DNA of 56,340 nucleotides from Burkholderiales bacterium (GTDB lineage: Bacteria; Pseudomonadota; Gammaproteobacteria; Burkholderiales; Burkholderiaceae_C), in the NCBI GenBank assembly GCA_003963075.1, contig RXJV01000047.1, positions 1-56,340 of the forward strand. The letters are read 5' to 3'. Positions 1 to 56,340 of the stretch are shown here, piece by piece (the stretch's first letter is position 1; the number at the start of each line of letters is the position of its first letter). Below the pieces are notes generated by a model. That model saw only the letters and a program-made list of their open reading frames with translations, was not told the origin of the DNA and made no database searches. Position numbers and translations under genes: made by a program.

Positions 1-167
1 GACTCCGGTTTTGTTTGGACAGGGGGTTTGGCGATTCCCAGTCTCTCAAAACCACTCCGGGTGAACACCCGCAACAACCTATTGAAGCTTCACACCTAGA
101 GCTGCAACTCCAAAGGGTCAGTTCTGGTCACCAACGGCACGGCGCAACAGCTACGATTCCTGACGCC

Positions 168-3143
168 GTGACCGAGTTCCCCGCCTCCAACGCCGCCGGT
201 CTACCCGCTCTTGGGCAGCGCCGTCTGCTGACCCTGCTGTTCGTGGACCTGTGCGCCTCCACCGCGATGGCCGAGTGGATGGAGGCCGAGCATTACGCCG
301 CCATGCTGGCGAGTTTGCGCGAGCTCTACGAGCGCATCGTGCCGCGTCACGGCGGCGTCATCGCGCGCATCCAGGGCGACGGCATGCTGGCCGTGTTCGG
401 CCATCCCGAGGTGCGCGAGGACGACGGCCGCCGCGCCACCGAGGCCGCGCTGGACCTGCATGCCGCCGTCCGCGAGCTGCTGCCACCGGGCCCGCGCCCG
501 GCCGACTTCGCTGGCCTGGCGCTGCACAGCGGCGTGCATGCCGGCATCGTGCTGGTCAACCAGGGCGACCAGATGCGCGGCCGTTTTGAGCTGCTCGGCA
601 ATGCCCCCAACATCGCCGCACGGTTGTCCGAGGCCGCGCGGCGCGACGAGATCATCGCCAGCGAGGAAAGCCTCGGCCTGCTGAGCCAGTTTTTCGACAC
701 CGGCCCGCGCTTCTCGCTGCAGTTGCGCGGCCGTGCGACGCCGCTGGCGGCCTACCGCGTGCACGGCCGCGCGGCCGTCGGCCGCCGTTTCGAGGCCAGC
801 GTGCGCCGGGGCCTGGCGCCCTTCGTCGGTCGCTGCGCCGAGCTCGCGACGCTGGAGGCCGCGCTCGCGCAGACCCTGCAGGGCCGCACGCTGTGGCTGG
901 GCATCCGAGCCGGTGCCGGCGTGGGCAAGACCCGGCTGACCGAGGAATTCCTGCGCCGTGCGGCCGACCAGCACTGCCGCATCCACCGCGGCTACTGTGA
1001 AAGCTATCTCAGCGCCGAGCCGCTGCAGCCCTTCCTGCAGATGCTGCGCGGCTTGGACGGCCTGGAAGACGCCCCGCCCGAACTCTTCGCGGCCCAGCAC
1101 AGCGCGCCGGGCCAGCGCGCCGACGCGCTGCTGGCCCTGCTGCTGGCCCTGGCGCGGCACACCCCGCAACTGGTCTGCATCGACGATCTGCAATGGGCCG
1201 ACGACGCCTCGCTGCGCCTGCTGCACCGGCTGCGCGCCGCTGCCACCGCCCAGGGCCTGCCGCTGCTGCTGCTGACCGCAAGCCGCCCGGTCAGCGAGCT
1301 GCCGGTCGCCCGCGACCAGCCGACCCAGCTCATCGAGCTGCCGCCGCTCAGCGAAATCGAAGCCGCGCATGCGGTGCAGCAGCTGCTGCCGCAGATCGAC
1401 CCCTTCATCGCCGCCGAGGTACAGCGCCATGCCGGCGGCAACCCGTTGTTCATCGAAGAGCTCTGCCATGCCGCGGCGGACACCGGCGAGGGCCCGGCCG
1501 AAAGCCAGAGCAGCTCGGCCTGGCTGGCCGCGCTGGTCGAGTCGCGGGTCGACCGCCTGGCCCCCAAGCAGGCCCGGCTGGTGCGGGTCGCCGCCGTCAT
1601 CGGCAATGTCATCCCGGTCTGGCTGCTCGAGATCCTGACCGGCTGCGGCGAACAGCACCCCGACGTGCAGGCCCTGGCCGCGCAGGACTTCATCTTCCCG
1701 GACCAGCGCCCCGGCCACCTGCGCTTCAAGCACGGCATCACCCGCGACGTCGTCTACGAGGCCACCGGCCTGCACGAGCGCCAGGCCCTGCACCGCCACA
1801 TCAGCGTCGCGCTGGCAGCTCGTGGCGGCGATGAGAGCCAGCTGCATGAACAGCTCGCCTATCACGACGCCGCTGCCAACGACTGGCCGGCTGCCGCGCG
1901 CCATGCCGAGGCCGCCGGCGACCAGGCCCTGGCCGTGTCGGCCCTGGACCGCGCCAAAAAACAGTTCCGCGCCGCGCTGGCCGCGCTGGAGTTCCTGCAG
2001 CGCCCCGACGAGGGCGACGACGTGGCCGGCGAGCACCGGCGCCGCTGGATCAGCATTGCCCAGCGCCTCGGGATGGCCTGCGTCTTCGACGCCTCCCAGG
2101 ACGATCTGCGCGTGCTGCGCCACGCGGCCGAGCTGGCCCATGCCGATGGCGACGCCAGCCTGATCGCCCGCACCGAATACTGGCTGGCCTACATCGGCTA
2201 CGCCCTCGGCGAGACCTGCGACAGCCTGCGCCATGCGCGCGAAGCCGTGCTCACCGCGACGGCCTGCGGCGACACCGCGCTGCTGGCCCAGCTCCCGGCC
2301 ACCGTCGGCCAGATCCACGCCGCGACCGCGAACTATGCCGAGGCCCTGCCGATGCTGGACCTGGCCATCGCCCGCCAGCGTCCCCGCGCCAGCAAGAGCG
2401 CGGCCAACCGCATCGGGCTGTCCTATTCGCTGTGCTGTCGCGCCTATGTGCGGGGCGACCAGGGGCATTTCGCCGAGGCGCATGAGCTGTTCGCCGAGGC
2501 CCTGGCGCCCTTTGACGGCAGTGGCCATGCCGTGGAGGCCAGCATGCAGGGCTGGCGCGCCGCCGTGCTGCTGTGGCAGGGCCGCTGGGCCGAGGCCCGC
2601 GAGGCGGCGGCCGTGGCCCACCGCGTCGGCGCCCAGGTGCGCAGCATGTTCACCTGCGCGATGGGCCATGCCGCCGGCGCCTATGGCGCCTGGATGCAGG
2701 AGCGCGACCCCGCTGCGCGGCAGCGCATCCTCGACGCCAACGCCTGGCTCGCGCCGCGCGGCGGCGGCCTGTACAGCAGCTTCCCGCACGGCTGGCTGGC
2801 CGACATCCTGTCCGAGCAGGGCGATGCCGGCGCGGCCCGCCAACATGTCGCGCTGGCCCTGCGGCGCGGCCGGCAGCACGACTGGGTCGGCGGCGCCATG
2901 GCCTACCGCGCGGCGGCCCGGCTGGCGGCGCGCATCGGTGACTCGCAACGCGCCCGGCGCTACCTCGAGCTCGCGCGCCGCGCCGGCGAACGCCGCCAGT
3001 CGGCACACGAAGCGGCCGTCACGGCGCTGGTGGAGGCGGAGCTGAAGCTGGATGAGGGCTGGCCGGCCGCGCTGGAGCAGGCGCGGGCGGCGTTCGAACG
3101 CATGGGCATGGTGGGCTTCCTGCAGCGGGCGGCGGCGACCTGA
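168..3143 (+). CDS. Class III nucleotide cyclase / AAA ATPase / TPR signalling protein
   Basis: Large cytosolic regulator of the cyclase-AAA-TPR type. An N-terminal class III adenylate/guanylate cyclase homology domain (residues ~20-190) shows candidate metal-binding Asp27 (in LLFVDL) and Asp71 (in QGDGML). A P-loop ATPase follows, with Walker A GVGKT (Lys254) and Walker B CIDDLQWAD (Asp339-Asp340). The C-terminal half is helical and TPR-like. Family members sense ligands through the TPR part and may or may not make cyclic nucleotide; activity cannot be judged here. Start is uncertain: the frame is open to the left edge, with a TTG at 15. Codons 15-167 have poor third-position GC while codons from GTG 168 match the genome, so I chose 168. 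Neither start has a good ribosome site. No partner gene is visible because the window begins here. Confidence 0.8.
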   Translation: MTEFPASNAAGLPALGQRRLLTLLFVDLCASTAMAEWMEAEHYAAMLASLRELYERIVPRHGGVIARIQGDGMLAVFGHPEVREDDGRRATEAALDLHAAVRELLPPGPRPADFAGLALHSGVHAGIVLVNQGDQMRGRFELLGNAPNIAARLSEAARRDEIIASEESLGLLSQFFDTGPRFSLQLRGRATPLAAYRVHGRAAVGRRFEASVRRGLAPFVGRCAELATLEAALAQTLQGRTLWLGIRAGAGVGKTRLTEEFLRRAADQHCRIHRGYCESYLSAEPLQPFLQMLRGLDGLEDAPPELFAAQHSAPGQRADALLALLLALARHTPQLVCIDDLQWADDASLRLLHRLRAAATAQGLPLLLLTASRPVSELPVARDQPTQLIELPPLSEIEAAHAVQQLLPQIDPFIAAEVQRHAGGNPLFIEELCHAAADTGEGPAESQSSSAWLAALVESRVDRLAPKQARLVRVAAVIGNVIPVWLLEILTGCGEQHPDVQALAAQDFIFPDQRPGHLRFKHGITRDVVYEATGLHERQALHRHISVALAARGGDESQLHEQLAYHDAAANDWPAAARHAEAAGDQALAVSALDRAKKQFRAALAALEFLQRPDEGDDVAGEHRRRWISIAQRLGMACVFDASQDDLRVLRHAAELAHADGDASLIARTEYWLAYIGYALGETCDSLRHAREAVLTATACGDTALLAQLPATVGQIHAATANYAEALPMLDLAIARQRPRASKSAANRIGLSYSLCCRAYVRGDQGHFAEAHELFAEALAPFDGSGHAVEASMQGWRAAVLLWQGRWAEAREAAAVAHRVGAQVRSMFTCAMGHAAGAYGAWMQERDPAARQRILDANAWLAPRGGGLYSSFPHGWLADILSEQGDAGAARQHVALALRRGRQHDWVGGAMAYRAAARLAARIGDSQRARRYLELARRAGERRQSAHEAAVTALVEAELKLDEGWPAALEQARAAFERMGMVGFLQRAAAT

Positions 3144-3295
3144 TTCAGCCCGCCTGCATGGCGCGGCAGGCGTGCGCCAGCCTCACCGCGGCCGGCAAGG
3201 CAGGCGCGCTGCGCGGGCCTCTTCGCGCAGCAGCGGATTGAGCTCCATGCCCCACATGGGGCGGCGTCCGCGGCGCGCCAGGCGCACCTTGGACC

Positions 3296-6200
3296 TCACA
3301 CCGCCAGCGCCACCACCGTCGGCGAGCCCGTGAAGCGCATCACGCCGGCGTCCAGCACCGCGGCGATGACGCCCAGCATCACCCCCATGCCCATGCCATA
3401 GCCCGGGCAGGCATGCGGGGGCGGGCCGGCCGGGTCGGCGCGGTCGCCGCCGAAGGCCACATGGTGGCGCAGCGGGTCCTGCTGGGTGGCCGAGCCCAGG
3501 GCCACGACCAGGGTGTCGCCCGCCTTTACATCCACCGCGCCAAGCCGGTGGTCGACACGGGCACGGCGCCAGATCTGGAAGGGCGTGGGCCGCAGGTTCA
3601 GCGTGGCCACCAGCGTGGGGCGCAGGCGGGCCACGGCGGCGGTGTAGCGCTCCGGCAGGCTGGCGCCGGCGGGCACCTCGTGCCACAGCGGCTGCAGGTC
3701 CCAAAGCTTGCGGGTCTGCACCCAGGCGGCCAGCGTGGTCAGCAGATTGGCATGGGTGGTGGGCGGAAAGCCCAGCATCACGCCGGCCAGCGTGCGGGTG
3801 GGCAGGTCGGCCGGCGCACCGGGCACGTCGCGCGCCGCCGCGAGGATGGCCTGGGTCAGCTTGGGCAGCTGTTCAAAGGGCGTGGCGGCCAGCCAGCGGT
3901 CGACGGCCTCGGTGAAGCCACGGCCGGCGCTGCGGCCCTCGGCACAGACATTGGGCGTCGGATGCGGCCCGAAGACATAGCGAGATACGCGGAACAGCGC
4001 GGCCGGGCAGCGCGGTGCGGCAGCCCCACCGGGCGGGTGGAACTCGGTGCCCCAGACATGCTGGCCATCGGGCACGCCGAACCAGATCCGGCACAGCGCG
4101 GCCAGCACGCCTTCGCTGAGGCGCTCCAGGTCAAGCGGCGTGTCGGTCGGCAGGTCGGCCGGCTTCTGGCTGGCCGGGAAGGCGGCCAGCAGCGCCTGGG
4201 CCTCCTGGCGCAGGCCGGCGATGCCGGCAGTCGCAACCTGGTAGGCGGCCATGAAGGCGTCGGCCTCGCTGACGCCCTCGAGCACCCGGTTGACGACGGG
4301 CGCCTGCTCGCGGTGGCCGCTGTCGTCGTCCAGGCCCAGGAAGCCGACGCCGACCGAGTCGGCCATGCGCTCGCCATAGCCGGACACCGAATAACGGTCC
4401 GGTGCGTTGCGCAGCACCTCCTGCACGCGCTCGGCCGCACCGACCAGCACGCCATAGGCCGTCGCCACCACGCCGCCGGGCTGCTGGCGCACCCAGGCCC
4501 AGGCGGCGTCGCGGCGGTTGCTGTCCTCCAGCCAGCCCTGCCAAGCCGCGTAGTCGGTCAGCGCGGGCATGGCCGGCGGCAGCGGCGCGGCGGGCAGCTG
4601 CGGCAGCGGCAGCTCAACCAGGCCGGGCAGGGCCTTGAGCGCCCGCACCGACGGCACAAAGAAGTACGCCCCCCATTGCAGCGTGACGAAGGGCTCGTGG
4701 CCGAGGTCGATCTCGTAGGCGCGCTTGTTGTGCTCGAAGGGATAGACGCGCGGGCCGGCGTTCGCATCGACGACGCCGAGCAGCGGGTCGCTCTGGCCGG
4801 AGTAGCCGCCGCTGGCATTGCCCCCGGCCACCCAGCGCTGGATGACCTCGAACTGCTCCGCCAGGTGGGCGTTGTAGGCCATGAAGACGAGGCCGCGGTC
4901 GGCATCGTCGGCCGGCTGCTGGCGGTTGGGCGGCGGGCCGTAGCTCATGCCGCGGCGCAGGATGCGTGGCATGCGGCTGCGCGCAAAGGCCTGGTCGCCG
5001 CCGAGGTCGCGCGGGTTGCTGCGCCGGATGTGGGCGTGGAAGGGGCAGAGCGCGCCCTGGCGGTCGGCCTCGTAGTTGAAATCGTTGACGGCAGTGTCGT
5101 CGGCCAAGGGCTCGCCACTGCGCCAGCGGCCCATCAGCTTGGCCAGCAGCAGCTCCTTGGGCAGGCCCGTGCGGGCGGCCTCGGCCGTCACGCGTGCATC
5201 GAGCCGGCCCACGTACTGGCGCAGCTTGCGCACGACCAGGAAGCTGCCGCGGTCTAGCAGCGCGTCGGGCTGTTCGGGCACGGCATAGTCCTTGTCTCGC
5301 GCGGTCGGGTAGCCCTGCAGGATTTCACCGTCGGGCACGCGGTCGTCCCAGCGCTGGCCGGTGGGCAGGGGCGTCTGCCACTGCGGCGTGGGCTGGCTGA
5401 TGCCGTCCTTGAAGCCGAAGTTCTCGCTGTCCAGCGCATTGCTGCGCAGCGGCTCGACGGCCATCAACGCCAGGCCGGTGCCCTGGGTCAGGGCCAGCGC
5501 CGCAGCATCGATGCGGGCGCGGTCGGCCGGCGTGACGGCCTCGCCGGCCTCGGCGCTGGCGAAACGCAGTTGCACCAGCAGGTGGGCGCCGGCCGGGTCG
5601 AAACGGTCGCGGCCATTGACATGCGGAGCCAGCGCCCAATGCGCCGGATGGTTGTGCCGCACATCGCCGAGCAGGCCGGCGCGGGCGGCCATGCCCTCCT
5701 TGAAGGCCTGCGGGAAGCGCTCCAGCCGCCCCTGCGGCACGCCCAGGGCCGTCAGGCCGGCCAGCGTCAGCGCGACCTGGGTCCAGACGCCCTGCAGCGG
5801 CCCGGCTGCGGGCGGCTGCTGGCCCTGGGCCGTGACCGGCGCGGTCGACAGCCAGGCCAGGGCCTGGCTGGGCTGGCTGATGCGCATCAGCAGCAGCGCG
5901 CCGCGGTTGGCCGGCAGCCTGGTGAGCAGGCCGGCCTGCAGGTCGGCCTCGGCCAGCGGCAGCTCGCGGGCATGGACGGGCGGCGCCTGCGGGCTGCCCT
6001 CGAACCACTCCAGCATCGCGTAGTGGCGGCGGCGCAGCAGCTCGCCGGGCGATTGGCCCGCGCCGATCGGGAACTGTTCGCGGGTGCCGAGGCGGGTCAG
6101 CTCGAAGAGCACGTCCTGGGCGGCGCGCAGCAGCACCTGGCCGTCCCAGGCCTGCGCATTGAAGTAACGCTGCAGCGTGAACAGGCCGGCCAGCGGCACC

Positions 6201-6826
6201 AGGCCGCGTGCCGCCATCGCGAAGCGCTCGGCCGGCTCGGTGGGCAGGGGCGCCACCTCACCGGCAGCCGGCGCGCGCAGCCGGTCGGCACCGAGCTCGC
6301 TGGCGCGGCCGCGCTGGCTGGCCTCCAGCTTGGCGAGGTATTCCGCATCGCTGACGGTGCGGCCGGACTCGATGAACAGGAAGTCGGCCGAAATCTCGTG
6401 CGCCCGCACCCAGCGGGCATAGGCCTCGAAGCTGCAGTTGCAGGACAGCTCATAGCCCTCGACATGGCAGAGGATCAGGTCCAGCGTCGAGCCGAGCTGG
6501 TCCCAGATGACCCGCATATAGGGCTCCCAGCCGCCGTCGAAGTTGACGTTCAGCAGCAGCCGGTCGGGCGCGCCGTTCTTGCCCTCGACCACCGCCCAGC
6601 GGAAGGAGTGCACGATGCGCCAGCGCGCGACGATGTCGGTGTAGGGCGAGGCCGGCGCGCTGGATTCGCGCGAGCCCAGCCGCAGGCCGTTGAGGGTGCG
6701 CAGCACCTTGCGCAGGCGGTCGACATAGGTCGCCACCTCCAGCGCGTCGACAAAGCCCGGCTTGATGTCGGCGAGCAGCACCAGGTCCGTGATGCCGCCG
6801 AGTTGAACGTCGTTGCCGCGCGCCAT
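3296..6826 (-). CDS. DyP-type peroxidase / cytochrome P450 fusion protein
   Basis: A 1,176-residue protein carrying two haem enzymes. Residues ~1-285 are a region I do not recognise. Residues ~288-760 are a dye-decolourising peroxidase domain with the GFKDG motif (catalytic Asp474), the proximal haem ligand in HAHIRR (His599) and the distal arginine in RRGMSYGP (Arg624/625). After a proline-rich linker, residues ~775-1176 are a cytochrome P450 with the haem-thiolate loop PHACPGYGMG (Cys1140) close to the C-terminus. DyP enzymes use H2O2 to oxidise dyes, lignin models or porphyrins; P450s oxygenate substrates. In the fusion, peroxide chemistry and oxygenation could be coupled (inference). The P450 K-helix ExxR motif is not apparent. 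Start ATG 6826 has GGGAG upstream; a TTG at 6853 is in frame but weaker. No signal peptide is seen. It stands alone as a transcription unit. Confidence 0.85.
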   Translation of the reverse strand: MARGNDVQLGGITDLVLLADIKPGFVDALEVATYVDRLRKVLRTLNGLRLGSRESSAPASPYTDIVARWRIVHSFRWAVVEGKNGAPDRLLLNVNFDGGWEPYMRVIWDQLGSTLDLILCHVEGYELSCNCSFEAYARWVRAHEISADFLFIESGRTVSDAEYLAKLEASQRGRASELGADRLRAPAAGEVAPLPTEPAERFAMAARGLVPLAGLFTLQRYFNAQAWDGQVLLRAAQDVLFELTRLGTREQFPIGAGQSPGELLRRRHYAMLEWFEGSPQAPPVHARELPLAEADLQAGLLTRLPANRGALLLMRISQPSQALAWLSTAPVTAQGQQPPAAGPLQGVWTQVALTLAGLTALGVPQGRLERFPQAFKEGMAARAGLLGDVRHNHPAHWALAPHVNGRDRFDPAGAHLLVQLRFASAEAGEAVTPADRARIDAAALALTQGTGLALMAVEPLRSNALDSENFGFKDGISQPTPQWQTPLPTGQRWDDRVPDGEILQGYPTARDKDYAVPEQPDALLDRGSFLVVRKLRQYVGRLDARVTAEAARTGLPKELLLAKLMGRWRSGEPLADDTAVNDFNYEADRQGALCPFHAHIRRSNPRDLGGDQAFARSRMPRILRRGMSYGPPPNRQQPADDADRGLVFMAYNAHLAEQFEVIQRWVAGGNASGGYSGQSDPLLGVVDANAGPRVYPFEHNKRAYEIDLGHEPFVTLQWGAYFFVPSVRALKALPGLVELPLPQLPAAPLPPAMPALTDYAAWQGWLEDSNRRDAAWAWVRQQPGGVVATAYGVLVGAAERVQEVLRNAPDRYSVSGYGERMADSVGVGFLGLDDDSGHREQAPVVNRVLEGVSEADAFMAAYQVATAGIAGLRQEAQALLAAFPASQKPADLPTDTPLDLERLSEGVLAALCRIWFGVPDGQHVWGTEFHPPGGAAAPRCPAALFRVSRYVFGPHPTPNVCAEGRSAGRGFTEAVDRWLAATPFEQLPKLTQAILAAARDVPGAPADLPTRTLAGVMLGFPPTTHANLLTTLAAWVQTRKLWDLQPLWHEVPAGASLPERYTAAVARLRPTLVATLNLRPTPFQIWRRARVDHRLGAVDVKAGDTLVVALGSATQQDPLRHHVAFGGDRADPAGPPPHACPGYGMGMGVMLGVIAAVLDAGVMRFTGSPTVVALAV

Positions 6827-6918
6827 GAGCTGTCTCCCAGGATGTGCCTGCAAGTATCCCGGCAGCGCATGACGCGTGAACTGCGCTGACCCCCCTAGTT
6901 TGAGATGGCCCGCCGGCT

Positions 6919-7422
6919 TCAGTGGCCGGTGCCTGGGCCCGCGACCCTGTCGGTGACCGGCTGGCCGGTCTCCGCGTCCTCGATCCAGACCTCGCAGGCC
7001 AAAGCCCCGATCCGGCCGGCCACCCGGTAGCGCCGGTCCGCGGCGGGCGTGAAGGCCACCTCGCCCTGCACACGGCAGGTCGGGTGGCGCAGCGCGAGCA
7101 GCGGCGCGGCGTACTGCGTGACCGCCTGCAGCCGCAGCCGCGCCGGGCGCAGCGGCAGCTCATTGCTCAGCGCAACCGGCGCCGTCGCGAAGCCACGGCC
7201 CTGGTGGGCCTGCAGCGTCGCGATGCTGCTGCTCAGCAGCCGGCGGCCGTCGACATGCGTCATCTCGAAGACATGGGCCAGGTCCTGGCCCATCGGGACG
7301 CTCTGGTCAGCGACGTTGACCGTCGGGCCGTCGTAGCCTTCCGGCGTGGCGGGCTGGAAGCCCTGGTAGCTGGCACAGCCGGCCACCGTGGCAGCCAGCG
7401 CGAAGAGGATGATGGATTTCAT
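6919..7422 (-). CDS. Small putative lipoprotein
   Basis: A 167-residue protein with a lipoprotein signal: a charged start (MKS), a hydrophobic stretch and the lipobox VAGC with Cys at about residue 16. It is therefore expected to be lipid-anchored in the envelope. The mature part has no motif I recognise; it contains two or three further cysteines (for example in TCRV and LACEVW), which could form a disulphide in the periplasm. It lies between the DyP-P450 gene and the ABC permease, all on the same strand, with a 50-base gap from the permease, so co-transcription with the hydrolase-ABC genes is possible. Function unknown. Confidence 0.7.
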   Translation of the reverse strand: MKSIILFALAATVAGCASYQGFQPATPEGYDGPTVNVADQSVPMGQDLAHVFEMTHVDGRRLLSSSIATLQAHQGRGFATAPVALSNELPLRPARLRLQAVTQYAAPLLALRHPTCRVQGEVAFTPAADRRYRVAGRIGALACEVWIEDAETGQPVTDRVAGPGTGH

Positions 7423-7472
7423 GCGGAGCGTTTGTACGCCGGCCCGGGTCATCCCCGCACGAGGGTCTCCGT

Positions 7473-8636
7473 TCAACGCGCGACGGCGGCGCGCATCGAA
7501 CGCGCCACATAGGCCAGGCCCGCCGCCGCCAGCGCGAAGCCGACCACGACGCCCGGCAGCACCTGGCCGATGCGCAAGGCCTCCCCCTTGAGCACCGCCA
7601 GCATCAGCGTGTTCTGCGCGAGGCCCGGCACCCACAGATACCAGGGCGCCTCGCCGCCGGGGTTGAACAGGCTCACCATCGGCGCCAGGCTGATCGCCGT
7701 GATCACCAGGGTGCTGCTGGCCTGCGCCTCCTTGAAGGTCTTGGAGCGGATGGCCAGGGCCATCAGCAGGGCCGACAGGCCGGCCGCCAGCGGGATCTGC
7801 AGCAGCCAGAAGGCCAGCACCTCGCCGCCGCCGAAGCTGAACTGGGCCTGCAGCACATCGCTCTTGAGCAGCCACTGCGCCGGGATGAAGCTCAAGCTCG
7901 ACAGCAGCGCCACCGCCATGCCGAGCAGCGCGACCGCACCCCATTTGCCGGCCACCAGCGCGCCGTGCGGGGCCGGGTTCATCAGCAGCGGTTCCAGCGA
8001 GCCGCGCTCGCGCTCACCGGCGGTGCTGTCCAGCGCGGCCGTCAGCGCGCCGTAGAGCACGGCCATGATGACGAACATCGGGATGATGCTGGTCAGCCGC
8101 GCGGCACGGGCCTGGGCGCTGGCGAGGTCGCGCTCCTGCACGTCCACCGGCTCCAGCAGCTCGGTGGACACGCCGCGCAGCGCCAGGTTGAGCACGGCGC
8201 GCTCATGGCTGAAGCCCTGCAGCAGGCCGCGCAGCGGGCCGGTGCCGGCCATGGCGCGCTGGTTGGCGCTGTCGCTGACGATCTCGACCGTCGGCGCCTC
8301 GCCGACGCGCAGCCGGGCCTCGAAGTCCTTGGGCACGACGAGCACCGGCTCCAGCAGCGTCGAGGCGCGCAGCTGCGCCTCGTAGTCGGCCGGGGCGGGC
8401 TTCATCGTGTAGGTCTGGCGCTCGATGTAGTTGGCCAGCGTCGGCGCGGCCTCCATGCCGACCACCAGCACCTCGCGCTTGTCGGCGCGCTCCTCCAGCG
8501 AGGCGATCAGGCCCGACAGCGCCGACAGCAGCAGCGGGCCCATCAGCACCGCCGGCAGGGCCAGGCGCAACAGCGTGCGCCGGTCGCGCAGCGCGTCGCG
8601 CAGCTCTTTGACAAAGACGATCCACGCCTGATTCAT
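7473..8636 (-). CDS. ABC-2 type transporter permease (NatB-like)
   Basis: A 387-residue membrane protein of the ABC-2 exporter class, resembling the NatB sodium-efflux permease family. One transmembrane helix near the N-terminus (LALPAVLMGPLLLSALSGL) is followed by a large extracytoplasmic domain (~residues 40-190). A cluster of about five hydrophobic segments then begins at IIPMFVIMAVLYG. The cytoplasmic loop sequence GERERGSLEPLLM is the conserved coupling motif of this family. Its start overlaps the stop of the ATPase gene by four bases (ATGA), so the two are translationally coupled and form one transporter. Substrate unknown; Na+ is only a family-level guess. Confidence 0.85.
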   Translation of the reverse strand: MNQAWIVFVKELRDALRDRRTLLRLALPAVLMGPLLLSALSGLIASLEERADKREVLVVGMEAAPTLANYIERQTYTMKPAPADYEAQLRASTLLEPVLVVPKDFEARLRVGEAPTVEIVSDSANQRAMAGTGPLRGLLQGFSHERAVLNLALRGVSTELLEPVDVQERDLASAQARAARLTSIIPMFVIMAVLYGALTAALDSTAGERERGSLEPLLMNPAPHGALVAGKWGAVALLGMAVALLSSLSFIPAQWLLKSDVLQAQFSFGGGEVLAFWLLQIPLAAGLSALLMALAIRSKTFKEAQASSTLVITAISLAPMVSLFNPGGEAPWYLWVPGLAQNTLMLAVLKGEALRIGQVLPGVVVGFALAAAGLAYVARSMRAAVAR

Positions 8637-9415
8637 GCCGCCGCCTCCTGCGGGAAAGCCAGTTTGACAAAGGCATCCTCGAAGCGGCTCTCGCCGGCCT
8701 GGGCCAGCAGCTCCGGCACGCTGCCGCGCGCCACGCTGCGGCCCTGGGACACCACCACCACCTCGTCGCAGAGCTGCTCCACCTCCTGCATGATGTGGGT
8801 GGAAAACACGATGCACTTGGCCCCGCCCGCGGGGCTCTTGAGCCAGCGCAGCGCCTCGCGCAGCGCGCGGGTGGCCAGCACGTCCAGGCCGTTGGTGGGC
8901 TCGTCGAGCACGATGTTGGCGGGGTCGTGCACCAGGGCGCGGGCCAGTGCGGTCTTCATGCGCTCGCCCTGGCTGAAGCCGTCGGCGCGGCGGTCCAGGA
9001 TGGCGCGCATCTCCAGCAGCCGCGCCAGCTCCTCGGCGCGGGCATTCGCGGCGTCGGGGCTCATGCCCTGCAGGCGGCCGAAATAGAGGATGTTCTCGCG
9101 CGCGGTCAGCCGCGGGTAGAGGCCATGGGCGTCGCCCAGGATGCCCATGCGGGCCAGGGCCTTCAGCGGCGCCTGCTGCACGGCGATGCCGTCGACCGCG
9201 ATCTGGCCGCGGTCCGGCGCGAACAGGCCGGCCAGCATGCGCAGCGTGGTCGTCTTGCCCGCGCCATTGGCCCCCAGCAGGCCGGTGATGCGGCCGTTGT
9301 CGGCGGCCAGGCTGACGCCCTGCACCGCATGCACCACGCGCTGGGCGCCACGCTTGAGCAGGCCGCCCGCGCCGGGCGTGCTGAACTGCTTGTGGACGTT
9401 GTCGATGTAGATCAT
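8633..9415 (-). CDS. ABC transporter ATP-binding protein (NatA-like)
   Basis: A 260-residue nucleotide-binding subunit powering the adjacent ABC-2 permease. Walker A is GANGAGKTTT (Lys54), the signature motif is FSQGE (148-151) and Walker B is IVLDEPTNGLD (~169-179), followed by the switch His in FSTHIMQE. The variant signature SQGE and the layout fit the NatA/CcmA-type exporter ATPases rather than importers. Both ends overlap neighbours by four bases (ATGA): the hydrolase upstream at 9412-9415 and the permease downstream at 8633-8636. The three genes are thus one translationally coupled operon. No C-terminal regulatory domain is present. Confidence 0.9.
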   Translation of the reverse strand: MIYIDNVHKQFSTPGAGGLLKRGAQRVVHAVQGVSLAADNGRITGLLGANGAGKTTTLRMLAGLFAPDRGQIAVDGIAVQQAPLKALARMGILGDAHGLYPRLTARENILYFGRLQGMSPDAANARAEELARLLEMRAILDRRADGFSQGERMKTALARALVHDPANIVLDEPTNGLDVLATRALREALRWLKSPAGGAKCIVFSTHIMQEVEQLCDEVVVVSQGRSVARGSVPELLAQAGESRFEDAFVKLAFPQEAAA

Positions 9416-10899
9416 TTCGCCGCTCCTTCCGGCTGGGCTTGCACGGGCTGGAAGGCCACGGGCCGCGGGATGCGCATGGCACAGGCCGCGTCCTGCGGCA
9501 GCGCCGCAGCGTCGGTCTTGGCGTCGATGAAGCGGAACATCAGGTCGCGCACGCAGCCCACCGCCGTCACGCCGTGGCCGGCTTGCTTCACAACCAGGTG
9601 CTGCACCCGGTCTGGGTGGCCGGCGCCCAGCGCCTGGGCCACGCGCTCGCCATGGCGGGGCGGCGTGGCGGGGTCGGCGCCGCCGCTCATCAACAGCACC
9701 GGGCTCGGGGCCGGCGGAATCTTGTAGAAGTCCGGCGCCACCTCGCCGCGCGGCCAGTCACGGCAGGCGCGGCTGTAGAGCTCGGCGTCCGTGCGGCCGA
9801 AGTCGGCGCCTGGCGGGTCGCTCGCCTGCGGCAGGCGCGGCAGGTCTTCGGCACACACCACCGAATAGTGCATGCCCATCGCGAGCCTCACGGCCTTGCC
9901 GCTGCCAAAGGCCGTGCTCAGGCCGAACAGGCCCTCGAAGCGGCCCTCGGTGGCCGCCGCATGCAGGGCCGCGGGCAGGGCGGCCGCGAGCGCCGGCTGG
10001 TAGAGCGGCGCGATCACCGCGCGCAGCAGCAGCCCCCGGTCCACCGTGAAGCGCTCGGGCTGGCCGGTCAGCGGGTGGGCCACGGTCACCGGCCGCGGCA
10101 GCGAGGCCAGCAGCCGCTGCCAGTCGGCGCGCAGCGTCGGGTAGGCGGTGGCGTTCGCGTCGATCAGCTGATCCAGCGCGGCCTGGTTGTCGGTCGAAAA
10201 GCTGGCCGGCAGCACCATGTCGGGCGGCGCCACGCCGTCGATCACGGTGCGCCGCACGCGGGTCGGGAACTGGCGCAGGTAGTCCAGCGCGGCGCGCGTG
10301 CCATAGCTGGCGCCCACCAGGTTCCACTGCGGCACGCCGAGGGCCTCGCGCACCGCGTCCATGTCCTGCATCGCGATCGTCGTCGTGAAGAAGCGCAGGC
10401 CGCCGTTCCGGCCATAGGGCAGCGCCTCCAGCTGGGCTCGGCAGGCATCGAGGCGGCGCATCTGCGCGGCCGGGTCGAGCTGCTCGGCCACGGGCAGCTT
10501 GGTGTCGTCGGCACACGCCAGCGGCGCGGAGCGGCCGGTGCCGCGCTGGTCGATGAACACCAGGTCGCGGCGGTTGTTCAGGCGCGCCAGGCGCGGCAGC
10601 ACATGCGCGGCCACGCCGATCGCGCTCTGGCCGGGGCCACCAGCCAGCAGCAGCACCGCATCGGGCTGCTTGTTGCGCGCCAGGGCCGGCACCACGAGGT
10701 AGTGGATGTCCACCTTCACACCGTCCGGCCGCGCCGGGTCCAGCGGGCGCGCCAGGCTGCCGCACAGCAGCTCGTTGGGAATGCCGTCGATGCGGCAGGG
10801 CTTGAGCGCCCCGGCCGCGTGGGCCGATGCGGTGCCGAGCATCAGCGCTGCGGTCAGGGCGGCGGCATGCGCGAAGGCGCGCCGGGCGGGGGAGGGCAT
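9412..10899 (-). CDS. Secreted alpha/beta hydrolase, S33 peptidase family
   Basis: A 495-residue exported hydrolase of the proline-iminopeptidase / tripeptidyl-aminopeptidase group. A signal peptide (MPSPARRAFAHAAAL with cleavage near AHA-AG) is followed by the alpha/beta fold. The oxyanion motif AGGPGQS, nucleophile elbow GASYG (Ser198), acid region GGADPATPP and catalytic His in KQAGHG are all present. Such enzymes release N-terminal residues from peptides or cleave esters in the periplasm. It is the first gene of an operon with an ABC-2 exporter and overlaps it by four bases, suggesting that a peptide or similar product links the two activities (inference). ATG 10899 has GGAG upstream. Confidence 0.85.
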   Translation of the reverse strand: MPSPARRAFAHAAALTAALMLGTASAHAAGALKPCRIDGIPNELLCGSLARPLDPARPDGVKVDIHYLVVPALARNKQPDAVLLLAGGPGQSAIGVAAHVLPRLARLNNRRDLVFIDQRGTGRSAPLACADDTKLPVAEQLDPAAQMRRLDACRAQLEALPYGRNGGLRFFTTTIAMQDMDAVREALGVPQWNLVGASYGTRAALDYLRQFPTRVRRTVIDGVAPPDMVLPASFSTDNQAALDQLIDANATAYPTLRADWQRLLASLPRPVTVAHPLTGQPERFTVDRGLLLRAVIAPLYQPALAAALPAALHAAATEGRFEGLFGLSTAFGSGKAVRLAMGMHYSVVCAEDLPRLPQASDPPGADFGRTDAELYSRACRDWPRGEVAPDFYKIPPAPSPVLLMSGGADPATPPRHGERVAQALGAGHPDRVQHLVVKQAGHGVTAVGCVRDLMFRFIDAKTDAAALPQDAACAMRIPRPVAFQPVQAQPEGAAK

Positions 10900-11055
10900 G
10901 TCAGGGCTCCAGGCAACGGATGGCCGCGAGTATCCGGGCCGCCGGCCGCAGCGCATCCACCGTGGTAACGGCCGGTGGCGGGCGGCGCTGAACGGCGCCG
11001 CAGCCGTCATGAATGGCGGCGTATGCTGCGCCCACTTTGCCGCGAAAGGCCCCGC

Positions 11056-11259
11056 ATGCAGACCCTGGACGAAATGCGAGACCGCTGCCTGCTGACCGCG
11101 CAGCAGCATGCCGAGATCGGCGCCTGGGTGGCCCAGGCCCGCACCCCGGAAGGCATCCTGGCCATGCCGGAAGCGCTCTGGCGCAGCCTGGAGCTGGCCA
11201 GCGTGCTGATGGATGTGGACGCCGACCTGCGGCGCGAGCCCGTGCTGTCGGAGACCTAG
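11056..11259 (+). CDS. Small hypothetical protein (67 aa)
   Basis: A 67-residue, mainly alpha-helical, acidic protein. It has no signal peptide, no membrane segment and no motif I recognise. ATG 11056 is preceded by AAAGG at good spacing, codon use matches the genome, and the frame ends in TAG exactly where the convergent DUF3667 gene also ends (the last bases are shared). These points support a real gene rather than a chance frame. Function unknown. Confidence 0.55.
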   Translation: MQTLDEMRDRCLLTAQQHAEIGAWVAQARTPEGILAMPEALWRSLELASVLMDVDADLRREPVLSET

Positions 11260-12317
11260 CTCGTCGACAGCGCCCCGGCCAGCACCAGGCCGATCAAGCC
11301 CAGGCCGATGACGATCCAGTGCAGCACCGCCAGCAGCCCGGCGCGCAGCACCGTCGTCAGCCACGAAGCGGCATGCACCCGCTTCAGCGCAATGATCGGG
11401 TAGAGGTTGGACCAGGCCCACACCCCGAAGGCCACGCCCGGCCAGGGCAGCAGCACCGCCACCAGCAGCATGCCGTACCAGGCCGCGTGCAGGTGCATCG
11501 CGAACACAAAGTGCGCGCCATAGGGCTGGCGCCAGAACAGCAGCTTGAGCAGCCCGGCGAAAAAGGGCAGCGAGCACAGCACGGCATAGGGCGCCAGGCC
11601 CAGCATCGTCGAACCCATCGCGCGCATCGCGCCTTCCGGATCGGCGCGCCAGTGCGCCTCGACCCGGTGCACCCGCGCCTGCATGCCGGCCGGCAGCTGG
11701 GCGGTGAGGCGTGGGTCCATGACCTGCATCTCGCCGCCCTCCACATGCACCTGATGCGGCACCTTGCCGAGCTTGGCGTCCAGCTTGCGGGCGATCTTCT
11801 CGGCCGCGGTGGAAGCCGCAGAGGCCGCCGAGGCCGGGCCGGTCGCGACCGCAGCGACCTCGTCGTCGTCGTCCGCGACGACCGTGCCGTCGGGCAGGTG
11901 GGCGCCACCGGTGGTCAGCTTGAGGGCCAGGAAGAACACCAGGCCCAGCGTCAGCAGCAGCCGCAGCGGCAGCACATAGCGCTGCTTGCGGCCGGCGAGG
12001 TATTCGCGCGTCAGGAAGCCGGGCTTGGCCATCAGCCCCCACAGGCTCTTCCACAGCGTGCCCTCCACCGCGATGTAGTGGCTGACGAACTCGTGCACGA
12101 ACTCGAACAGCGACGGCGGGTGGTTGGCCGTGTCCTGCCCGCACTGGCTGCAAAAGCGCGCACCTGGCACCAGGGCCGTGTTGCAGTTCAGGCAGTGGCC
12201 CGTGGCGCCGTGGCCGCCGTGACCACTGCCGCCGCTGGCAGCCAGCCCGGCCAGGTCCGCCGAAGCCAGCGCCGCTGCGGTGCCGCCAGCCAGGCCGCTC
12301 AAGCCTGCGTCATCCAT
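11256..12317 (-). CDS. DUF3667 membrane protein with N-terminal zinc ribbon
   Basis: A 353-residue protein. An Ala/Gly-rich, His-containing N-terminus leads into a four-cysteine zinc ribbon (CLNC ... CSQC, residues ~42-59). Next come the DUF3667 core (FEFVHEF, TLWKSL, KPGFLTREYLAG) and about five hydrophobic segments. DUF3667 proteins are widespread envelope proteins of unknown role. The variable stretch between the first and later membrane helices (residues ~130-220) is polar and probably extracytoplasmic. The gene is monocistronic; its stop overlaps the stop of the small convergent gene by three bases. Function unknown. Confidence 0.8.
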   Translation of the reverse strand: MDDAGLSGLAGGTAAALASADLAGLAASGGSGHGGHGATGHCLNCNTALVPGARFCSQCGQDTANHPPSLFEFVHEFVSHYIAVEGTLWKSLWGLMAKPGFLTREYLAGRKQRYVLPLRLLLTLGLVFFLALKLTTGGAHLPDGTVVADDDDEVAAVATGPASAASAASTAAEKIARKLDAKLGKVPHQVHVEGGEMQVMDPRLTAQLPAGMQARVHRVEAHWRADPEGAMRAMGSTMLGLAPYAVLCSLPFFAGLLKLLFWRQPYGAHFVFAMHLHAAWYGMLLVAVLLPWPGVAFGVWAWSNLYPIIALKRVHAASWLTTVLRAGLLAVLHWIVIGLGLIGLVLAGALSTS

Positions 12318-12633
12318 GTTCGCTCCTCCGGCAGCTTGGGTGACCGCCCGCCTGCGCCGGCGGTCGGGGAGAGTGTTCGCCGGCGCGGAGTTTGCCGCAG
12401 GTCGCGCGATGGGCCGTCGGGGTGGGCCCTAAGCGGGGGCTGTCTTCGGCCAGGAGCGGTCGACCGGGAGTGACCGCTTTGGTCAAAATCGACTGACTCG
12501 TTATACGGACCGCGACGCGCGGCGTTCGCCAGCAGTCGGCAGCCCATTTTTCTGACCAGTCAAGTACTTGTGCATGCCAGAGGAGCACGCAATACGCGGC
12601 ACAGGCCTACATTACGCAGACTGTCGATAACAA
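12318..12633. other. Intergenic region upstream of gene cassette, possible attI-like end
   Basis: No gene is supported in these 316 bases. Base composition falls from strongly GC-rich on the left to mixed on the right. The last ~35 bases (ATTACGCAG, then GTCG, then AACAAG ahead of the GTTAG core) recall the simple-site side of integron attI sequences from memory. No tyrosine-recombinase (intI) frame is present on either strand here or elsewhere in the window. A candidate promoter at 12479-12507 points towards the cassette. Confidence 0.4.
12479..12507 (+). promoter_or_regulatory. Candidate sigma70 promoter towards the gene cassette
   Basis: TTGGTC and TATACG separated by exactly 17 bases, pointing at the cassette gene about 137 bases downstream. 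This spacing and position would suit an integron-type cassette promoter (Pc), but it was found only by inspection. Confidence 0.3.
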
Positions 12634-12634
12634 G

Positions 12635-12952
12635 TTAGAAATCATGCGGCAAGTCAAACATCCTGCCTTCATAACGGCGCTTCGAGCGAACGCAGACCTG
12701 GTTCGTGAAGTGGCCGTCAAGCACGGCTTGTCGTACCAGGAAGAGGTGGTGCCCGAGAGTGCTGATCTGGTGAGGTTCAATTTCGGCCCGCTGGATGACG
12801 CGACGACCCGCAAGTTCATCTTTGACATCCCTAGGGAGGCGTACTACTTCCAGGCGGTAATCTGTAATGGCGGGCCGCCTCCGCAGGGGCAAGACAATGC
12901 TTTCTAACCCATTGCTGCAGCGGACGGCTTCGCCGCCCGCTGAGCGTCGACG
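12635..12952 (+). mobile_element. Integron-type gene cassette (single, no integrase)
   Basis: A 318-base unit starting TTAGAA inside the core site GTTAGAA (12634-12640) and ending at the G of the core site GTTAAGC (12952-12958). It holds one frame that begins four bases after the core site and stops inside the R'' box of its attC. The diagnostic feature is that the attC R'' box TTCTAAC (12902-12908) is the exact reverse complement of the cassette-start core GTTAGAA. That is expected if the cassette once circularised. Base composition is less GC-rich than the surroundings, a sign of transfer. No intI gene and no second cassette were found. Confidence 0.65.
12644..12907 (+). CDS. Cassette-encoded hypothetical protein (87 aa)
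   Basis: An 87-residue soluble protein of balanced amino-acid composition with no motif I recognise. ATG lies three bases after the core site and has no clear ribosome site. That is common for cassette genes, which may be translated by read-in from an upstream start. Codon use is plainly different from the neighbours (many A/T third positions such as AAA, TCA and AGA), consistent with foreign origin. The stop codon TAA is part of the attC R'' box. The C-terminal Gly-Pro-Pro-Pro-Gln tail looks disordered. Function unknown; cassette genes often encode small orphan or toxin-related proteins, but nothing here shows that. Confidence 0.55.
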   Translation: MRQVKHPAFITALRANADLVREVAVKHGLSYQEEVVPESADLVRFNFGPLDDATTRKFIFDIPREAYYFQAVICNGGPPPQGQDNAF

Positions 12953-12958
12953 TTAAGC
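12902..12958 (+). repeat. attC recombination site
   Basis: A 57-base imperfect inverted repeat bounded by TTCTAAC (R'') and GTTAAGC (R', consensus GTTRRRY). Internally it folds into a strong hairpin: CAGCGG pairs with CCGCTG, then a single A/C mismatch, then CGGC pairs with GCCG around a TTC loop. Length and boxes fit the short end of known attC sites. Confidence 0.65.
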
Positions 12959-13036
12959 GACAGCTTTCGGCCGACCCACTCGGCGCGATCGAACGGCAGC
13001 TCCGGGTGGACAGCGCCCCTCCAAGCCGGCGCGGCC

Positions 13037-14596
13037 TCAAGCCTTTTTCATCAAGCCCTGGCACGCCGCCTTGGCCTTGGCATCGCCGCTGTCCAGCTTG
13101 CCGCAGACGCCATCGAGCTGAGCCTTGAGCCGGCCCACGGCGGCGGTCTGGTCGGCGGTCTTGCTCCAGCCGGCCAGCAGCGTGGCCACCTTCTTCAGCG
13201 AGCGTTCGCTGCGTTCGTAGAAGGCGCCGGGATCCTTCTCGGCCTCGGCGAACAGCTGGGCCGCCGTCTTCTCGATGCGGGCCGTGTCCTCGGGTGAGAG
13301 CTCGATCAGCGCGCCCAGGTAGTTGGCGCCCCACTGCAGCCGCGTGGCCGGGCCTTCGCTCTTGTTGAAGGCCTCCTCGAACCAGTGCAGCGCATCGGCC
13401 TTCTTGCCCTGCTTCTTGGCATTGCCGCCGAGCTGGCTCATCAGGTAGTAGGGCGAGTGGCTGCGCGCCAGGGCCGACTTGAGCAGCTCGTCGCTGTCCT
13501 TCCACAGGCCGGCGCTGCCCAGCAGGTGGGCGGCCGCGGTGACCACGGCCTGGCGCTCATAGCCGTCGGTGATCTCGCGGTTGGCGCGGCCGGCTTGGTC
13601 GCGCACCTCGGCCAGCAGCGCCGCCGGGATGCCCTTGGGGTTGGCCTCGTCCTTGGGAGCGTCGAGGCGGGCGAGGTCCACGCGGCCCTGCAGCGCATTG
13701 AGCCGGTCGGCGCGGGAGAGGGTGGCGTCGGCGTTCAGGCGCTTGAGCGCGGCATCGAACTCGGCGACCAGCGCATTGCGCGCCTCGCCCGGCTGGGGCG
13801 CAAAGGCCTTGACCAGGTCGGCCGCCTCGTTTGTGAGCACGTCCACCTGGGCGTGGGCTTGCGCGGCGTCGGCCAGCACGGCGCGCAGGCGCGGCAGCTG
13901 GGCCGGGTCGGCCGCCTTGCCCTCGGCCAGCGCGCCGGCGGACTTGAGCCACAGCCGGGTGGTGGTCTCGGCGTCCACGCCCTCGCTGGCCTTGGCTAGC
14001 TGGGCCAGCGTGGCCGGGCGTTCGGCCACCGGCAGGAGTTGCTGCTCGTCGGTCTCCCAGCCGTAGAAGCCCAGCAGCCGCCATTCATTGGCGCTGAGCT
14101 TCTTGCCGGCCTTGGCGTCGGCCAGCACCGCCTTCACCGGGCGGCCGCTGGACAGGCCGAGCTGCAGCACCTTCATCACCTGGGCGGCGTCGGCCTCGCC
14201 GGGCAGGCGGGTGATCTCGTTGCCGGCCGGGTTGAACAGGATCAGGGTCGGGTAGCCGCGCACCTTGAAGCGGGTGCCGAGCTTTTGCGCGCCGGGCGCG
14301 TCGCCGTCGATGCCCACGGCCACGAAGGCCTTGCTCTGCTCGATGAAGTCCGCGCGGTTGAACAGCGTGGCCTTGAGCTGGTTGCAGGGCGGGCACCACT
14401 TGGCGCCCCAGTACAGCAGCACCGGCTTCTTCTCGGCCTTGGCCTGCACGAAGTAGCGGTCGATGTCGGCATCGGCCGCGGCGGCCTGCCAGCTGACGCC
14501 GGGCCCGCTGCTGGCGTGGGCCAGGGGCGAGGCGGCCAGGGCGAGGGCGGCGGTTAGGGCGGCGGCAACTGCGCCAATGCGGAGAGTGAGCTTCAT
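13037..14596 (-). CDS. Exported thioredoxin-family protein with long helical C-terminus
   Basis: A 519-residue protein with a Sec signal peptide (residues 1-28, cleavage near AHA-SS), so probably periplasmic. The thioredoxin fold (~residues 35-150) has the active site WCPPC (Cys68, Cys71) and the cis-proline region GYPTL. Domains of this kind reduce disulphides or assist haem and protein maturation. The remaining ~350 residues are Ala/Leu/Lys-rich and helical, with an HEAT/TPR-like look (LHWFEEAFNKSEGPATRLQWG), and contain a C-terminal cysteine pair (GVCGK, AACQG). ATG 14596 is divergent from the alkylation-repair gene, 66 bases away. Partner unknown. Confidence 0.8.
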   Translation of the reverse strand: MKLTLRIGAVAAALTAALALAASPLAHASSGPGVSWQAAAADADIDRYFVQAKAEKKPVLLYWGAKWCPPCNQLKATLFNRADFIEQSKAFVAVGIDGDAPGAQKLGTRFKVRGYPTLILFNPAGNEITRLPGEADAAQVMKVLQLGLSSGRPVKAVLADAKAGKKLSANEWRLLGFYGWETDEQQLLPVAERPATLAQLAKASEGVDAETTTRLWLKSAGALAEGKAADPAQLPRLRAVLADAAQAHAQVDVLTNEAADLVKAFAPQPGEARNALVAEFDAALKRLNADATLSRADRLNALQGRVDLARLDAPKDEANPKGIPAALLAEVRDQAGRANREITDGYERQAVVTAAAHLLGSAGLWKDSDELLKSALARSHSPYYLMSQLGGNAKKQGKKADALHWFEEAFNKSEGPATRLQWGANYLGALIELSPEDTARIEKTAAQLFAEAEKDPGAFYERSERSLKKVATLLAGWSKTADQTAAVGRLKAQLDGVCGKLDSGDAKAKAACQGLMKKA

Positions 14597-14662
14597 CGGG
14601 CGGGGGGATCGATCGTGTCGAGGCAGGCATTCTGCGCCGGCACCGGGCCGCAGAATCTGCGC

Positions 14663-15337
14663 ATGCCGAATAAGCCGGATCACCGACTGCATGAGGCCCT
14701 GGCCGCGCTGCGCGCCGCGGCGCGGCCCGAACAGCTGGAGGCGATGGCCCGCTTTGGGCTCACCGGCGCCGGCCGCCTGGGGCTGGCGGTGCCCACGCTG
14801 CGCACCCTGGCCCGCGGGCTGGGCCGCGACCATGCGCTGGCGCTGGCGCTGTGGGACACCGGCATCCCGGATGCGCAGCTGCTGGCCGGCATGGTGGCCG
14901 AGCCGGCGCAGTTCACCGAGGCGCAGATGGACCACTGGGTGGCGGGCCTGCAGGCCTGGGACGTGTGCGACCAGGCCTGCACCAACGCCTTCGTGAAGAG
15001 CCCGCTGGCCTGGGACGCCATCCCGCGCTGGGCGGCGCGCGCGCCGGAGTTCGAGAAACGCGCCGGCTTCGCGCTGCTGGCGGCGGCCGCGGTGCATCAC
15101 AAGCAGCGGCCGGACGCCGACTTCCTGGCCCGCCTGCCGCTGATCGAGGCCGCTGCGGGCGATGGGCGCAATTTCGTCAAGAAGGCGGTGAACTGGGCGC
15201 TGCGGCAGACGGCCAAGCGCAGCCCGGCGCTGCGCGGGCCGGCGCTGGCGGTGGCGCTACGGCTGTGCGAACGGCCGGAGTCGTCGGCCCGCTGGATCGG
15301 CCACGACGCGCAGCGCGAGCTGGCCGGCCGGGGCTGA
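14663..15337 (+). CDS. DNA alkylation repair protein, AlkD-like HEAT repeat
   Basis: A 224-residue, all-helical protein of the DNA_alkylation (AlkD/AlkC-related) family. These use HEAT-like repeats to excise or handle alkylated bases without base flipping. The clearest marker is FVKKAVNWALRQ near residues 170-182, the conserved core of the family. WDVCDQ and the Arg/Lys-rich helices that would hold the DNA backbone are also present. Start ATG 14663 puts the first helix (HRLHEALAAL) close to the N-terminus; an in-frame GTG at 14615 would add 16 residues overlapping the divergent promoter region. It stands alone, next to an envelope gene. Confidence 0.8.
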   Translation: MPNKPDHRLHEALAALRAAARPEQLEAMARFGLTGAGRLGLAVPTLRTLARGLGRDHALALALWDTGIPDAQLLAGMVAEPAQFTEAQMDHWVAGLQAWDVCDQACTNAFVKSPLAWDAIPRWAARAPEFEKRAGFALLAAAAVHHKQRPDADFLARLPLIEAAAGDGRNFVKKAVNWALRQTAKRSPALRGPALAVALRLCERPESSARWIGHDAQRELAGRG

Positions 15338-15380
15338 ACCGCGGGCCGCCGCTGGGGCCGGTTCAGCGAGGCCCTGAGCC

Positions 15381-15475
15381 CGGCGTGGCTCCCCCTTCCG
15401 GGGGAGGCCGGGGGGTGGCGCGGGCCTTGTCGCTGCCGCCTCCCCCTGCGCTCCGCCCTTGGGGCGATGGCCCGC
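15381..15475. repeat. Dispersed GC-rich palindromic repeat, copy 1
   Basis: An intergenic stretch built of short C/G blocks: CTCCCCCTTCCGGGGGAG forms a perfect hairpin, followed by CTCCCCC and CCCTTGGGG blocks. It resembles the two other copies near 46466-46537 (inside putA) and 51965-52050 (after yidC). Repeats of this style are scattered through Burkholderiales genomes (from memory). Confidence 0.55.
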
Positions 15476-15548
15476 AAGCGCGCCGGCGCCGATGCTGGAG
15501 GCATGACGTTGAACCCGACGTCCAGCCCTTCAAACCCCGGAGCCCGCC

Positions 15549-15752
15549 ATGCAATTCCTCGTGTCCGCGCCGACCCCAAGGTTTCACGCCCCGCACCCGG
15601 CCCTCGTGTCTGGCCACGCGCGTCAGGCGCCGGCTGCCCGGCCGGAGGTGCGCGGCTGGTTCGATTCAAGCCTCGACCTCGCCCAGGGCCTGGAGGTCAC
15701 CGAGCACGACTGCGACGCGCTCTACGAGCTCTGGCGCCTGGCCCGCTCGTGA
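15549..15752 (+). CDS. Small hypothetical protein (67 aa)
   Basis: A 67-residue protein with a core I associate with small conserved proteins of this bacterial group: WFDSSLDLAQGLEV, then an acidic stretch and a short helix. ATG 15549 has GGAG seven bases upstream. Codon use becomes typical inside the frame. No signal or membrane segment. It sits after a repeat and converges with the AraC-type regulator, 12 bases away. Function unknown. Confidence 0.6.
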   Translation: MQFLVSAPTPRFHAPHPALVSGHARQAPAARPEVRGWFDSSLDLAQGLEVTEHDCDALYELWRLARS

Positions 15753-15764
15753 GGCCCGGCCCGC

Positions 15765-16607
15765 TCAAAAGCCCAGCGCGCGCTGGCGCCGCCAGGCCTG
15801 CGGCGTCATGCCGGTGCGGGCCCGGAACGCGGTCGAGAAATTGCCCGGCGTCCGGAATCCCACCTCGAAGGCCACGCCGTTGACGCTCATCGACGTCTTC
15901 TCCAGCAGCGGCAGGCTCGCCCGGATGCGCTGCTCGCTGATATAGGCCTGCAGCGTCAGCCCGGTGTGGCGGCGGAACAGTTCGCGCAAGCGGCGCGCGC
16001 CCACGCCCACCTGGCGAGCCAGTTCCGGCGCCGACGGCAGCGTGGCCAGCTGGGCCTCGATCAGGCTCTTGGCCGCGCTGACATGGGCCAGCTCGGGGTC
16101 CAACGGCTCCGGCACCGGCAGGGCGGCGTCCGGCAGATGCACCCGCACCCGGGCCAGCACCTCGGCGGGCCACAGCGGCTTGCAGATGTAGTCGGCCGCG
16201 CCCGCCTCCAGGCCGCGCACGCGGTCGTCGGGCTCGGTGAGGTCAGACATCAGCAGCACCGGGATGGCGGCGGTCTGGCCGTCCGCCTTGAGCAGCCGGC
16301 AGGCCACCAGCCCGTCGACCACGCCGGGCAGGCAGGTGTCCATCAACACGAGATCCGGGCGCTGGCCCTGGGCACGGTGCACGCCGGACAAGCCATCGGT
16401 GGCGAACGTCAATGCGAAGCGGGTGCTCAGCAGGCCGGTCACGGGCCGCAGGCCCGCCGGCTGCCCCGCCACCACCAGCAACCGTTGCCGCGCGGGATGC
16501 CCCTCGAACGCGGCATGGTCGTAACCAGACATTTCTTGCATGTCAGCCGTGGAGTCGTGCACGAAACGCTGTGATGGTAGGGCCACAACCTGCCAGATAG
16601 AAAACAT
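15765..16607 (-). CDS. Response-regulator-like protein with AraC-type DNA-binding domain
   Basis: A cytoplasmic transcription factor of about 280 residues. The receiver domain (~residues 40-160) has the phosphate acceptor Asp in LVLMDTCLPG and the Lys in CKP. The acidic pair expected after strand 1 is replaced (LLVVAGQPAG), so Mg-dependent phosphorylation may be weak or lost. The C-terminal ~90 residues are a double helix-turn-helix of the AraC family, ending TGMTPQAWRRQ. Start is uncertain: ATG 16607 is used, with in-frame ATGs at 16541 and 16532 also possible. It is transcribed away from the two-partner secretion genes across a short shared intergenic region, so it may regulate them (inference). 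No cognate kinase is adjacent. Confidence 0.8.
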   Translation of the reverse strand: MFSIWQVVALPSQRFVHDSTADMQEMSGYDHAAFEGHPARQRLLVVAGQPAGLRPVTGLLSTRFALTFATDGLSGVHRAQGQRPDLVLMDTCLPGVVDGLVACRLLKADGQTAAIPVLLMSDLTEPDDRVRGLEAGAADYICKPLWPAEVLARVRVHLPDAALPVPEPLDPELAHVSAAKSLIEAQLATLPSAPELARQVGVGARRLRELFRRHTGLTLQAYISEQRIRASLPLLEKTSMSVNGVAFEVGFRTPGNFSTAFRARTGMTPQAWRRQRALGF

Positions 16608-16680
16608 TTACAGCCACTTTCAAAAGGCACGAAATCATGGGCGAGCAAGGATTCGGCACGCTTGTCAGCGGGAGACCCAA

Positions 16681-18468
16681 GTGCGTGCACCACAGCGAAC
16701 CAGGCATTGCCAGCCCGTCCGGTCCTCAGCCACGCGAGGCCAGTCACCCACAACACGCCGCCAGCGCCGGCCCGGACTCGGCCCGGTGAACGCGGTCTGC
16801 GCGGCGCTGCTGGCGGGACTGCTGGCCGGCCAGGCGGCGGCCCAGACGACGCCCGATGCCGGCCAGCTGATGCAGCAGAACCAGCGCAACAAGGCCGCGG
16901 ATCTGCCGCGCAAGGGCAGTGGCGCCGAACTCGCCGCCCCGGTGGCGACGCTCAATATGGCCGGTGGCGCCACGGTGACGGTCAAGGCCTTCAGGTTCCA
17001 GGGCAACACCCTGCTGAGCGAAGACCAGTTGCAGCGCACCGTCACCGGCTATCTCGATCGCAAGCTGGACTTCCGCGAGCTGCAGGAGGTCACGGCGCTG
17101 GTGTCCAAGCGCTACAAGGCCGAGGGCCGGCTTGCCCGGGCCTTTCTGCCCGCCCAGGACGTCACCGACGGCCAGGTCACGATCCAGATCCTGGAAGCGC
17201 GCTACGGCGGCACCGAGGTCGAGCAAAGCGGCCAACGCCTCGCGCCCGACCAGGCCCGCGCCATGATGGAGCAGGGCCAGGTGCGCGGCGAGGCGCTGGA
17301 CCTGGTGGCCCTGGACCGCGCCCTGCTGCTGATCAGCGATCTGCCCGGCGTGAAGGCCAGTGCCAGCCTGGTGCCCGGCAGCGCGGCCGGCGAGACCGCC
17401 GTCGCGCTGAACCTGCGCGACCAGGACCTGCTGAGCGGCCAGGTCAGTGTGGACAACGCCGGCACCCGCTCGACGGGTGCCTTCCGTGCGAACGCCCTGG
17501 TGGCATGGAACAGCGCGCTGGGCGTCGGCGACCAGTGGACCGCCCAGCTCAGCCAGAACCAGGGCAGCAGCTTCGTGCGTCTGGGCGCGTCGGTGCCGGT
17601 CGGCCCGCAGGGCGTGCGTGTCGGCCTGACCGGCAGCGCCCTGCGCTACCGCCTGGTCGGCAGCGACTTCGACGCACTGAATGCCCGCGGCACCGCATCG
17701 TCGCTGGGCCTGGAGGCGAGCTACCCGCTGATCCGCTCGCGCGAGCGCAACCTGTCGCTGCAGGGCGTCTACGAAAACAAGCGTCTGCGCAACAAGGCCA
17801 ATGGCACGGACATCTCGAACTACAAGTCCGATCTGCTGACCCTGGCCTTGCTCGGCAACCAGTTCGACGACCTCGGCGGCGGCGGCTCCACCACCGCCTA
17901 TTTCGGCGTCCAGTTCGGCAACCTCAACCTGGACGGCTCGCCCAACCAGGCCTTCGATGCCGCCGGGCCACGCACCGCGGGCAGCTTCCGCAAGCTGCGC
18001 TACCAGCTGTCGCGCCAACAGACCCTGGCGGCCGGCGTGTCCGGCTATGTCTCGCTGCAAGGCCAGTGGGCCAGCCGCAACCTCGACTCGTCCGAGCGCT
18101 TCTACCTCGGCGGCCCGCAGGCCGTGCGTGCCTACCCGGTCAGCGAGGGCGGCGGTGCAATCGGACAGCTGCTCAATGCCGAGCTGCGCTGGCGCCTCGA
18201 AGACGGCTGGCGCTTGACGGGCTTCGCCGACTTGGGCCACATCACGACGAATGCCGATGCCGGCTTCGCCGGCGCCGTGACACCGAACAGCTACTCGCTC
18301 AAGGGAGCCGGCCTCAGTGTCGACTACGCCGGCCCGAGCGGGCTCGATGCCAGCCTGATCTGGGCCCGGCGTCTGGGCACCAACCCCATGGCGGACGCCC
18401 GTGGACGCGACCTGGACGGGTCGCTTGAACGCAACCGCTTCTGGCTGCTCGTCAGCCAGCAGTTCTGA
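16681..18468 (+). CDS. TpsB outer-membrane transporter (ShlB/FhaC/HecB family)
   Basis: A 595-residue outer-membrane pore of two-partner secretion, which exports the adhesin encoded next. After a long basic N-region and a signal peptide (VNAVCAALLAGLLAG, cleavage near AAA-QT) comes a POTRA region (~residues 100-200, with FRFQGNTLLSEDQL and LPAQDVTDGQVTIQILEARYG). A 16-strand-type barrel follows, with the family's conserved RLG / FYLGGPQAVRAYP elements. The terminal residue is Phe (LLVSQQF), the outer-membrane assembly signal. GTG 16681 was chosen because GGGAG lies six bases upstream; a later GTG at 16786 would begin at the signal peptide itself. Gap to tpsA is only 17 bases. Confidence 0.88.
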   Translation: MRAPQRTRHCQPVRSSATRGQSPTTRRQRRPGLGPVNAVCAALLAGLLAGQAAAQTTPDAGQLMQQNQRNKAADLPRKGSGAELAAPVATLNMAGGATVTVKAFRFQGNTLLSEDQLQRTVTGYLDRKLDFRELQEVTALVSKRYKAEGRLARAFLPAQDVTDGQVTIQILEARYGGTEVEQSGQRLAPDQARAMMEQGQVRGEALDLVALDRALLLISDLPGVKASASLVPGSAAGETAVALNLRDQDLLSGQVSVDNAGTRSTGAFRANALVAWNSALGVGDQWTAQLSQNQGSSFVRLGASVPVGPQGVRVGLTGSALRYRLVGSDFDALNARGTASSLGLEASYPLIRSRERNLSLQGVYENKRLRNKANGTDISNYKSDLLTLALLGNQFDDLGGGGSTTAYFGVQFGNLNLDGSPNQAFDAAGPRTAGSFRKLRYQLSRQQTLAAGVSGYVSLQGQWASRNLDSSERFYLGGPQAVRAYPVSEGGGAIGQLLNAELRWRLEDGWRLTGFADLGHITTNADAGFAGAVTPNSYSLKGAGLSVDYAGPSGLDASLIWARRLGTNPMADARGRDLDGSLERNRFWLLVSQQF

Positions 18469-18485
18469 GCGCCAAGGAGCACACC

Positions 18486-21400
18486 ATGCACGAACACGCC
18501 AGCCTCAATCGCATCTTTCGTCTGGTCTGGAGCGCGGCACAGGGCTGCTGGGTCGCCGTCCATGAACACGCCCGCGGCCGCAGCAAGGCCGGCCGCAGTG
18601 CGCGCCGCGCCAACGCGCTGAGCGCCGTCGGCCTCGCCAGCCTGCTGGCGCTGGGCGCGGGGCCCGGCGCGGCACTGGCACAGGTCGCGGCCAATGCCAC
18701 GCCGCAAGGCGGCAAGCTGGTGGCCGGCCAGGCCAACTGGCAGCAAAGCGGAACCAACCTCACCGTCAACCAAAGCAGCAGCCGCGCGGCGATCGACTGG
18801 ACCAGCTTCGACATCGGCCGCAATGCCAGCGTGGTGTTCCGCCAGCCGGACGCGAACAGCGTGGCGCTGAACCGCGTCACCGGCGGCGCACCCAGCCAGA
18901 TCTTCGGCCGCCTGTCGGCCAACGGCCAGGTCTTCCTGACCAATGCGGCGGGCGTCTACTTCAGCCCCACGGCGCAGGTGGACGTGGGCGCCCTGGTCGC
19001 GACTACGGGCAGCCTCGGCACCGACGATTTCATGGCCGGCCGCTGGACCTTCAACCGCGCCGGCAGCACCGCCAGCGTCGTCAACGAGGGCCGCCTCAGT
19101 GCAGCCCCCGGCGGCTATGTGGCGCTGCTGGCGCCCGAGGTGCGCAACGCCGGCGTCATCACCGCCCAGGCCGGCACCGTGGCCCTGGCCGCCGGTGAAG
19201 CGGTGGAACTGCAGTTCAACGGCGGCAGCCTTGCCAAGCTGCGCGTCACGCCGGCCCAGGTGGCCACCCTCGTCGAGAACCGCCAAGCCATCCTCGCGCC
19301 GGACGGCCAGATCCTGATGTCGGCCCGCGCCGCCCAGGCGCTGCACGATGGCGTCATCCGCGACAGCGGCGAGCTGTCGGCCAGCAGCCTCGTTGCCAAG
19401 GGCGGCCGCATCGTGCTGGAGGCTGACCGGGTCGACATCGCCAGCGGCGCGTCGATCCGCGCCACCGGTGCCACCGGCGGCGGCCAGATCAACATCGGCG
19501 GCAATTACCAGGGCCAGGGCGAGCTCTGGAACGCCACCACCACCCGCATCGCCAGCGGCGCCAGCATCGACGCCAGCGCCACCCGCCAGGGCGACGGCGG
19601 CAACGTGGTGGTGTGGGCCAACGACCGCACCGACTTCAACGGCCGCATCAGCGCCCGCGGTGGCGCGCTGGGCGGCAATGGCGGCGTGGTCGAGACCTCG
19701 GGCAAGCAGACCCTGAACGTGCGCACCGGCCGGGTCGACGTCAGCGGCAGCGCCCAGGGCGGCAAGGGCGGCACCTGGCTGCTGGACCCGAACGACCTGA
19801 CCATCGGCACCGGCAGCAACACCAACATCACCGGCAGTTTCGGCACCACCGACGACGGCGCCTTCCTCAGCACGGCCTCGCTGGCCGCGGCGCTGACCAA
19901 CGGCTCCAACGTCGTCGTGCTGACCAACAACGGCGGCAGCAACCTCGGCCGCGGCGACATCACCGTCAACGGCGCCATCACCACCTCGCTGGCTGCCTCC
20001 CAGTCCGCCACGCTGACGCTGGCCGCGCAGGGCGACATCAACATCGCCAGCGGCGGCTCCATCGCGGCGGGCGGCGCCGACCGCTCGCTCAACGTCAACC
20101 TGTACGCCGGCACCCAGCTCGGCGGCGGCTCGCCGGGCAGCGTGGCCAGCCAGATCTCGATGAGCTCGGGCACGTCGATCAACACCGGCCAGAGCGGCAA
20201 CCTGACCGCCATCTCCAAGGGCGATGTGACGCTGGCCAACGCCACCCTCGGCGGCGCGCTGACCGTGACGACCAACAACGGCGCCTTTGCCCAGGTGACG
20301 GGCAGCGCCCTCACGGTGACCGGTGCCGCCACCGTCAACGCCGGCACCAAGGAAGTCGCCTTCAACAGCGCGTCCAACCAGCTCAGCGGTGCGATCAGCT
20401 CCACCGGCACCGGCGCGGTGACGATCAAGAACACGCTGGCCACCAACCTCGGTGCCATCGGCGCGTCCGGCGCGGCGGCGCTGAGCCTGGACGTGACGAC
20501 GACCAACGCCGCCGTCACCCAGAGCGGCCCGGCTTTCGTCACCGGCGACACCACGGTGCGCGCCGGCAGTGGCGCGGTCACGCTCAACCAGGCCGGCAAC
20601 CAGTTCACCGGCGGCATCAACTCCACCGGCACCGGTGCGGTCACGCTGGTCAACAGCAGCGCCACCACGCTCGGCACCATCGGCACCAACGGCGGCGCGG
20701 TGGCCAGCCTGTCGGTCACCACCAACAATGCCAACGTCGGCCAGAGTGGCACGTCCTACGTCGCGGGCACCACCACGGTCGCGGCGGGCAGCGGGGCCGT
20801 CAATCTCACCAACACCGGCAACCAGCTGGCCGGCGCGGTCAGCTCCACTGGCACCGGCGCGGTCACGCTGCGCAATGCGGTCGACCTGGTGCTCGGCGCG
20901 ATCGGTACCGGCGGCAGCCCGGCTGCGAGCCTGAGCGTGCGCACCGCCAGCGGCGGCATCACCCAGACCGGCGCGGCCCTGGTTGCCGGTACCACGCTGC
21001 TGCGCACCGACACCGGCGGCGCCATCACCGTCAACAACGCCGGCAACCAGTTCGCCGGCGCGATCTCGACCGTCGGCAGCGGCGCGGTCACCCTGACCAA
21101 CGGCGTGGCCACGGTGCTCGGCCAGATCGGCAGCAGCGGCAGCCGCGCCACCAGCCTGAGCCTGACGACGACGAACGCGGCCGTCAGCCAGACCGGCACG
21201 GCCTATGTGGACGGCGCCACCACCATCAACGCCGGCAGCGGTGCGGTCACGCTGGACAACGCCAACAACAAGCTGACCGGCGCGGTCAGCTCGACCGGCA
21301 GCGGCGCGGTGACCCTGGTCAACAACCAGGCGCTCAACCTCGGCACCATCGGCGCCTCGGGCGCCGGCAATGCCGCGGCCAGCCTGACGGCCACCACGCC

Positions 21401-24400
21401 CAACGGCGCCGTCACCCAGAGCGGCACGGCCTATGTGGCCGGCACCACCACGGTCAATGCGGGCAGCGCGGCCGTCACGCTCAACAATGCGAGCAACCAG
21501 CTGGCCGGCGCCATCAGCGCACCGGGCCGCGGCGATGTGACCGTGGTCAACACCGTGGCCACGGTGCTCGGGCCCATCGGCGCCAGCGGTGTGGGCGCGG
21601 CGGCATCCAGCCTCAGCGTCACGACCACCAACCAGGCCGTCACGCAGACCGGCGCGGCCATCGTCAGCGGCGCCACCACGGTCAGCACCGGCTCGGGCAA
21701 CGTCACGCTGACCAATGCCGGCAATGCGCTGGGCGGCGCGGTCACGGTCACCAACACCGGCAGCGCCAACGTCAGCTCCAGCGGCGCGCTGGGCATCACC
21801 TTCACCGGCAGCGGCGCCACCACGGCCACGGCCGGCGGCGCGCTGACGGCCACGCTGAGCGGCACCGGCGCGACGACGCTGTCCGGCGCGGGCGTGACGG
21901 CCTCGGGCACGGCCGCCAGCCTCAGCAGCACCAGCACCGGCACTACCACGCTGGGCACCACCTCTGCCACCGGCAACGTCAGCTTGAACAGCGTTGGCGC
22001 CGTCTCCCAGACCGGCGCGCTCGCCGCCAACGGCCTGGAGCTCAAGGGTGATGGCGCGGTCGCGCTGACCAACACCGGCAACAACATCGCGACCGTCGCG
22101 GCCGCCACCGGCGCCGGCGACATCAACGTCGTCAACAGCGGTGCACTGGCCGTCGGCACGGTCAACAGCGTCGGCGTCACGCGCGCAGGTGCCGTGTCGC
22201 TGAGCACGCTGACGGGCAACCTCACGCTGAACCAGTCCGTCACCACGACCAGCACCGCCAACAACGCCGTCGTGCTGAACGCCGGCAGCAGCGCGGCCGC
22301 CGGCACCGGCGCGGGCGGCAACCTCATCGTCGCGGGCGGCTCGACCGTGGGCGTCGGCAGCGGCGGCCGGGCCACGCTCTACTCCGGCACCGTGGCCGGC
22401 AGCACCGGCCTGACCGCCTTGGTCGGCAGCGGCAGCGGCCGCTTCCGCTACGGCAGCAACGCGACGACGACCAACTTCACGACGCCGCTCGGCGCCGGCG
22501 TGAATGCGGTCTACCGCGAATCGCCCACCGTGACGATCACCGCCGACAACCTGACCCGCACCTATGGCACGCCGCTCGCGGCCACGGTCAGCCTCGCCGG
22601 TGCGCTCAACGGCGACACCCAGGCGCAGCTGTTCACCACCGGGCCGACGTACAGCGTCGGCGGCAGCTTCTCGACCTCCAACAATCCCATCGTCGGCGCC
22701 CACAGCATCACGCCCTCCGGCGCGGTGAACGGCCTGGGCTACACGCTGGCCTATGGCGCACCGGGCACGCTGACCGTCACCGCGGCCAGCATCAGTGCGG
22801 TCACCGGCATCACGGCGGCCAACAAGGTCTACGACACGACCACCGCCGCGACGCTGACCACCAGTGGCGCCGCCTTCACCGGCCAGATCACGGGTGACCT
22901 GCTGACGCTGGGAGGGGCGCCCACCGGCAACTTCTCGGACAAGAACGTCGGCACCGGCAAGACGGTCAACATCACCGGCCTGAGCCTCGGCGGCGCCGAT
23001 GCCGGCAACTACACGCTGGCCAGCAGCACCGCGACGACGACGGCCAACATCACGCCGGCCTCGATCAGCGCCATCACGGGCATCACCGCCGCCAACAAGG
23101 TCTATGACGGCACCACGGCCGCCACGCTGGTCACCGGTGGCGCCGGCTTCACCGGCCGGCTCGGCGCCGACGTGCTGACCGTGGCCACCGGCACCGGTAC
23201 CTTCAGCGACAAGAACGTCGCCAACGGCAAGACGGTCAACATCACCGGGCTGACGCTGGGCGGCGCCGATGCGGGCAACTACACGCTGGCCAATGCCACC
23301 GCCAGCGCCACCGCCAACATCACGCCGGCCACCATCGCCGCCATCACGGGCATCACCGCCGCCAACAAGGTCTACGACGCGACGACCGCCGCGACCTTGA
23401 CCACGACGGGCGCCGGCTTCACCGGCAAGGTCAGCGGCGACAACCTCACGGTCGCCAGCAGCACCGGCGCCTTCAGCGACAAGAATGTCGCCAACGGCAA
23501 GACGGTCAACATCACCGGCCTGACGCTGGGCGGCACCGACGCGGGCAACTACACGCTGGCCTCCAGCACCGCGAGCACGACCGCCAACATCACCCCGGCC
23601 CAGCTGACCGCGATCACCGGCATCACCGCGGCCAACAAGGTCTACGACGCGACGACGGCCGCCACTCTCACGACGGGCGGCGCGGGCTTCACGGGCAAGC
23701 TCGGCAGCGATGTGCTGACGGTCGCGACCGCCACCGGCAACTTCAGCGACAAGAACGCCGGCAACGGCAAGACCGTCAACATCACCGGGCTGAGCCTGGG
23801 CGGCGCCGATGCGGGCAACTACCTGCTGCCCACCGGGGCCACGACGACCACGGCCAACATCACCCCGGCCAATATCGCCGCCGTCACCGGCATCACGGCG
23901 GCCAACAAGGTCTACGACGGCACCACCAATGCCACGCTGAACACCGGCAGCGCCGGCTTCACCGGCAAGCTCGGCAGCGATGTGCTGACGGTCGCCACCA
24001 GCACCGGAAGCTTCAGCGACAAGAACGTGGCCAACGGCAAGACCGTCAGCATCAGCGGCATCACGCTGGGCGGCACCGACGCCGGCAACTACAACCTGCT
24101 CAGCAACACCGCCAGCACCACGGCCAACATCACGCCGGCCACGATCAGCGCAGTCACCGGCATCACCGCGGCCAACAAGGTCTACGACACGACCACCGCC
24201 GCCACGCTGACGACCACCGGCGTCGCCTTCACCGGCAAGGTCACCGGTGATGTGCTGACGCTGGGAGCCGCGCCCACCGGCAATTTCTCGGACAAGAACG
24301 TCGCGAATGGCAAGACGGTCAACATCACCGGCCTGAGCCTGGCCGGCGCCGATGCCGGCAACTACACGCTGGCCGGCAGCACCGCGACGACGACGGCCAA

Positions 24401-25946
24401 CATCACGCCGGCCTCGATCAGCGCCATCACCGGCCTGCTGGCAGCCAACAAGGTCTACGACGGCAACACCACGGCCGCCCTGGTGACGTCGACGGCCGGC
24501 TTCACCGGCAAGCTTGGCAGCGATGTGCTGACGGTCGCGACCGCCACCGGCAACTTCAGCGACAAGAACGTCGCCAACGGCAAGACCGTCAGCATCACCG
24601 GGCTGACGCTGGGCGGCACCGATGGCGGCAACTACACGCTGGCCTCCAACACGGCCAGCACCACCGCCAACATCACGCCAGCCAGCATCAGCGCGATCAC
24701 CGGCATCACCGCCGCCAACAAGGTCTACGACACCACGACCGCCGCGACCTTGTCGACCACCGGCGCCGGCTTCACCGGTCTGGTCGCGGGTGACAAGCTG
24801 ACGGTGGCGACCAGCACCGGCAACTTCAGCGACAAGAACGTCGGCACCGGCAAGACCGTCAACATCACCGGCCTGAGCCTGGGCGGAGCGGACGCCGGCA
24901 ACTACACGCTGGCCAGCAGCACCGCCAGCACGACGGCCAACATCACGGCCGCACAGCTCGGCGCCATCACCGGCATCACCGCCGCCAACAAGGTCTACGA
25001 CGCCACCACGGCCGCCACCACCAACATCAGCGGCGCCGGCATCACCGGCGTGCTGGCGGGCGACGTGGTCAGCGTGGGGGCGGCCACCGGCACCTTCAGC
25101 GACAAGAACGCCGCCGCGGGCAAGACCGTCACGCTGGCGATCACGCTGGCGGGCACCGATGCCGGCAACTACAAGCTGCCGGCCAGCACGACGACCACCG
25201 CCGACATCACCAAGGCCACATTGGCCAACGTGACCGGCATCACAGCCCTCGACAAGGTGCAGGACGGCAACTCGGTGGCCACGCTGGTGACCGGCAATGC
25301 GGTGTTCAACGGCAAGATCAGCGGTGATGTGCTGACCGTGGCCCAGGCCAACGGCCAGTTCAACGACGGCCTGCCCGGGCTGAACAAGCCGGTGGCCATC
25401 ACCGGCATCACGTTGGGCGGCACCGATGCCGGCAACTACACGCTGACCAGCAACACCGGCAGCACCACGGCCAGCATCACCCCGCTGCCGCCGGTGTTGC
25501 CGACGGTGTCCACGCCGCTGACGCTGCTGCTCGCGACATCCGCCGATGGTCCCACGCTGAACACCGATGATGCGGTGCTGGTGGCCGGGGCTCCCGGGTC
25601 GACCGGGGCCCGAACCAATGCGGTGGATGCTCAGGGCCTGGTCGTCAAGGCGGTGCGGGAACTGACCGCGCTGAATGGCGGCGAGTTCGTCGTCACGGTG
25701 CCGCGTGCGCTGCTGGAGCGCGGCTTCAGCTTCCCGTTGCCGCTCAGCCTGCGCTCGGCGATCCGGACCGATGGCAAGGTCGCGGTGTCCGGGCCCGACG
25801 GCAAGGCGCTGCCGGCCTGGCTGACGCTGGACTCGACAGCGCTGGAGATGCGCGCCGCACCGGTGCCCGCAGGCGGCCTGCCGCTGCGCGTGATGTTCAG
25901 GCAGGGCAACGGCCAGCTGACCGACATCCTGATCGAAGTGCGCTGA
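18486..25946 (+). CDS. TpsA filamentous haemagglutinin-like adhesin with YDG repeats
   Basis: A 2,486-residue exoprotein secreted by the TpsB pore. The N-terminus is an extended signal peptide (MHEHASLNRIFRLVW ... cleavage near ALA-QV). The TPS secretion domain follows (~residues 67-300, with NRVTGGAPSQIFGRLSANG and LTNAAGVYFSP). The middle is a Ser/Thr/Gly/Ala-rich beta-helix containing about six repeats of ~74 residues (~614-1089). An MBG-like module (VTITADNLTRTYGTPLAA) then leads into ten YDG repeats of ~90 residues (~1435-2335), each with ITAANKVYD, GKTVNITGL and AGNYTL. The last ~150 residues are non-repetitive. Such proteins mediate adhesion, aggregation or contact-dependent effects; no toxin domain is visible at the C-terminus. 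AAGGAG precedes the ATG. Confidence 0.9.
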   Translation: MHEHASLNRIFRLVWSAAQGCWVAVHEHARGRSKAGRSARRANALSAVGLASLLALGAGPGAALAQVAANATPQGGKLVAGQANWQQSGTNLTVNQSSSRAAIDWTSFDIGRNASVVFRQPDANSVALNRVTGGAPSQIFGRLSANGQVFLTNAAGVYFSPTAQVDVGALVATTGSLGTDDFMAGRWTFNRAGSTASVVNEGRLSAAPGGYVALLAPEVRNAGVITAQAGTVALAAGEAVELQFNGGSLAKLRVTPAQVATLVENRQAILAPDGQILMSARAAQALHDGVIRDSGELSASSLVAKGGRIVLEADRVDIASGASIRATGATGGGQINIGGNYQGQGELWNATTTRIASGASIDASATRQGDGGNVVVWANDRTDFNGRISARGGALGGNGGVVETSGKQTLNVRTGRVDVSGSAQGGKGGTWLLDPNDLTIGTGSNTNITGSFGTTDDGAFLSTASLAAALTNGSNVVVLTNNGGSNLGRGDITVNGAITTSLAASQSATLTLAAQGDINIASGGSIAAGGADRSLNVNLYAGTQLGGGSPGSVASQISMSSGTSINTGQSGNLTAISKGDVTLANATLGGALTVTTNNGAFAQVTGSALTVTGAATVNAGTKEVAFNSASNQLSGAISSTGTGAVTIKNTLATNLGAIGASGAAALSLDVTTTNAAVTQSGPAFVTGDTTVRAGSGAVTLNQAGNQFTGGINSTGTGAVTLVNSSATTLGTIGTNGGAVASLSVTTNNANVGQSGTSYVAGTTTVAAGSGAVNLTNTGNQLAGAVSSTGTGAVTLRNAVDLVLGAIGTGGSPAASLSVRTASGGITQTGAALVAGTTLLRTDTGGAITVNNAGNQFAGAISTVGSGAVTLTNGVATVLGQIGSSGSRATSLSLTTTNAAVSQTGTAYVDGATTINAGSGAVTLDNANNKLTGAVSSTGSGAVTLVNNQALNLGTIGASGAGNAAASLTATTPNGAVTQSGTAYVAGTTTVNAGSAAVTLNNASNQLAGAISAPGRGDVTVVNTVATVLGPIGASGVGAAASSLSVTTTNQAVTQTGAAIVSGATTVSTGSGNVTLTNAGNALGGAVTVTNTGSANVSSSGALGITFTGSGATTATAGGALTATLSGTGATTLSGAGVTASGTAASLSSTSTGTTTLGTTSATGNVSLNSVGAVSQTGALAANGLELKGDGAVALTNTGNNIATVAAATGAGDINVVNSGALAVGTVNSVGVTRAGAVSLSTLTGNLTLNQSVTTTSTANNAVVLNAGSSAAAGTGAGGNLIVAGGSTVGVGSGGRATLYSGTVAGSTGLTALVGSGSGRFRYGSNATTTNFTTPLGAGVNAVYRESPTVTITADNLTRTYGTPLAATVSLAGALNGDTQAQLFTTGPTYSVGGSFSTSNNPIVGAHSITPSGAVNGLGYTLAYGAPGTLTVTAASISAVTGITAANKVYDTTTAATLTTSGAAFTGQITGDLLTLGGAPTGNFSDKNVGTGKTVNITGLSLGGADAGNYTLASSTATTTANITPASISAITGITAANKVYDGTTAATLVTGGAGFTGRLGADVLTVATGTGTFSDKNVANGKTVNITGLTLGGADAGNYTLANATASATANITPATIAAITGITAANKVYDATTAATLTTTGAGFTGKVSGDNLTVASSTGAFSDKNVANGKTVNITGLTLGGTDAGNYTLASSTASTTANITPAQLTAITGITAANKVYDATTAATLTTGGAGFTGKLGSDVLTVATATGNFSDKNAGNGKTVNITGLSLGGADAGNYLLPTGATTTTANITPANIAAVTGITAANKVYDGTTNATLNTGSAGFTGKLGSDVLTVATSTGSFSDKNVANGKTVSISGITLGGTDAGNYNLLSNTASTTANITPATISAVTGITAANKVYDTTTAATLTTTGVAFTGKVTGDVLTLGAAPTGNFSDKNVANGKTVNITGLSLAGADAGNYTLAGSTATTTANITPASISAITGLLAANKVYDGNTTAALVTSTAGFTGKLGSDVLTVATATGNFSDKNVANGKTVSITGLTLGGTDGGNYTLASNTASTTANITPASISAITGITAANKVYDTTTAATLSTTGAGFTGLVAGDKLTVATSTGNFSDKNVGTGKTVNITGLSLGGADAGNYTLASSTASTTANITAAQLGAITGITAANKVYDATTAATTNISGAGITGVLAGDVVSVGAATGTFSDKNAAAGKTVTLAITLAGTDAGNYKLPASTTTTADITKATLANVTGITALDKVQDGNSVATLVTGNAVFNGKISGDVLTVAQANGQFNDGLPGLNKPVAITGITLGGTDAGNYTLTSNTGSTTASITPLPPVLPTVSTPLTLLLATSADGPTLNTDDAVLVAGAPGSTGARTNAVDAQGLVVKAVRELTALNGGEFVVTVPRALLERGFSFPLPLSLRSAIRTDGKVAVSGPDGKALPAWLTLDSTALEMRAAPVPAGGLPLRVMFRQGNGQLTDILIEVR
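20325..21760 (+). repeat. Six ~74-residue repeats in the adhesin stalk
   Basis: About six in-frame repeats of roughly 222 bases plus a partial seventh. Each holds GTTTVNAGSGAVTL, then AGNQLAGAVSSTGTGAVTL and LGTIGASG. Copies vary at many positions, so they are diverged rather than recent duplications. Confidence 0.75.
22788..25490 (+). repeat. Ten tandem YDG-type repeats (~270 bases each)
   Basis: Ten tandem modules, nine with an ANKVYD core and a last, degenerate one with LDKVQDG. Several modules share near-identical stretches (for example the GKLGSDVLTVAT block in four of them), so recombination between units is likely. This matches the YDG domain of filamentous haemagglutinin-like proteins. 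Confidence 0.85.
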
Positions 25947-25971
25947 GCGGCCCGGCCCGGGGCGGGCGGGC

Positions 25972-28092
<2,121 letters not shown>

Positions 28093-28202
28093 TCACCCCC
28101 GGTCAGCGGCCGGACAACGGGATGCCGCCGGCTTGAGTTCTAATCGCCAGTCCGCGTTCTTGGGATTCGGCCCGGCGGTTTGGTTTTTTCGGAGAGTTCT
28201 CG

Positions 28203-29537
28203 ATGCGATTCACCCCTTGGGCCACCCGACTGGTCCTGACGCTGAGCGTGACGGCCACGGCCTTCCTGACCGGCTGCGGCAGCGGCAGCGGCAGCAACAG
28301 CACCCAGGTCCGCCTGCTCAATGCGACCCGCTCCTACCCCGCACTGGACCTGACGGTCAACGACAAGACCATCAACAGCAAGGTCGCCTACGCCGCGGTT
28401 GGCGATTACGGCGGCGTCGACACCAGCTCGACCGCCTCCAAGGTGCTGACCAGCGATGTCGGCACCAGCGTCTCGGCGACGACGCCGACGCTGAACGGCG
28501 GCAGCAACTACACCTACATCACCTACGGCTTCGCCGGCGCCATCCGGACGACGCTGCTGCAGGAAAACCAGGCCGCACCGGACGCCAACAAGGCTTCGCT
28601 GCTGGTGCTCAACCTCGCACCCGATGCCGGCGCGCTGGACATCTACGTGACCACCGCAGCCGATTGCTCGCTCACGACCGAAACCGCGCTGACGACCAAT
28701 GTCACCGGCGGCACCGGCTCGCTCGGCGGCTACCAGCTGATCAACTCGGGCACCTTCCGTGTCTGCGTGACCGGCTATGGCAAGCGCAGCGACCTGCGCC
28801 TGAACATCCCCGCCATGACGCTGGCCTCGGCCTCCGTGAACACGCTGATCCTGACCTCGTCCGAGGGTGGGGTGCTGGTCAACGGCATCGGCCTGGTCCA
28901 GAAGGGCGCGGCCACGAACTTCCCCAACACGCAGAGCCGCGTCCGTACCGTCGCGGCCCTGTCCGGCGGCGGCGTTGTCGCCTCGACCATCAATGGTCAA
29001 ACGATGTTCAGCGGCGCCACCAGCCCGCTGATCAGTGACTACGTCACCACCTCGTCCGGCATGAGCACGCTGAACGTCAGCGTCAACGGCCTGGGCATCA
29101 GCTTCACGCCGCCCACCTTGACCGCCGGCCGCGACACGACCCTGCTGGTCTGGGGCGACCCGTCGGCACCGCGCATGGCCGTGCTGGACGACGACAACCG
29201 CCTGCCGACCGGCGCCGCCGGCTCGGGCGACGTCAAGATCCGCGTCGTCAACGCGCTGCAGACCTCGGGCGTCGGCCTGAACGTCGCCTTCGGTTCCATC
29301 GCGTCCAACGTCGCGTCGGGCACCGCCTCCACGCCCAACACCACGTCGTCGACAACCAGCACCCAGGTCGACCTGACCGTGCCCAACCAGGCCCTGTCGA
29401 TCTACACCAACTCGACGTTGAGCTTCCCCACCGGCAGCGTCTGGACCTTCTTCGCGGTGCCCAACACCGCCACGACGGCCTCGACCAACCTGCCTGTGCC
29501 GGGTCTGGCGGGCCTGCCCAAGCGCGAGCGTCCGTAA
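28203..29537 (+). CDS. DUF4397 lipoprotein
   Basis: A 444-residue envelope protein with a lipoprotein signal (hydrophobic segment then FLTGC, Cys at about residue 23) and a Gly/Ser linker. Two DUF4397-type beta-sandwich regions follow: one from STQVRLLNATRSYPALDLTVN, and a second after GSGDVKIRVVNALQ. DUF4397 proteins are exported and of unknown function. The second half is Thr/Ser-rich. ATG 28203 has a GGAGAG site. The gene ends just before a rho-independent terminator, so it is probably a single-gene transcript. Confidence 0.8.
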   Translation: MRFTPWATRLVLTLSVTATAFLTGCGSGSGSNSTQVRLLNATRSYPALDLTVNDKTINSKVAYAAVGDYGGVDTSSTASKVLTSDVGTSVSATTPTLNGGSNYTYITYGFAGAIRTTLLQENQAAPDANKASLLVLNLAPDAGALDIYVTTAADCSLTTETALTTNVTGGTGSLGGYQLINSGTFRVCVTGYGKRSDLRLNIPAMTLASASVNTLILTSSEGGVLVNGIGLVQKGAATNFPNTQSRVRTVAALSGGGVVASTINGQTMFSGATSPLISDYVTTSSGMSTLNVSVNGLGISFTPPTLTAGRDTTLLVWGDPSAPRMAVLDDDNRLPTGAAGSGDVKIRVVNALQTSGVGLNVAFGSIASNVASGTASTPNTTSSTTSTQVDLTVPNQALSIYTNSTLSFPTGSVWTFFAVPNTATTASTNLPVPGLAGLPKRERP

Positions 29538-29558
29538 ACCCTCAGGGCTTCAAACCCC

Positions 29559-29590
29559 AAGCCCCCGCGCCCACCGGCCGGGGGCTTTTT
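29559..29590 (+). terminator. Rho-independent terminator after the DUF4397 gene
   Basis: AGCCCCC (29560-29566) pairs with GGGGGCT (29580-29586), followed by a run of T. It lies 22 bases past the stop codon of the DUF4397 gene. Confidence 0.8.
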
Positions 29591-29614
29591 GCATTCCGGC
29601 GCGAAGATCACGCC

Positions 29615-30301
29615 ATGCCCGCGCCCAGCCGTGTCCTTGTCCAACGCCTGCGCCAGCTCTGGCGCAGTGCCGGCTGGCCGAGCCAGGATCTCGTCGAGGT
29701 CGAGCTGCTGGCCGGCGGCTGGGTCGAGCGCCTGCTCGACTCCGACGGCCGCGAACGTCTGCGCGTGACCGATGCCGGCCTTGCGCTGATTGCCGAGTCC
29801 CTGAACCGCAACCGCACCGCGCGCGATGCCCACGAAGCCCTGGTCGAACGCGTGGCCACCGAGATGCAGCGCGCCGGCCGCATCGCCTGGCGCGGCCTGA
29901 GCCTGCGCGCCGGCCTGCCCGGAGCGGACGGCGCCACCCAATGGGTCCATGCCATGCCCGACGTCTACTCCATCCGGCACAGCACCGTGGAGGACTACCT
30001 GGAGCCGGCCATCCACGAGATCAAGGTGCAGCGCAGCGACCTGCTCGGTGAGCTGCGCAAGCCGGCCAAATCGGCCGCCTACCGGGCGCTGTGCGGCCAG
30101 TGCTGGTTCGTGATCCGCGCCGGCATCGCCGAGCCCGAGGAGATCCCGCCCGAGTACGGCGTGCTGATCGGCCATGCCACCCACCTGGAACTGGCCCGGC
30201 CGGCCCCGAAGCGGGCCCACAAGCCCGACTTCGCGACCTGGATGGCCCTGGCCCGTGCCACACCGGTGCGGGCCGCCGAAGACCCACAATCGTTGCTATG
30301 A
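29615..30301 (+). CDS. MmcB-like protein with PD-(D/E)XK nuclease-type fold
   Basis: A 228-residue cytoplasmic protein. The N-terminal third looks like a winged helix (VTDAGLALIAESL). The central part has a PD-(D/E)XK pattern: Pro-Asp in HAMPDVYSI, then HEIKVQRSDLL about 20 residues later. This resembles the MmcB family (formerly DUF1052), which has EIK-SR-D and is tied to DNA repair. A cysteine pair (ALCGQCWFVI) follows. The assignment rests on this motif alone. Its stop overlaps the start of the next gene (ATGA), so the two are translated together. Confidence 0.55.
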   Translation: MPAPSRVLVQRLRQLWRSAGWPSQDLVEVELLAGGWVERLLDSDGRERLRVTDAGLALIAESLNRNRTARDAHEALVERVATEMQRAGRIAWRGLSLRAGLPGADGATQWVHAMPDVYSIRHSTVEDYLEPAIHEIKVQRSDLLGELRKPAKSAAYRALCGQCWFVIRAGIAEPEEIPPEYGVLIGHATHLELARPAPKRAHKPDFATWMALARATPVRAAEDPQSLL

Positions 30302-30531
30302 CCGGCTCACCCTTGCCCACCACCACCGCCTGCCCGCGCTGTGGCGGCGGCTTCGCCTGCGGCGCCGCCACGGGCCGTTGCGATTGCTTCGAGCTGCAGC
30401 TCACCGAGGCGCTGCGCGCCGAGCTGGCCGCCCGGTTCGACGGCTGCCTGTGCATGGCCTGCCTGCGCGAGCTGTCGGGCCCGACGCCCAGCGCCCCGGG
30501 TGACAGCCGGCCGCTGCCGGCCCGGGCATGA
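30298..30531 (+). CDS. Cysteine-rich CWC family protein
   Basis: A 77-residue protein with a cysteine cluster typical of the CWC family: CPRCGGGFACG, then CDCF, then CLCMACL. About eight cysteines suggest a metal-binding knuckle. It is translationally coupled to the preceding MmcB-like gene by a four-base ATGA overlap and ends seven bases before the EamA gene. Function unknown. Confidence 0.75.
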   Translation: MTGSPLPTTTACPRCGGGFACGAATGRCDCFELQLTEALRAELAARFDGCLCMACLRELSGPTPSAPGDSRPLPARA

Positions 30532-30538
30532 TGCCCCG

Positions 30539-31414
30539 ATGACCCTGCTCGACCGACTCGCCCCGCCGCTTTTCATCTTCATCTGGGCCACCGGCTACAT
30601 CGCCGCCAAGCTGGCCGCGCCCCATGCCGATCCGCTGACCTTCCTGAGCTGGCGCTATGCCGGCGTCATGCTGCTGATGCTGGGCCTGGCGCTGGCGGCG
30701 CGTGCGCCCTGGCCGTCGCGGCGCCAGATGCTGCACCTCGCCGTGGCCGGCCTGGGCATCCAGGCCATCTACCTCGGCGGCGTCTGGGTCGCGATCCGCC
30801 AAGGCCTGCCGGCCGGCACGACGGCGCTGATCGTCAACCTGCAGCCGGTGCTGGTCGCCGCGCTGGCGCCGTGGGTGGGCGAGCGCGTGGACCCCCGGCA
30901 GTGGCTGGGCGTGGCCCTGGGCCTGGGCGGCGTCGTGCTCGTCATCTGGCACAAGCTCACGCTGGCGGCCTCCTTCGGCCCGCCGCTGGCGATGGCGCTG
31001 GCGGCGCTGCTCGCGATCACCGGTGGCACGCTGTACCAGAAGCGCTTCGTGCCGCAGTTCGACCTGCGCACCGGCCAGGTGGTGCAGTTCGCGGCCGCGC
31101 TGGCGGCCACGGCGCCGCTGGCCTGGGCCACAGAGCCGATGCACATCGTCTGGAACACGGACGTGCTCATCGCGATGGCCTGGAGCGTGCTCGTGCTGAC
31201 GGCCGGCGGCATCAGCCTGATGTTCTACATGCTGCGCCACGGACGCGTGACGGCGGTGTCCAGCACGATGTACCTGGTGCCCTCAGTCACCTCGGTGATG
31301 GCGTGGGCGCTGTTCGGCGAGACACTCGGCGCCCAAGCCATCGCCGGCATGGGGGTGACGCTGCTCGGCGTCTACCTCGTCGTCGCGAGCAAGCCCCCGG
31401 AGACCGCCGCATGA
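30539..31414 (+). CDS. EamA/DMT family transporter
   Basis: A 291-residue inner-membrane protein with ten hydrophobic segments in two five-helix halves, the drug/metabolite transporter pattern. Family landmarks include FIFIWATGYIAAKLA in helix 1, LQPVLVAALAPWVGERV closing the first half, and YLVPSVTSVMAWALFGE in the second. Substrate unknown; relatives export amino acids or metabolites. Its stop overlaps the start of the acyl-CoA synthetase gene (ATGA). Confidence 0.85.
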   Translation: MTLLDRLAPPLFIFIWATGYIAAKLAAPHADPLTFLSWRYAGVMLLMLGLALAARAPWPSRRQMLHLAVAGLGIQAIYLGGVWVAIRQGLPAGTTALIVNLQPVLVAALAPWVGERVDPRQWLGVALGLGGVVLVIWHKLTLAASFGPPLAMALAALLAITGGTLYQKRFVPQFDLRTGQVVQFAAALAATAPLAWATEPMHIVWNTDVLIAMAWSVLVLTAGGISLMFYMLRHGRVTAVSSTMYLVPSVTSVMAWALFGETLGAQAIAGMGVTLLGVYLVVASKPPETAA

Positions 31415-33078
31415 CCCGAGCCCATCACCCGTTCTGGCCGGCCCGCGTGCCCCACGCGATCAGCCCGCCGGCCACGGCCCTGCCCGACAACCTCGCCGTC
31501 AATGCGCGCCGTTTCCCAGACCGAGCGGCGCTGATCTTCCTGGGCCACACGACGACCTATGCCGAGCTCGCCGCCCAGGTCGCGCGGCTGTCGGCCTGGC
31601 TGCATCAGCGCGGAATCCGCAAGGGTGAGCGCGTGCTGGTGGACCTGCAGAACTGCCCGCAGCTCGTCATCGCGCACTACGCCTTGATGAGCCTCGGCGC
31701 GGTCGTGGTGCCGGTCAACCCGATGAACAAGGCGGCCGAGCTGCGCCACCTGCTCGACGACAGCGGCGCGGTACTGGCCATCACCAGTGTGGAGCTCTGC
31801 GCCGAATGGCTGGCCGCCGGCATCGCGGCGCCGCAGCTGCTGGTCACCCGGCTCTCCGAGGTGCTGCCGGGTGGCCGCGCGCCCGAGGATGCGTCCCTGC
31901 CAGCGGGCTGGGCCGACTGGCTCAACGCCGACCTGCCACTGCCGGCCGGCGCCTCCCCCTGGGCCGAAGCGCTGGCCTGCACGGCGCCTGCGCCGACGGT
32001 GGACGTCGGCGCCGACGACCTCGCGCTGCTGCCCTACACCAGCGGCACCACCGGCCACCCCAAGGGCTGCATGCACCGGCACCGCAGCCTGCAGCACAAC
32101 GTCTTCGCCGGCGCGTTGTGGAGCAATGCCTGCCACGAGGACGTGGTGCTCGGCGTGGTGCCGATGTTCCACATCACGGGCCTCGTCGTCGTGCTGCACG
32201 GCACCCTGGCCCTTGGCGCGGCCCTGGTGCTGATGCCGCGCTGGCAGCGCGAGTTCGCGGCCCAGCTGATCCAGGCCCACCGCGTCACGCGTTGGACCAA
32301 CATCCCCACCATGGTCATCGATCTGCTGGCCAGCCCCGAGGTGGACCGCTTCGACCTCAGCAGCCTGGTCTCCATCGGCGGCGGCGGCGCGGCCATGCCC
32401 CAGGCGATCGCGGAGCAGCTGCAGCGCCGCTGGGGCCTGCGCTACATCGAAGGCTATGGCCTCACCGAGACGGCCGCGCCCAGCCACAGCAACCCGCACG
32501 ACGCGCCCAAGCAGCAATGCCTGGGCGTGCCCTATCCGAGCTGCGACGCCCGCGTCATCGACCCGGACCGGCTGCAGGAACTGCCCGTCGGCGAGCCGGG
32601 CGAAATCATCGTGCATGGGCCCATGGTGTTTGACGGCTACTGGGGCCGGCCGGAAGCAACCGAAGCCGCCTTCATCGAGTTCGAGGGCAAACGCTTCTTC
32701 CGCACCGGCGACATCGGCCGCGTCGATGCCGATGGCTATTTCTTCATGACCGACCGGCTCAAGCGCATGATCAACGCGAGCGGCTTCAAGGTCTGGCCGA
32801 GCGAGGTCGAGAACCTGATGCACGCCCACCCCGGCATCGCCGAGGCCTGCATCATCGCGGCGCCCGATGCCTACCGCGGCGAGACCGTCAAGGCCGTCGT
32901 GGTGCGGCGTGCCGGGCATGAGGGCCTGACCGAGGCCCAGTTGCGCGACTGGTGCCGCGCCCGCATGGCGGCCTACAAAGTGCCCACCGTGGTGGAGTTT
33001 GTCGACCGCCTGCCCAAGAGCGGCGCGGGCAAGGTGATGTGGCGCGCGCTGCAGGAGCGCGAGAAGGCCCGGGGCTGA
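31411..33078 (+). CDS. Acyl-CoA synthetase (AMP-forming), long-chain-fatty-acid-CoA ligase type
   Basis: A 555-residue ANL-superfamily enzyme that activates a carboxylic acid to its CoA thioester through an acyl-adenylate. The P-loop is YTSGTTGHPKG (~residues 210-220), the adenine-binding motif is YGLTETA, the hinge region is RTGDIGRVD, and the catalytic C-terminal lysine is in PKSGAGKVMWR. The acid substrate cannot be read from the sequence; medium/long-chain fatty acid is the family default. It is last in a run of four close genes and coupled to the EamA transporter. Confidence 0.88.
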   Translation: MTRAHHPFWPARVPHAISPPATALPDNLAVNARRFPDRAALIFLGHTTTYAELAAQVARLSAWLHQRGIRKGERVLVDLQNCPQLVIAHYALMSLGAVVVPVNPMNKAAELRHLLDDSGAVLAITSVELCAEWLAAGIAAPQLLVTRLSEVLPGGRAPEDASLPAGWADWLNADLPLPAGASPWAEALACTAPAPTVDVGADDLALLPYTSGTTGHPKGCMHRHRSLQHNVFAGALWSNACHEDVVLGVVPMFHITGLVVVLHGTLALGAALVLMPRWQREFAAQLIQAHRVTRWTNIPTMVIDLLASPEVDRFDLSSLVSIGGGGAAMPQAIAEQLQRRWGLRYIEGYGLTETAAPSHSNPHDAPKQQCLGVPYPSCDARVIDPDRLQELPVGEPGEIIVHGPMVFDGYWGRPEATEAAFIEFEGKRFFRTGDIGRVDADGYFFMTDRLKRMINASGFKVWPSEVENLMHAHPGIAEACIIAAPDAYRGETVKAVVVRRAGHEGLTEAQLRDWCRARMAAYKVPTVVEFVDRLPKSGAGKVMWRALQEREKARG

Positions 33079-33202
33079 GCCGGCAGGCCGTGGGGCCATG
33101 CGGCCGGCAGCGGGTCGCGGCATGCACCTGGGGCGTTAACATCGCCAGCCGGAACAGCCTGCCCCCGCTGGCACCGCGCCCAGCGCCCACCTCCGACAGA
33201 AG

Positions 33203-34027
33203 ATGCCGCTCTCTCCGCCGCCGCCGGCCGACGGACTTCGCCGGATGTCCCCGCTGCAGCGCGATCGCCGTCACTGCCTGGCATTGCCGATGGCCCTGCT
33301 GCTGATGCCTGACCGTTCCGAGGCCCAGCAGCTGGTGTTCAGGACGACCGGGCAGGAGGCGAATACCCTCAAGTTCGACCCCGGCAATGCCGAGGCACCG
33401 GGCTTCAGCGTCGAGGCGATGCGCTGGATCGAGCAGCGCCAGCCGAACCTCAGATTCGTTGGCCAGGAGCTGCTCAGGCCGGTGAAGCGCATCGATTTGG
33501 AGCTCGAAAGCGGCGCCCTGGAGGTGTTCTTCGGCCTTGTCCGCAACGACGCCCGCGAGGCCAAATTCCACGTGCTGGATGTGCTCTACACCCAGTACGG
33601 GCAATTCGCAATGCGCTCGGGCGACAGGGTCTCGGTGCAAAGCCTCGACGACGTGCGTGCGCTGGGCGACAACAGCGTCATCGGCGTCCCGAAGGGCTCG
33701 GCCTTTGCCGACTTCCTGCGCGCCCAGCCGGGGCTGGTGGTGGACGACGGCGTGGCCTCGGTGTCGGCCACGCTGAGGAAGCTGATGACGGGCCGCGTGA
33801 GGCTGGTGTTCTTCGGCGGCGCGGTGCTGCGCAAGTACATCCAGGACGAAGGCCTGGAGCAGCAGGTCAGGCTGCTGCCGACACGCTATTTGCAGACGGA
33901 GGTCTGCGTGATGGCCTCCCGCGGCATCGAGCCGCTCAAGCTGCAGCGCCTGCGAGATGCCCTGGAGCAGCTGCGCAGCTCGGGCGAACTCCGGCGGCTG
34001 CAGGAGAAATACCAGGTCGGCGGCTAG
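33203..34027 (+). CDS. Periplasmic solute-binding protein, family 3 type
   Basis: A 274-residue protein resembling the extracellular solute-binding family 3 (amino-acid-binding) fold. Features include an N-terminal hydrophobic segment (CLALPMALLLMP, cleavage near SEA-QQ), the lobe element GFSVEAMRWIEQRQPNLRF, and a second lobe with VIGVPKGSAFADFL. No transporter genes adjoin it on the same strand; such orphan proteins in this bacterial group are often stand-alone periplasmic sensors or binders. Start is ATG 33203, with ATG 33245 as an alternative that shortens a polar N-region. Ligand unknown. Confidence 0.7.
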   Translation: MPLSPPPPADGLRRMSPLQRDRRHCLALPMALLLMPDRSEAQQLVFRTTGQEANTLKFDPGNAEAPGFSVEAMRWIEQRQPNLRFVGQELLRPVKRIDLELESGALEVFFGLVRNDAREAKFHVLDVLYTQYGQFAMRSGDRVSVQSLDDVRALGDNSVIGVPKGSAFADFLRAQPGLVVDDGVASVSATLRKLMTGRVRLVFFGGAVLRKYIQDEGLEQQVRLLPTRYLQTEVCVMASRGIEPLKLQRLRDALEQLRSSGELRRLQEKYQVGG

Positions 34028-34063
34028 CGTGCACGGCGCGGGCGAACCGCGGACGGCCCGCTG

Positions 34064-35359
34064 TCAGTCGTCCTCCGACTCCGGCAGATGGATCAGGCCG
34101 GTGTGGTAGTCGTACTCGAACACCTCGCCATAACGCGCCCATTCAATGGCCACCCGCAGCACCCGCTCGGCCTCCTGGGCTTCCATGCTCTCGCTGAGCA
34201 GCTTCAGGAAGGGCTCTTCCTTCAGCTCGCCGTCGGCCTCCTGCTCCAAGCTGTGGCGGATGAAGGCCGCCAGCGGCACATGCTCCATCAGCTGCAGGCC
34301 GAACACCTGGCGCCGGAAGTCGTGGCCGCCTTCGACGTAGGTGTGGCCCAGCGGCGTCATCAACAGGTCGCCGCCGCTGAGCTGGGCCAGGCCGAGGCGG
34401 TGCAGCGCATCGGCCAGCGGCAGCACCTCCTCGTCGGTGAGCTCGCTCTCCTCGACCAGCTGCGGCAGATCGGCACGACCCTTGAACTGGTCGTTCGCGA
34501 GCAGCTCCAGCAGGCTCTCCATGCGGCCGACATCGGCCTCGGGCAGGCGGTCGGACAGATGCGGGCGCGCCGGCTCGTCGGCCGCGCCGGGCACCGTGGT
34601 GGCGCTGGTCATCAGCCGGTAGACCTCGTCGATCAGCAGCCGCACCTCGGGGCTATCGGCGCGGCGCGGGCGCGGCAGCGTGATCGGCAGCTCGGCCCGC
34701 ACCCGGCCCGGGTTGCTGGAGAACACCAGCACGCGGTCGGCCATCATCACGGCCTCCTCGATGTTGTGCGAGACGACCAGCATCGCCTGCGTGGGCATCT
34801 GGCCGCCGTCCCACAGCTCCAGGATCTCGTTGCGCAGGCGCTCGCCGGTCAGCACATCCAGCGCCGAGAAGGCCTCGTCCATCAGCAGCACCGGCGGCTC
34901 CATCACCAGGGCGCGGGCCAGGCCGACGCGCTGGCGCATGCCACCCGACAGCTCGCGCGGCAGCGCGCCCTCGAAGCCCGACAGGCCGATCAGCTCGATC
35001 GCCTTTTCGGCGCGCTTGGCGCGCTCGGCCTCGGCCACGCCGGCGGCCTCCAGGCCCAGCTCGACGTTCTGCTGCACCGTGAGCCAGGGGAACAACGCAA
35101 AGCTCTGGAACACCATCGCGATGCCCTGGGCCGGCCCGAACAGCGGCTGGCCGCGGTAGCGCACGTCGCCGGCGTCCGCCGGGATCAGCCCGGCCATGAT
35201 GCGCAGCAGCGTGCTCTTGCCCGAGCCGCTCTGGCCCAGCAGCGCGACGATCTCGCCCTTGGCCAGCCGGAAGTCCACGTGCTCCAGCACCGAGCGCAGA
35301 CTGCCGTCGGCGGACTTGAACCCTTTGGCCACGTCCTTCAGTTCGATCAGCGCGTTCAT
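34064..35359 (-). CDS. ABC importer ATP-binding protein with AAA-associated C-terminal domain
   Basis: A 431-residue ATPase of the nitrate/sulfonate/taurine importer group. The ABC domain has Walker A GQSGSGKST (~residues 42-50), signature LSGGMRQRVG and Walker B VLLMDEAFSALD. The last ~170 residues form the AAA-associated domain found in some of these transporters (LEQEADGELKEEPFLKLL and an acidic tail). Its start overlaps the stop of the permease gene by one base (TGATG), so one transporter is encoded. No periplasmic binding protein lies in the operon; the solute-binding gene next door is convergent. Confidence 0.85.
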   Translation of the reverse strand: MNALIELKDVAKGFKSADGSLRSVLEHVDFRLAKGEIVALLGQSGSGKSTLLRIMAGLIPADAGDVRYRGQPLFGPAQGIAMVFQSFALFPWLTVQQNVELGLEAAGVAEAERAKRAEKAIELIGLSGFEGALPRELSGGMRQRVGLARALVMEPPVLLMDEAFSALDVLTGERLRNEILELWDGGQMPTQAMLVVSHNIEEAVMMADRVLVFSSNPGRVRAELPITLPRPRRADSPEVRLLIDEVYRLMTSATTVPGAADEPARPHLSDRLPEADVGRMESLLELLANDQFKGRADLPQLVEESELTDEEVLPLADALHRLGLAQLSGGDLLMTPLGHTYVEGGHDFRRQVFGLQLMEHVPLAAFIRHSLEQEADGELKEEPFLKLLSESMEAQEAERVLRVAIEWARYGEVFEYDYHTGLIHLPESEDD

Positions 35360-37086
35360 CAGAAATGCATCCTTTCCTCGGCGACGCGGTACAGCCGCCG
35401 CCAGACCCAGTGGTTGAGCGCCATCACGAAGATGCACATCACGCCGATGCCCAAGGCGATGCGCGGGAAGTCGCCGGCGGTCGTCATCTGCTGGATGTAG
35501 CTGCCCAGGCCCGCGGCTTGGAGCTTGGTGTCGCCCCAGGTCACGTATTCGGCCACGATGCTGGCATTCCAGGAGCCGCCGCTGGCCGTGATGGCGCCGG
35601 TGACGAAGCTCGGGAAGATGGCCGGCAGCAGGTAGCGCCGCCAGGCCAGCCAACCCTTGAGCCCGAGGTTCTGCGCGGCCAGGCGCAGCTCGGTCGGGAT
35701 GGTGGAGGCGCCCGCCACGACGTTGAACAGCAGATACCACTGGGTGCCGAGGATGATCAGCGGCGACAGCCAGATGTCCGGGTTCAGGCCCAGCTTGACG
35801 ATCACGACCACCGCGACCGGGAACACCAGATTGGACGGGAAGGCCGCCAGGAACTGGGCGATGGCCTGCACGCGGCCGGCGATGCGCGGGTTCAGGCCGA
35901 TCCACACGCCGACGGGCACCCAGATCAGCGAGGCCACCGCAATCAGCGTCAGCACCCGGGCCAGCGTGAACAGGCCGAGCTTGAACACATGCGCCGCCTC
36001 GCCCCAGCCCACCTCGCTGTGGATGAAGCTCACCAGCCGCCACAGCGCGAACAGCACCAGCGCGGCGATGAAGGCGTCCCAGCCGCGCGTCCACAGCGGG
36101 TTGGCCGGCCTGGGCTTGGCGCGGATGGAGCGGCCGTCGTAGCCCTTGCGCAGCGGCCGGAAGCTGGCCGTGATCCAGCGCGCCGGCCACTCGCCGAGCT
36201 TTTGCAGCAGCGCGGTGCGGCGCAGCCAGGTCAGCAGCCAGGATTGCGGCGCGTTCTCGCTGCCGGACTCCTCGAAGCGGAACTTGTCGGCCCAGGCCAG
36301 CAGCGGCCTAAAGAACAGCTGGTCGTACAGCAGGATGCCGATCAGCATGCACAGGATGGCCCAGCCGATGGCGGCGAGGTCCTTGGCCTCGATGGCCAGC
36401 GCGATATAGGAGCCCACGCCGGGCAGCTTGATGTCCTGCCCCGCCACCGAGATGGCCTCGGAGGCGACAACGAAGAACCAGCCGCCGCTCATGCTCATCA
36501 TCATGTTCCACAGCAGCCCCGGCATCGCGAACGGCAGCTCCAGCCGCCAGAAGCGCTGCCAGCCCGACAGCTGGAAGATGCGCGAGGCCTCCTGCAGTTC
36601 GCCCGGCACGGTGCGAAGCGACTGGTAGAGGCTGAAGGCCATGTTCCAGGCCTGGCTGGTGAAGATGGCGAACAGCGCCGCCAGCTCCACACCGAACAGA
36701 TTGCCCGGGAACAGCGCGATGAAGGGCGCCACCGCGATGGCCTGGAAGCCGAGGATGGGGATGGACTGCAGGATGTCCAGCAGCGGCACCAGCACCTTCT
36801 CGGCCGCCTTGACCTTGGCGGCCAGCACCGCAAACACGCAGGCGAACAGCACCGAGGCCCCGAGGGCGATGAACATGCGCAGCGTGGTGCGCAGCAGGTA
36901 ATAGGGCAGGTAGGCAACGTCCAGGCTCAGCGGCAACGGCTCGCCGAGATGGAAGGGCTTGGCCATCTGCGAGGCGGCCAGCGCCAGCAGGATGAGCACC
37001 GCCAGCACCAGCGGCAGCAGCGCCCAGTCCCAGCGGTTGAAGCTGGCCTCGACGACGGGGCGGGGAAGGAAGCGACGGTCGGCCAT
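35359..37086 (-). CDS. ABC importer permease, two fused transmembrane domains
   Basis: A 575-residue inner-membrane protein in which two binding-protein-dependent permease domains are joined head to tail. Each half carries an EAA-type loop: ELQEASRIFQLSGWQRFW with LPFAMPG in the first, and LRLAAQNLGLKGWLAW with LLPAIFPS in the second. About 12 hydrophobic segments are visible. A basic linker (SIRAKPRPANPLW) joins the halves. The fusion supplies both halves of the channel from one chain and pairs with the downstream ATPase. Start ATG 37086 follows from the MADRRF N-terminus. Substrate unknown; nitrate, sulfonate or a metal complex are possibilities at family level. Confidence 0.85.
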   Translation of the reverse strand: MADRRFLPRPVVEASFNRWDWALLPLVLAVLILLALAASQMAKPFHLGEPLPLSLDVAYLPYYLLRTTLRMFIALGASVLFACVFAVLAAKVKAAEKVLVPLLDILQSIPILGFQAIAVAPFIALFPGNLFGVELAALFAIFTSQAWNMAFSLYQSLRTVPGELQEASRIFQLSGWQRFWRLELPFAMPGLLWNMMMSMSGGWFFVVASEAISVAGQDIKLPGVGSYIALAIEAKDLAAIGWAILCMLIGILLYDQLFFRPLLAWADKFRFEESGSENAPQSWLLTWLRRTALLQKLGEWPARWITASFRPLRKGYDGRSIRAKPRPANPLWTRGWDAFIAALVLFALWRLVSFIHSEVGWGEAAHVFKLGLFTLARVLTLIAVASLIWVPVGVWIGLNPRIAGRVQAIAQFLAAFPSNLVFPVAVVVIVKLGLNPDIWLSPLIILGTQWYLLFNVVAGASTIPTELRLAAQNLGLKGWLAWRRYLLPAIFPSFVTGAITASGGSWNASIVAEYVTWGDTKLQAAGLGSYIQQMTTAGDFPRIALGIGVMCIFVMALNHWVWRRLYRVAEERMHF

Positions 37087-37168
37087 GGTCCTGCTGCAAA
37101 TCAACCCGCCAGCCTAGCGGGGCCCTGTCTCTGGTCGGTGAAGCCGGCTGTCGCCAAGCTTGCGCAGG

Positions 37169-37774
37169 CTATTCGAACAGGTGGCCGAGGTCGTGATGGC
37201 CCATGGCCTCGGCCTTGGTGCGCAGGTATTTCTCGTTGTCCGGGCCGGGCTCGGTCAGTGAGGCCTCGCGCTCCACCACCTCGATGCCGAACTCGGCCAG
37301 CGCCGCCATCTTCAACGGGTTGTTGGTGAGCAGCCGGATGCGGTGCACGCCCAGCGCGCGCAGCATGCAGGCGGCGGCGTCGTAGCGGCGGGCGTCGATG
37401 GGCAGGCCCAGGGCGGCGTTGGCCTCGATGGTGTCCTTGCCGGCGTCCTGCTCGGCATAGGCGCGCAGCTTCTGCACCAGGCCGATGCCCCGGCCCTCGT
37501 GGCCGCGCATGTAGACGATGGCGCCGCGGCCCAACGCCGCGATGGCCTTCATCGCGCTCTCCAGCTGCGGCCGGCAGTCGCAGCGCAGCGAGCCGAACAC
37601 CTCGCCGGTCATGCATTCTGAGTGCACCCGCACCAGCGGCGGCTCGTCGCCGGTCAGCTCGCCCATGCTCAGCACCACATGCTCCTGGCCGCTGTCGCTC
37701 TCGCGGAAGCCGTGGATGGCGAACTCACCGTGGGGTGTGGGCAGGCGGGTGGAAACGATGCGTTCGATTTTCAT
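37169..37774 (-). CDS. ribA: GTP cyclohydrolase II
   Basis: A 201-residue cytosolic Zn enzyme that opens GTP to start riboflavin synthesis. Zinc ligands are the Cys in HSECMTGE and the pair in SLRCDC. The catalytic MRGHEGRGIGL motif and the C-terminal LLTNNP (guanine-binding) region are conserved. Length equals E. coli RibA, and there is no fused RibB domain. It is monocistronic here; ATG 37774 is divergent from the dienelactone hydrolase gene, with 91 bases between. Confidence 0.93.
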   Translation of the reverse strand: MKIERIVSTRLPTPHGEFAIHGFRESDSGQEHVVLSMGELTGDEPPLVRVHSECMTGEVFGSLRCDCRPQLESAMKAIAALGRGAIVYMRGHEGRGIGLVQKLRAYAEQDAGKDTIEANAALGLPIDARRYDAAACMLRALGVHRIRLLTNNPLKMAALAEFGIEVVEREASLTEPGPDNEKYLRTKAEAMGHHDLGHLFE

Positions 37775-37865
37775 GGCGGGGTCGTTCAGCGCGGCATTGT
37801 CACCCCACGCGGGAAAACCCGGGCCGGAACGGGCAGACTGCAGGCCCCAGATCGTGGAGATGCCC

Positions 37866-38561
37866 ATGTCCAAGACCCTCGAATTCCTGCGCCCCGACGG
37901 CGCCACCGTGTCCGGCCACCTCGCCGAGGCCGAACAGCCCGTGGGGGCGATCGTCGTGATCCAGGAGTGGTGGGGCCTGAACGACCAGATCCGCGGCGTG
38001 GCCGAGCGCTTCGCCCGCGCCGGCTTCACGGCCCTGGTGCCGGACCTCTACCGCGGGCAAAGCACCGTCGAGGCCGAGGAGGCCCACCACCTGATGACGG
38101 GCCTGAACTTCGGCGAGGCGGCCGGGCAGGATGTGCGCGGCGCGGTGCAACACCTGAAGAACCTGGGCCTCGGCAGCGGCAAGGTCGGCGTGACCGGCTA
38201 CTGCATGGGCGGCGCGCTGACGCTGCTGTCGTCGATGCTGGTGCCCGAGGCCGACGCGGCCGTGGTCTGGTACGGCATGCCGCCGCTGGAGTTCGTGGAC
38301 GCCAGCAAGATCCGCATTCCGCTGCAGGCCCACTGGGCCACGCAGGACGAGTTCTTCGCGATCAGCGGCGTCGACGGCCTGGAGGCCAAGCTGGCCGAGG
38401 CCGGCGTGCGCTACGAGGGGCATCGCTACCTGGCCCACCATGCCTTCGCCAACGAGACCGCCCAGGGCACGGGCCGCATCCCGCAGACCCAGTACGACGC
38501 CACCTGGGCCCAGCTGGCCTGGGACCGCGCGATGCGCTTCTTCGGCCAGCATCTGAGTTGA
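37866..38561 (+). CDS. Dienelactone hydrolase family protein
   Basis: A 231-residue cytosolic alpha/beta hydrolase. The Cys-Asp-His triad of the family is present: nucleophile in VTGYCMGG, Asp in WATQDEFF and His in LAHHAFAN. The N-terminal VIQEWWGLNDQI element is typical of carboxymethylenebutenolidase-like enzymes. These hydrolyse lactones such as dienelactone in aromatic degradation, but many homologues have other substrates and no aromatic pathway genes are nearby. Start ATG 37866 has GGAG six bases upstream; an in-frame ATG at 37860 is too close to it. Confidence 0.85.
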   Translation: MSKTLEFLRPDGATVSGHLAEAEQPVGAIVVIQEWWGLNDQIRGVAERFARAGFTALVPDLYRGQSTVEAEEAHHLMTGLNFGEAAGQDVRGAVQHLKNLGLGSGKVGVTGYCMGGALTLLSSMLVPEADAAVVWYGMPPLEFVDASKIRIPLQAHWATQDEFFAISGVDGLEAKLAEAGVRYEGHRYLAHHAFANETAQGTGRIPQTQYDATWAQLAWDRAMRFFGQHLS

Positions 38562-38568
38562 GCTGGGC

Positions 38569-39756
38569 TCAGCCGGGCCCGGCCGCGGCTGCCGGTGCCG
38601 GCAGCCGCACTGTGACCGTCGTCCCCGCGCCCGGCGTGCTCGCGATGTCGAGCTGGCCGCCGTGCAGGCGCACCAGGTCCTGCACGATGCTCATGCCCAG
38701 GCCCGTGCCTGGAATCTCGCTGCTGCGGTCGGCACGGTAGAAGCGCTCCGTCACGCGGGCCAGCTGCTCGGGCGTCATGCCCAGGCCCTGGTCCCGCACG
38801 GTCAGCACCACGCTGTCGGCGGTGCGACCCAGGCTGACCTGCACCGGGCCGCCGTCGGGCGAGTACTTGTAGGCGTTGCTGAGCAGGTTGAGCACCACCT
38901 GACGCAGCCGCACCGGGTCGGCCTGCAGCGGCGCGGGGTCGGCCAGCAGCTGCAGGCGCGGCGCGGCGCGGCCCTCAGGCGGGGCGTAGTCCTGCAGCAC
39001 CTCGCGCAGCCAGGGCACGACGTCCAGCGGCACCCGCGCCAGCTCCAGGCCGCCGCGCGCATCCAGGCTGGCCAGGTCCAGCATGTCCTGCGTCAACGCG
39101 AGCAGGTGGGCGGTCTGGCGCTGGATGCGCTCCAGGTTCTGGCGCTGCTCCTCGGGCGTGTAGTCGCGCGTCAACAGCAGGTCGGCAAAGCCCATCAGGC
39201 TGGTCATCGGCGTGCGCAGCTCGTGCGCCGCGGCGGCGACGAACTCGTCCCGGAAGCGCCTGACCTCGGCCTGGGCCGCGGCGCTGGCCTCGGCGAGCTG
39301 GCGTTCCAGCCTCCGCGCGCGCCGGCCCTCCAGCGCATGGGCGGCCGCCAGCCCGAGGTGGCGCAGGATCTCGCGCTGCTGCGCGGTCAGCTGGCGGGGC
39401 ACGCGGTCGATGACACACAGGGTCCCGACCCGCGAGCCGTCGCCAAGCGTCAGCGGCACGCCGGCATAGAAGCGGATGTCCGGCGCCTGGGTGACCAGCG
39501 GGTTGTCGTGGAAGCGCAGGTCGCGGGTGGTGTCGGGCACCTCGAAAACATCACCGTCCAGGATGGCGTGGGCACAGAAGGCCAGGTCACGCGGTGTCTC
39601 TGGCGTCTCCAGGCCCTGGCGCGACTTGAACCACTGGCGGTGGGCATCGACCAGGCTGATCAACGAGATCGGCGCCTGGCACACCAGCGACGCCGCCTGC
39701 GTCAGCGCATCGAATTCGGCCTCGGCGTCCGAGTCGAGCACCTCCAGCCGGTGCAA
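38569..39756 (-). CDS. GAF-domain sensor histidine kinase
   Basis: A cytoplasmic sensor kinase: a GAF domain (LVCQAPISLISLVD ... YAGVPLTL ... LCVIDRVP), a coiled coil, HisKA with the phospho-acceptor His in AAAHELRTPMTS, and HATPase with N (LSNAYKYSPDG), G1 (DQGLGM) and G2 (GTGLGMSIV) boxes. The only in-frame start is TTG 39756. However, the translation just upstream (SPLPADEERRLAAL) is what family members show before this point. An ATG at 39803 would join it if one more G were present in a G6 tract (39789-39794). The true gene is therefore probably longer, or frameshifted here. It ends the FIST signalling operon. Confidence 0.8.
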   Translation of the reverse strand: MHRLEVLDSDAEAEFDALTQAASLVCQAPISLISLVDAHRQWFKSRQGLETPETPRDLAFCAHAILDGDVFEVPDTTRDLRFHDNPLVTQAPDIRFYAGVPLTLGDGSRVGTLCVIDRVPRQLTAQQREILRHLGLAAAHALEGRRARRLERQLAEASAAAQAEVRRFRDEFVAAAAHELRTPMTSLMGFADLLLTRDYTPEEQRQNLERIQRQTAHLLALTQDMLDLASLDARGGLELARVPLDVVPWLREVLQDYAPPEGRAAPRLQLLADPAPLQADPVRLRQVVLNLLSNAYKYSPDGGPVQVSLGRTADSVVLTVRDQGLGMTPEQLARVTERFYRADRSSEIPGTGLGMSIVQDLVRLHGGQLDIASTPGAGTTVTVRLPAPAAAAGPG

Positions 39757-39788
39757 GGCGGCCAGGCGCCGTTCTTCGTCTGCAGGAA

Positions 39789-39803
39789 GGGGGGAACTTG
39801 CAT
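39789..39803 (-). other. G6 tract and out-of-frame ATG at the kinase start
   Basis: On the coding strand an ATG (39803-39801) is followed by a run of six C. It is one base out of frame with the GAF kinase. Inserting one C would give a start MQVPPLPADEERRL continuous with the kinase. The cause could be a sequence error, a real frameshift or slippage at the tract. Confidence 0.5.
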
Positions 39804-39824
39804 GGGCGCGCCTGCGGGTCGGGG

Positions 39825-40913
39825 TCAGAGGGTGTTCAGCAGCGTGGCCACCTGGCTGGCCAGCTGGGTCTCGTCGTCACGGAAGCGCTCGCGGATTTCC
39901 AGCACCTGGGTCCACTCGCCGATGAAGGCCTCCACACAGGCCGGGTCGAAATGCCGGCCTGAGGCCTGCTGGATGAAGTCGCGGGCGCGTTCCAGCGTCC
40001 AGGCCGGCTTGTAGGGTCGCTGCGAGGTCAGCGCGTCGAAGACGTCCGCCACCGCGACGATGCGGCTGAACAGCGGGATGGCCTCGCCGGCCAGGCCCTG
40101 GGGGTAGCCGCTGCCGTCGAACTTCTCGTGGTGGCCATGGGCGATGTCTGCCCCGGCGCGCAGGTAGGCGGATGCACTGTCCTTCAGGATGTCGTAGCCA
40201 TGGCGGGCGTGCTGCTTCATCACCTCGAACTCGTCCGGTGTGAGCTTGCCGGGCTTGAGCAGGATGTGGTCGGGGATGCCGACCTTGCCGATGTCGTGCA
40301 GCGGCGCGGCATGCAGCAGCAGGTCCAGTTCGTCGTCCGGCAGGCCGAGCCGGCGGCCGATGAGCTGGGCGTAATGGGCCATGCGCAGGATGTGGGCGCC
40401 GGTCTCGGGGTCGCGGAACTCCGCTGCCCGCGACAGCCGCAGCACGGTCTCCAGCTCGCGCATGCGCAGCGCGGCGGTGGCCCTGCGCACCTCGAGCGCC
40501 AGGTTGGCCGCGTGCTGCAGCAGGCTGGTGCGGGCCCGCGAGAGCGCGAGCAGGTTGCTGGCGCGGGCCGAGAACTCGATGCGATCGATCGGCTTGGTCA
40601 GGAAGTCATTGGCCCCGCCGGTCAGGGCGCGGTAGCGGGTGTCCTTGTCGGCGTCGGCCGTGATCATCAGCACCGGAAGCTCGTCACAGCCCGGGCTGGC
40701 GCGCAGCCGCTGCACCAGTTCGACGCCATCCAGGCCGGGCATCCGGTAGTCCAGCACGATCAGGTCGGGCCGCTGCTGCCGCGCCCAGGCGAGGCCGGCC
40801 TCGGCATCGTCGAACGCCACGGCCTTGCAGCCCGGGATGCGTTCGAGCAGTGTCTTGAACAACGTCAGGTTGACGGGGTTGTCGTCGATGACCTGGGCCA
40901 CCTGGGGCGTCAC
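39825..40913 (-). CDS. Response regulator with HD-GYP phosphodiesterase domain
   Basis: A 362-residue cytosolic regulator. The receiver domain (residues ~1-125) has its acceptor Asp55 in LIVLDYRMPG and Lys in LTKP. The HD-GYP domain has HDIGKVGIPD and HHEKFDGSGYP, the metal-binding and signature motifs of cyclic di-GMP phosphodiesterases. It probably lowers cyclic di-GMP when phosphorylated by the adjacent hybrid kinase. Start GTG 40913 overlaps the hybrid kinase stop by four bases (GTGA), so they are translationally coupled. Confidence 0.9.
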   Translation of the reverse strand: MTPQVAQVIDDNPVNLTLFKTLLERIPGCKAVAFDDAEAGLAWARQQRPDLIVLDYRMPGLDGVELVQRLRASPGCDELPVLMITADADKDTRYRALTGGANDFLTKPIDRIEFSARASNLLALSRARTSLLQHAANLALEVRRATAALRMRELETVLRLSRAAEFRDPETGAHILRMAHYAQLIGRRLGLPDDELDLLLHAAPLHDIGKVGIPDHILLKPGKLTPDEFEVMKQHARHGYDILKDSASAYLRAGADIAHGHHEKFDGSGYPQGLAGEAIPLFSRIVAVADVFDALTSQRPYKPAWTLERARDFIQQASGRHFDPACVEAFIGEWTQVLEIRERFRDDETQLASQVATLLNTL

Positions 40914-43900
40914 GGCTCGGTCTCCTCGATGCGGCTCAGCACGTCCACGAGCAGGGGCACCCCGGCGCGGACCTGTTCGACCAGCTGGTCGAGCCCGTCC
41001 TCGCGCTGCTCGCGGCACAGGGTTTCGATGCGCTCGCTGGCCTCGGCGATCGGGTCGGCGCCGAACATGCGCAGGGTCGACTTGAGCGAATGGCTGACAT
41101 GCAGCAGCGCCACCCAGTCGCGCCGGGCCAGCGCGTCGACCAACCGGTGCTCGTCCTTGGGCCACTGCTCGATGAACACCGGCGCGATGATGCGGCTGAC
41201 CATCGCGTCGACCGAGCGCAGGCCCGCCTCGAAGTCGAAGCGCGGCGTGGCGGCCTCGGCGCCGGCCGACGCGCGTGCGTAGCGCAGCACCAAGCGCTCG
41301 AACTCGCTGATGACGATGGGCTTGGCGAGGTAGTCGTCCATGCCCGCCTCCAGGCAGCGTTGCCGGTCAGCAGGCAAGGCATTGGCCGTCATCGCCACGA
41401 TGGGCGTGCGCGGCCCCTGCTCGGCGGCACGAAAGCGCCGCGTCGCTTCGAGGCCGTCCAGCACCGGCATCATCATGTCCATGAAGACCAGGTCAAAGCG
41501 CTGCCCCCGCAGCCGCTCCAGGGCCTGCAGGCCGTCGCCGGCCAGCACGACGCGATGCCCCATGCGCTTGAGCAGGTTCTCGGCCAGCGCCTGGTTGACC
41601 GGATGGTCCTCGACCAGCAGCACGTCCAGCCGGGCGCCGGCCGGGCCGGCAGCGGCGGGTGTGGGCAGCAGGGGCGGCTCGGGCGCCTCGCCGAACAGCG
41701 TGGCGCCGATCAGGGCCAGCACGTCCTCGCGGGTGTAGGGCTTGGTCAGCACGCCGTCGAAGCGGGCCTCGGCCTGGCCGTCGAGGTCGCCCCGCGCGCC
41801 GGCCGCGGCCAGCAGCAGCATCGGCACCTGGTTACAGCCCAGCAGCGCGCGGACCGCACGACCGAGGGCGACCGCGTCCAGCCCCGGCAGCGGGGCATCG
41901 ATCAGCAGCAGGTCGACATCGGCCCCCCGGGCCGCCTCGGACTGCAGCCGTGCCAGGGCCTGGTCGGCGTCGTGAACGGCGCTCACGCGGGCGCCGCGGC
42001 GGGTCAGCAGGCGCGTCAGCACGGCGGCGCTTTCTGCACCGTCGTCGACCAGCAGCACGTGCAGGCCCGGCAACTCGCAGGGCGCCGCCGGGACCCACGC
42101 CGGTGCGCTGCGCTCGAAGGGCAGCACGAAGCGGAACTCGCTGCCCTGGCCCACGACGCTGTCCACCCAGATGCGCCCGCCCATGGCCTGGATCAGCCGG
42201 GACGAGATGGTCAGCCCCAGGCCCGTGCCGCCGAAGCGGCGCGTGATCGAACTGTCTTCCTGGGTGAAGGGGTCGAAGATGGCGGCCGTCAGGTGGGCCG
42301 GGATGCCGATGCCGGTGTCCTTGACGCAGAACTGCAGCTGGCAGCCGACGGCGTCGGCGAGGTTGGCGCGCACCGACGTCACGATGACGCCGCGTTCGGT
42401 GAACTTGATCGCATTGCCCACCAGGTTGAGCAGCACCTGACGCAGCCGGCCCGCATCACCGAGCAACCACGGCTCGAGGTCGGGATCGATGTCGCAGATC
42501 AGCTCCAGGCCCTTCTGGCTCGCACGCCCGGACAGGGACTTCAGCGCGCCGCCGACGGTGTGCTCGACATTGAACGGCAGCTTCTCGATCTGCAGCTTGC
42601 CGGCCTCGACCTTGGAGAAGTCGAGGATGTCGTTGATGACCCGCAGCAGCGCGTCCGACGAGGACTTGACCACCTCCAGATAACCGCGCTGCTGGGCATT
42701 GAGCTCGGTGTCCAGCGTCAGTTCGGTCATGCCCATGATGCCGTTCATCGGCGTGCGGATCTCGTGGCTCATATTGGCCAGAAACTCCGACTTGGCCCGG
42801 CTGGCGGTCTCGGCGTCTTCCTTGGCCTTGCGCAGCTCACGGGCGACCTCGTGGGACTGGGTCACGTCCTGCCAGATGCCGGTGTAGACCAGGGCGCCAT
42901 GGGCGCCGCGCTGCGCTTCGGGCTCGGCCTGGCTGCTGAGCCACAGACGCACGCCGTCCGGGCGCAGGACGCGGAACTCGCCGCGCCAGCCACGCACCGC
43001 CTTGGCGGCGTCCCACAGGGCCGCCGCGACCGGCCCGCGGTCGGCGAGGTAGATGCGGTCAAACAGGCTGTCGGGGTCCGCCATCAGCGCCTGCGGCGTC
43101 AGGCCCAGCAGCGAGCGCACCGCCTCGCTGACAAAGGTGAAGCGGATACTGCGGGCTTGCGGCACCACCTCGACCTGATAGACCGCGCCGGGCACGGCAT
43201 TGGTGATGCGTCGCAGCCGCGCTTCGGCCTGCTGGATGGATGCCTCGAGGGCCTTGCGTTCGGTGATGTCGGTGCGGATCGCGATGTACTGGACCGGCAC
43301 GCCGACGGCGTCCTTGAGCGGCACGATGGTGGCCTGCACCCAGTACAGATGGCCGGCCTTGGCGCGGTTGCAGATCTCGCCATGCCAGACCTCGCCGCGG
43401 CTGATGGTGTCCCAGAGGTCGGCGAAAAAGGCCGGGTCATGCTGACCGGAGCTGATCAGCCGGTGGTTGCGGCCGATCAGCTCGTCGCGGCTGTAGCCGC
43501 TGATCTGCGTGAATTTGTCGTTCACATAGGTGATGTCGCCCGCCACCGTCGTGATGCTGACGATGGCGTGCTGGTCGAGGGCGAACTTCTGGTTGGCAAC
43601 ATCGGCCAACGCCGCCTGCAGGCGCCGCTGGCTCTCCTCACGTTGCTGGAACAGCTCGGAAACCAGGGCCGACAGCGACTCCAGGCTGTCGTCCTGCTGC
43701 GGCGCGTGGACGCCGCCGATGCTGTCCATCACGCCGCGGACGGTGGCGCGCAGGGAATCGATGGCCCGGGTGCGGCTCAGCAGTTCGGCGCGCAGGCGCT
43801 TGTTGATCGCGGTGGTCTCGGCCGAGCTGAGCTCCAGGCTGCGGGTCTTCAGGTCCAGGTCGCGCTCGTAGTGCTCGTAGGCGCCATTGACCCGCTCGAC

Positions 43901-44050
43901 CAGGGTTGCCAGGCCCTGCAGCAGCGCGCTCTGGCCGGCGCTGAGCCGGTCGCCCTCCTGCAGCTGCGAGAGCTCGGCCAGGCGCACCAGCGCGTCGCCG
44001 GCGTCCAGGCCGAGCGTGCGTTGGAGCTGTCGAGCGAGCAGCTTGTGCAT
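40910..44050 (-). CDS. Hybrid sensor histidine kinase with two PAS, two receivers and Hpt
   Basis: A 1,046-residue phosphorelay protein without membrane segments. Order: helical N-terminus with coiled coil (1-160), PAS with PAC (~160-275, [15 protein letters not shown]), a second PAS (~280-400), HisKA (His429 in [12 protein letters not shown]), HATPase ([21 protein letters not shown]), a receiver with Asp718 ([10 protein letters not shown]), a second receiver with Asp858 ([12 protein letters not shown]), and Hpt with His987 (HVSHSLKS). It likely receives a signal from the FIST protein encoded 14 bases upstream and passes phosphate to the HD-GYP regulator downstream. The first receiver's ID-APLPG context is somewhat divergent. 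Confidence 0.9.
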
Positions 44051-44064
44051 GGGCCGGCCGCGCC

Positions 44065-45195
44065 TCAGGCCTCGCCGATGTAGGCGATGGTCATGGTCTG
44101 GTTGTGCAGCTTGCAGTCCAGCACTTCGCCGGCGGGGCTGATTTCGCCGTTGGAATAGAAGCCGGCCAGCTTGACCTGAGGTCCGAACACCTCGGCCACG
44201 GCTTCGATCTCCTCGTCGACCCGGTCGCCCATCACGATCTTGCGACCGACGCAGCTCACCAGCAGGGCCAGCGCGGGGCCGCTGCCGCCGGCCGCGGTTC
44301 GCATCGCACGCGCGGCGGTCTCGGCGCCTTCGACCAGGGCGTCGGTGCTGGCATGCATCAGCCGCAGATAGCCCTGGGGATCGATGTCGCCGGCCAGCGT
44401 CACGCTGCCCTGCGCCTCGTCGACGCCGAGGATGGTGCGCACCAGGCCGCTCTCGCTGTCGTCGTCGCCGAGCATCGCGAACGGGAACAACAGGCCCGAA
44501 CCCGGCAGCTCGCGGGCATGGTCGCCAAGGTAGCGCTTGTAGATGTCCAGCGCCGGCTCACCGTCCAGCTCGTAGAGCACGTTGTGGCTGGATCGCGTGA
44601 CCTTGCGCGCCGGGCCGAACGGCACCCAGCCGCCATAGCTGCCGAAGTCGAACTGCAGCGCGTCGCCATACAGGCCGACCGCCAGCAGCTGATCGTTCGA
44701 CAGACCCTCGGGCGTCAGCACCCAGGTCTGCTGGAAGTTGGCGTCGCCAGCCAGTCCGCCCGAGATCGGCACCCGGCCGAGCGTGGCGCTCAGGCCCTGG
44801 ATCAGCGCGCTGCCGTTGACCTGCACGCCTTGCGACAGCAGCAGCACCGCGCCGAGGCCGTCGCGGGGCAGGGCCGCGGCGAGGCGCCGCCCGGCGTCTT
44901 CCGAGTCGTCCATGCCGACCAGCCGGGTCACGCTGGCGCTCAGGCGCACCCGCTCAAAGGCGACCGCCGTGACGACGAGGGCGTCATCGCTCACGCCGCT
45001 GTTGGCAACCTCGCCGGCGGTCGAACAGCCGGCGAGGATGGCCCCCGGCGCCGACACCGCGAGTGGCCCGGCCAGCGCCTTCAGCCAGCCCGGCGAACCG
45101 AAGGCCAGCACGAGCTGCGGGGCGAGTTCCCGCAGGAACGCCAGGTCGACGCCGGCCGACGGCTGGCCATGAAACACGCGTTGTTCGATCTGCAC
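44065..45195 (-). CDS. FIST-domain sensory protein
   Basis: A 376-residue soluble protein with FIST N- and C-terminal domains (ILAGCSTAGEVANSGVSDD near residue 55; GGLAGDANFQQTWVL; and FYSNGEISP near the end). FIST modules are input domains believed to bind small ligands such as amino acids and are encoded next to signalling kinases. It is the first gene of the operon FIST, hybrid kinase, HD-GYP, GAF kinase. Start GTG 45195 is supported by GGAGG seven bases upstream. Confidence 0.88.
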   Translation of the reverse strand: MQIEQRVFHGQPSAGVDLAFLRELAPQLVLAFGSPGWLKALAGPLAVSAPGAILAGCSTAGEVANSGVSDDALVVTAVAFERVRLSASVTRLVGMDDSEDAGRRLAAALPRDGLGAVLLLSQGVQVNGSALIQGLSATLGRVPISGGLAGDANFQQTWVLTPEGLSNDQLLAVGLYGDALQFDFGSYGGWVPFGPARKVTRSSHNVLYELDGEPALDIYKRYLGDHARELPGSGLLFPFAMLGDDDSESGLVRTILGVDEAQGSVTLAGDIDPQGYLRLMHASTDALVEGAETAARAMRTAAGGSGPALALLVSCVGRKIVMGDRVDEEIEAVAEVFGPQVKLAGFYSNGEISPAGEVLDCKLHNQTMTIAYIGEA

Positions 45196-45341
45196 CGGGC
45201 GCCTCCATGAAAGCCCGCCGATTCTCCGGCGCTGACCGCGCCCCGCCGCGGCGCCGTGCGGCGCACAGGCCCAGCCAAACGGCCACGGCGCGAACTATTG
45301 CCGGCACGCCCGGCCACAAGCCGCGCCCTCGGCGACACGTG

Positions 45342-45806
45342 TCAGAACGCCAGCGCCGATGTGCACTTGACCTCTTCCATCACCGCATAGGTGCGCGTCT
45401 CGCGCACGCCGGGCAGGCTCCAGATCACGCTGCCGATGAACTCGCGGTAGGCGCCCATGTCACGCACCCGGGTCTTGAGCAGGTAGTCGAAGCCGCCGGC
45501 CACCAGATGGCATTCGAGGATCTCGGGCCGGGCCTGGACGGCGGCCTTGAAGTTGTCCATCACGTCCTGCACCGTGCGGTCCAGATGCACCTCGATGAAG
45601 ACCAGCATCGCGACGCCCAGCTTGGCCGGGTTCAGGCGCGCTTCATAGCCCAGGATGTAGCCGTCACGCGTCAATCGTTTCACGCGTTCCAGCACAGCAG
45701 TGGGCGACAGGTGTACGGTCTCGGCCAGCTTGAGGTTGGAGATGCGCCCGTCGGCCTGCAGCACGCGCAGGATGCGTTCGTCGATCTTGTCGAGGGTATC
45801 GGTCAT
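45342..45806 (-). CDS. Lrp/AsnC family transcriptional regulator, probable put regulator
   Basis: A 154-residue regulator. The N-terminal winged helix (LDKIDERILRVLQADGRISN, then LSPTAVLERVKRL) is followed by an RAM ligand-binding domain (ECHLVAGGFDYLLKTRV). It is divergent from putA across 87 bases. Because this PutA lacks the N-terminal ribbon-helix-helix DNA-binding domain that autoregulates putA in enteric bacteria, this protein is the likely proline-responsive controller (inference from position and known PutR-type Lrp activators). Confidence 0.9.
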   Translation of the reverse strand: MTDTLDKIDERILRVLQADGRISNLKLAETVHLSPTAVLERVKRLTRDGYILGYEARLNPAKLGVAMLVFIEVHLDRTVQDVMDNFKAAVQARPEILECHLVAGGFDYLLKTRVRDMGAYREFIGSVIWSLPGVRETRTYAVMEEVKCTSALAF

Positions 45807-45893
45807 TGGATTTTCTTCGGCGCTGCTATTTATCCTTGGAATTTAATCCAGGAAGCTCGTCGATAAAGTGCATGTTCTCACCAGGAGCCCGCC
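45807..45893. promoter_or_regulatory. lrp-type/putA divergent control region
   Basis: An 87-base intergenic region, distinctly richer in A/T than its flanks. It contains the near-palindrome GGAATTTAATCC (45838-45849) next to TTTATCC; AT-rich imperfect palindromes are typical Lrp-family operators. AGGAG at 45884-45888 is the putA ribosome site. Confidence 0.4.
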
Positions 45894-48800
45894 ATGTCCA
45901 CGTCCTTCATCGCCCCGCCCGAGCATCCCCGCCTGCCCGACCCCTACCGTGGCGAGTCCGGCGTGGTGCAGGCCCTGGCCGCCCGGCTCGACGGTGCGCT
46001 GGACTGGGACGGCGTGATCCGCGCCGCCGCGCCCTGGGTGGAGCAGGTGCGCCAGAACCCGGCGCCGTTCTGGGCGATGGAGTCGCTGCTGCGCGAGTAC
46101 CCGATCACCAGCGCCGAGGGCCTGGCCCTGATGCGCCTGGCCGAGGCCCTGCTGCGCGTGCCCGATGCGCCCACCGCCATCGCACTGACGGCCGACCAGC
46201 TCGGCCGCGCCGACTTCGACGGTGCCAGCGAGGGCAGCCCGCACAAGATGCTGGCGGCGCTTTCGGCCTCGGCGATCTCGCTGTCCAAGCGCTTCCTGCC
46301 GGGGGCCGAGGACGAAGGCGGCCTGTTCAAGCGCCTGGGCGCGCAGACGGTGGTGGCCGCGACGGTGCGCGCCATCCAGCTGCTGGGCCGGCAGTTCGTG
46401 CTCGGCCGCAACATCCAGGAGGCCATGGGCGAGGCGGACGACGCGCGCAAGCAGCAGCGAGCGCAGGGCCGCCCCAAGCTCGCTGACGCCCCCTCGGGGG
46501 GCCGGGCGCCGCAGAGCGGCGACCTTGGGGGCCAGGGACTGCAATTGCGCTTCAGCTACGACATGCTGGGCGAAGGCGCCCGCACCGAGGCCGATGCCGA
46601 GCGCTACCAGGCCGCCTACCTGAAGGCCATCCACGCCATCGCCGGCGGCCGCCGTGCCGACAGCCCCGAGGGCTCGGACGGCATCTCCATCAAGCTCAGC
46701 GCGCTGTTCAGCCGCTACGAGGTGCTGCAGCGCGAGCGCGTGTTTGCCGAGCTGCTGCCGCGCGTGTGGCAGCTCATCGAGCTGGCCGCGCAGGCCAACA
46801 TCAACCTCACCATCGATGCCGAGGAGGTGGACCGTCTGGAGCTGTCGCTGGACGTGCTGGACGCGCTGGCCGCCCAGATCGCCGCCGTCTACCCGCAGTG
46901 GCGCGGTTTCGGCCTGGCGGTGCAGGCCTACCAGACCCGCGCGCTCGCCGTGGTCGACGAGGTCGCGGCCATCGCCCGCAAGCACGGCCTGCGCTTCATG
47001 GTGCGGCTGGTGAAGGGCGCCTATTGGGACGGCGAGATCAAGCGCGCCCAAGAGCTGGGCCTCGCGGCCTACCCGGTGTTCACGCACAAGCAGCACACGG
47101 ATGTGAGCTACCTCGCCTGCGCCCGCGCGCTGCTGGGCCACAAGGACGTGATCTACCCGCAGTTCGCCAGCCACAACGCCGGCACTATCGCCGCCATCGT
47201 GCAGATGGCCCGCGCGGCGGACGCGCCCTTCGAGATGCAGCGCCTGCACGGCATGGGCGAAGGCGTCTACCGCGAGGTGCTGAAGGACGGCAGCATCCCC
47301 TGCCGCGTCTACGCCCCGGTGGGTGAGCACCGCGACCTGCTGGCCTACCTGGTGCGCCGGCTGCTCGAGAACGGCGCCAACTCGTCCTTTGTGCACCAGC
47401 TGGCCGACCCCAGCGTGCAGGTGCCCGAGCTGCTGGGCTCGCCCCTGCTCGATGTGCGCGACCGCAGCGCGCTGCCGCTGCCGCCGGCGCTCTACCAGGA
47501 CGAGCAGGGCCGCGGCCGCGCCAACTCCACCGGCGCCGACCTCACCGCCCCCGCCCAGCGCGCGCCGCTGCAGGCCGCGCTGGACGCCACCCCGGTCCAC
47601 ACCGTGCCCGAGGCCACCGCCGCCGAGGTGGACGCCGCCATGGCCCGGCTGCAGGCCGGCTTTGCGGGCTGGAACGGCACGCCGGTCGCCCAGCGCGCCG
47701 CCACGCTGCGCCGCGCGGCCGATGCCCTCGACGCCCGCCTCTCCGAGTTCTGCGCCCTGCTGGTGAAGGAGGCCTTCAAGACCCAGGCCGACTGCGTGGC
47801 CGAGGTGCGCGAGGCCGTGGACTTCCTGCGCTACTACGCCGACCAGGCCGAGGCCGAGCCCGCGCTGATGCAGGGCCGCGGCGTGTTCGTCTGCATCAGC
47901 CCGTGGAACTTCCCGCTGGCCATCTTCGCCGGCCAGGTCGTGGCCGCGCTGGTGGCCGGCAACACCGTGGCCGCCAAGCCGGCCGAGCAGACGCCCTATG
48001 TCGCGCTGAAGATGGTCGAGCTGCTGCACGAGGCGGGCGTGCCGGCCGATGCACTGGCCCTGCTGCACGGCCCGGGCGAGACCGTGGGCGCCGGCCTCGT
48101 GGCCCATGCCCACACGGCGGGCGTCTGCTTCACCGGCTCCACGGTGGTCGCGCAGATCATCCACCGCGCGCTGGCGGCGAAGCCGAACTCACCCCTCCCG
48201 CTGATCGCCGAAACCGGCGGCCTGAACGCGATGGTGGTGGACTCCACCGCGCTGCCCGAGCAGGTCATCGACGCGGTCGTGCAGAGCGCCTTCCGCTCCG
48301 CCGGCCAGCGCTGCTCGGCCCTGCGCCTGCTGTGCGTGCAGGACAGCATCGCCGACGGCGTCATCGAGATGCTGCGCGGCGCGCTGCGTGAGCTGCATGT
48401 CGGCCGCCCCGCCGAGCTCGCCACCGACGTCGGCCCCGTCATCGACGACGAGGCCCATGCCAACATCAGCCGTCACATCGAGCGCCTCAAGCGCGAGGCC
48501 AAGCTCATCGCCGAGGCACCGGTGGCCGAGGCCATGCCGCGCCAGATCCGCCCGGTGGCCTTCGAGCTCGACCGCATCGACCAGCTCGGCGAGGAAATCT
48601 TCGGCCCGGTACTGCACGTGGTGCGCTTCAGCGACACGGTGGACGAGGTCATCGAGCGCATCAACGCGCTCGGCTACGGCCTGACGCTGGGCATCCAGAC
48701 CCGCATCGACAGCCGCGCGGAACGCCTCGCCAGCCTGGCCCGGATTGGCAATGTCTACGTCAACCGCAACATCATCGGCGCGGTGGTCGGCGTGCAGCCC

Positions 48801-49532
48801 TTCGGCGGCGAAGGCCTGTCCGGCACCGGCCCCAAGGCGGGTGGCCCGGACTACCTGCGCCGCTTCGTCGCCGAGCCGAGCCTGGACACACCGGCGCCCG
48901 CGCTGGTGCTGGACGGCCCGGCCACGCCGCCGGCCCTCGCGGCCGACGCGAGCTGGCGCGACACGCCGCTGCCCGAGCGCATCGCCACGCTGCGCCGCGC
49001 CGCCGACACGCTGGACGCGCCGACCGCGATCGCCCTGCGCAGCCTGTTCAACACCGCGCAGACGGCCTTTGCCGATCTCGTGCTGCCCGGCCCCACCGGC
49101 GAAAGCAACACCCTGCGCCACCATGCGCGCGGCGTGTTCGCCGTGCTCGGCCGCGCCGAGGCCGGGCTGGCGGCGGCGGTGAGTGCGCTGCTGGCCGGCA
49201 ACAGCGTCGTCTGGCTGGGCGGCGCCGAGCAGGCCCGCCAGGCCCTGCTGCATGCCGGCCTGCCGGCCGCGGCGCTGACGCTGCTGCCCGAATCGGCTAC
49301 GGCCGGCGTGCTCGCAGCGCCGGGGCTGGCCGGCGTGGCCCTGGCCTCGTCGGACGCGGCCACCGCCCACCGCCTCGCCCAGGCCCTGGCGGCCCGCACC
49401 GGCGCGATCCTGCCGCTGGTCACGGCCGCCGGCCACGGGCGCCAGCTCTACCGCTTCACCGCCGAGCAGACCCTGACCGTCAACACCGCGGCGGCCGGCG
49501 GCAACGCCGCGCTGCTGGCGGGCGTGCACTGA
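45894..49532 (+). CDS. putA: Bifunctional proline dehydrogenase / glutamate semialdehyde dehydrogenase
   Basis: A 1,212-residue flavoenzyme converting proline to glutamate. The proline dehydrogenase barrel occupies ~residues 230-500 (RLVKGAYWDGEIKRAQ, FASHNAGT). The aldehyde dehydrogenase domain occupies ~580-1030, with Glu773 (IAETGG) and catalytic Cys807 (AGQRCSALR). A degenerate C-terminal ALDH-like domain (~1060-1210) closes the protein, as in long PutAs. No ribbon-helix-helix DNA-binding domain is present at the N-terminus. Residues ~191-215, just before the barrel motif RFSYDMLGE, are Gly/Pro/Gln-rich and match a GC-rich dispersed repeat translated in frame. ATG 45894 has AGGAG upstream. 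It is divergent from the Lrp-type regulator. Confidence 0.92.
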   Translation: MSTSFIAPPEHPRLPDPYRGESGVVQALAARLDGALDWDGVIRAAAPWVEQVRQNPAPFWAMESLLREYPITSAEGLALMRLAEALLRVPDAPTAIALTADQLGRADFDGASEGSPHKMLAALSASAISLSKRFLPGAEDEGGLFKRLGAQTVVAATVRAIQLLGRQFVLGRNIQEAMGEADDARKQQRAQGRPKLADAPSGGRAPQSGDLGGQGLQLRFSYDMLGEGARTEADAERYQAAYLKAIHAIAGGRRADSPEGSDGISIKLSALFSRYEVLQRERVFAELLPRVWQLIELAAQANINLTIDAEEVDRLELSLDVLDALAAQIAAVYPQWRGFGLAVQAYQTRALAVVDEVAAIARKHGLRFMVRLVKGAYWDGEIKRAQELGLAAYPVFTHKQHTDVSYLACARALLGHKDVIYPQFASHNAGTIAAIVQMARAADAPFEMQRLHGMGEGVYREVLKDGSIPCRVYAPVGEHRDLLAYLVRRLLENGANSSFVHQLADPSVQVPELLGSPLLDVRDRSALPLPPALYQDEQGRGRANSTGADLTAPAQRAPLQAALDATPVHTVPEATAAEVDAAMARLQAGFAGWNGTPVAQRAATLRRAADALDARLSEFCALLVKEAFKTQADCVAEVREAVDFLRYYADQAEAEPALMQGRGVFVCISPWNFPLAIFAGQVVAALVAGNTVAAKPAEQTPYVALKMVELLHEAGVPADALALLHGPGETVGAGLVAHAHTAGVCFTGSTVVAQIIHRALAAKPNSPLPLIAETGGLNAMVVDSTALPEQVIDAVVQSAFRSAGQRCSALRLLCVQDSIADGVIEMLRGALRELHVGRPAELATDVGPVIDDEAHANISRHIERLKREAKLIAEAPVAEAMPRQIRPVAFELDRIDQLGEEIFGPVLHVVRFSDTVDEVIERINALGYGLTLGIQTRIDSRAERLASLARIGNVYVNRNIIGAVVGVQPFGGEGLSGTGPKAGGPDYLRRFVAEPSLDTPAPALVLDGPATPPALAADASWRDTPLPERIATLRRAADTLDAPTAIALRSLFNTAQTAFADLVLPGPTGESNTLRHHARGVFAVLGRAEAGLAAAVSALLAGNSVVWLGGAEQARQALLHAGLPAAALTLLPESATAGVLAAPGLAGVALASSDAATAHRLAQALAARTGAILPLVTAAGHGRQLYRFTAEQTLTVNTAAAGGNAALLAGVH
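46466..46537. repeat. Dispersed GC-rich repeat inside putA, copy 2
   Basis: GCCCCCTCGGGGGGC palindrome plus GCCGCAGAGCGGC and CCTTGGGGG blocks. These are the same building blocks as the intergenic copies at 15381-15475 and 51965-52050. It lies in frame within putA and encodes the low-complexity stretch at residues ~191-215. Confidence 0.55.
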
Positions 49533-49608
49533 GGCCAAGGCCCGCGCACGGCCAGGGCCGGCGCGGCACTACATTGCAGGGCAGCCGCTGACTCCCGGAT
49601 GCCCCGCC

Positions 49609-50070
49609 ATGGACCTGCCCGCCCACCAACTGACGATGACCGTGCTGATGACACCGGACACGGCCAACTTCGCCGGCAATGTCCACGGCGGCAACATCCT
49701 GAAGCTGCTGGACCAGGTGGCCTATGCCTGCGCCAGCCGCTATGCCGGGCGCTATGTGGTCACGCTGTCGGTGGATCGGGTCATCTTCCGCCAGCCCATC
49801 CACGTCGGCGAGCTGGTCACCTTCCTGGCCAGCGTGAACCACACCGGCACCTCGTCGATGGAGGTGGGCATCAAGGTGGTGGCCGAGAACATCCGCACGC
49901 AGGAGACGCGGCACGTCAACAGCTGCTACTTCACGATGGTGGCGGTGGGTGACGACCACAAGCCCGTGCCCGTGCCGCCGCTGCGGCCCTTCACGCCAGA
50001 CGAGCGCCGCCGGCATGCCGCGGCCATCGCCCGCAAGCAGGCGCGGGCGAGCCTGGAACCGCAGGCCTGA
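49609..50070 (+). CDS. Acyl-CoA thioesterase, hotdog fold
   Basis: A 153-residue cytosolic thioesterase of the YciA/ACOT type, which hydrolyses acyl-CoA to free acid and CoA. The family block ANFAGNVHGGNILKLLD (~residues 18-36) with its catalytic Asp, and the strand motif VDRVIFRQPIHVGE, are clear. The C-terminal ~30 residues are an Arg/Ala-rich helix. It is 76 bases after putA on the same strand; a functional link is not evident. Substrate chain length unknown. Confidence 0.88.
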   Translation: MDLPAHQLTMTVLMTPDTANFAGNVHGGNILKLLDQVAYACASRYAGRYVVTLSVDRVIFRQPIHVGELVTFLASVNHTGTSSMEVGIKVVAENIRTQETRHVNSCYFTMVAVGDDHKPVPVPPLRPFTPDERRRHAAAIARKQARASLEPQA

Positions 50071-50085
50071 GGCTGGGCGACGGCG

Positions 50086-50265
50086 TCAGCGCTGCGCGGG
50101 CTTGCGGACCCAGGCGTCCATCCAGTCCGAGCCCGACTCGACACGCCGTGAGCGCCACATCGCATCACGCGGCGACAGACCCGGCTGGGGCCCCGGCCGC
50201 AGCGGCGCGACGCCGGACCGTGGCGCGGGGGCGACCGCAAAGCTGACATGTTGAAGGCGTTTCAT
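50086..50265 (-). CDS. Small hypothetical protein (59 aa)
   Basis: A 59-residue basic protein with no recognised motif; it is Pro/Arg-rich in the middle and ends SDWMDAWVRKPAQR. What supports a real gene is an unusually strong ribosome site (AGGAGGAGG) at good spacing before ATG 50265. It converges with the thioesterase gene, 15 bases apart. Function unknown. Confidence 0.55.
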   Translation of the reverse strand: MKRLQHVSFAVAPAPRSGVAPLRPGPQPGLSPRDAMWRSRRVESGSDWMDAWVRKPAQR

Positions 50266-50365
50266 GCGTCCTCCTCCTGCAGGAGCCACTCGAGGCAGCG
50301 GGTGATCAAGCCGGTGTTCAGCTTGCCGCCCGGTGCATCAAGAACGCATATGGGCGCGTGGACGA

Positions 50366-51730
50366 CTACTTGCCGATGCAGAAACTGCTGAAGATCACGC
50401 CCAGCAGTTCATCGGCCGAGAAGGCGCCGGTGATCTCGCCCAGGGCGTCGTGCGCCAGGCGCAGCTCTTCGGCCAGCAGGTCCAGCGCCGCGTCGCGCTG
50501 CTGCGCGATTTCACGGGCGAGTGTGAGGTGCTCGGCCGTGCGGGCCAGGGCCTGCACATGCCGCTCGCGCGCGATGAACAGGCCCTCGGGCACGGCCTGC
50601 CAGCCGGCGGTCTGCAGCAGGCGCCGGCGCAGCGCCTCCAGGCCGTCGCCGGTCTTCAGGCTCAGCGCGATCTCGCCGGCCGGCGCGGCGCCGAGGTCGG
50701 TCTTGTTGAAGACCTGCACGATGCGGCTCGCGTTCACCCCGGCCAGCCGCGCGCGGATGCGTTCGTCCTCGGCCTCGTAGTCGGGCTGGCCGACGCGGCC
50801 CAGGTCGTGCAGAAAGAGCACCACGTCGGCGTCGGCGATCGCGTCCCAGCTGCGCGACACGCCGATGCGCTCGACCTCGTCGGCCGCATCGTCGCGCAGC
50901 CCGGCGGTGTCGGTGATGTGCAGCGGCACGCCCTCGATCTGGATGGTCTGGCTGACCTTGTCGCGCGTGGTGCCGGGGATGGGCGTGACGATGGCGAGCT
51001 CGGCCCCGGCCAGCGCATTGAGCAGCGAGCTCTTGCCGACATTGGGCTGGCCGGCGAGCACCACCTTGAGGCCGTCGCGCAGCAGGGCGCCCTGGCGGGT
51101 GCGGGCCTGGACGGCGCTCAGTTGCGCCGTCAGGCGGTCGAGCCGTCCGAAGGCATCGGCCTTCTCGAGGAAATCGATTTCTTCCTCGGGGAAGTCGAGC
51201 GTGGCTTCCACGAGCATGCGCAGCCGGATGAGCTGGTCGCGCAGCACGCCGACCTCCTGGCTCAGCGCGCCGCCGAGGGCCCGGCTCGCGCTGCGGGCGG
51301 CGGCTTCGGTGCTGGCGTCGATCAGGTCAGCCACGGCCTCGGCCTGGGCCAGGTCGAGCTTGCCGTTCAGGAAGGCGCGCTGGGTGAACTCTCCAGGCTC
51401 GGCCAACCGCAGGTTGGCACCGGCCTCGATGACCCGCGCCAGCAGCAGCTGCATCACGACGGCGCCCCCGTGGGCCTGCAGCTCCAGCACATGCTCGCCG
51501 GTGTAGGAATGCGGGGCCGGAAAGTGCAGCGCGAGGCCCTGGTCGATGGCGGCGCCGTTCGCGTCGCGGAACGGCCCGTAGGTCGCTTCCCGCGGCTTCA
51601 GGTCACGGCCGCAGACGGCCCGGATGAGCGGCGTCAGGTCCTGCGGTGACGACACTCGCACGATGCCCACCGCCCCGCGCCCGGGGGCGGTGGCGATGGC
51701 GGCGATGGGGTCGGCATGGCGGGCGAGCAT
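50366..51730 (-). CDS. mnmE: tRNA uridine-5-carboxymethylaminomethyl GTPase MnmE
   Basis: A 454-residue GTPase that, with MnmG, modifies the wobble uridine of certain tRNAs. The N-terminal folate-binding domain ([21 protein letters not shown]), a helical domain, and the G domain are all seen. G-domain motifs are [16 protein letters not shown] and NKTD. The C-terminus ends CIGK, the catalytic cysteine motif. ATG 51730 was chosen because family members begin about eight residues before DPIAAIAT; the frame itself runs further upstream. It lies after yidC on the same strand but is separated from it by a terminator. Confidence 0.94.
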
Positions 51731-51756
51731 GGGCGAATTGTCGGGCCCGAAAGACA

Positions 51757-51779
51757 ACAGCCGCCTCGGGGGCGGCTGT
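51757..51779 (-). promoter_or_regulatory. Perfect 9-bp hairpin in the mnmE leader
   Basis: ACAGCCGCC and GGCGGCTGT are separated by five bases. On the mnmE strand the hairpin is followed by TTGTCTTTC and lies 27 bases before the start codon. It could be a weak terminator, an attenuator or just a repeat fragment. Confidence 0.35.
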
Positions 51780-51883
51780 ATGGGCATTGGCGCGGGGGAG
51801 GCTGGGGTCGCAGTCTCTCGTGAGCCGCGTCCCAGCCGGTGTTCTCTGCCCCGCAAACCCATTGAACTGCGAACGCCGCCCAC

Positions 51884-51907
51884 AAAAAAGCCCCCGCGTG
51901 CGGGGGC
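51884..51907 (-). terminator. Rho-independent terminator downstream of yidC
   Basis: On the minus strand GCCCCCGC pairs with GCGGGGGC around a two-base loop, followed by six T. It ends the rpmH-rnpA-yidD-yidC transcript and separates it from mnmE. The 51731-52050 interval otherwise contains only the mnmE leader hairpin and a dispersed repeat. Confidence 0.85.
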
Positions 51908-51964
51908 GTTGCTCAATCCCGTGACTCACGTCACACCGGCCCTGGCGCGCAGGCAACGCCGCGC

Positions 51965-52050
51965 GCCTTCCAGCGGCTGCCGCAGATCCGGCTTTGCCGG
52001 TCTGGCGGCTGCGCCCCCTGGAGGGGCTGGCGCAGCCAGTAGGGGGTGGG
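51965..52050. repeat. Dispersed GC-rich palindromic repeat, copy 3
   Basis: Two nested hairpins: GCCGCAGATCCGGC, a TTT loop, then GCCGGTCTGGCGGC (imperfect), followed by GCCCCCTGGAGGGGC and an AGGGGGTGGG block. It directly abuts the yidC stop codon and shares blocks with copies 1 and 2. Confidence 0.55.
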
Positions 52051-53736
52051 CTAATTGACGCCGAGGCGCTTGTTGATCAGCCACTGCTGGGCGATGGACA
52101 GGATGTTGTTCGTCAGCCAGTACAGCACCAGGCCCGACGGGAAGACGAAGAACATGATGCCGAAGGCCACGGGCATGATCCACATCATCTTCTGCTGCAT
52201 CGGGTCGGCGGCCGGCGGGTTGAGCCAAACCTGGAACAGGCTGGAGGCCATCATCAGCAGCGGCAGGATGAAGTAGGGGTCGCGCACCGACAGATCGGTG
52301 ATCCACAGCATCCAGGGCGCCTGGCGCATTTCGACGGTGGACAGCAGCACCCAGTACAGCGCCATGAAGATCGGCATCTGCAGGAAGATGGGCAAGCAGC
52401 CGCCGATGGGGTTGATCTTCTCCTCGCGATAGATCTTCATCATCTCCTGCTGCATCTCCTGCGGCTTGTCCTTCAGGCGCTCCTTCATCTCATTGATGCG
52501 CGGCGCGACGGCCTTCATGCGGGCCATGGACTTGTAGGCGCTGGCGTTCAGGCTGTAGAGCGCGATCTTGAGCAGCAGCACCAGGGTGACGATGGTCCAG
52601 CCCCAGTTGCCGATCAGGCCGTGCAGCTTGTCGAGCAGCCAGAACAGCGGCTCGGCCAGGATGGTCAGCAGGCCGTAGTCCTTGACGCGCTCCAGGCCGG
52701 GCGCGAGCGCGGCGAGCTTCTTCTCTTCCTGCGGGCCGGCGAACAACGTGGCCTGCTGCGTGCTGGTGGCACCCGGCGCCAGCGTCGGCAGCGTGAACAC
52801 CAGGCCGGTGGCGTAGGTGTGGTCGGGCTGCTTGCGGACGAAGAACTCGCGGTTGCCGGCCTCGTTCACCAGCCAGGCGCTGGCGAAGTAGTGCTGCACC
52901 ATCGAGACCCAGCCATCGTTGGCGGTCTTTTCGATGTCGACCTTGCCCTTGTCGATGTCCTCGAATTTGAGGGTCTTGAACTTGGCCTTGTCGTTGTAGA
53001 CGGCCGGGCCGGTGAAGCTGGGCGTGAAGGCCGCGCCGCCGGTGACGGTGCTGCCGTCGCGCACCAGCTGCAGATAGACCTGGGGCGTGACCGGCGCGCT
53101 GCCGACGTTGATGACCTCGTGAGTGACACCCACCGTGTAGGCACCGCGCTTGAACGTGAAGGTCTTGACCAGCTTGACCCCGCCAACCTCGGCGGACTCC
53201 AGGCGCAGCTTGATCTCGTCCTGGCCATCCTTGAGCTCGCGTTCGCCGGCCACCACCGTCATCGGCGTGGTGTGGGTCGGCAGCGCGGCTGGCCCACCGA
53301 CCAACCCGGTCTGCGCCCGGTAGCGCTGCGCTTCGTTGAACAGGGCCACGGGCTGGGGCGTGAACTCCGGCTTCTTCTGCAGATGCACCATCTGCAACAG
53401 CTGGTCCGTCACCGAGGGGTCGTAGGACGTCAGGTATTTGGGCAGCTCGGCGCGGACGATGTCACCGCCCAGCGTGTCCACCGTGACCGTCAGCACGTCG
53501 GTCCGGATCGTGATCTTTTCAGACGCCGCCGCCGCCGGCACGGCGGCCGCGGGGACGGCACCCGGCGCGCTGACCGACGGCACGGCCGAGGTGGCGCTGC
53601 CGGGCGCTGCTGCGACCGGCTTGGGCTGCGGGGCGAACATCGAAGGATGCCCGTTGTGCTTCTGCCAGCCGTCCCACAACAGGACGAGGGACATCGTGAA
53701 CACCACCCACAGCACGGTGCGGCGAATATCAGTCAT
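52051..53736 (-). CDS. yidC: Membrane protein insertase YidC
   Basis: A 561-residue inner-membrane insertase that integrates membrane proteins with or after Sec. An N-terminal transmembrane anchor (MTDIRRTVLWVVFTMSLVLL) precedes a large periplasmic domain (~residues 50-340). The conserved five-helix core then includes GNWGWTIVTLVLLLKIALY, INPIGGCLPIFLQMPIFMALYWVL and the final FPSGLVLYWLTNN. The linker after helix 1 is Ala/Pro-rich. It overlaps yidD by eight bases and is co-transcribed with rnpA and rpmH. Confidence 0.95.
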   Translation of the reverse strand: MTDIRRTVLWVVFTMSLVLLWDGWQKHNGHPSMFAPQPKPVAAAPGSATSAVPSVSAPGAVPAAAVPAAAASEKITIRTDVLTVTVDTLGGDIVRAELPKYLTSYDPSVTDQLLQMVHLQKKPEFTPQPVALFNEAQRYRAQTGLVGGPAALPTHTTPMTVVAGERELKDGQDEIKLRLESAEVGGVKLVKTFTFKRGAYTVGVTHEVINVGSAPVTPQVYLQLVRDGSTVTGGAAFTPSFTGPAVYNDKAKFKTLKFEDIDKGKVDIEKTANDGWVSMVQHYFASAWLVNEAGNREFFVRKQPDHTYATGLVFTLPTLAPGATSTQQATLFAGPQEEKKLAALAPGLERVKDYGLLTILAEPLFWLLDKLHGLIGNWGWTIVTLVLLLKIALYSLNASAYKSMARMKAVAPRINEMKERLKDKPQEMQQEMMKIYREEKINPIGGCLPIFLQMPIFMALYWVLLSTVEMRQAPWMLWITDLSVRDPYFILPLLMMASSLFQVWLNPPAADPMQQKMMWIMPVAFGIMFFVFPSGLVLYWLTNNILSIAQQWLINKRLGVN

Positions 53737-54043
53737 GAGGGGACTCGGAGGAAGAAGCCGGTGCGCAGGCGCGCGCCATGGCGGGGAGGGTCAGGCGGGA
53801 AAACAGACGCGGCGGATTCTCGGGCACGGGGTCGTGCCCGCCATCGCACCAGGGGCTGCAACGCAGGATGCGGTGCACGGTCAGGTAGCTGCCGGCCCAT
53901 GCACCGTGCTGCTCCAGCGCCGCCAACGAGTAGCGCGAGCAGGTCGGCTCAAAGCGGCAGGCGTTGCCCAGCCACGGGCTCAGCAGCAGGCGATAGCCTC
54001 GCACCAGGGCCATCAGCACACGGGCGGGCCAGCTCGGCTTCAT
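53729..54043 (-). CDS. yidD: Membrane protein insertion efficiency factor YidD
   Basis: A 104-residue membrane-associated protein that assists YidC. The family core YRLLLSPWLGNACRFEPTCSRYS and the CSPWCDGGHDPVP motif are intact. An amphipathic N-terminal helix is present. The C-terminal extension (FSRLTLPAMARACAPASSSE) is somewhat longer than in short homologues. Overlaps: four bases with rnpA (ATGA) and eight with yidC. Confidence 0.94.
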   Translation of the reverse strand: MKPSWPARVLMALVRGYRLLLSPWLGNACRFEPTCSRYSLAALEQHGAWAGSYLTVHRILRCSPWCDGGHDPVPENPPRLFSRLTLPAMARACAPASSSESPHD

Positions 54044-54531
54044 GCGACGGCCTCCGGCCTGGGCTCGTGACGGGGCTTGAGCGCCCGGTCAAGCAATTGA
54101 GCCAGCTCGGCACGCGCGGCCTGGCGCAGCGCGTCGGACGCGGCGCTGGGGAATTTCTGGCGGTCGAAAGGAGAACGCAAGCGGACAACCCACAGGCCCG
54201 GCGGCATGCCGGGGCGCTCGGCAAATGCGGCGCGGATCTGGCGCTTCAAGAGCTGGCGTGTCACCGAACGCCTGGCATGCCGCTTGGGCACGACGATTCC
54301 CAACCAGCAGCCGGAAGGCGCGCGAGGGGAGTCTCGGTCCACAGCATTGTGGGCAGCCTGTGCGGCACCTGTTGATAACTCAGCTGAGCTTGTGCGCAAC
54401 TTGGCGGCATGCCAGGCATCGGGCGCCGGATCGGCCGCGAGGTGGTGAAGCGCGAAATGCGCGCTGCGCGCCCGGCTTTGGCTGCCGAGCACTCGCTCAA
54501 AGTCTACCGGGCGTTGCAGCTTGCCGATCAT
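54040..54531 (-). CDS. rnpA: Ribonuclease P protein component
   Basis: A 163-residue basic protein subunit of RNase P, which helps the catalytic RNA trim tRNA 5' ends. The fold begins with LQRPVDFERVLG; the RNA-binding RNR-type helix is KRHARRSVTRQLLKRQIR; a WVVRL strand follows. It is longer than E. coli RnpA because of a variable insert of about 40 residues (~31-70) between the first strand and the LGIVVPKRHARR core, which may be typical of this bacterial group. ATG 54531 fits the family start; the frame is open further upstream. Confidence 0.93.
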   Translation of the reverse strand: MIGKLQRPVDFERVLGSQSRARSAHFALHHLAADPAPDAWHAAKLRTSSAELSTGAAQAAHNAVDRDSPRAPSGCWLGIVVPKRHARRSVTRQLLKRQIRAAFAERPGMPPGLWVVRLRSPFDRQKFPSAASDALRQAARAELAQLLDRALKPRHEPRPEAVA

Positions 54532-54584
54532 CGGAGGCCCGGGAGTGGACGACGCGCAGGGCGCCGTCTCGATCAGCGGCGCGC

Positions 54585-54719
54585 TTAGACGGCCAGGCGC
54601 TTGCGGCCCTTGGCGCGGCGAGCGGCGATGACGGCACGGCCGCCACGCGTCTTCATGCGCACGAGGAAGCCGTGGGTACGGGCGCGGCGGGTCTTGGAGG
54701 CTTGATAGGTACGCTTCAT
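54585..54719 (-). CDS. rpmH: 50S ribosomal protein L34
   Basis: A 44-residue, very basic ribosomal protein, essentially canonical: [20 protein letters not shown], then [20 protein letters not shown]. It binds 23S rRNA. AGAGG lies at good spacing before ATG 54719. It is the first gene of the rpmH-rnpA-yidD-yidC operon, with a good sigma70 promoter about 130 bases upstream. Confidence 0.97.
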
Positions 54720-54846
54720 GGGAACCTCTTCTGAGGGTTTGTGCAGGCCGGGCACAGCGGTTGGCACCCGGCGGGAAGGGCCGGCCAACAGCCGGCGAAA
54801 GGCAAAAACGCACCGCGACTCGGTCGCCTGTACGCGAAAACCCGTG

Positions 54847-54875
54847 ATTACAGCAGAAGCCGCCGCCTCGGTCAA
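54847..54875 (-). promoter_or_regulatory. Sigma70 promoter for rpmH operon
   Basis: On the minus strand TTGACC (54875-54870), a 17-base spacer and TGTAAT (54852-54847). Both hexamers are close to consensus. The position ahead of rpmH fits the strong promoter of this operon. Confidence 0.65.
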
Positions 54876-54909
54876 TAAGTTGCGGGTCTCAAGGCGGGTT
54901 TGCGAGAGA

Positions 54910-54938
54910 TTGACCCCCCATCAATTTCTGTGGATAAC
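54910..54938 (+). promoter_or_regulatory. Candidate dnaA promoter overlapping a DnaA box
   Basis: TTGACC (54910-54915), 17 bases, then GATAAC (54933-54938). The -10 hexamer overlaps the perfect DnaA box at 54929-54937, which would let DnaA repress its own gene. A second possible -10, TACAAT at 54964-54969, lies downstream. Confidence 0.5.
54929..54937 (-). promoter_or_regulatory. DnaA box (perfect consensus)
   Basis: TTATCCACA on the minus strand (TGTGGATAA on plus), matching the strong DnaA box consensus TTATNCACA. Confidence 0.8.
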
Positions 54939-54988
54939 CTGCCTTTCGGGGGCGCCGGTTCCGTACAATCCGGCCGCTCGAAAACAAG

Positions 54989-54997
54989 TTTTCCACA
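54989..54997 (+). promoter_or_regulatory. DnaA box-like site abutting the dnaA start codon
   Basis: TTTTCCACA, one mismatch from TTATCCACA, ending one base before the ATG of dnaA. Confidence 0.5.

Positions 54998-56340
<1,343 letters not shown>

Follow-up and report, generated by a model that had tools for sequence, protein, structure and literature searches.

The gene studied here occupies positions 3296..6826 on the minus strand of the window, the 56,340-nucleotide stretch of Burkholderiales DNA that we analyzed, and runs from an ATG at 6826 to a stop codon at 3296-3298. Its predicted product of 1,176 amino acids consists of an N-terminal domain that we call FDG, a DyP peroxidase domain, and a P450-type domain. 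An upstream TTG at 6853 would alternatively give a product of 1,185 amino acids; the residue numbers D474, H599, R624/625, and C1140 are consistent with the ATG start. A promoter and terminator scan found none. The convergent neighbor on the plus strand (15..3143) encodes, according to Pfam, a class III nucleotidyl cyclase with AAA ATPase and TPR regions.

An earlier note on this DNA had described one chain fusing a DyP peroxidase to a P450 and had named a frameshift or an assembly join as what could undo that description. A single open frame spans the match in all 71 loci related to the window gene, a few pairs of which are pieces of the same genome, and D97, D474, H599, R624, and C1140 are retained in all 63 sequences that are complete (the window and 62 loci, since contig ends cut the other 9 of the 71). 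A frameshift, chimera, or assembly join can therefore be rejected; the DyP-P450 fusion is real, with three domains on one chain. It also occurs on one plasmid contig (locus L044). In PLSDB, 84 plasmid records match, each over no more than 80% of the query, so that no fusion was found there.

The DyP domain (residues 301 to 738; 4613..5926, minus strand) has the active site that the earlier note had called complete. Counted over the 72 aligned rows, with gapped rows left out here and in all per-residue counts, D474, the Asp of the GxxDG motif (codon 5405..5407, minus strand), is D in 70/70 (2 rows gapped), H599 (5030..5032, minus strand) is H in 69/69 (3 gapped), and R624 (4955..4957, minus strand) is R in 69/69 (3 gapped). 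By motif, we take H599 to be the proximal heme ligand and R624 the distal Arg. Pfam Dyp_perox_C (PF20628) matches at 25.9 bits (cut-off, 20), TIGR01413 lies slightly under its cut-off (100.1 versus 100.5 bits; E, 1.5e-28), PF21105 stays below (13.3 versus 27.5), and PF04261 has no match anywhere in the genome. The nearest relative is the DyP of Deinococcus radiodurans (8re3; E, 1.3e-43), and with the AlphaFold2 model Foldseek ranks 1 to 26 are all DyPs (best E, 8.5e-24). Judged by motif and model, the window protein has the catalytic residues and predicted fold of the DyP superfamily.

The C-terminal, predicted heme-thiolate domain of P450 type (residues 745 to 1176; 3299..4594, minus strand) is too divergent for PF00067, which matches 0/46 window-type C-domains tested (window included) at E of ≤1. 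The two profiles that the earlier note had named for a survey of such architectures, PF04261 and PF00067, are thus both unmatched by the window protein. Three results support the P450 assignment: a PDB profile search in which 26 of 27 rows are P450s (best E, 0.003; NzeB, NascB, and AspB, three of the rows, are counted as P450s), the fold of the full-length AlphaFold2 model (Foldseek, 8q5j at E 1.6e-8, also BM3 and CYP51), and the homologous P450s of related cassettes, 15/16 of which pass the PF00067 cut-off (L154 fails). The predicted thiolate ligand C1140 (codon 3407..3409, minus strand), already picked out in the earlier note, lies in the motif FGGxR...HxCPG and is C in 66/66 (6/72 gapped). 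F1125, G1126, H1138, and G1142 are invariant in the same 66/66 domains, as are W1086 and R1087 in 67/67; the Cys loop is longer than in P450s of other architectures. At the expected ExxR, residues 1074 to 1077 (3596..3607, minus strand) read A-T-L-N. The motif is thus lost here, and it is present in only 1/67 window-type domains (L033) compared with 16/16 P450s of permuted or separate architectures. In the I-helix, P1022-T1023 (3758..3763, minus strand) puts Pro at the position that the acid of the acid-alcohol pair takes in canonical P450s. A C-domain row in a wrong frame (C_L080) was disregarded. The acid position is P in 66/67 window-type domains and A in the remaining one, while the alcohol is kept in 67/67 (T in 60, S in 7), and the acid is absent from all 83 P450 domains examined (67/67 window-type and 16/16 other).

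Residues 1 to 300 were overlooked in the earlier note, as was the wider cassette to which they lead. The FDG domain (residues 1 to 170; 6317..6826, minus strand) has a predicted alpha/beta fold and the motif NFDGGWEPYMR, and a stretch that is helical in the AlphaFold2 secondary structure (residues 171 to 300; 5927..6316, minus strand) separates it from the DyP domain. FDG has no match in Pfam or NCBIfam. It does match the FDG genes of other bacteria, with an hhalign E of 1e-17 (probability, 98.9) when window-type members are left out; a value of 1.3e-52 was discounted as circular because the profile contained the window's own sequence. Foldseek gave no match for the FDG fold below E 0.08; its rows of alpha/beta-barrel proteins, for example 1q4r (probability, 0.85; E, 0.17), are a hint only. 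The idea that FDG is a duplicated DyP half was unsupported (hhalign E, 0.41; probability, 0.14%). Both negatives count against the reading favored below.

Of the 398 Pseudomonadota genomes sampled, 27 contain the FDG domain, and in all 27 a DyP is fused to it or near it (same strand, within about 1 kb; entry G000 was taken from the window). As a control, coordinates were compared for 132 ordinary DyPs (Dyp_perox_C E of ≤2.8e-21) in the same 398 genomes, and none lies near an FDG match. The third partner is a P450 in 17 of the 27 genomes, a catalase-like protein in 7, and neither in 3, the last being an observation that speaks against the mechanism proposed below. Where there is a P450, it either has a gene of its own or forms part of a fusion, whose domains follow the window's order or the opposite, permuted one. 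Locus L103, for example, has separate genes for two FDG, a DyP, and a P450, L099 is of the catalase type, and a gene corresponding to the window's is present in Roseateles saccharophilus (L001). Six plasmid-borne DyPs, picked for inspection from the 84 records, all have an FDG gene upstream and span five phyla, D. radiodurans included. The 15 rows of window-type fusions lie on one side of a branch of the DyP tree, and the 7 rows of permuted fusions likewise lie on one side of a branch. This suggests two separate joinings of DyP and P450, in opposite domain orders; the P450 and catalase labels require four changes. By sequence and comparison, the window gene belongs to a broader set of cassettes made of FDG, DyP, and, in most of them, a predicted second heme enzyme; this points to a bacterial oxidation system with two hemes that has been little explored.

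We favor a reading, with a probability of roughly 0.43, in which the DyP domain of the FDG-DyP cassette enzyme handles peroxide and the P450 domain then acts as a peroxygenase or hydroperoxide isomerase. The enzyme would have two heme sites, as predicted, in one chain. FDG would serve as a substrate-binding or docking module for the DyP domain, which would activate H2O2 or form or handle an organic hydroperoxide, and the P450 domain would use the resulting peroxide; a lipid is the favored guess for the substrate. Peroxide- or hydroperoxide-driven P450 chemistry is suggested by the loss of both ExxR and the I-helix acid, which serves oxygen activation, and by the lack of a redox-partner domain in the chain. 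That the third slot holds a P450 or catalase-type protein in 24/27 cassettes likewise favors a peroxide cascade. The sequential oxidation via peroxide imagined in the earlier note has thus become likelier through the missing acid, the catalase-type partner, and the two fusion orders, although a reductase-like gene near one permuted fusion, L095, tells against it. It is conceivable, if doubtful, that the FDG-DyP core makes or activates a hydroperoxide, which an interchangeable P450 or catalase-type hemoprotein then converts by rearrangement into an oxylipin-like signal. Such a bacterial hydroperoxide pathway would be previously undescribed and would have arisen independently of the COX, LOX, and fungal DOX routes. 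With the same reserve, FDG, whose pairing with DyP is seen in five phyla, might be a new enzyme component of that pathway.

Fungal Ppo enzymes, or linoleate diol synthases (DOX-CYP), likewise join a heme peroxidase-type domain to a C-terminal P450. The analogy that the earlier note drew with them holds for this layout and partly for the P450, but not for the peroxidase family: the fungal enzymes have a COX-like heme peroxidase, whereas the window protein has a DyP (ferredoxin-like fold) with an additional FDG domain. It contains no animal-type peroxidase, its Pfam match being Dyp_perox_C and the Foldseek matches listed being DyPs and P450s. The bacterial fusions, moreover, also exist in the opposite domain order. 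The missing I-helix acid is consistent with a self-sufficient P450 acting on a hydroperoxide, as in DOX-CYP. CYP152 peroxygenases and CYP74 are peroxide-using P450s with altered I-helix acid-alcohol residues; the window-type P450 differs in having Pro for the acid and keeping the Thr. The P450 partners in the fungal fusions are described as self-sufficient, and fungal 8R- and 9R-AOS are reported to be so with a distal Thr, which in the 9R-AOS motif as printed is preceded by Gly instead of an acid (PMC13049297). In corals, too, an oxygenase has another heme enzyme as its partner, namely a catalase-type AOS fused to a lipoxygenase (3dy5, 1u5u). This AOS resembles the catalase-like partner of 7/27 cassettes (profile E for 1u5u, 1.3e-9), although the best PDB match is 3e4w and true catalases score about as well as the coral enzyme. 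Where the coral system has a lipoxygenase, the bacterial cassette has DyP and FDG. We infer that the proposed cascade would match in bacteria, without being homologous to them, the systems pairing COX, DOX, or LOX with a self-sufficient P450 or a catalase-type allene oxide synthase. We found no characterized example of the fusion in the open-access full-text literature, judged from titles and the beginnings of abstracts, in line with the earlier note.

The closest solved relative of the window's DyP domain is the class C/V DrDyP of D. radiodurans (8re2/8re3). In this species a DyP gene lies between an upstream FDG gene and a downstream gene of the catalase family, and from species and family its product is presumably the crystallized DrDyP. 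Unlike the window fusion, this system has separate genes and no P450. DrDyP is reported to be inactive at physiological pH (PMC10820274), and peroxidase inactivity at neutral pH of a DyP from such a cassette speaks against the proposed mechanism.

The catalase-superfamily partners in 7/27 cassettes would equally fit detoxification, which again weighs against a peroxide cascade, and the presence of the cassette in a stress-resistant host such as D. radiodurans would suit a peroxide defense or sensing unit in which DyP and its partner remove H2O2 or organic peroxides and a linked cyclase signals stress. Of the 61 eligible window-type loci (the 71 minus 6 without a 3' end and 4 with less than 1,500 nt downstream), 55 indeed have a homologue of the cyclase/AAA/TPR protein no more than 6 kb downstream, convergent within 1.2 kb in 41. 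Under the favored reading, too, this usual linkage means that a signal may induce the window-type gene or be fed by it. A response-regulator cyclase was dropped as a second conserved neighbor, since its 38/61 matches were mostly cross-matches. We nevertheless regard defense as unlikely: the P450, a poor peroxide scavenger, is the commoner partner (17/27), 7/11 aligned catalase-like sequences have GGN, AGN, or FNQ where the other four have DAH or DQH, presumably the distal His site, and FDG is left unexplained.

The reductase-like frame in L095, which lies some 2.2 kb upstream of the permuted fusion and in which PF00175 and PF00970 both exceed their cut-offs, makes a conventional electron supply conceivable. 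The P450 might then be an ordinary monooxygenase with separate redox partners and a tethered peroxidase, so that hydroxylation and coupling would follow one another in a pathway of secondary metabolism or aromatic degradation. The NCBIfam matches of the L103 P450, all far below cut-off, are mostly secondary-metabolism models, and DyPs are reported to oxidize dyes and lignin compounds (PMC8230527). This seems rather improbable to us, as the acid of the acid-alcohol pair is missing in 83/83 domains, the reductase sequence motif is present in only 1/89 loci scanned (L095), and no recurrent reductase was found by BLAST and inspection by eye among the neighbors listed. A ferredoxin Cys-pattern scan proved unusable, with dozens of chance matches, mostly in frames overlapping the main or other genes. 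Less probable still is that the P450 domain of the window-type fusions is a degenerate, noncatalytic heme-binding or structural module, even though PF00067 (0/46), ExxR (1/67), and the longer Cys loop point that way and there are known cases of helper proteins that derive from P450s (NCBIfam TIGR04515, a weak match of L103). The lost ExxR could also signal a degenerating P450, which would count against the proposed cascade; heme binding, however, is still possible in P450s without ExxR, and the invariant residues around C1140 (66/66), together with W1086 and R1087, are unlike a dead pocket.

What DyP peroxidases do in nature, and on which substrates, is called unclear in PMC10820274. With a conserved partner domain, a second heme enzyme, and two fusion orders, this question becomes testable for one DyP subfamily. 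If peroxide-driven chemistry holds, P450 and catalase folds would have been recruited again as the second enzyme beside a peroxide-forming partner, and the cassettes would be peroxide-driven biocatalysts with a built-in peroxidase. As to a lipid substrate, weak hints come from one window-type fusion (L097) with a C-terminal GDSL-like region below the Pfam cut-off, and from hydrophobic segments (mean Kyte-Doolittle value of ≥2.0 over 19 residues), which occur in 7/7 permuted fusions and 11/28 FDG reading frames and not in the other 17. The best such segment of the window protein reaches 1.94 and corresponds to the helix after C1140.

The fused DyP-P450 chain proposed in the earlier note is real. 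A single minus-strand gene, read from an ATG at 6826 to a stop codon at 3296-3298, encodes 1176 residues, with D474, H599, R624/625 and C1140 at the positions claimed. GC3 is 0.93 in the N-terminal part, 0.93 in the DyP part and 0.91 in the P450 part, and the composition is that of an ordinary coding frame in which the domains are joined without a break. Peptide patterns from the window protein, used in a contig scan with one genome per species, retrieved 71 related loci, mostly in Burkholderiales (Roseateles/Pelomonas, Variovorax, Rubrivivax, Xenophilus, and others) and also in Bradyrhizobium. The match lay within a single open frame in 71/71 loci, which argues against a frameshift or an assembly join, and D97, D474, H599, R624, and C1140 were kept in all 63 complete sequences (62 loci plus the window). 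The window-type fusion is rare: a strong match to its C-terminal domain was found in 3 of 300 sampled genomes of the same order, the window's own genome included, and a marginal one in a further 4; three marginal matches examined by profile (L084, L085, and L087) were short and located in frames of 417 to 501 aa. One window-type fusion lies on a contig titled plasmid pVarWS11_iso of Variovorax sp. WS11, and the gene may thus be mobile. Another (L097:356-5152, 1599 aa) is extended at its C terminus by a region resembling GDSL lipases, which scored E 7.5e-6, short of the Pfam cut-off.

The DyP domain (residues about 301-738, minus strand) scored above the cut-off for Pfam Dyp_perox_C and 0.4 bits short of that for TIGR01413. 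Its closest solved structure, by both sequence and fold, is the Deinococcus radiodurans DyP (DrDyP) 8re3 (sequence E 1.3e-43; Foldseek 8.5e-24). The N-terminal FDG domain (motif NFDGGWEPYMR; residues 1-170, followed by a helical stretch, minus strand) had no match in Pfam or NCBIfam, and a fold search with its AlphaFold2 model (pLDDT 84.2) returned nothing significant. A profile of window-type N-domains weakly matched sequences in other Pseudomonadota, which proved to lie in proteins or genes containing or adjoining a DyP. When these N-domains were compared, profile against profile, with FDG proteins from other bacteria after removal of window-type members, the result was E 1e-17.

The assignment of the C-terminal domain (residues about 745-1176, minus strand) is less direct. 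PF00067 matched none of 46 window-type C-domains, that of the window protein among them; a profile of these 46 matched P450s in 26 of 27 PDB rows, weakly (best E 0.003). The full-length AlphaFold2 model (mean pLDDT 82.7, pTM 0.75) matched P450 structures (8q5j at E 1.6e-8, BM3, and CYP51), which ranked below DyPs. The strongest evidence is indirect and lies in sequence homology: the domain aligns across the I-helix, the K-helix, and the Cys loop with P450s of related cassettes, which Pfam recognised in 4/4, 9/10 (that of locus L154 falling under the cut-off), and 2/2 cases, suggesting that it is a P450 as well. F1125, G1126, H1138, C1140, and G1142 were invariant in 66/66 window-type domains and W1086 and R1087 in 67/67. 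Where the I-helix acid-alcohol pair would have its acid, all 67 had another residue (Pro in 66, Ala in 1), and the next position was Thr in 60 and Ser in 7; the acid was likewise absent from 16 P450s of other cassettes, with L145, L149, and L154 irregular at this site. In contrast, ExxR was present in 16/16 of these other P450s but in only 1/67 window-type domains (L033).

The FDG profile, which contains three window-type rows, matched in 27 of 398 sampled Pseudomonadota genomes. When the surroundings of all 27 were searched with FDG, DyP, P450, and catalase-like profiles, a DyP was fused or near in every one (largest gap about 0.9 kb, L153). The third partner was a P450 in 17, a catalase-like protein in 7, and neither in 3 (G705, G749, and G994). 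The P450 was fused in the window order in two genomes (the window's own and G759), fused as P450-FDG-DyP in six (G815, G708, G918, G840, G838, and G1001), and encoded by a separate gene in nine; the P450 part of L097 was detected by the window-type profile. A further FDG-DyP pair of G759 (L098) lies where a contig ends, and no third partner is visible there. One of the seven catalase-like partners is fused to DyP in a single 911-aa frame (L141:7655-10387), a third fusion type. In the clearest unfused cassette (L103), two FDG genes, a DyP gene, a P450 gene (PF00067 E 3.8e-20), and a GST-like gene are consecutive. Loci from a class search partly fitted this picture: L102 holds a permuted fusion, L099 and L101 have a catalase-like partner, and L100 has neither third partner.

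As a control, Dyp_perox_C was searched in the same 398 genomes and matched at 145 places, a total counted by eye and consistent with the per-genome counts, of which 132 had E<=2.8e-21 and 13 were weaker. None of the 132 strong DyPs was near an FDG match, whereas 10 of the 13 weak ones were FDG-cassette DyPs (the exceptions being in G684, G422, and G812). Since Pfam detected the cassette DyP in only 10/27 FDG genomes, FDG accompanies a DyP subfamily that Pfam scores poorly; for the same reason, the 145 places cover this subfamily incompletely, including any members that lack FDG. Two poorly scoring DyPs with no FDG match nearby (G422:C1:5485591-5486064 and G812:C127:74418-74582, frames of 544 and 548 aa) are possible FDG-free members. 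A DyP match within a 1216-aa open frame (G883:C10:17270-17743) is possibly yet another fusion.

The association extends to other phyla. In six plasmid records, chosen for variety from 84 bearing a DyP, an FDG gene preceded the DyP gene in all, with E values between 6e-40 and 7e-16 and a spacing of about 1.5 kb in L159; two had a catalase-family gene downstream; the hosts belong to Deinococcota, Actinomycetota, Cyanobacteriota, Acidobacteriota, and Pseudomonadota. In the D. radiodurans plasmid record, a DyP gene has an FDG gene lacking annotation on one side and a gene labelled 'catalase family protein' on the other; the DrDyP structure paper (PMC10820274) uses none of the words 'operon', 'catalase', and 'P450'. 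Sinorhizobium chiapasense has a second FDG gene after DyP (L155:6530-7051), with NIPSNAP and DUF4331 genes alongside.

In a quick IQ-TREE analysis of 51 DyP domains, with SH-aLRT support, an undefined root, and L154 as a long branch, 15 window-type rows fell on one side of a branch with support 100 and 7 permuted rows on one side of another with support 92. The P450/catalase labels required 4 changes, the 9 rows with neither being excluded. The simplest reading is that a P450 was fused twice independently, with the domain order reversed between the two, and that the third partner has been swapped repeatedly.

Beyond the observed architecture, conserved motif residues, and partner linkage, the DyP/FDG unit may activate peroxide or provide a hydroperoxide that the P450 would consume. 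The P450 of the window chain lacks the oxygen-activating acid, and the chain contains no reductase domain. In fungi, 8R- and 9R-allene oxide synthases are reported by Oliw to be self-sufficient with a Thr at the distal site, which Gly precedes in the printed 9R motif (PMC13049297). The exchange of a P450 for a catalase-type protein resembles the pair formed by CYP74 and the coral catalase-type allene oxide synthase. Pfam found nothing in two single catalase-like sequences tried; against the PDB, the catalase-like profile matched 3e4w, catalases, and coral allene oxide synthase. However, catalases proper matched as well as the coral enzyme, and detoxification therefore stays a serious rival to peroxide transfer within the cassette. 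The reported inactivity of DrDyP alone at physiological pH (PMC10820274) also speaks against a simple peroxide-supply view; we conjecture that partners may matter here. The DyP and P450 folds are already known, as are peroxidase-P450 fusions as a kind, in fungi. Among the matches listed in open-access full-text literature there was no report of a DyP-P450 fusion, in line with the earlier note, which knew of no characterised example, or of the FDG cassette. As far as this literature was searched, it describes neither the joining of DyP with P450 nor FDG as a component, nor the swapping of partners.

The genomic neighbours differ between the two P450 fusions. The window gene is adjoined tail to tail by a class III cyclase-AAA-TPR protein, a homologue of which lies within 6 kb downstream in 55/61 eligible window-type loci; in 41 it is convergent and no more than 1.2 kb away, and in L042 and L047 it is on the same strand. 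In 7/7 permuted fusions, the gene immediately upstream, in the same orientation, encodes instead a TPR-containing regulator; for L144:3450-5111, the one tested, a weak NCBIfam match hints at a SARP-like N terminus. About 2.2 kb upstream of one permuted fusion, a reductase-like frame (L095:2-625; PF00175 NAD_binding_1 and PF00970 FAD_binding_6) is a possible electron donor; its motif was present in 1/89 loci. Elsewhere in the window, a transporter-like protein (16540-18468, plus strand) is encoded upstream of a very large repetitive exoprotein (18486-25946, plus strand, 2486 aa), a pair that, judged by eye from the translation, looks like two-partner secretion.
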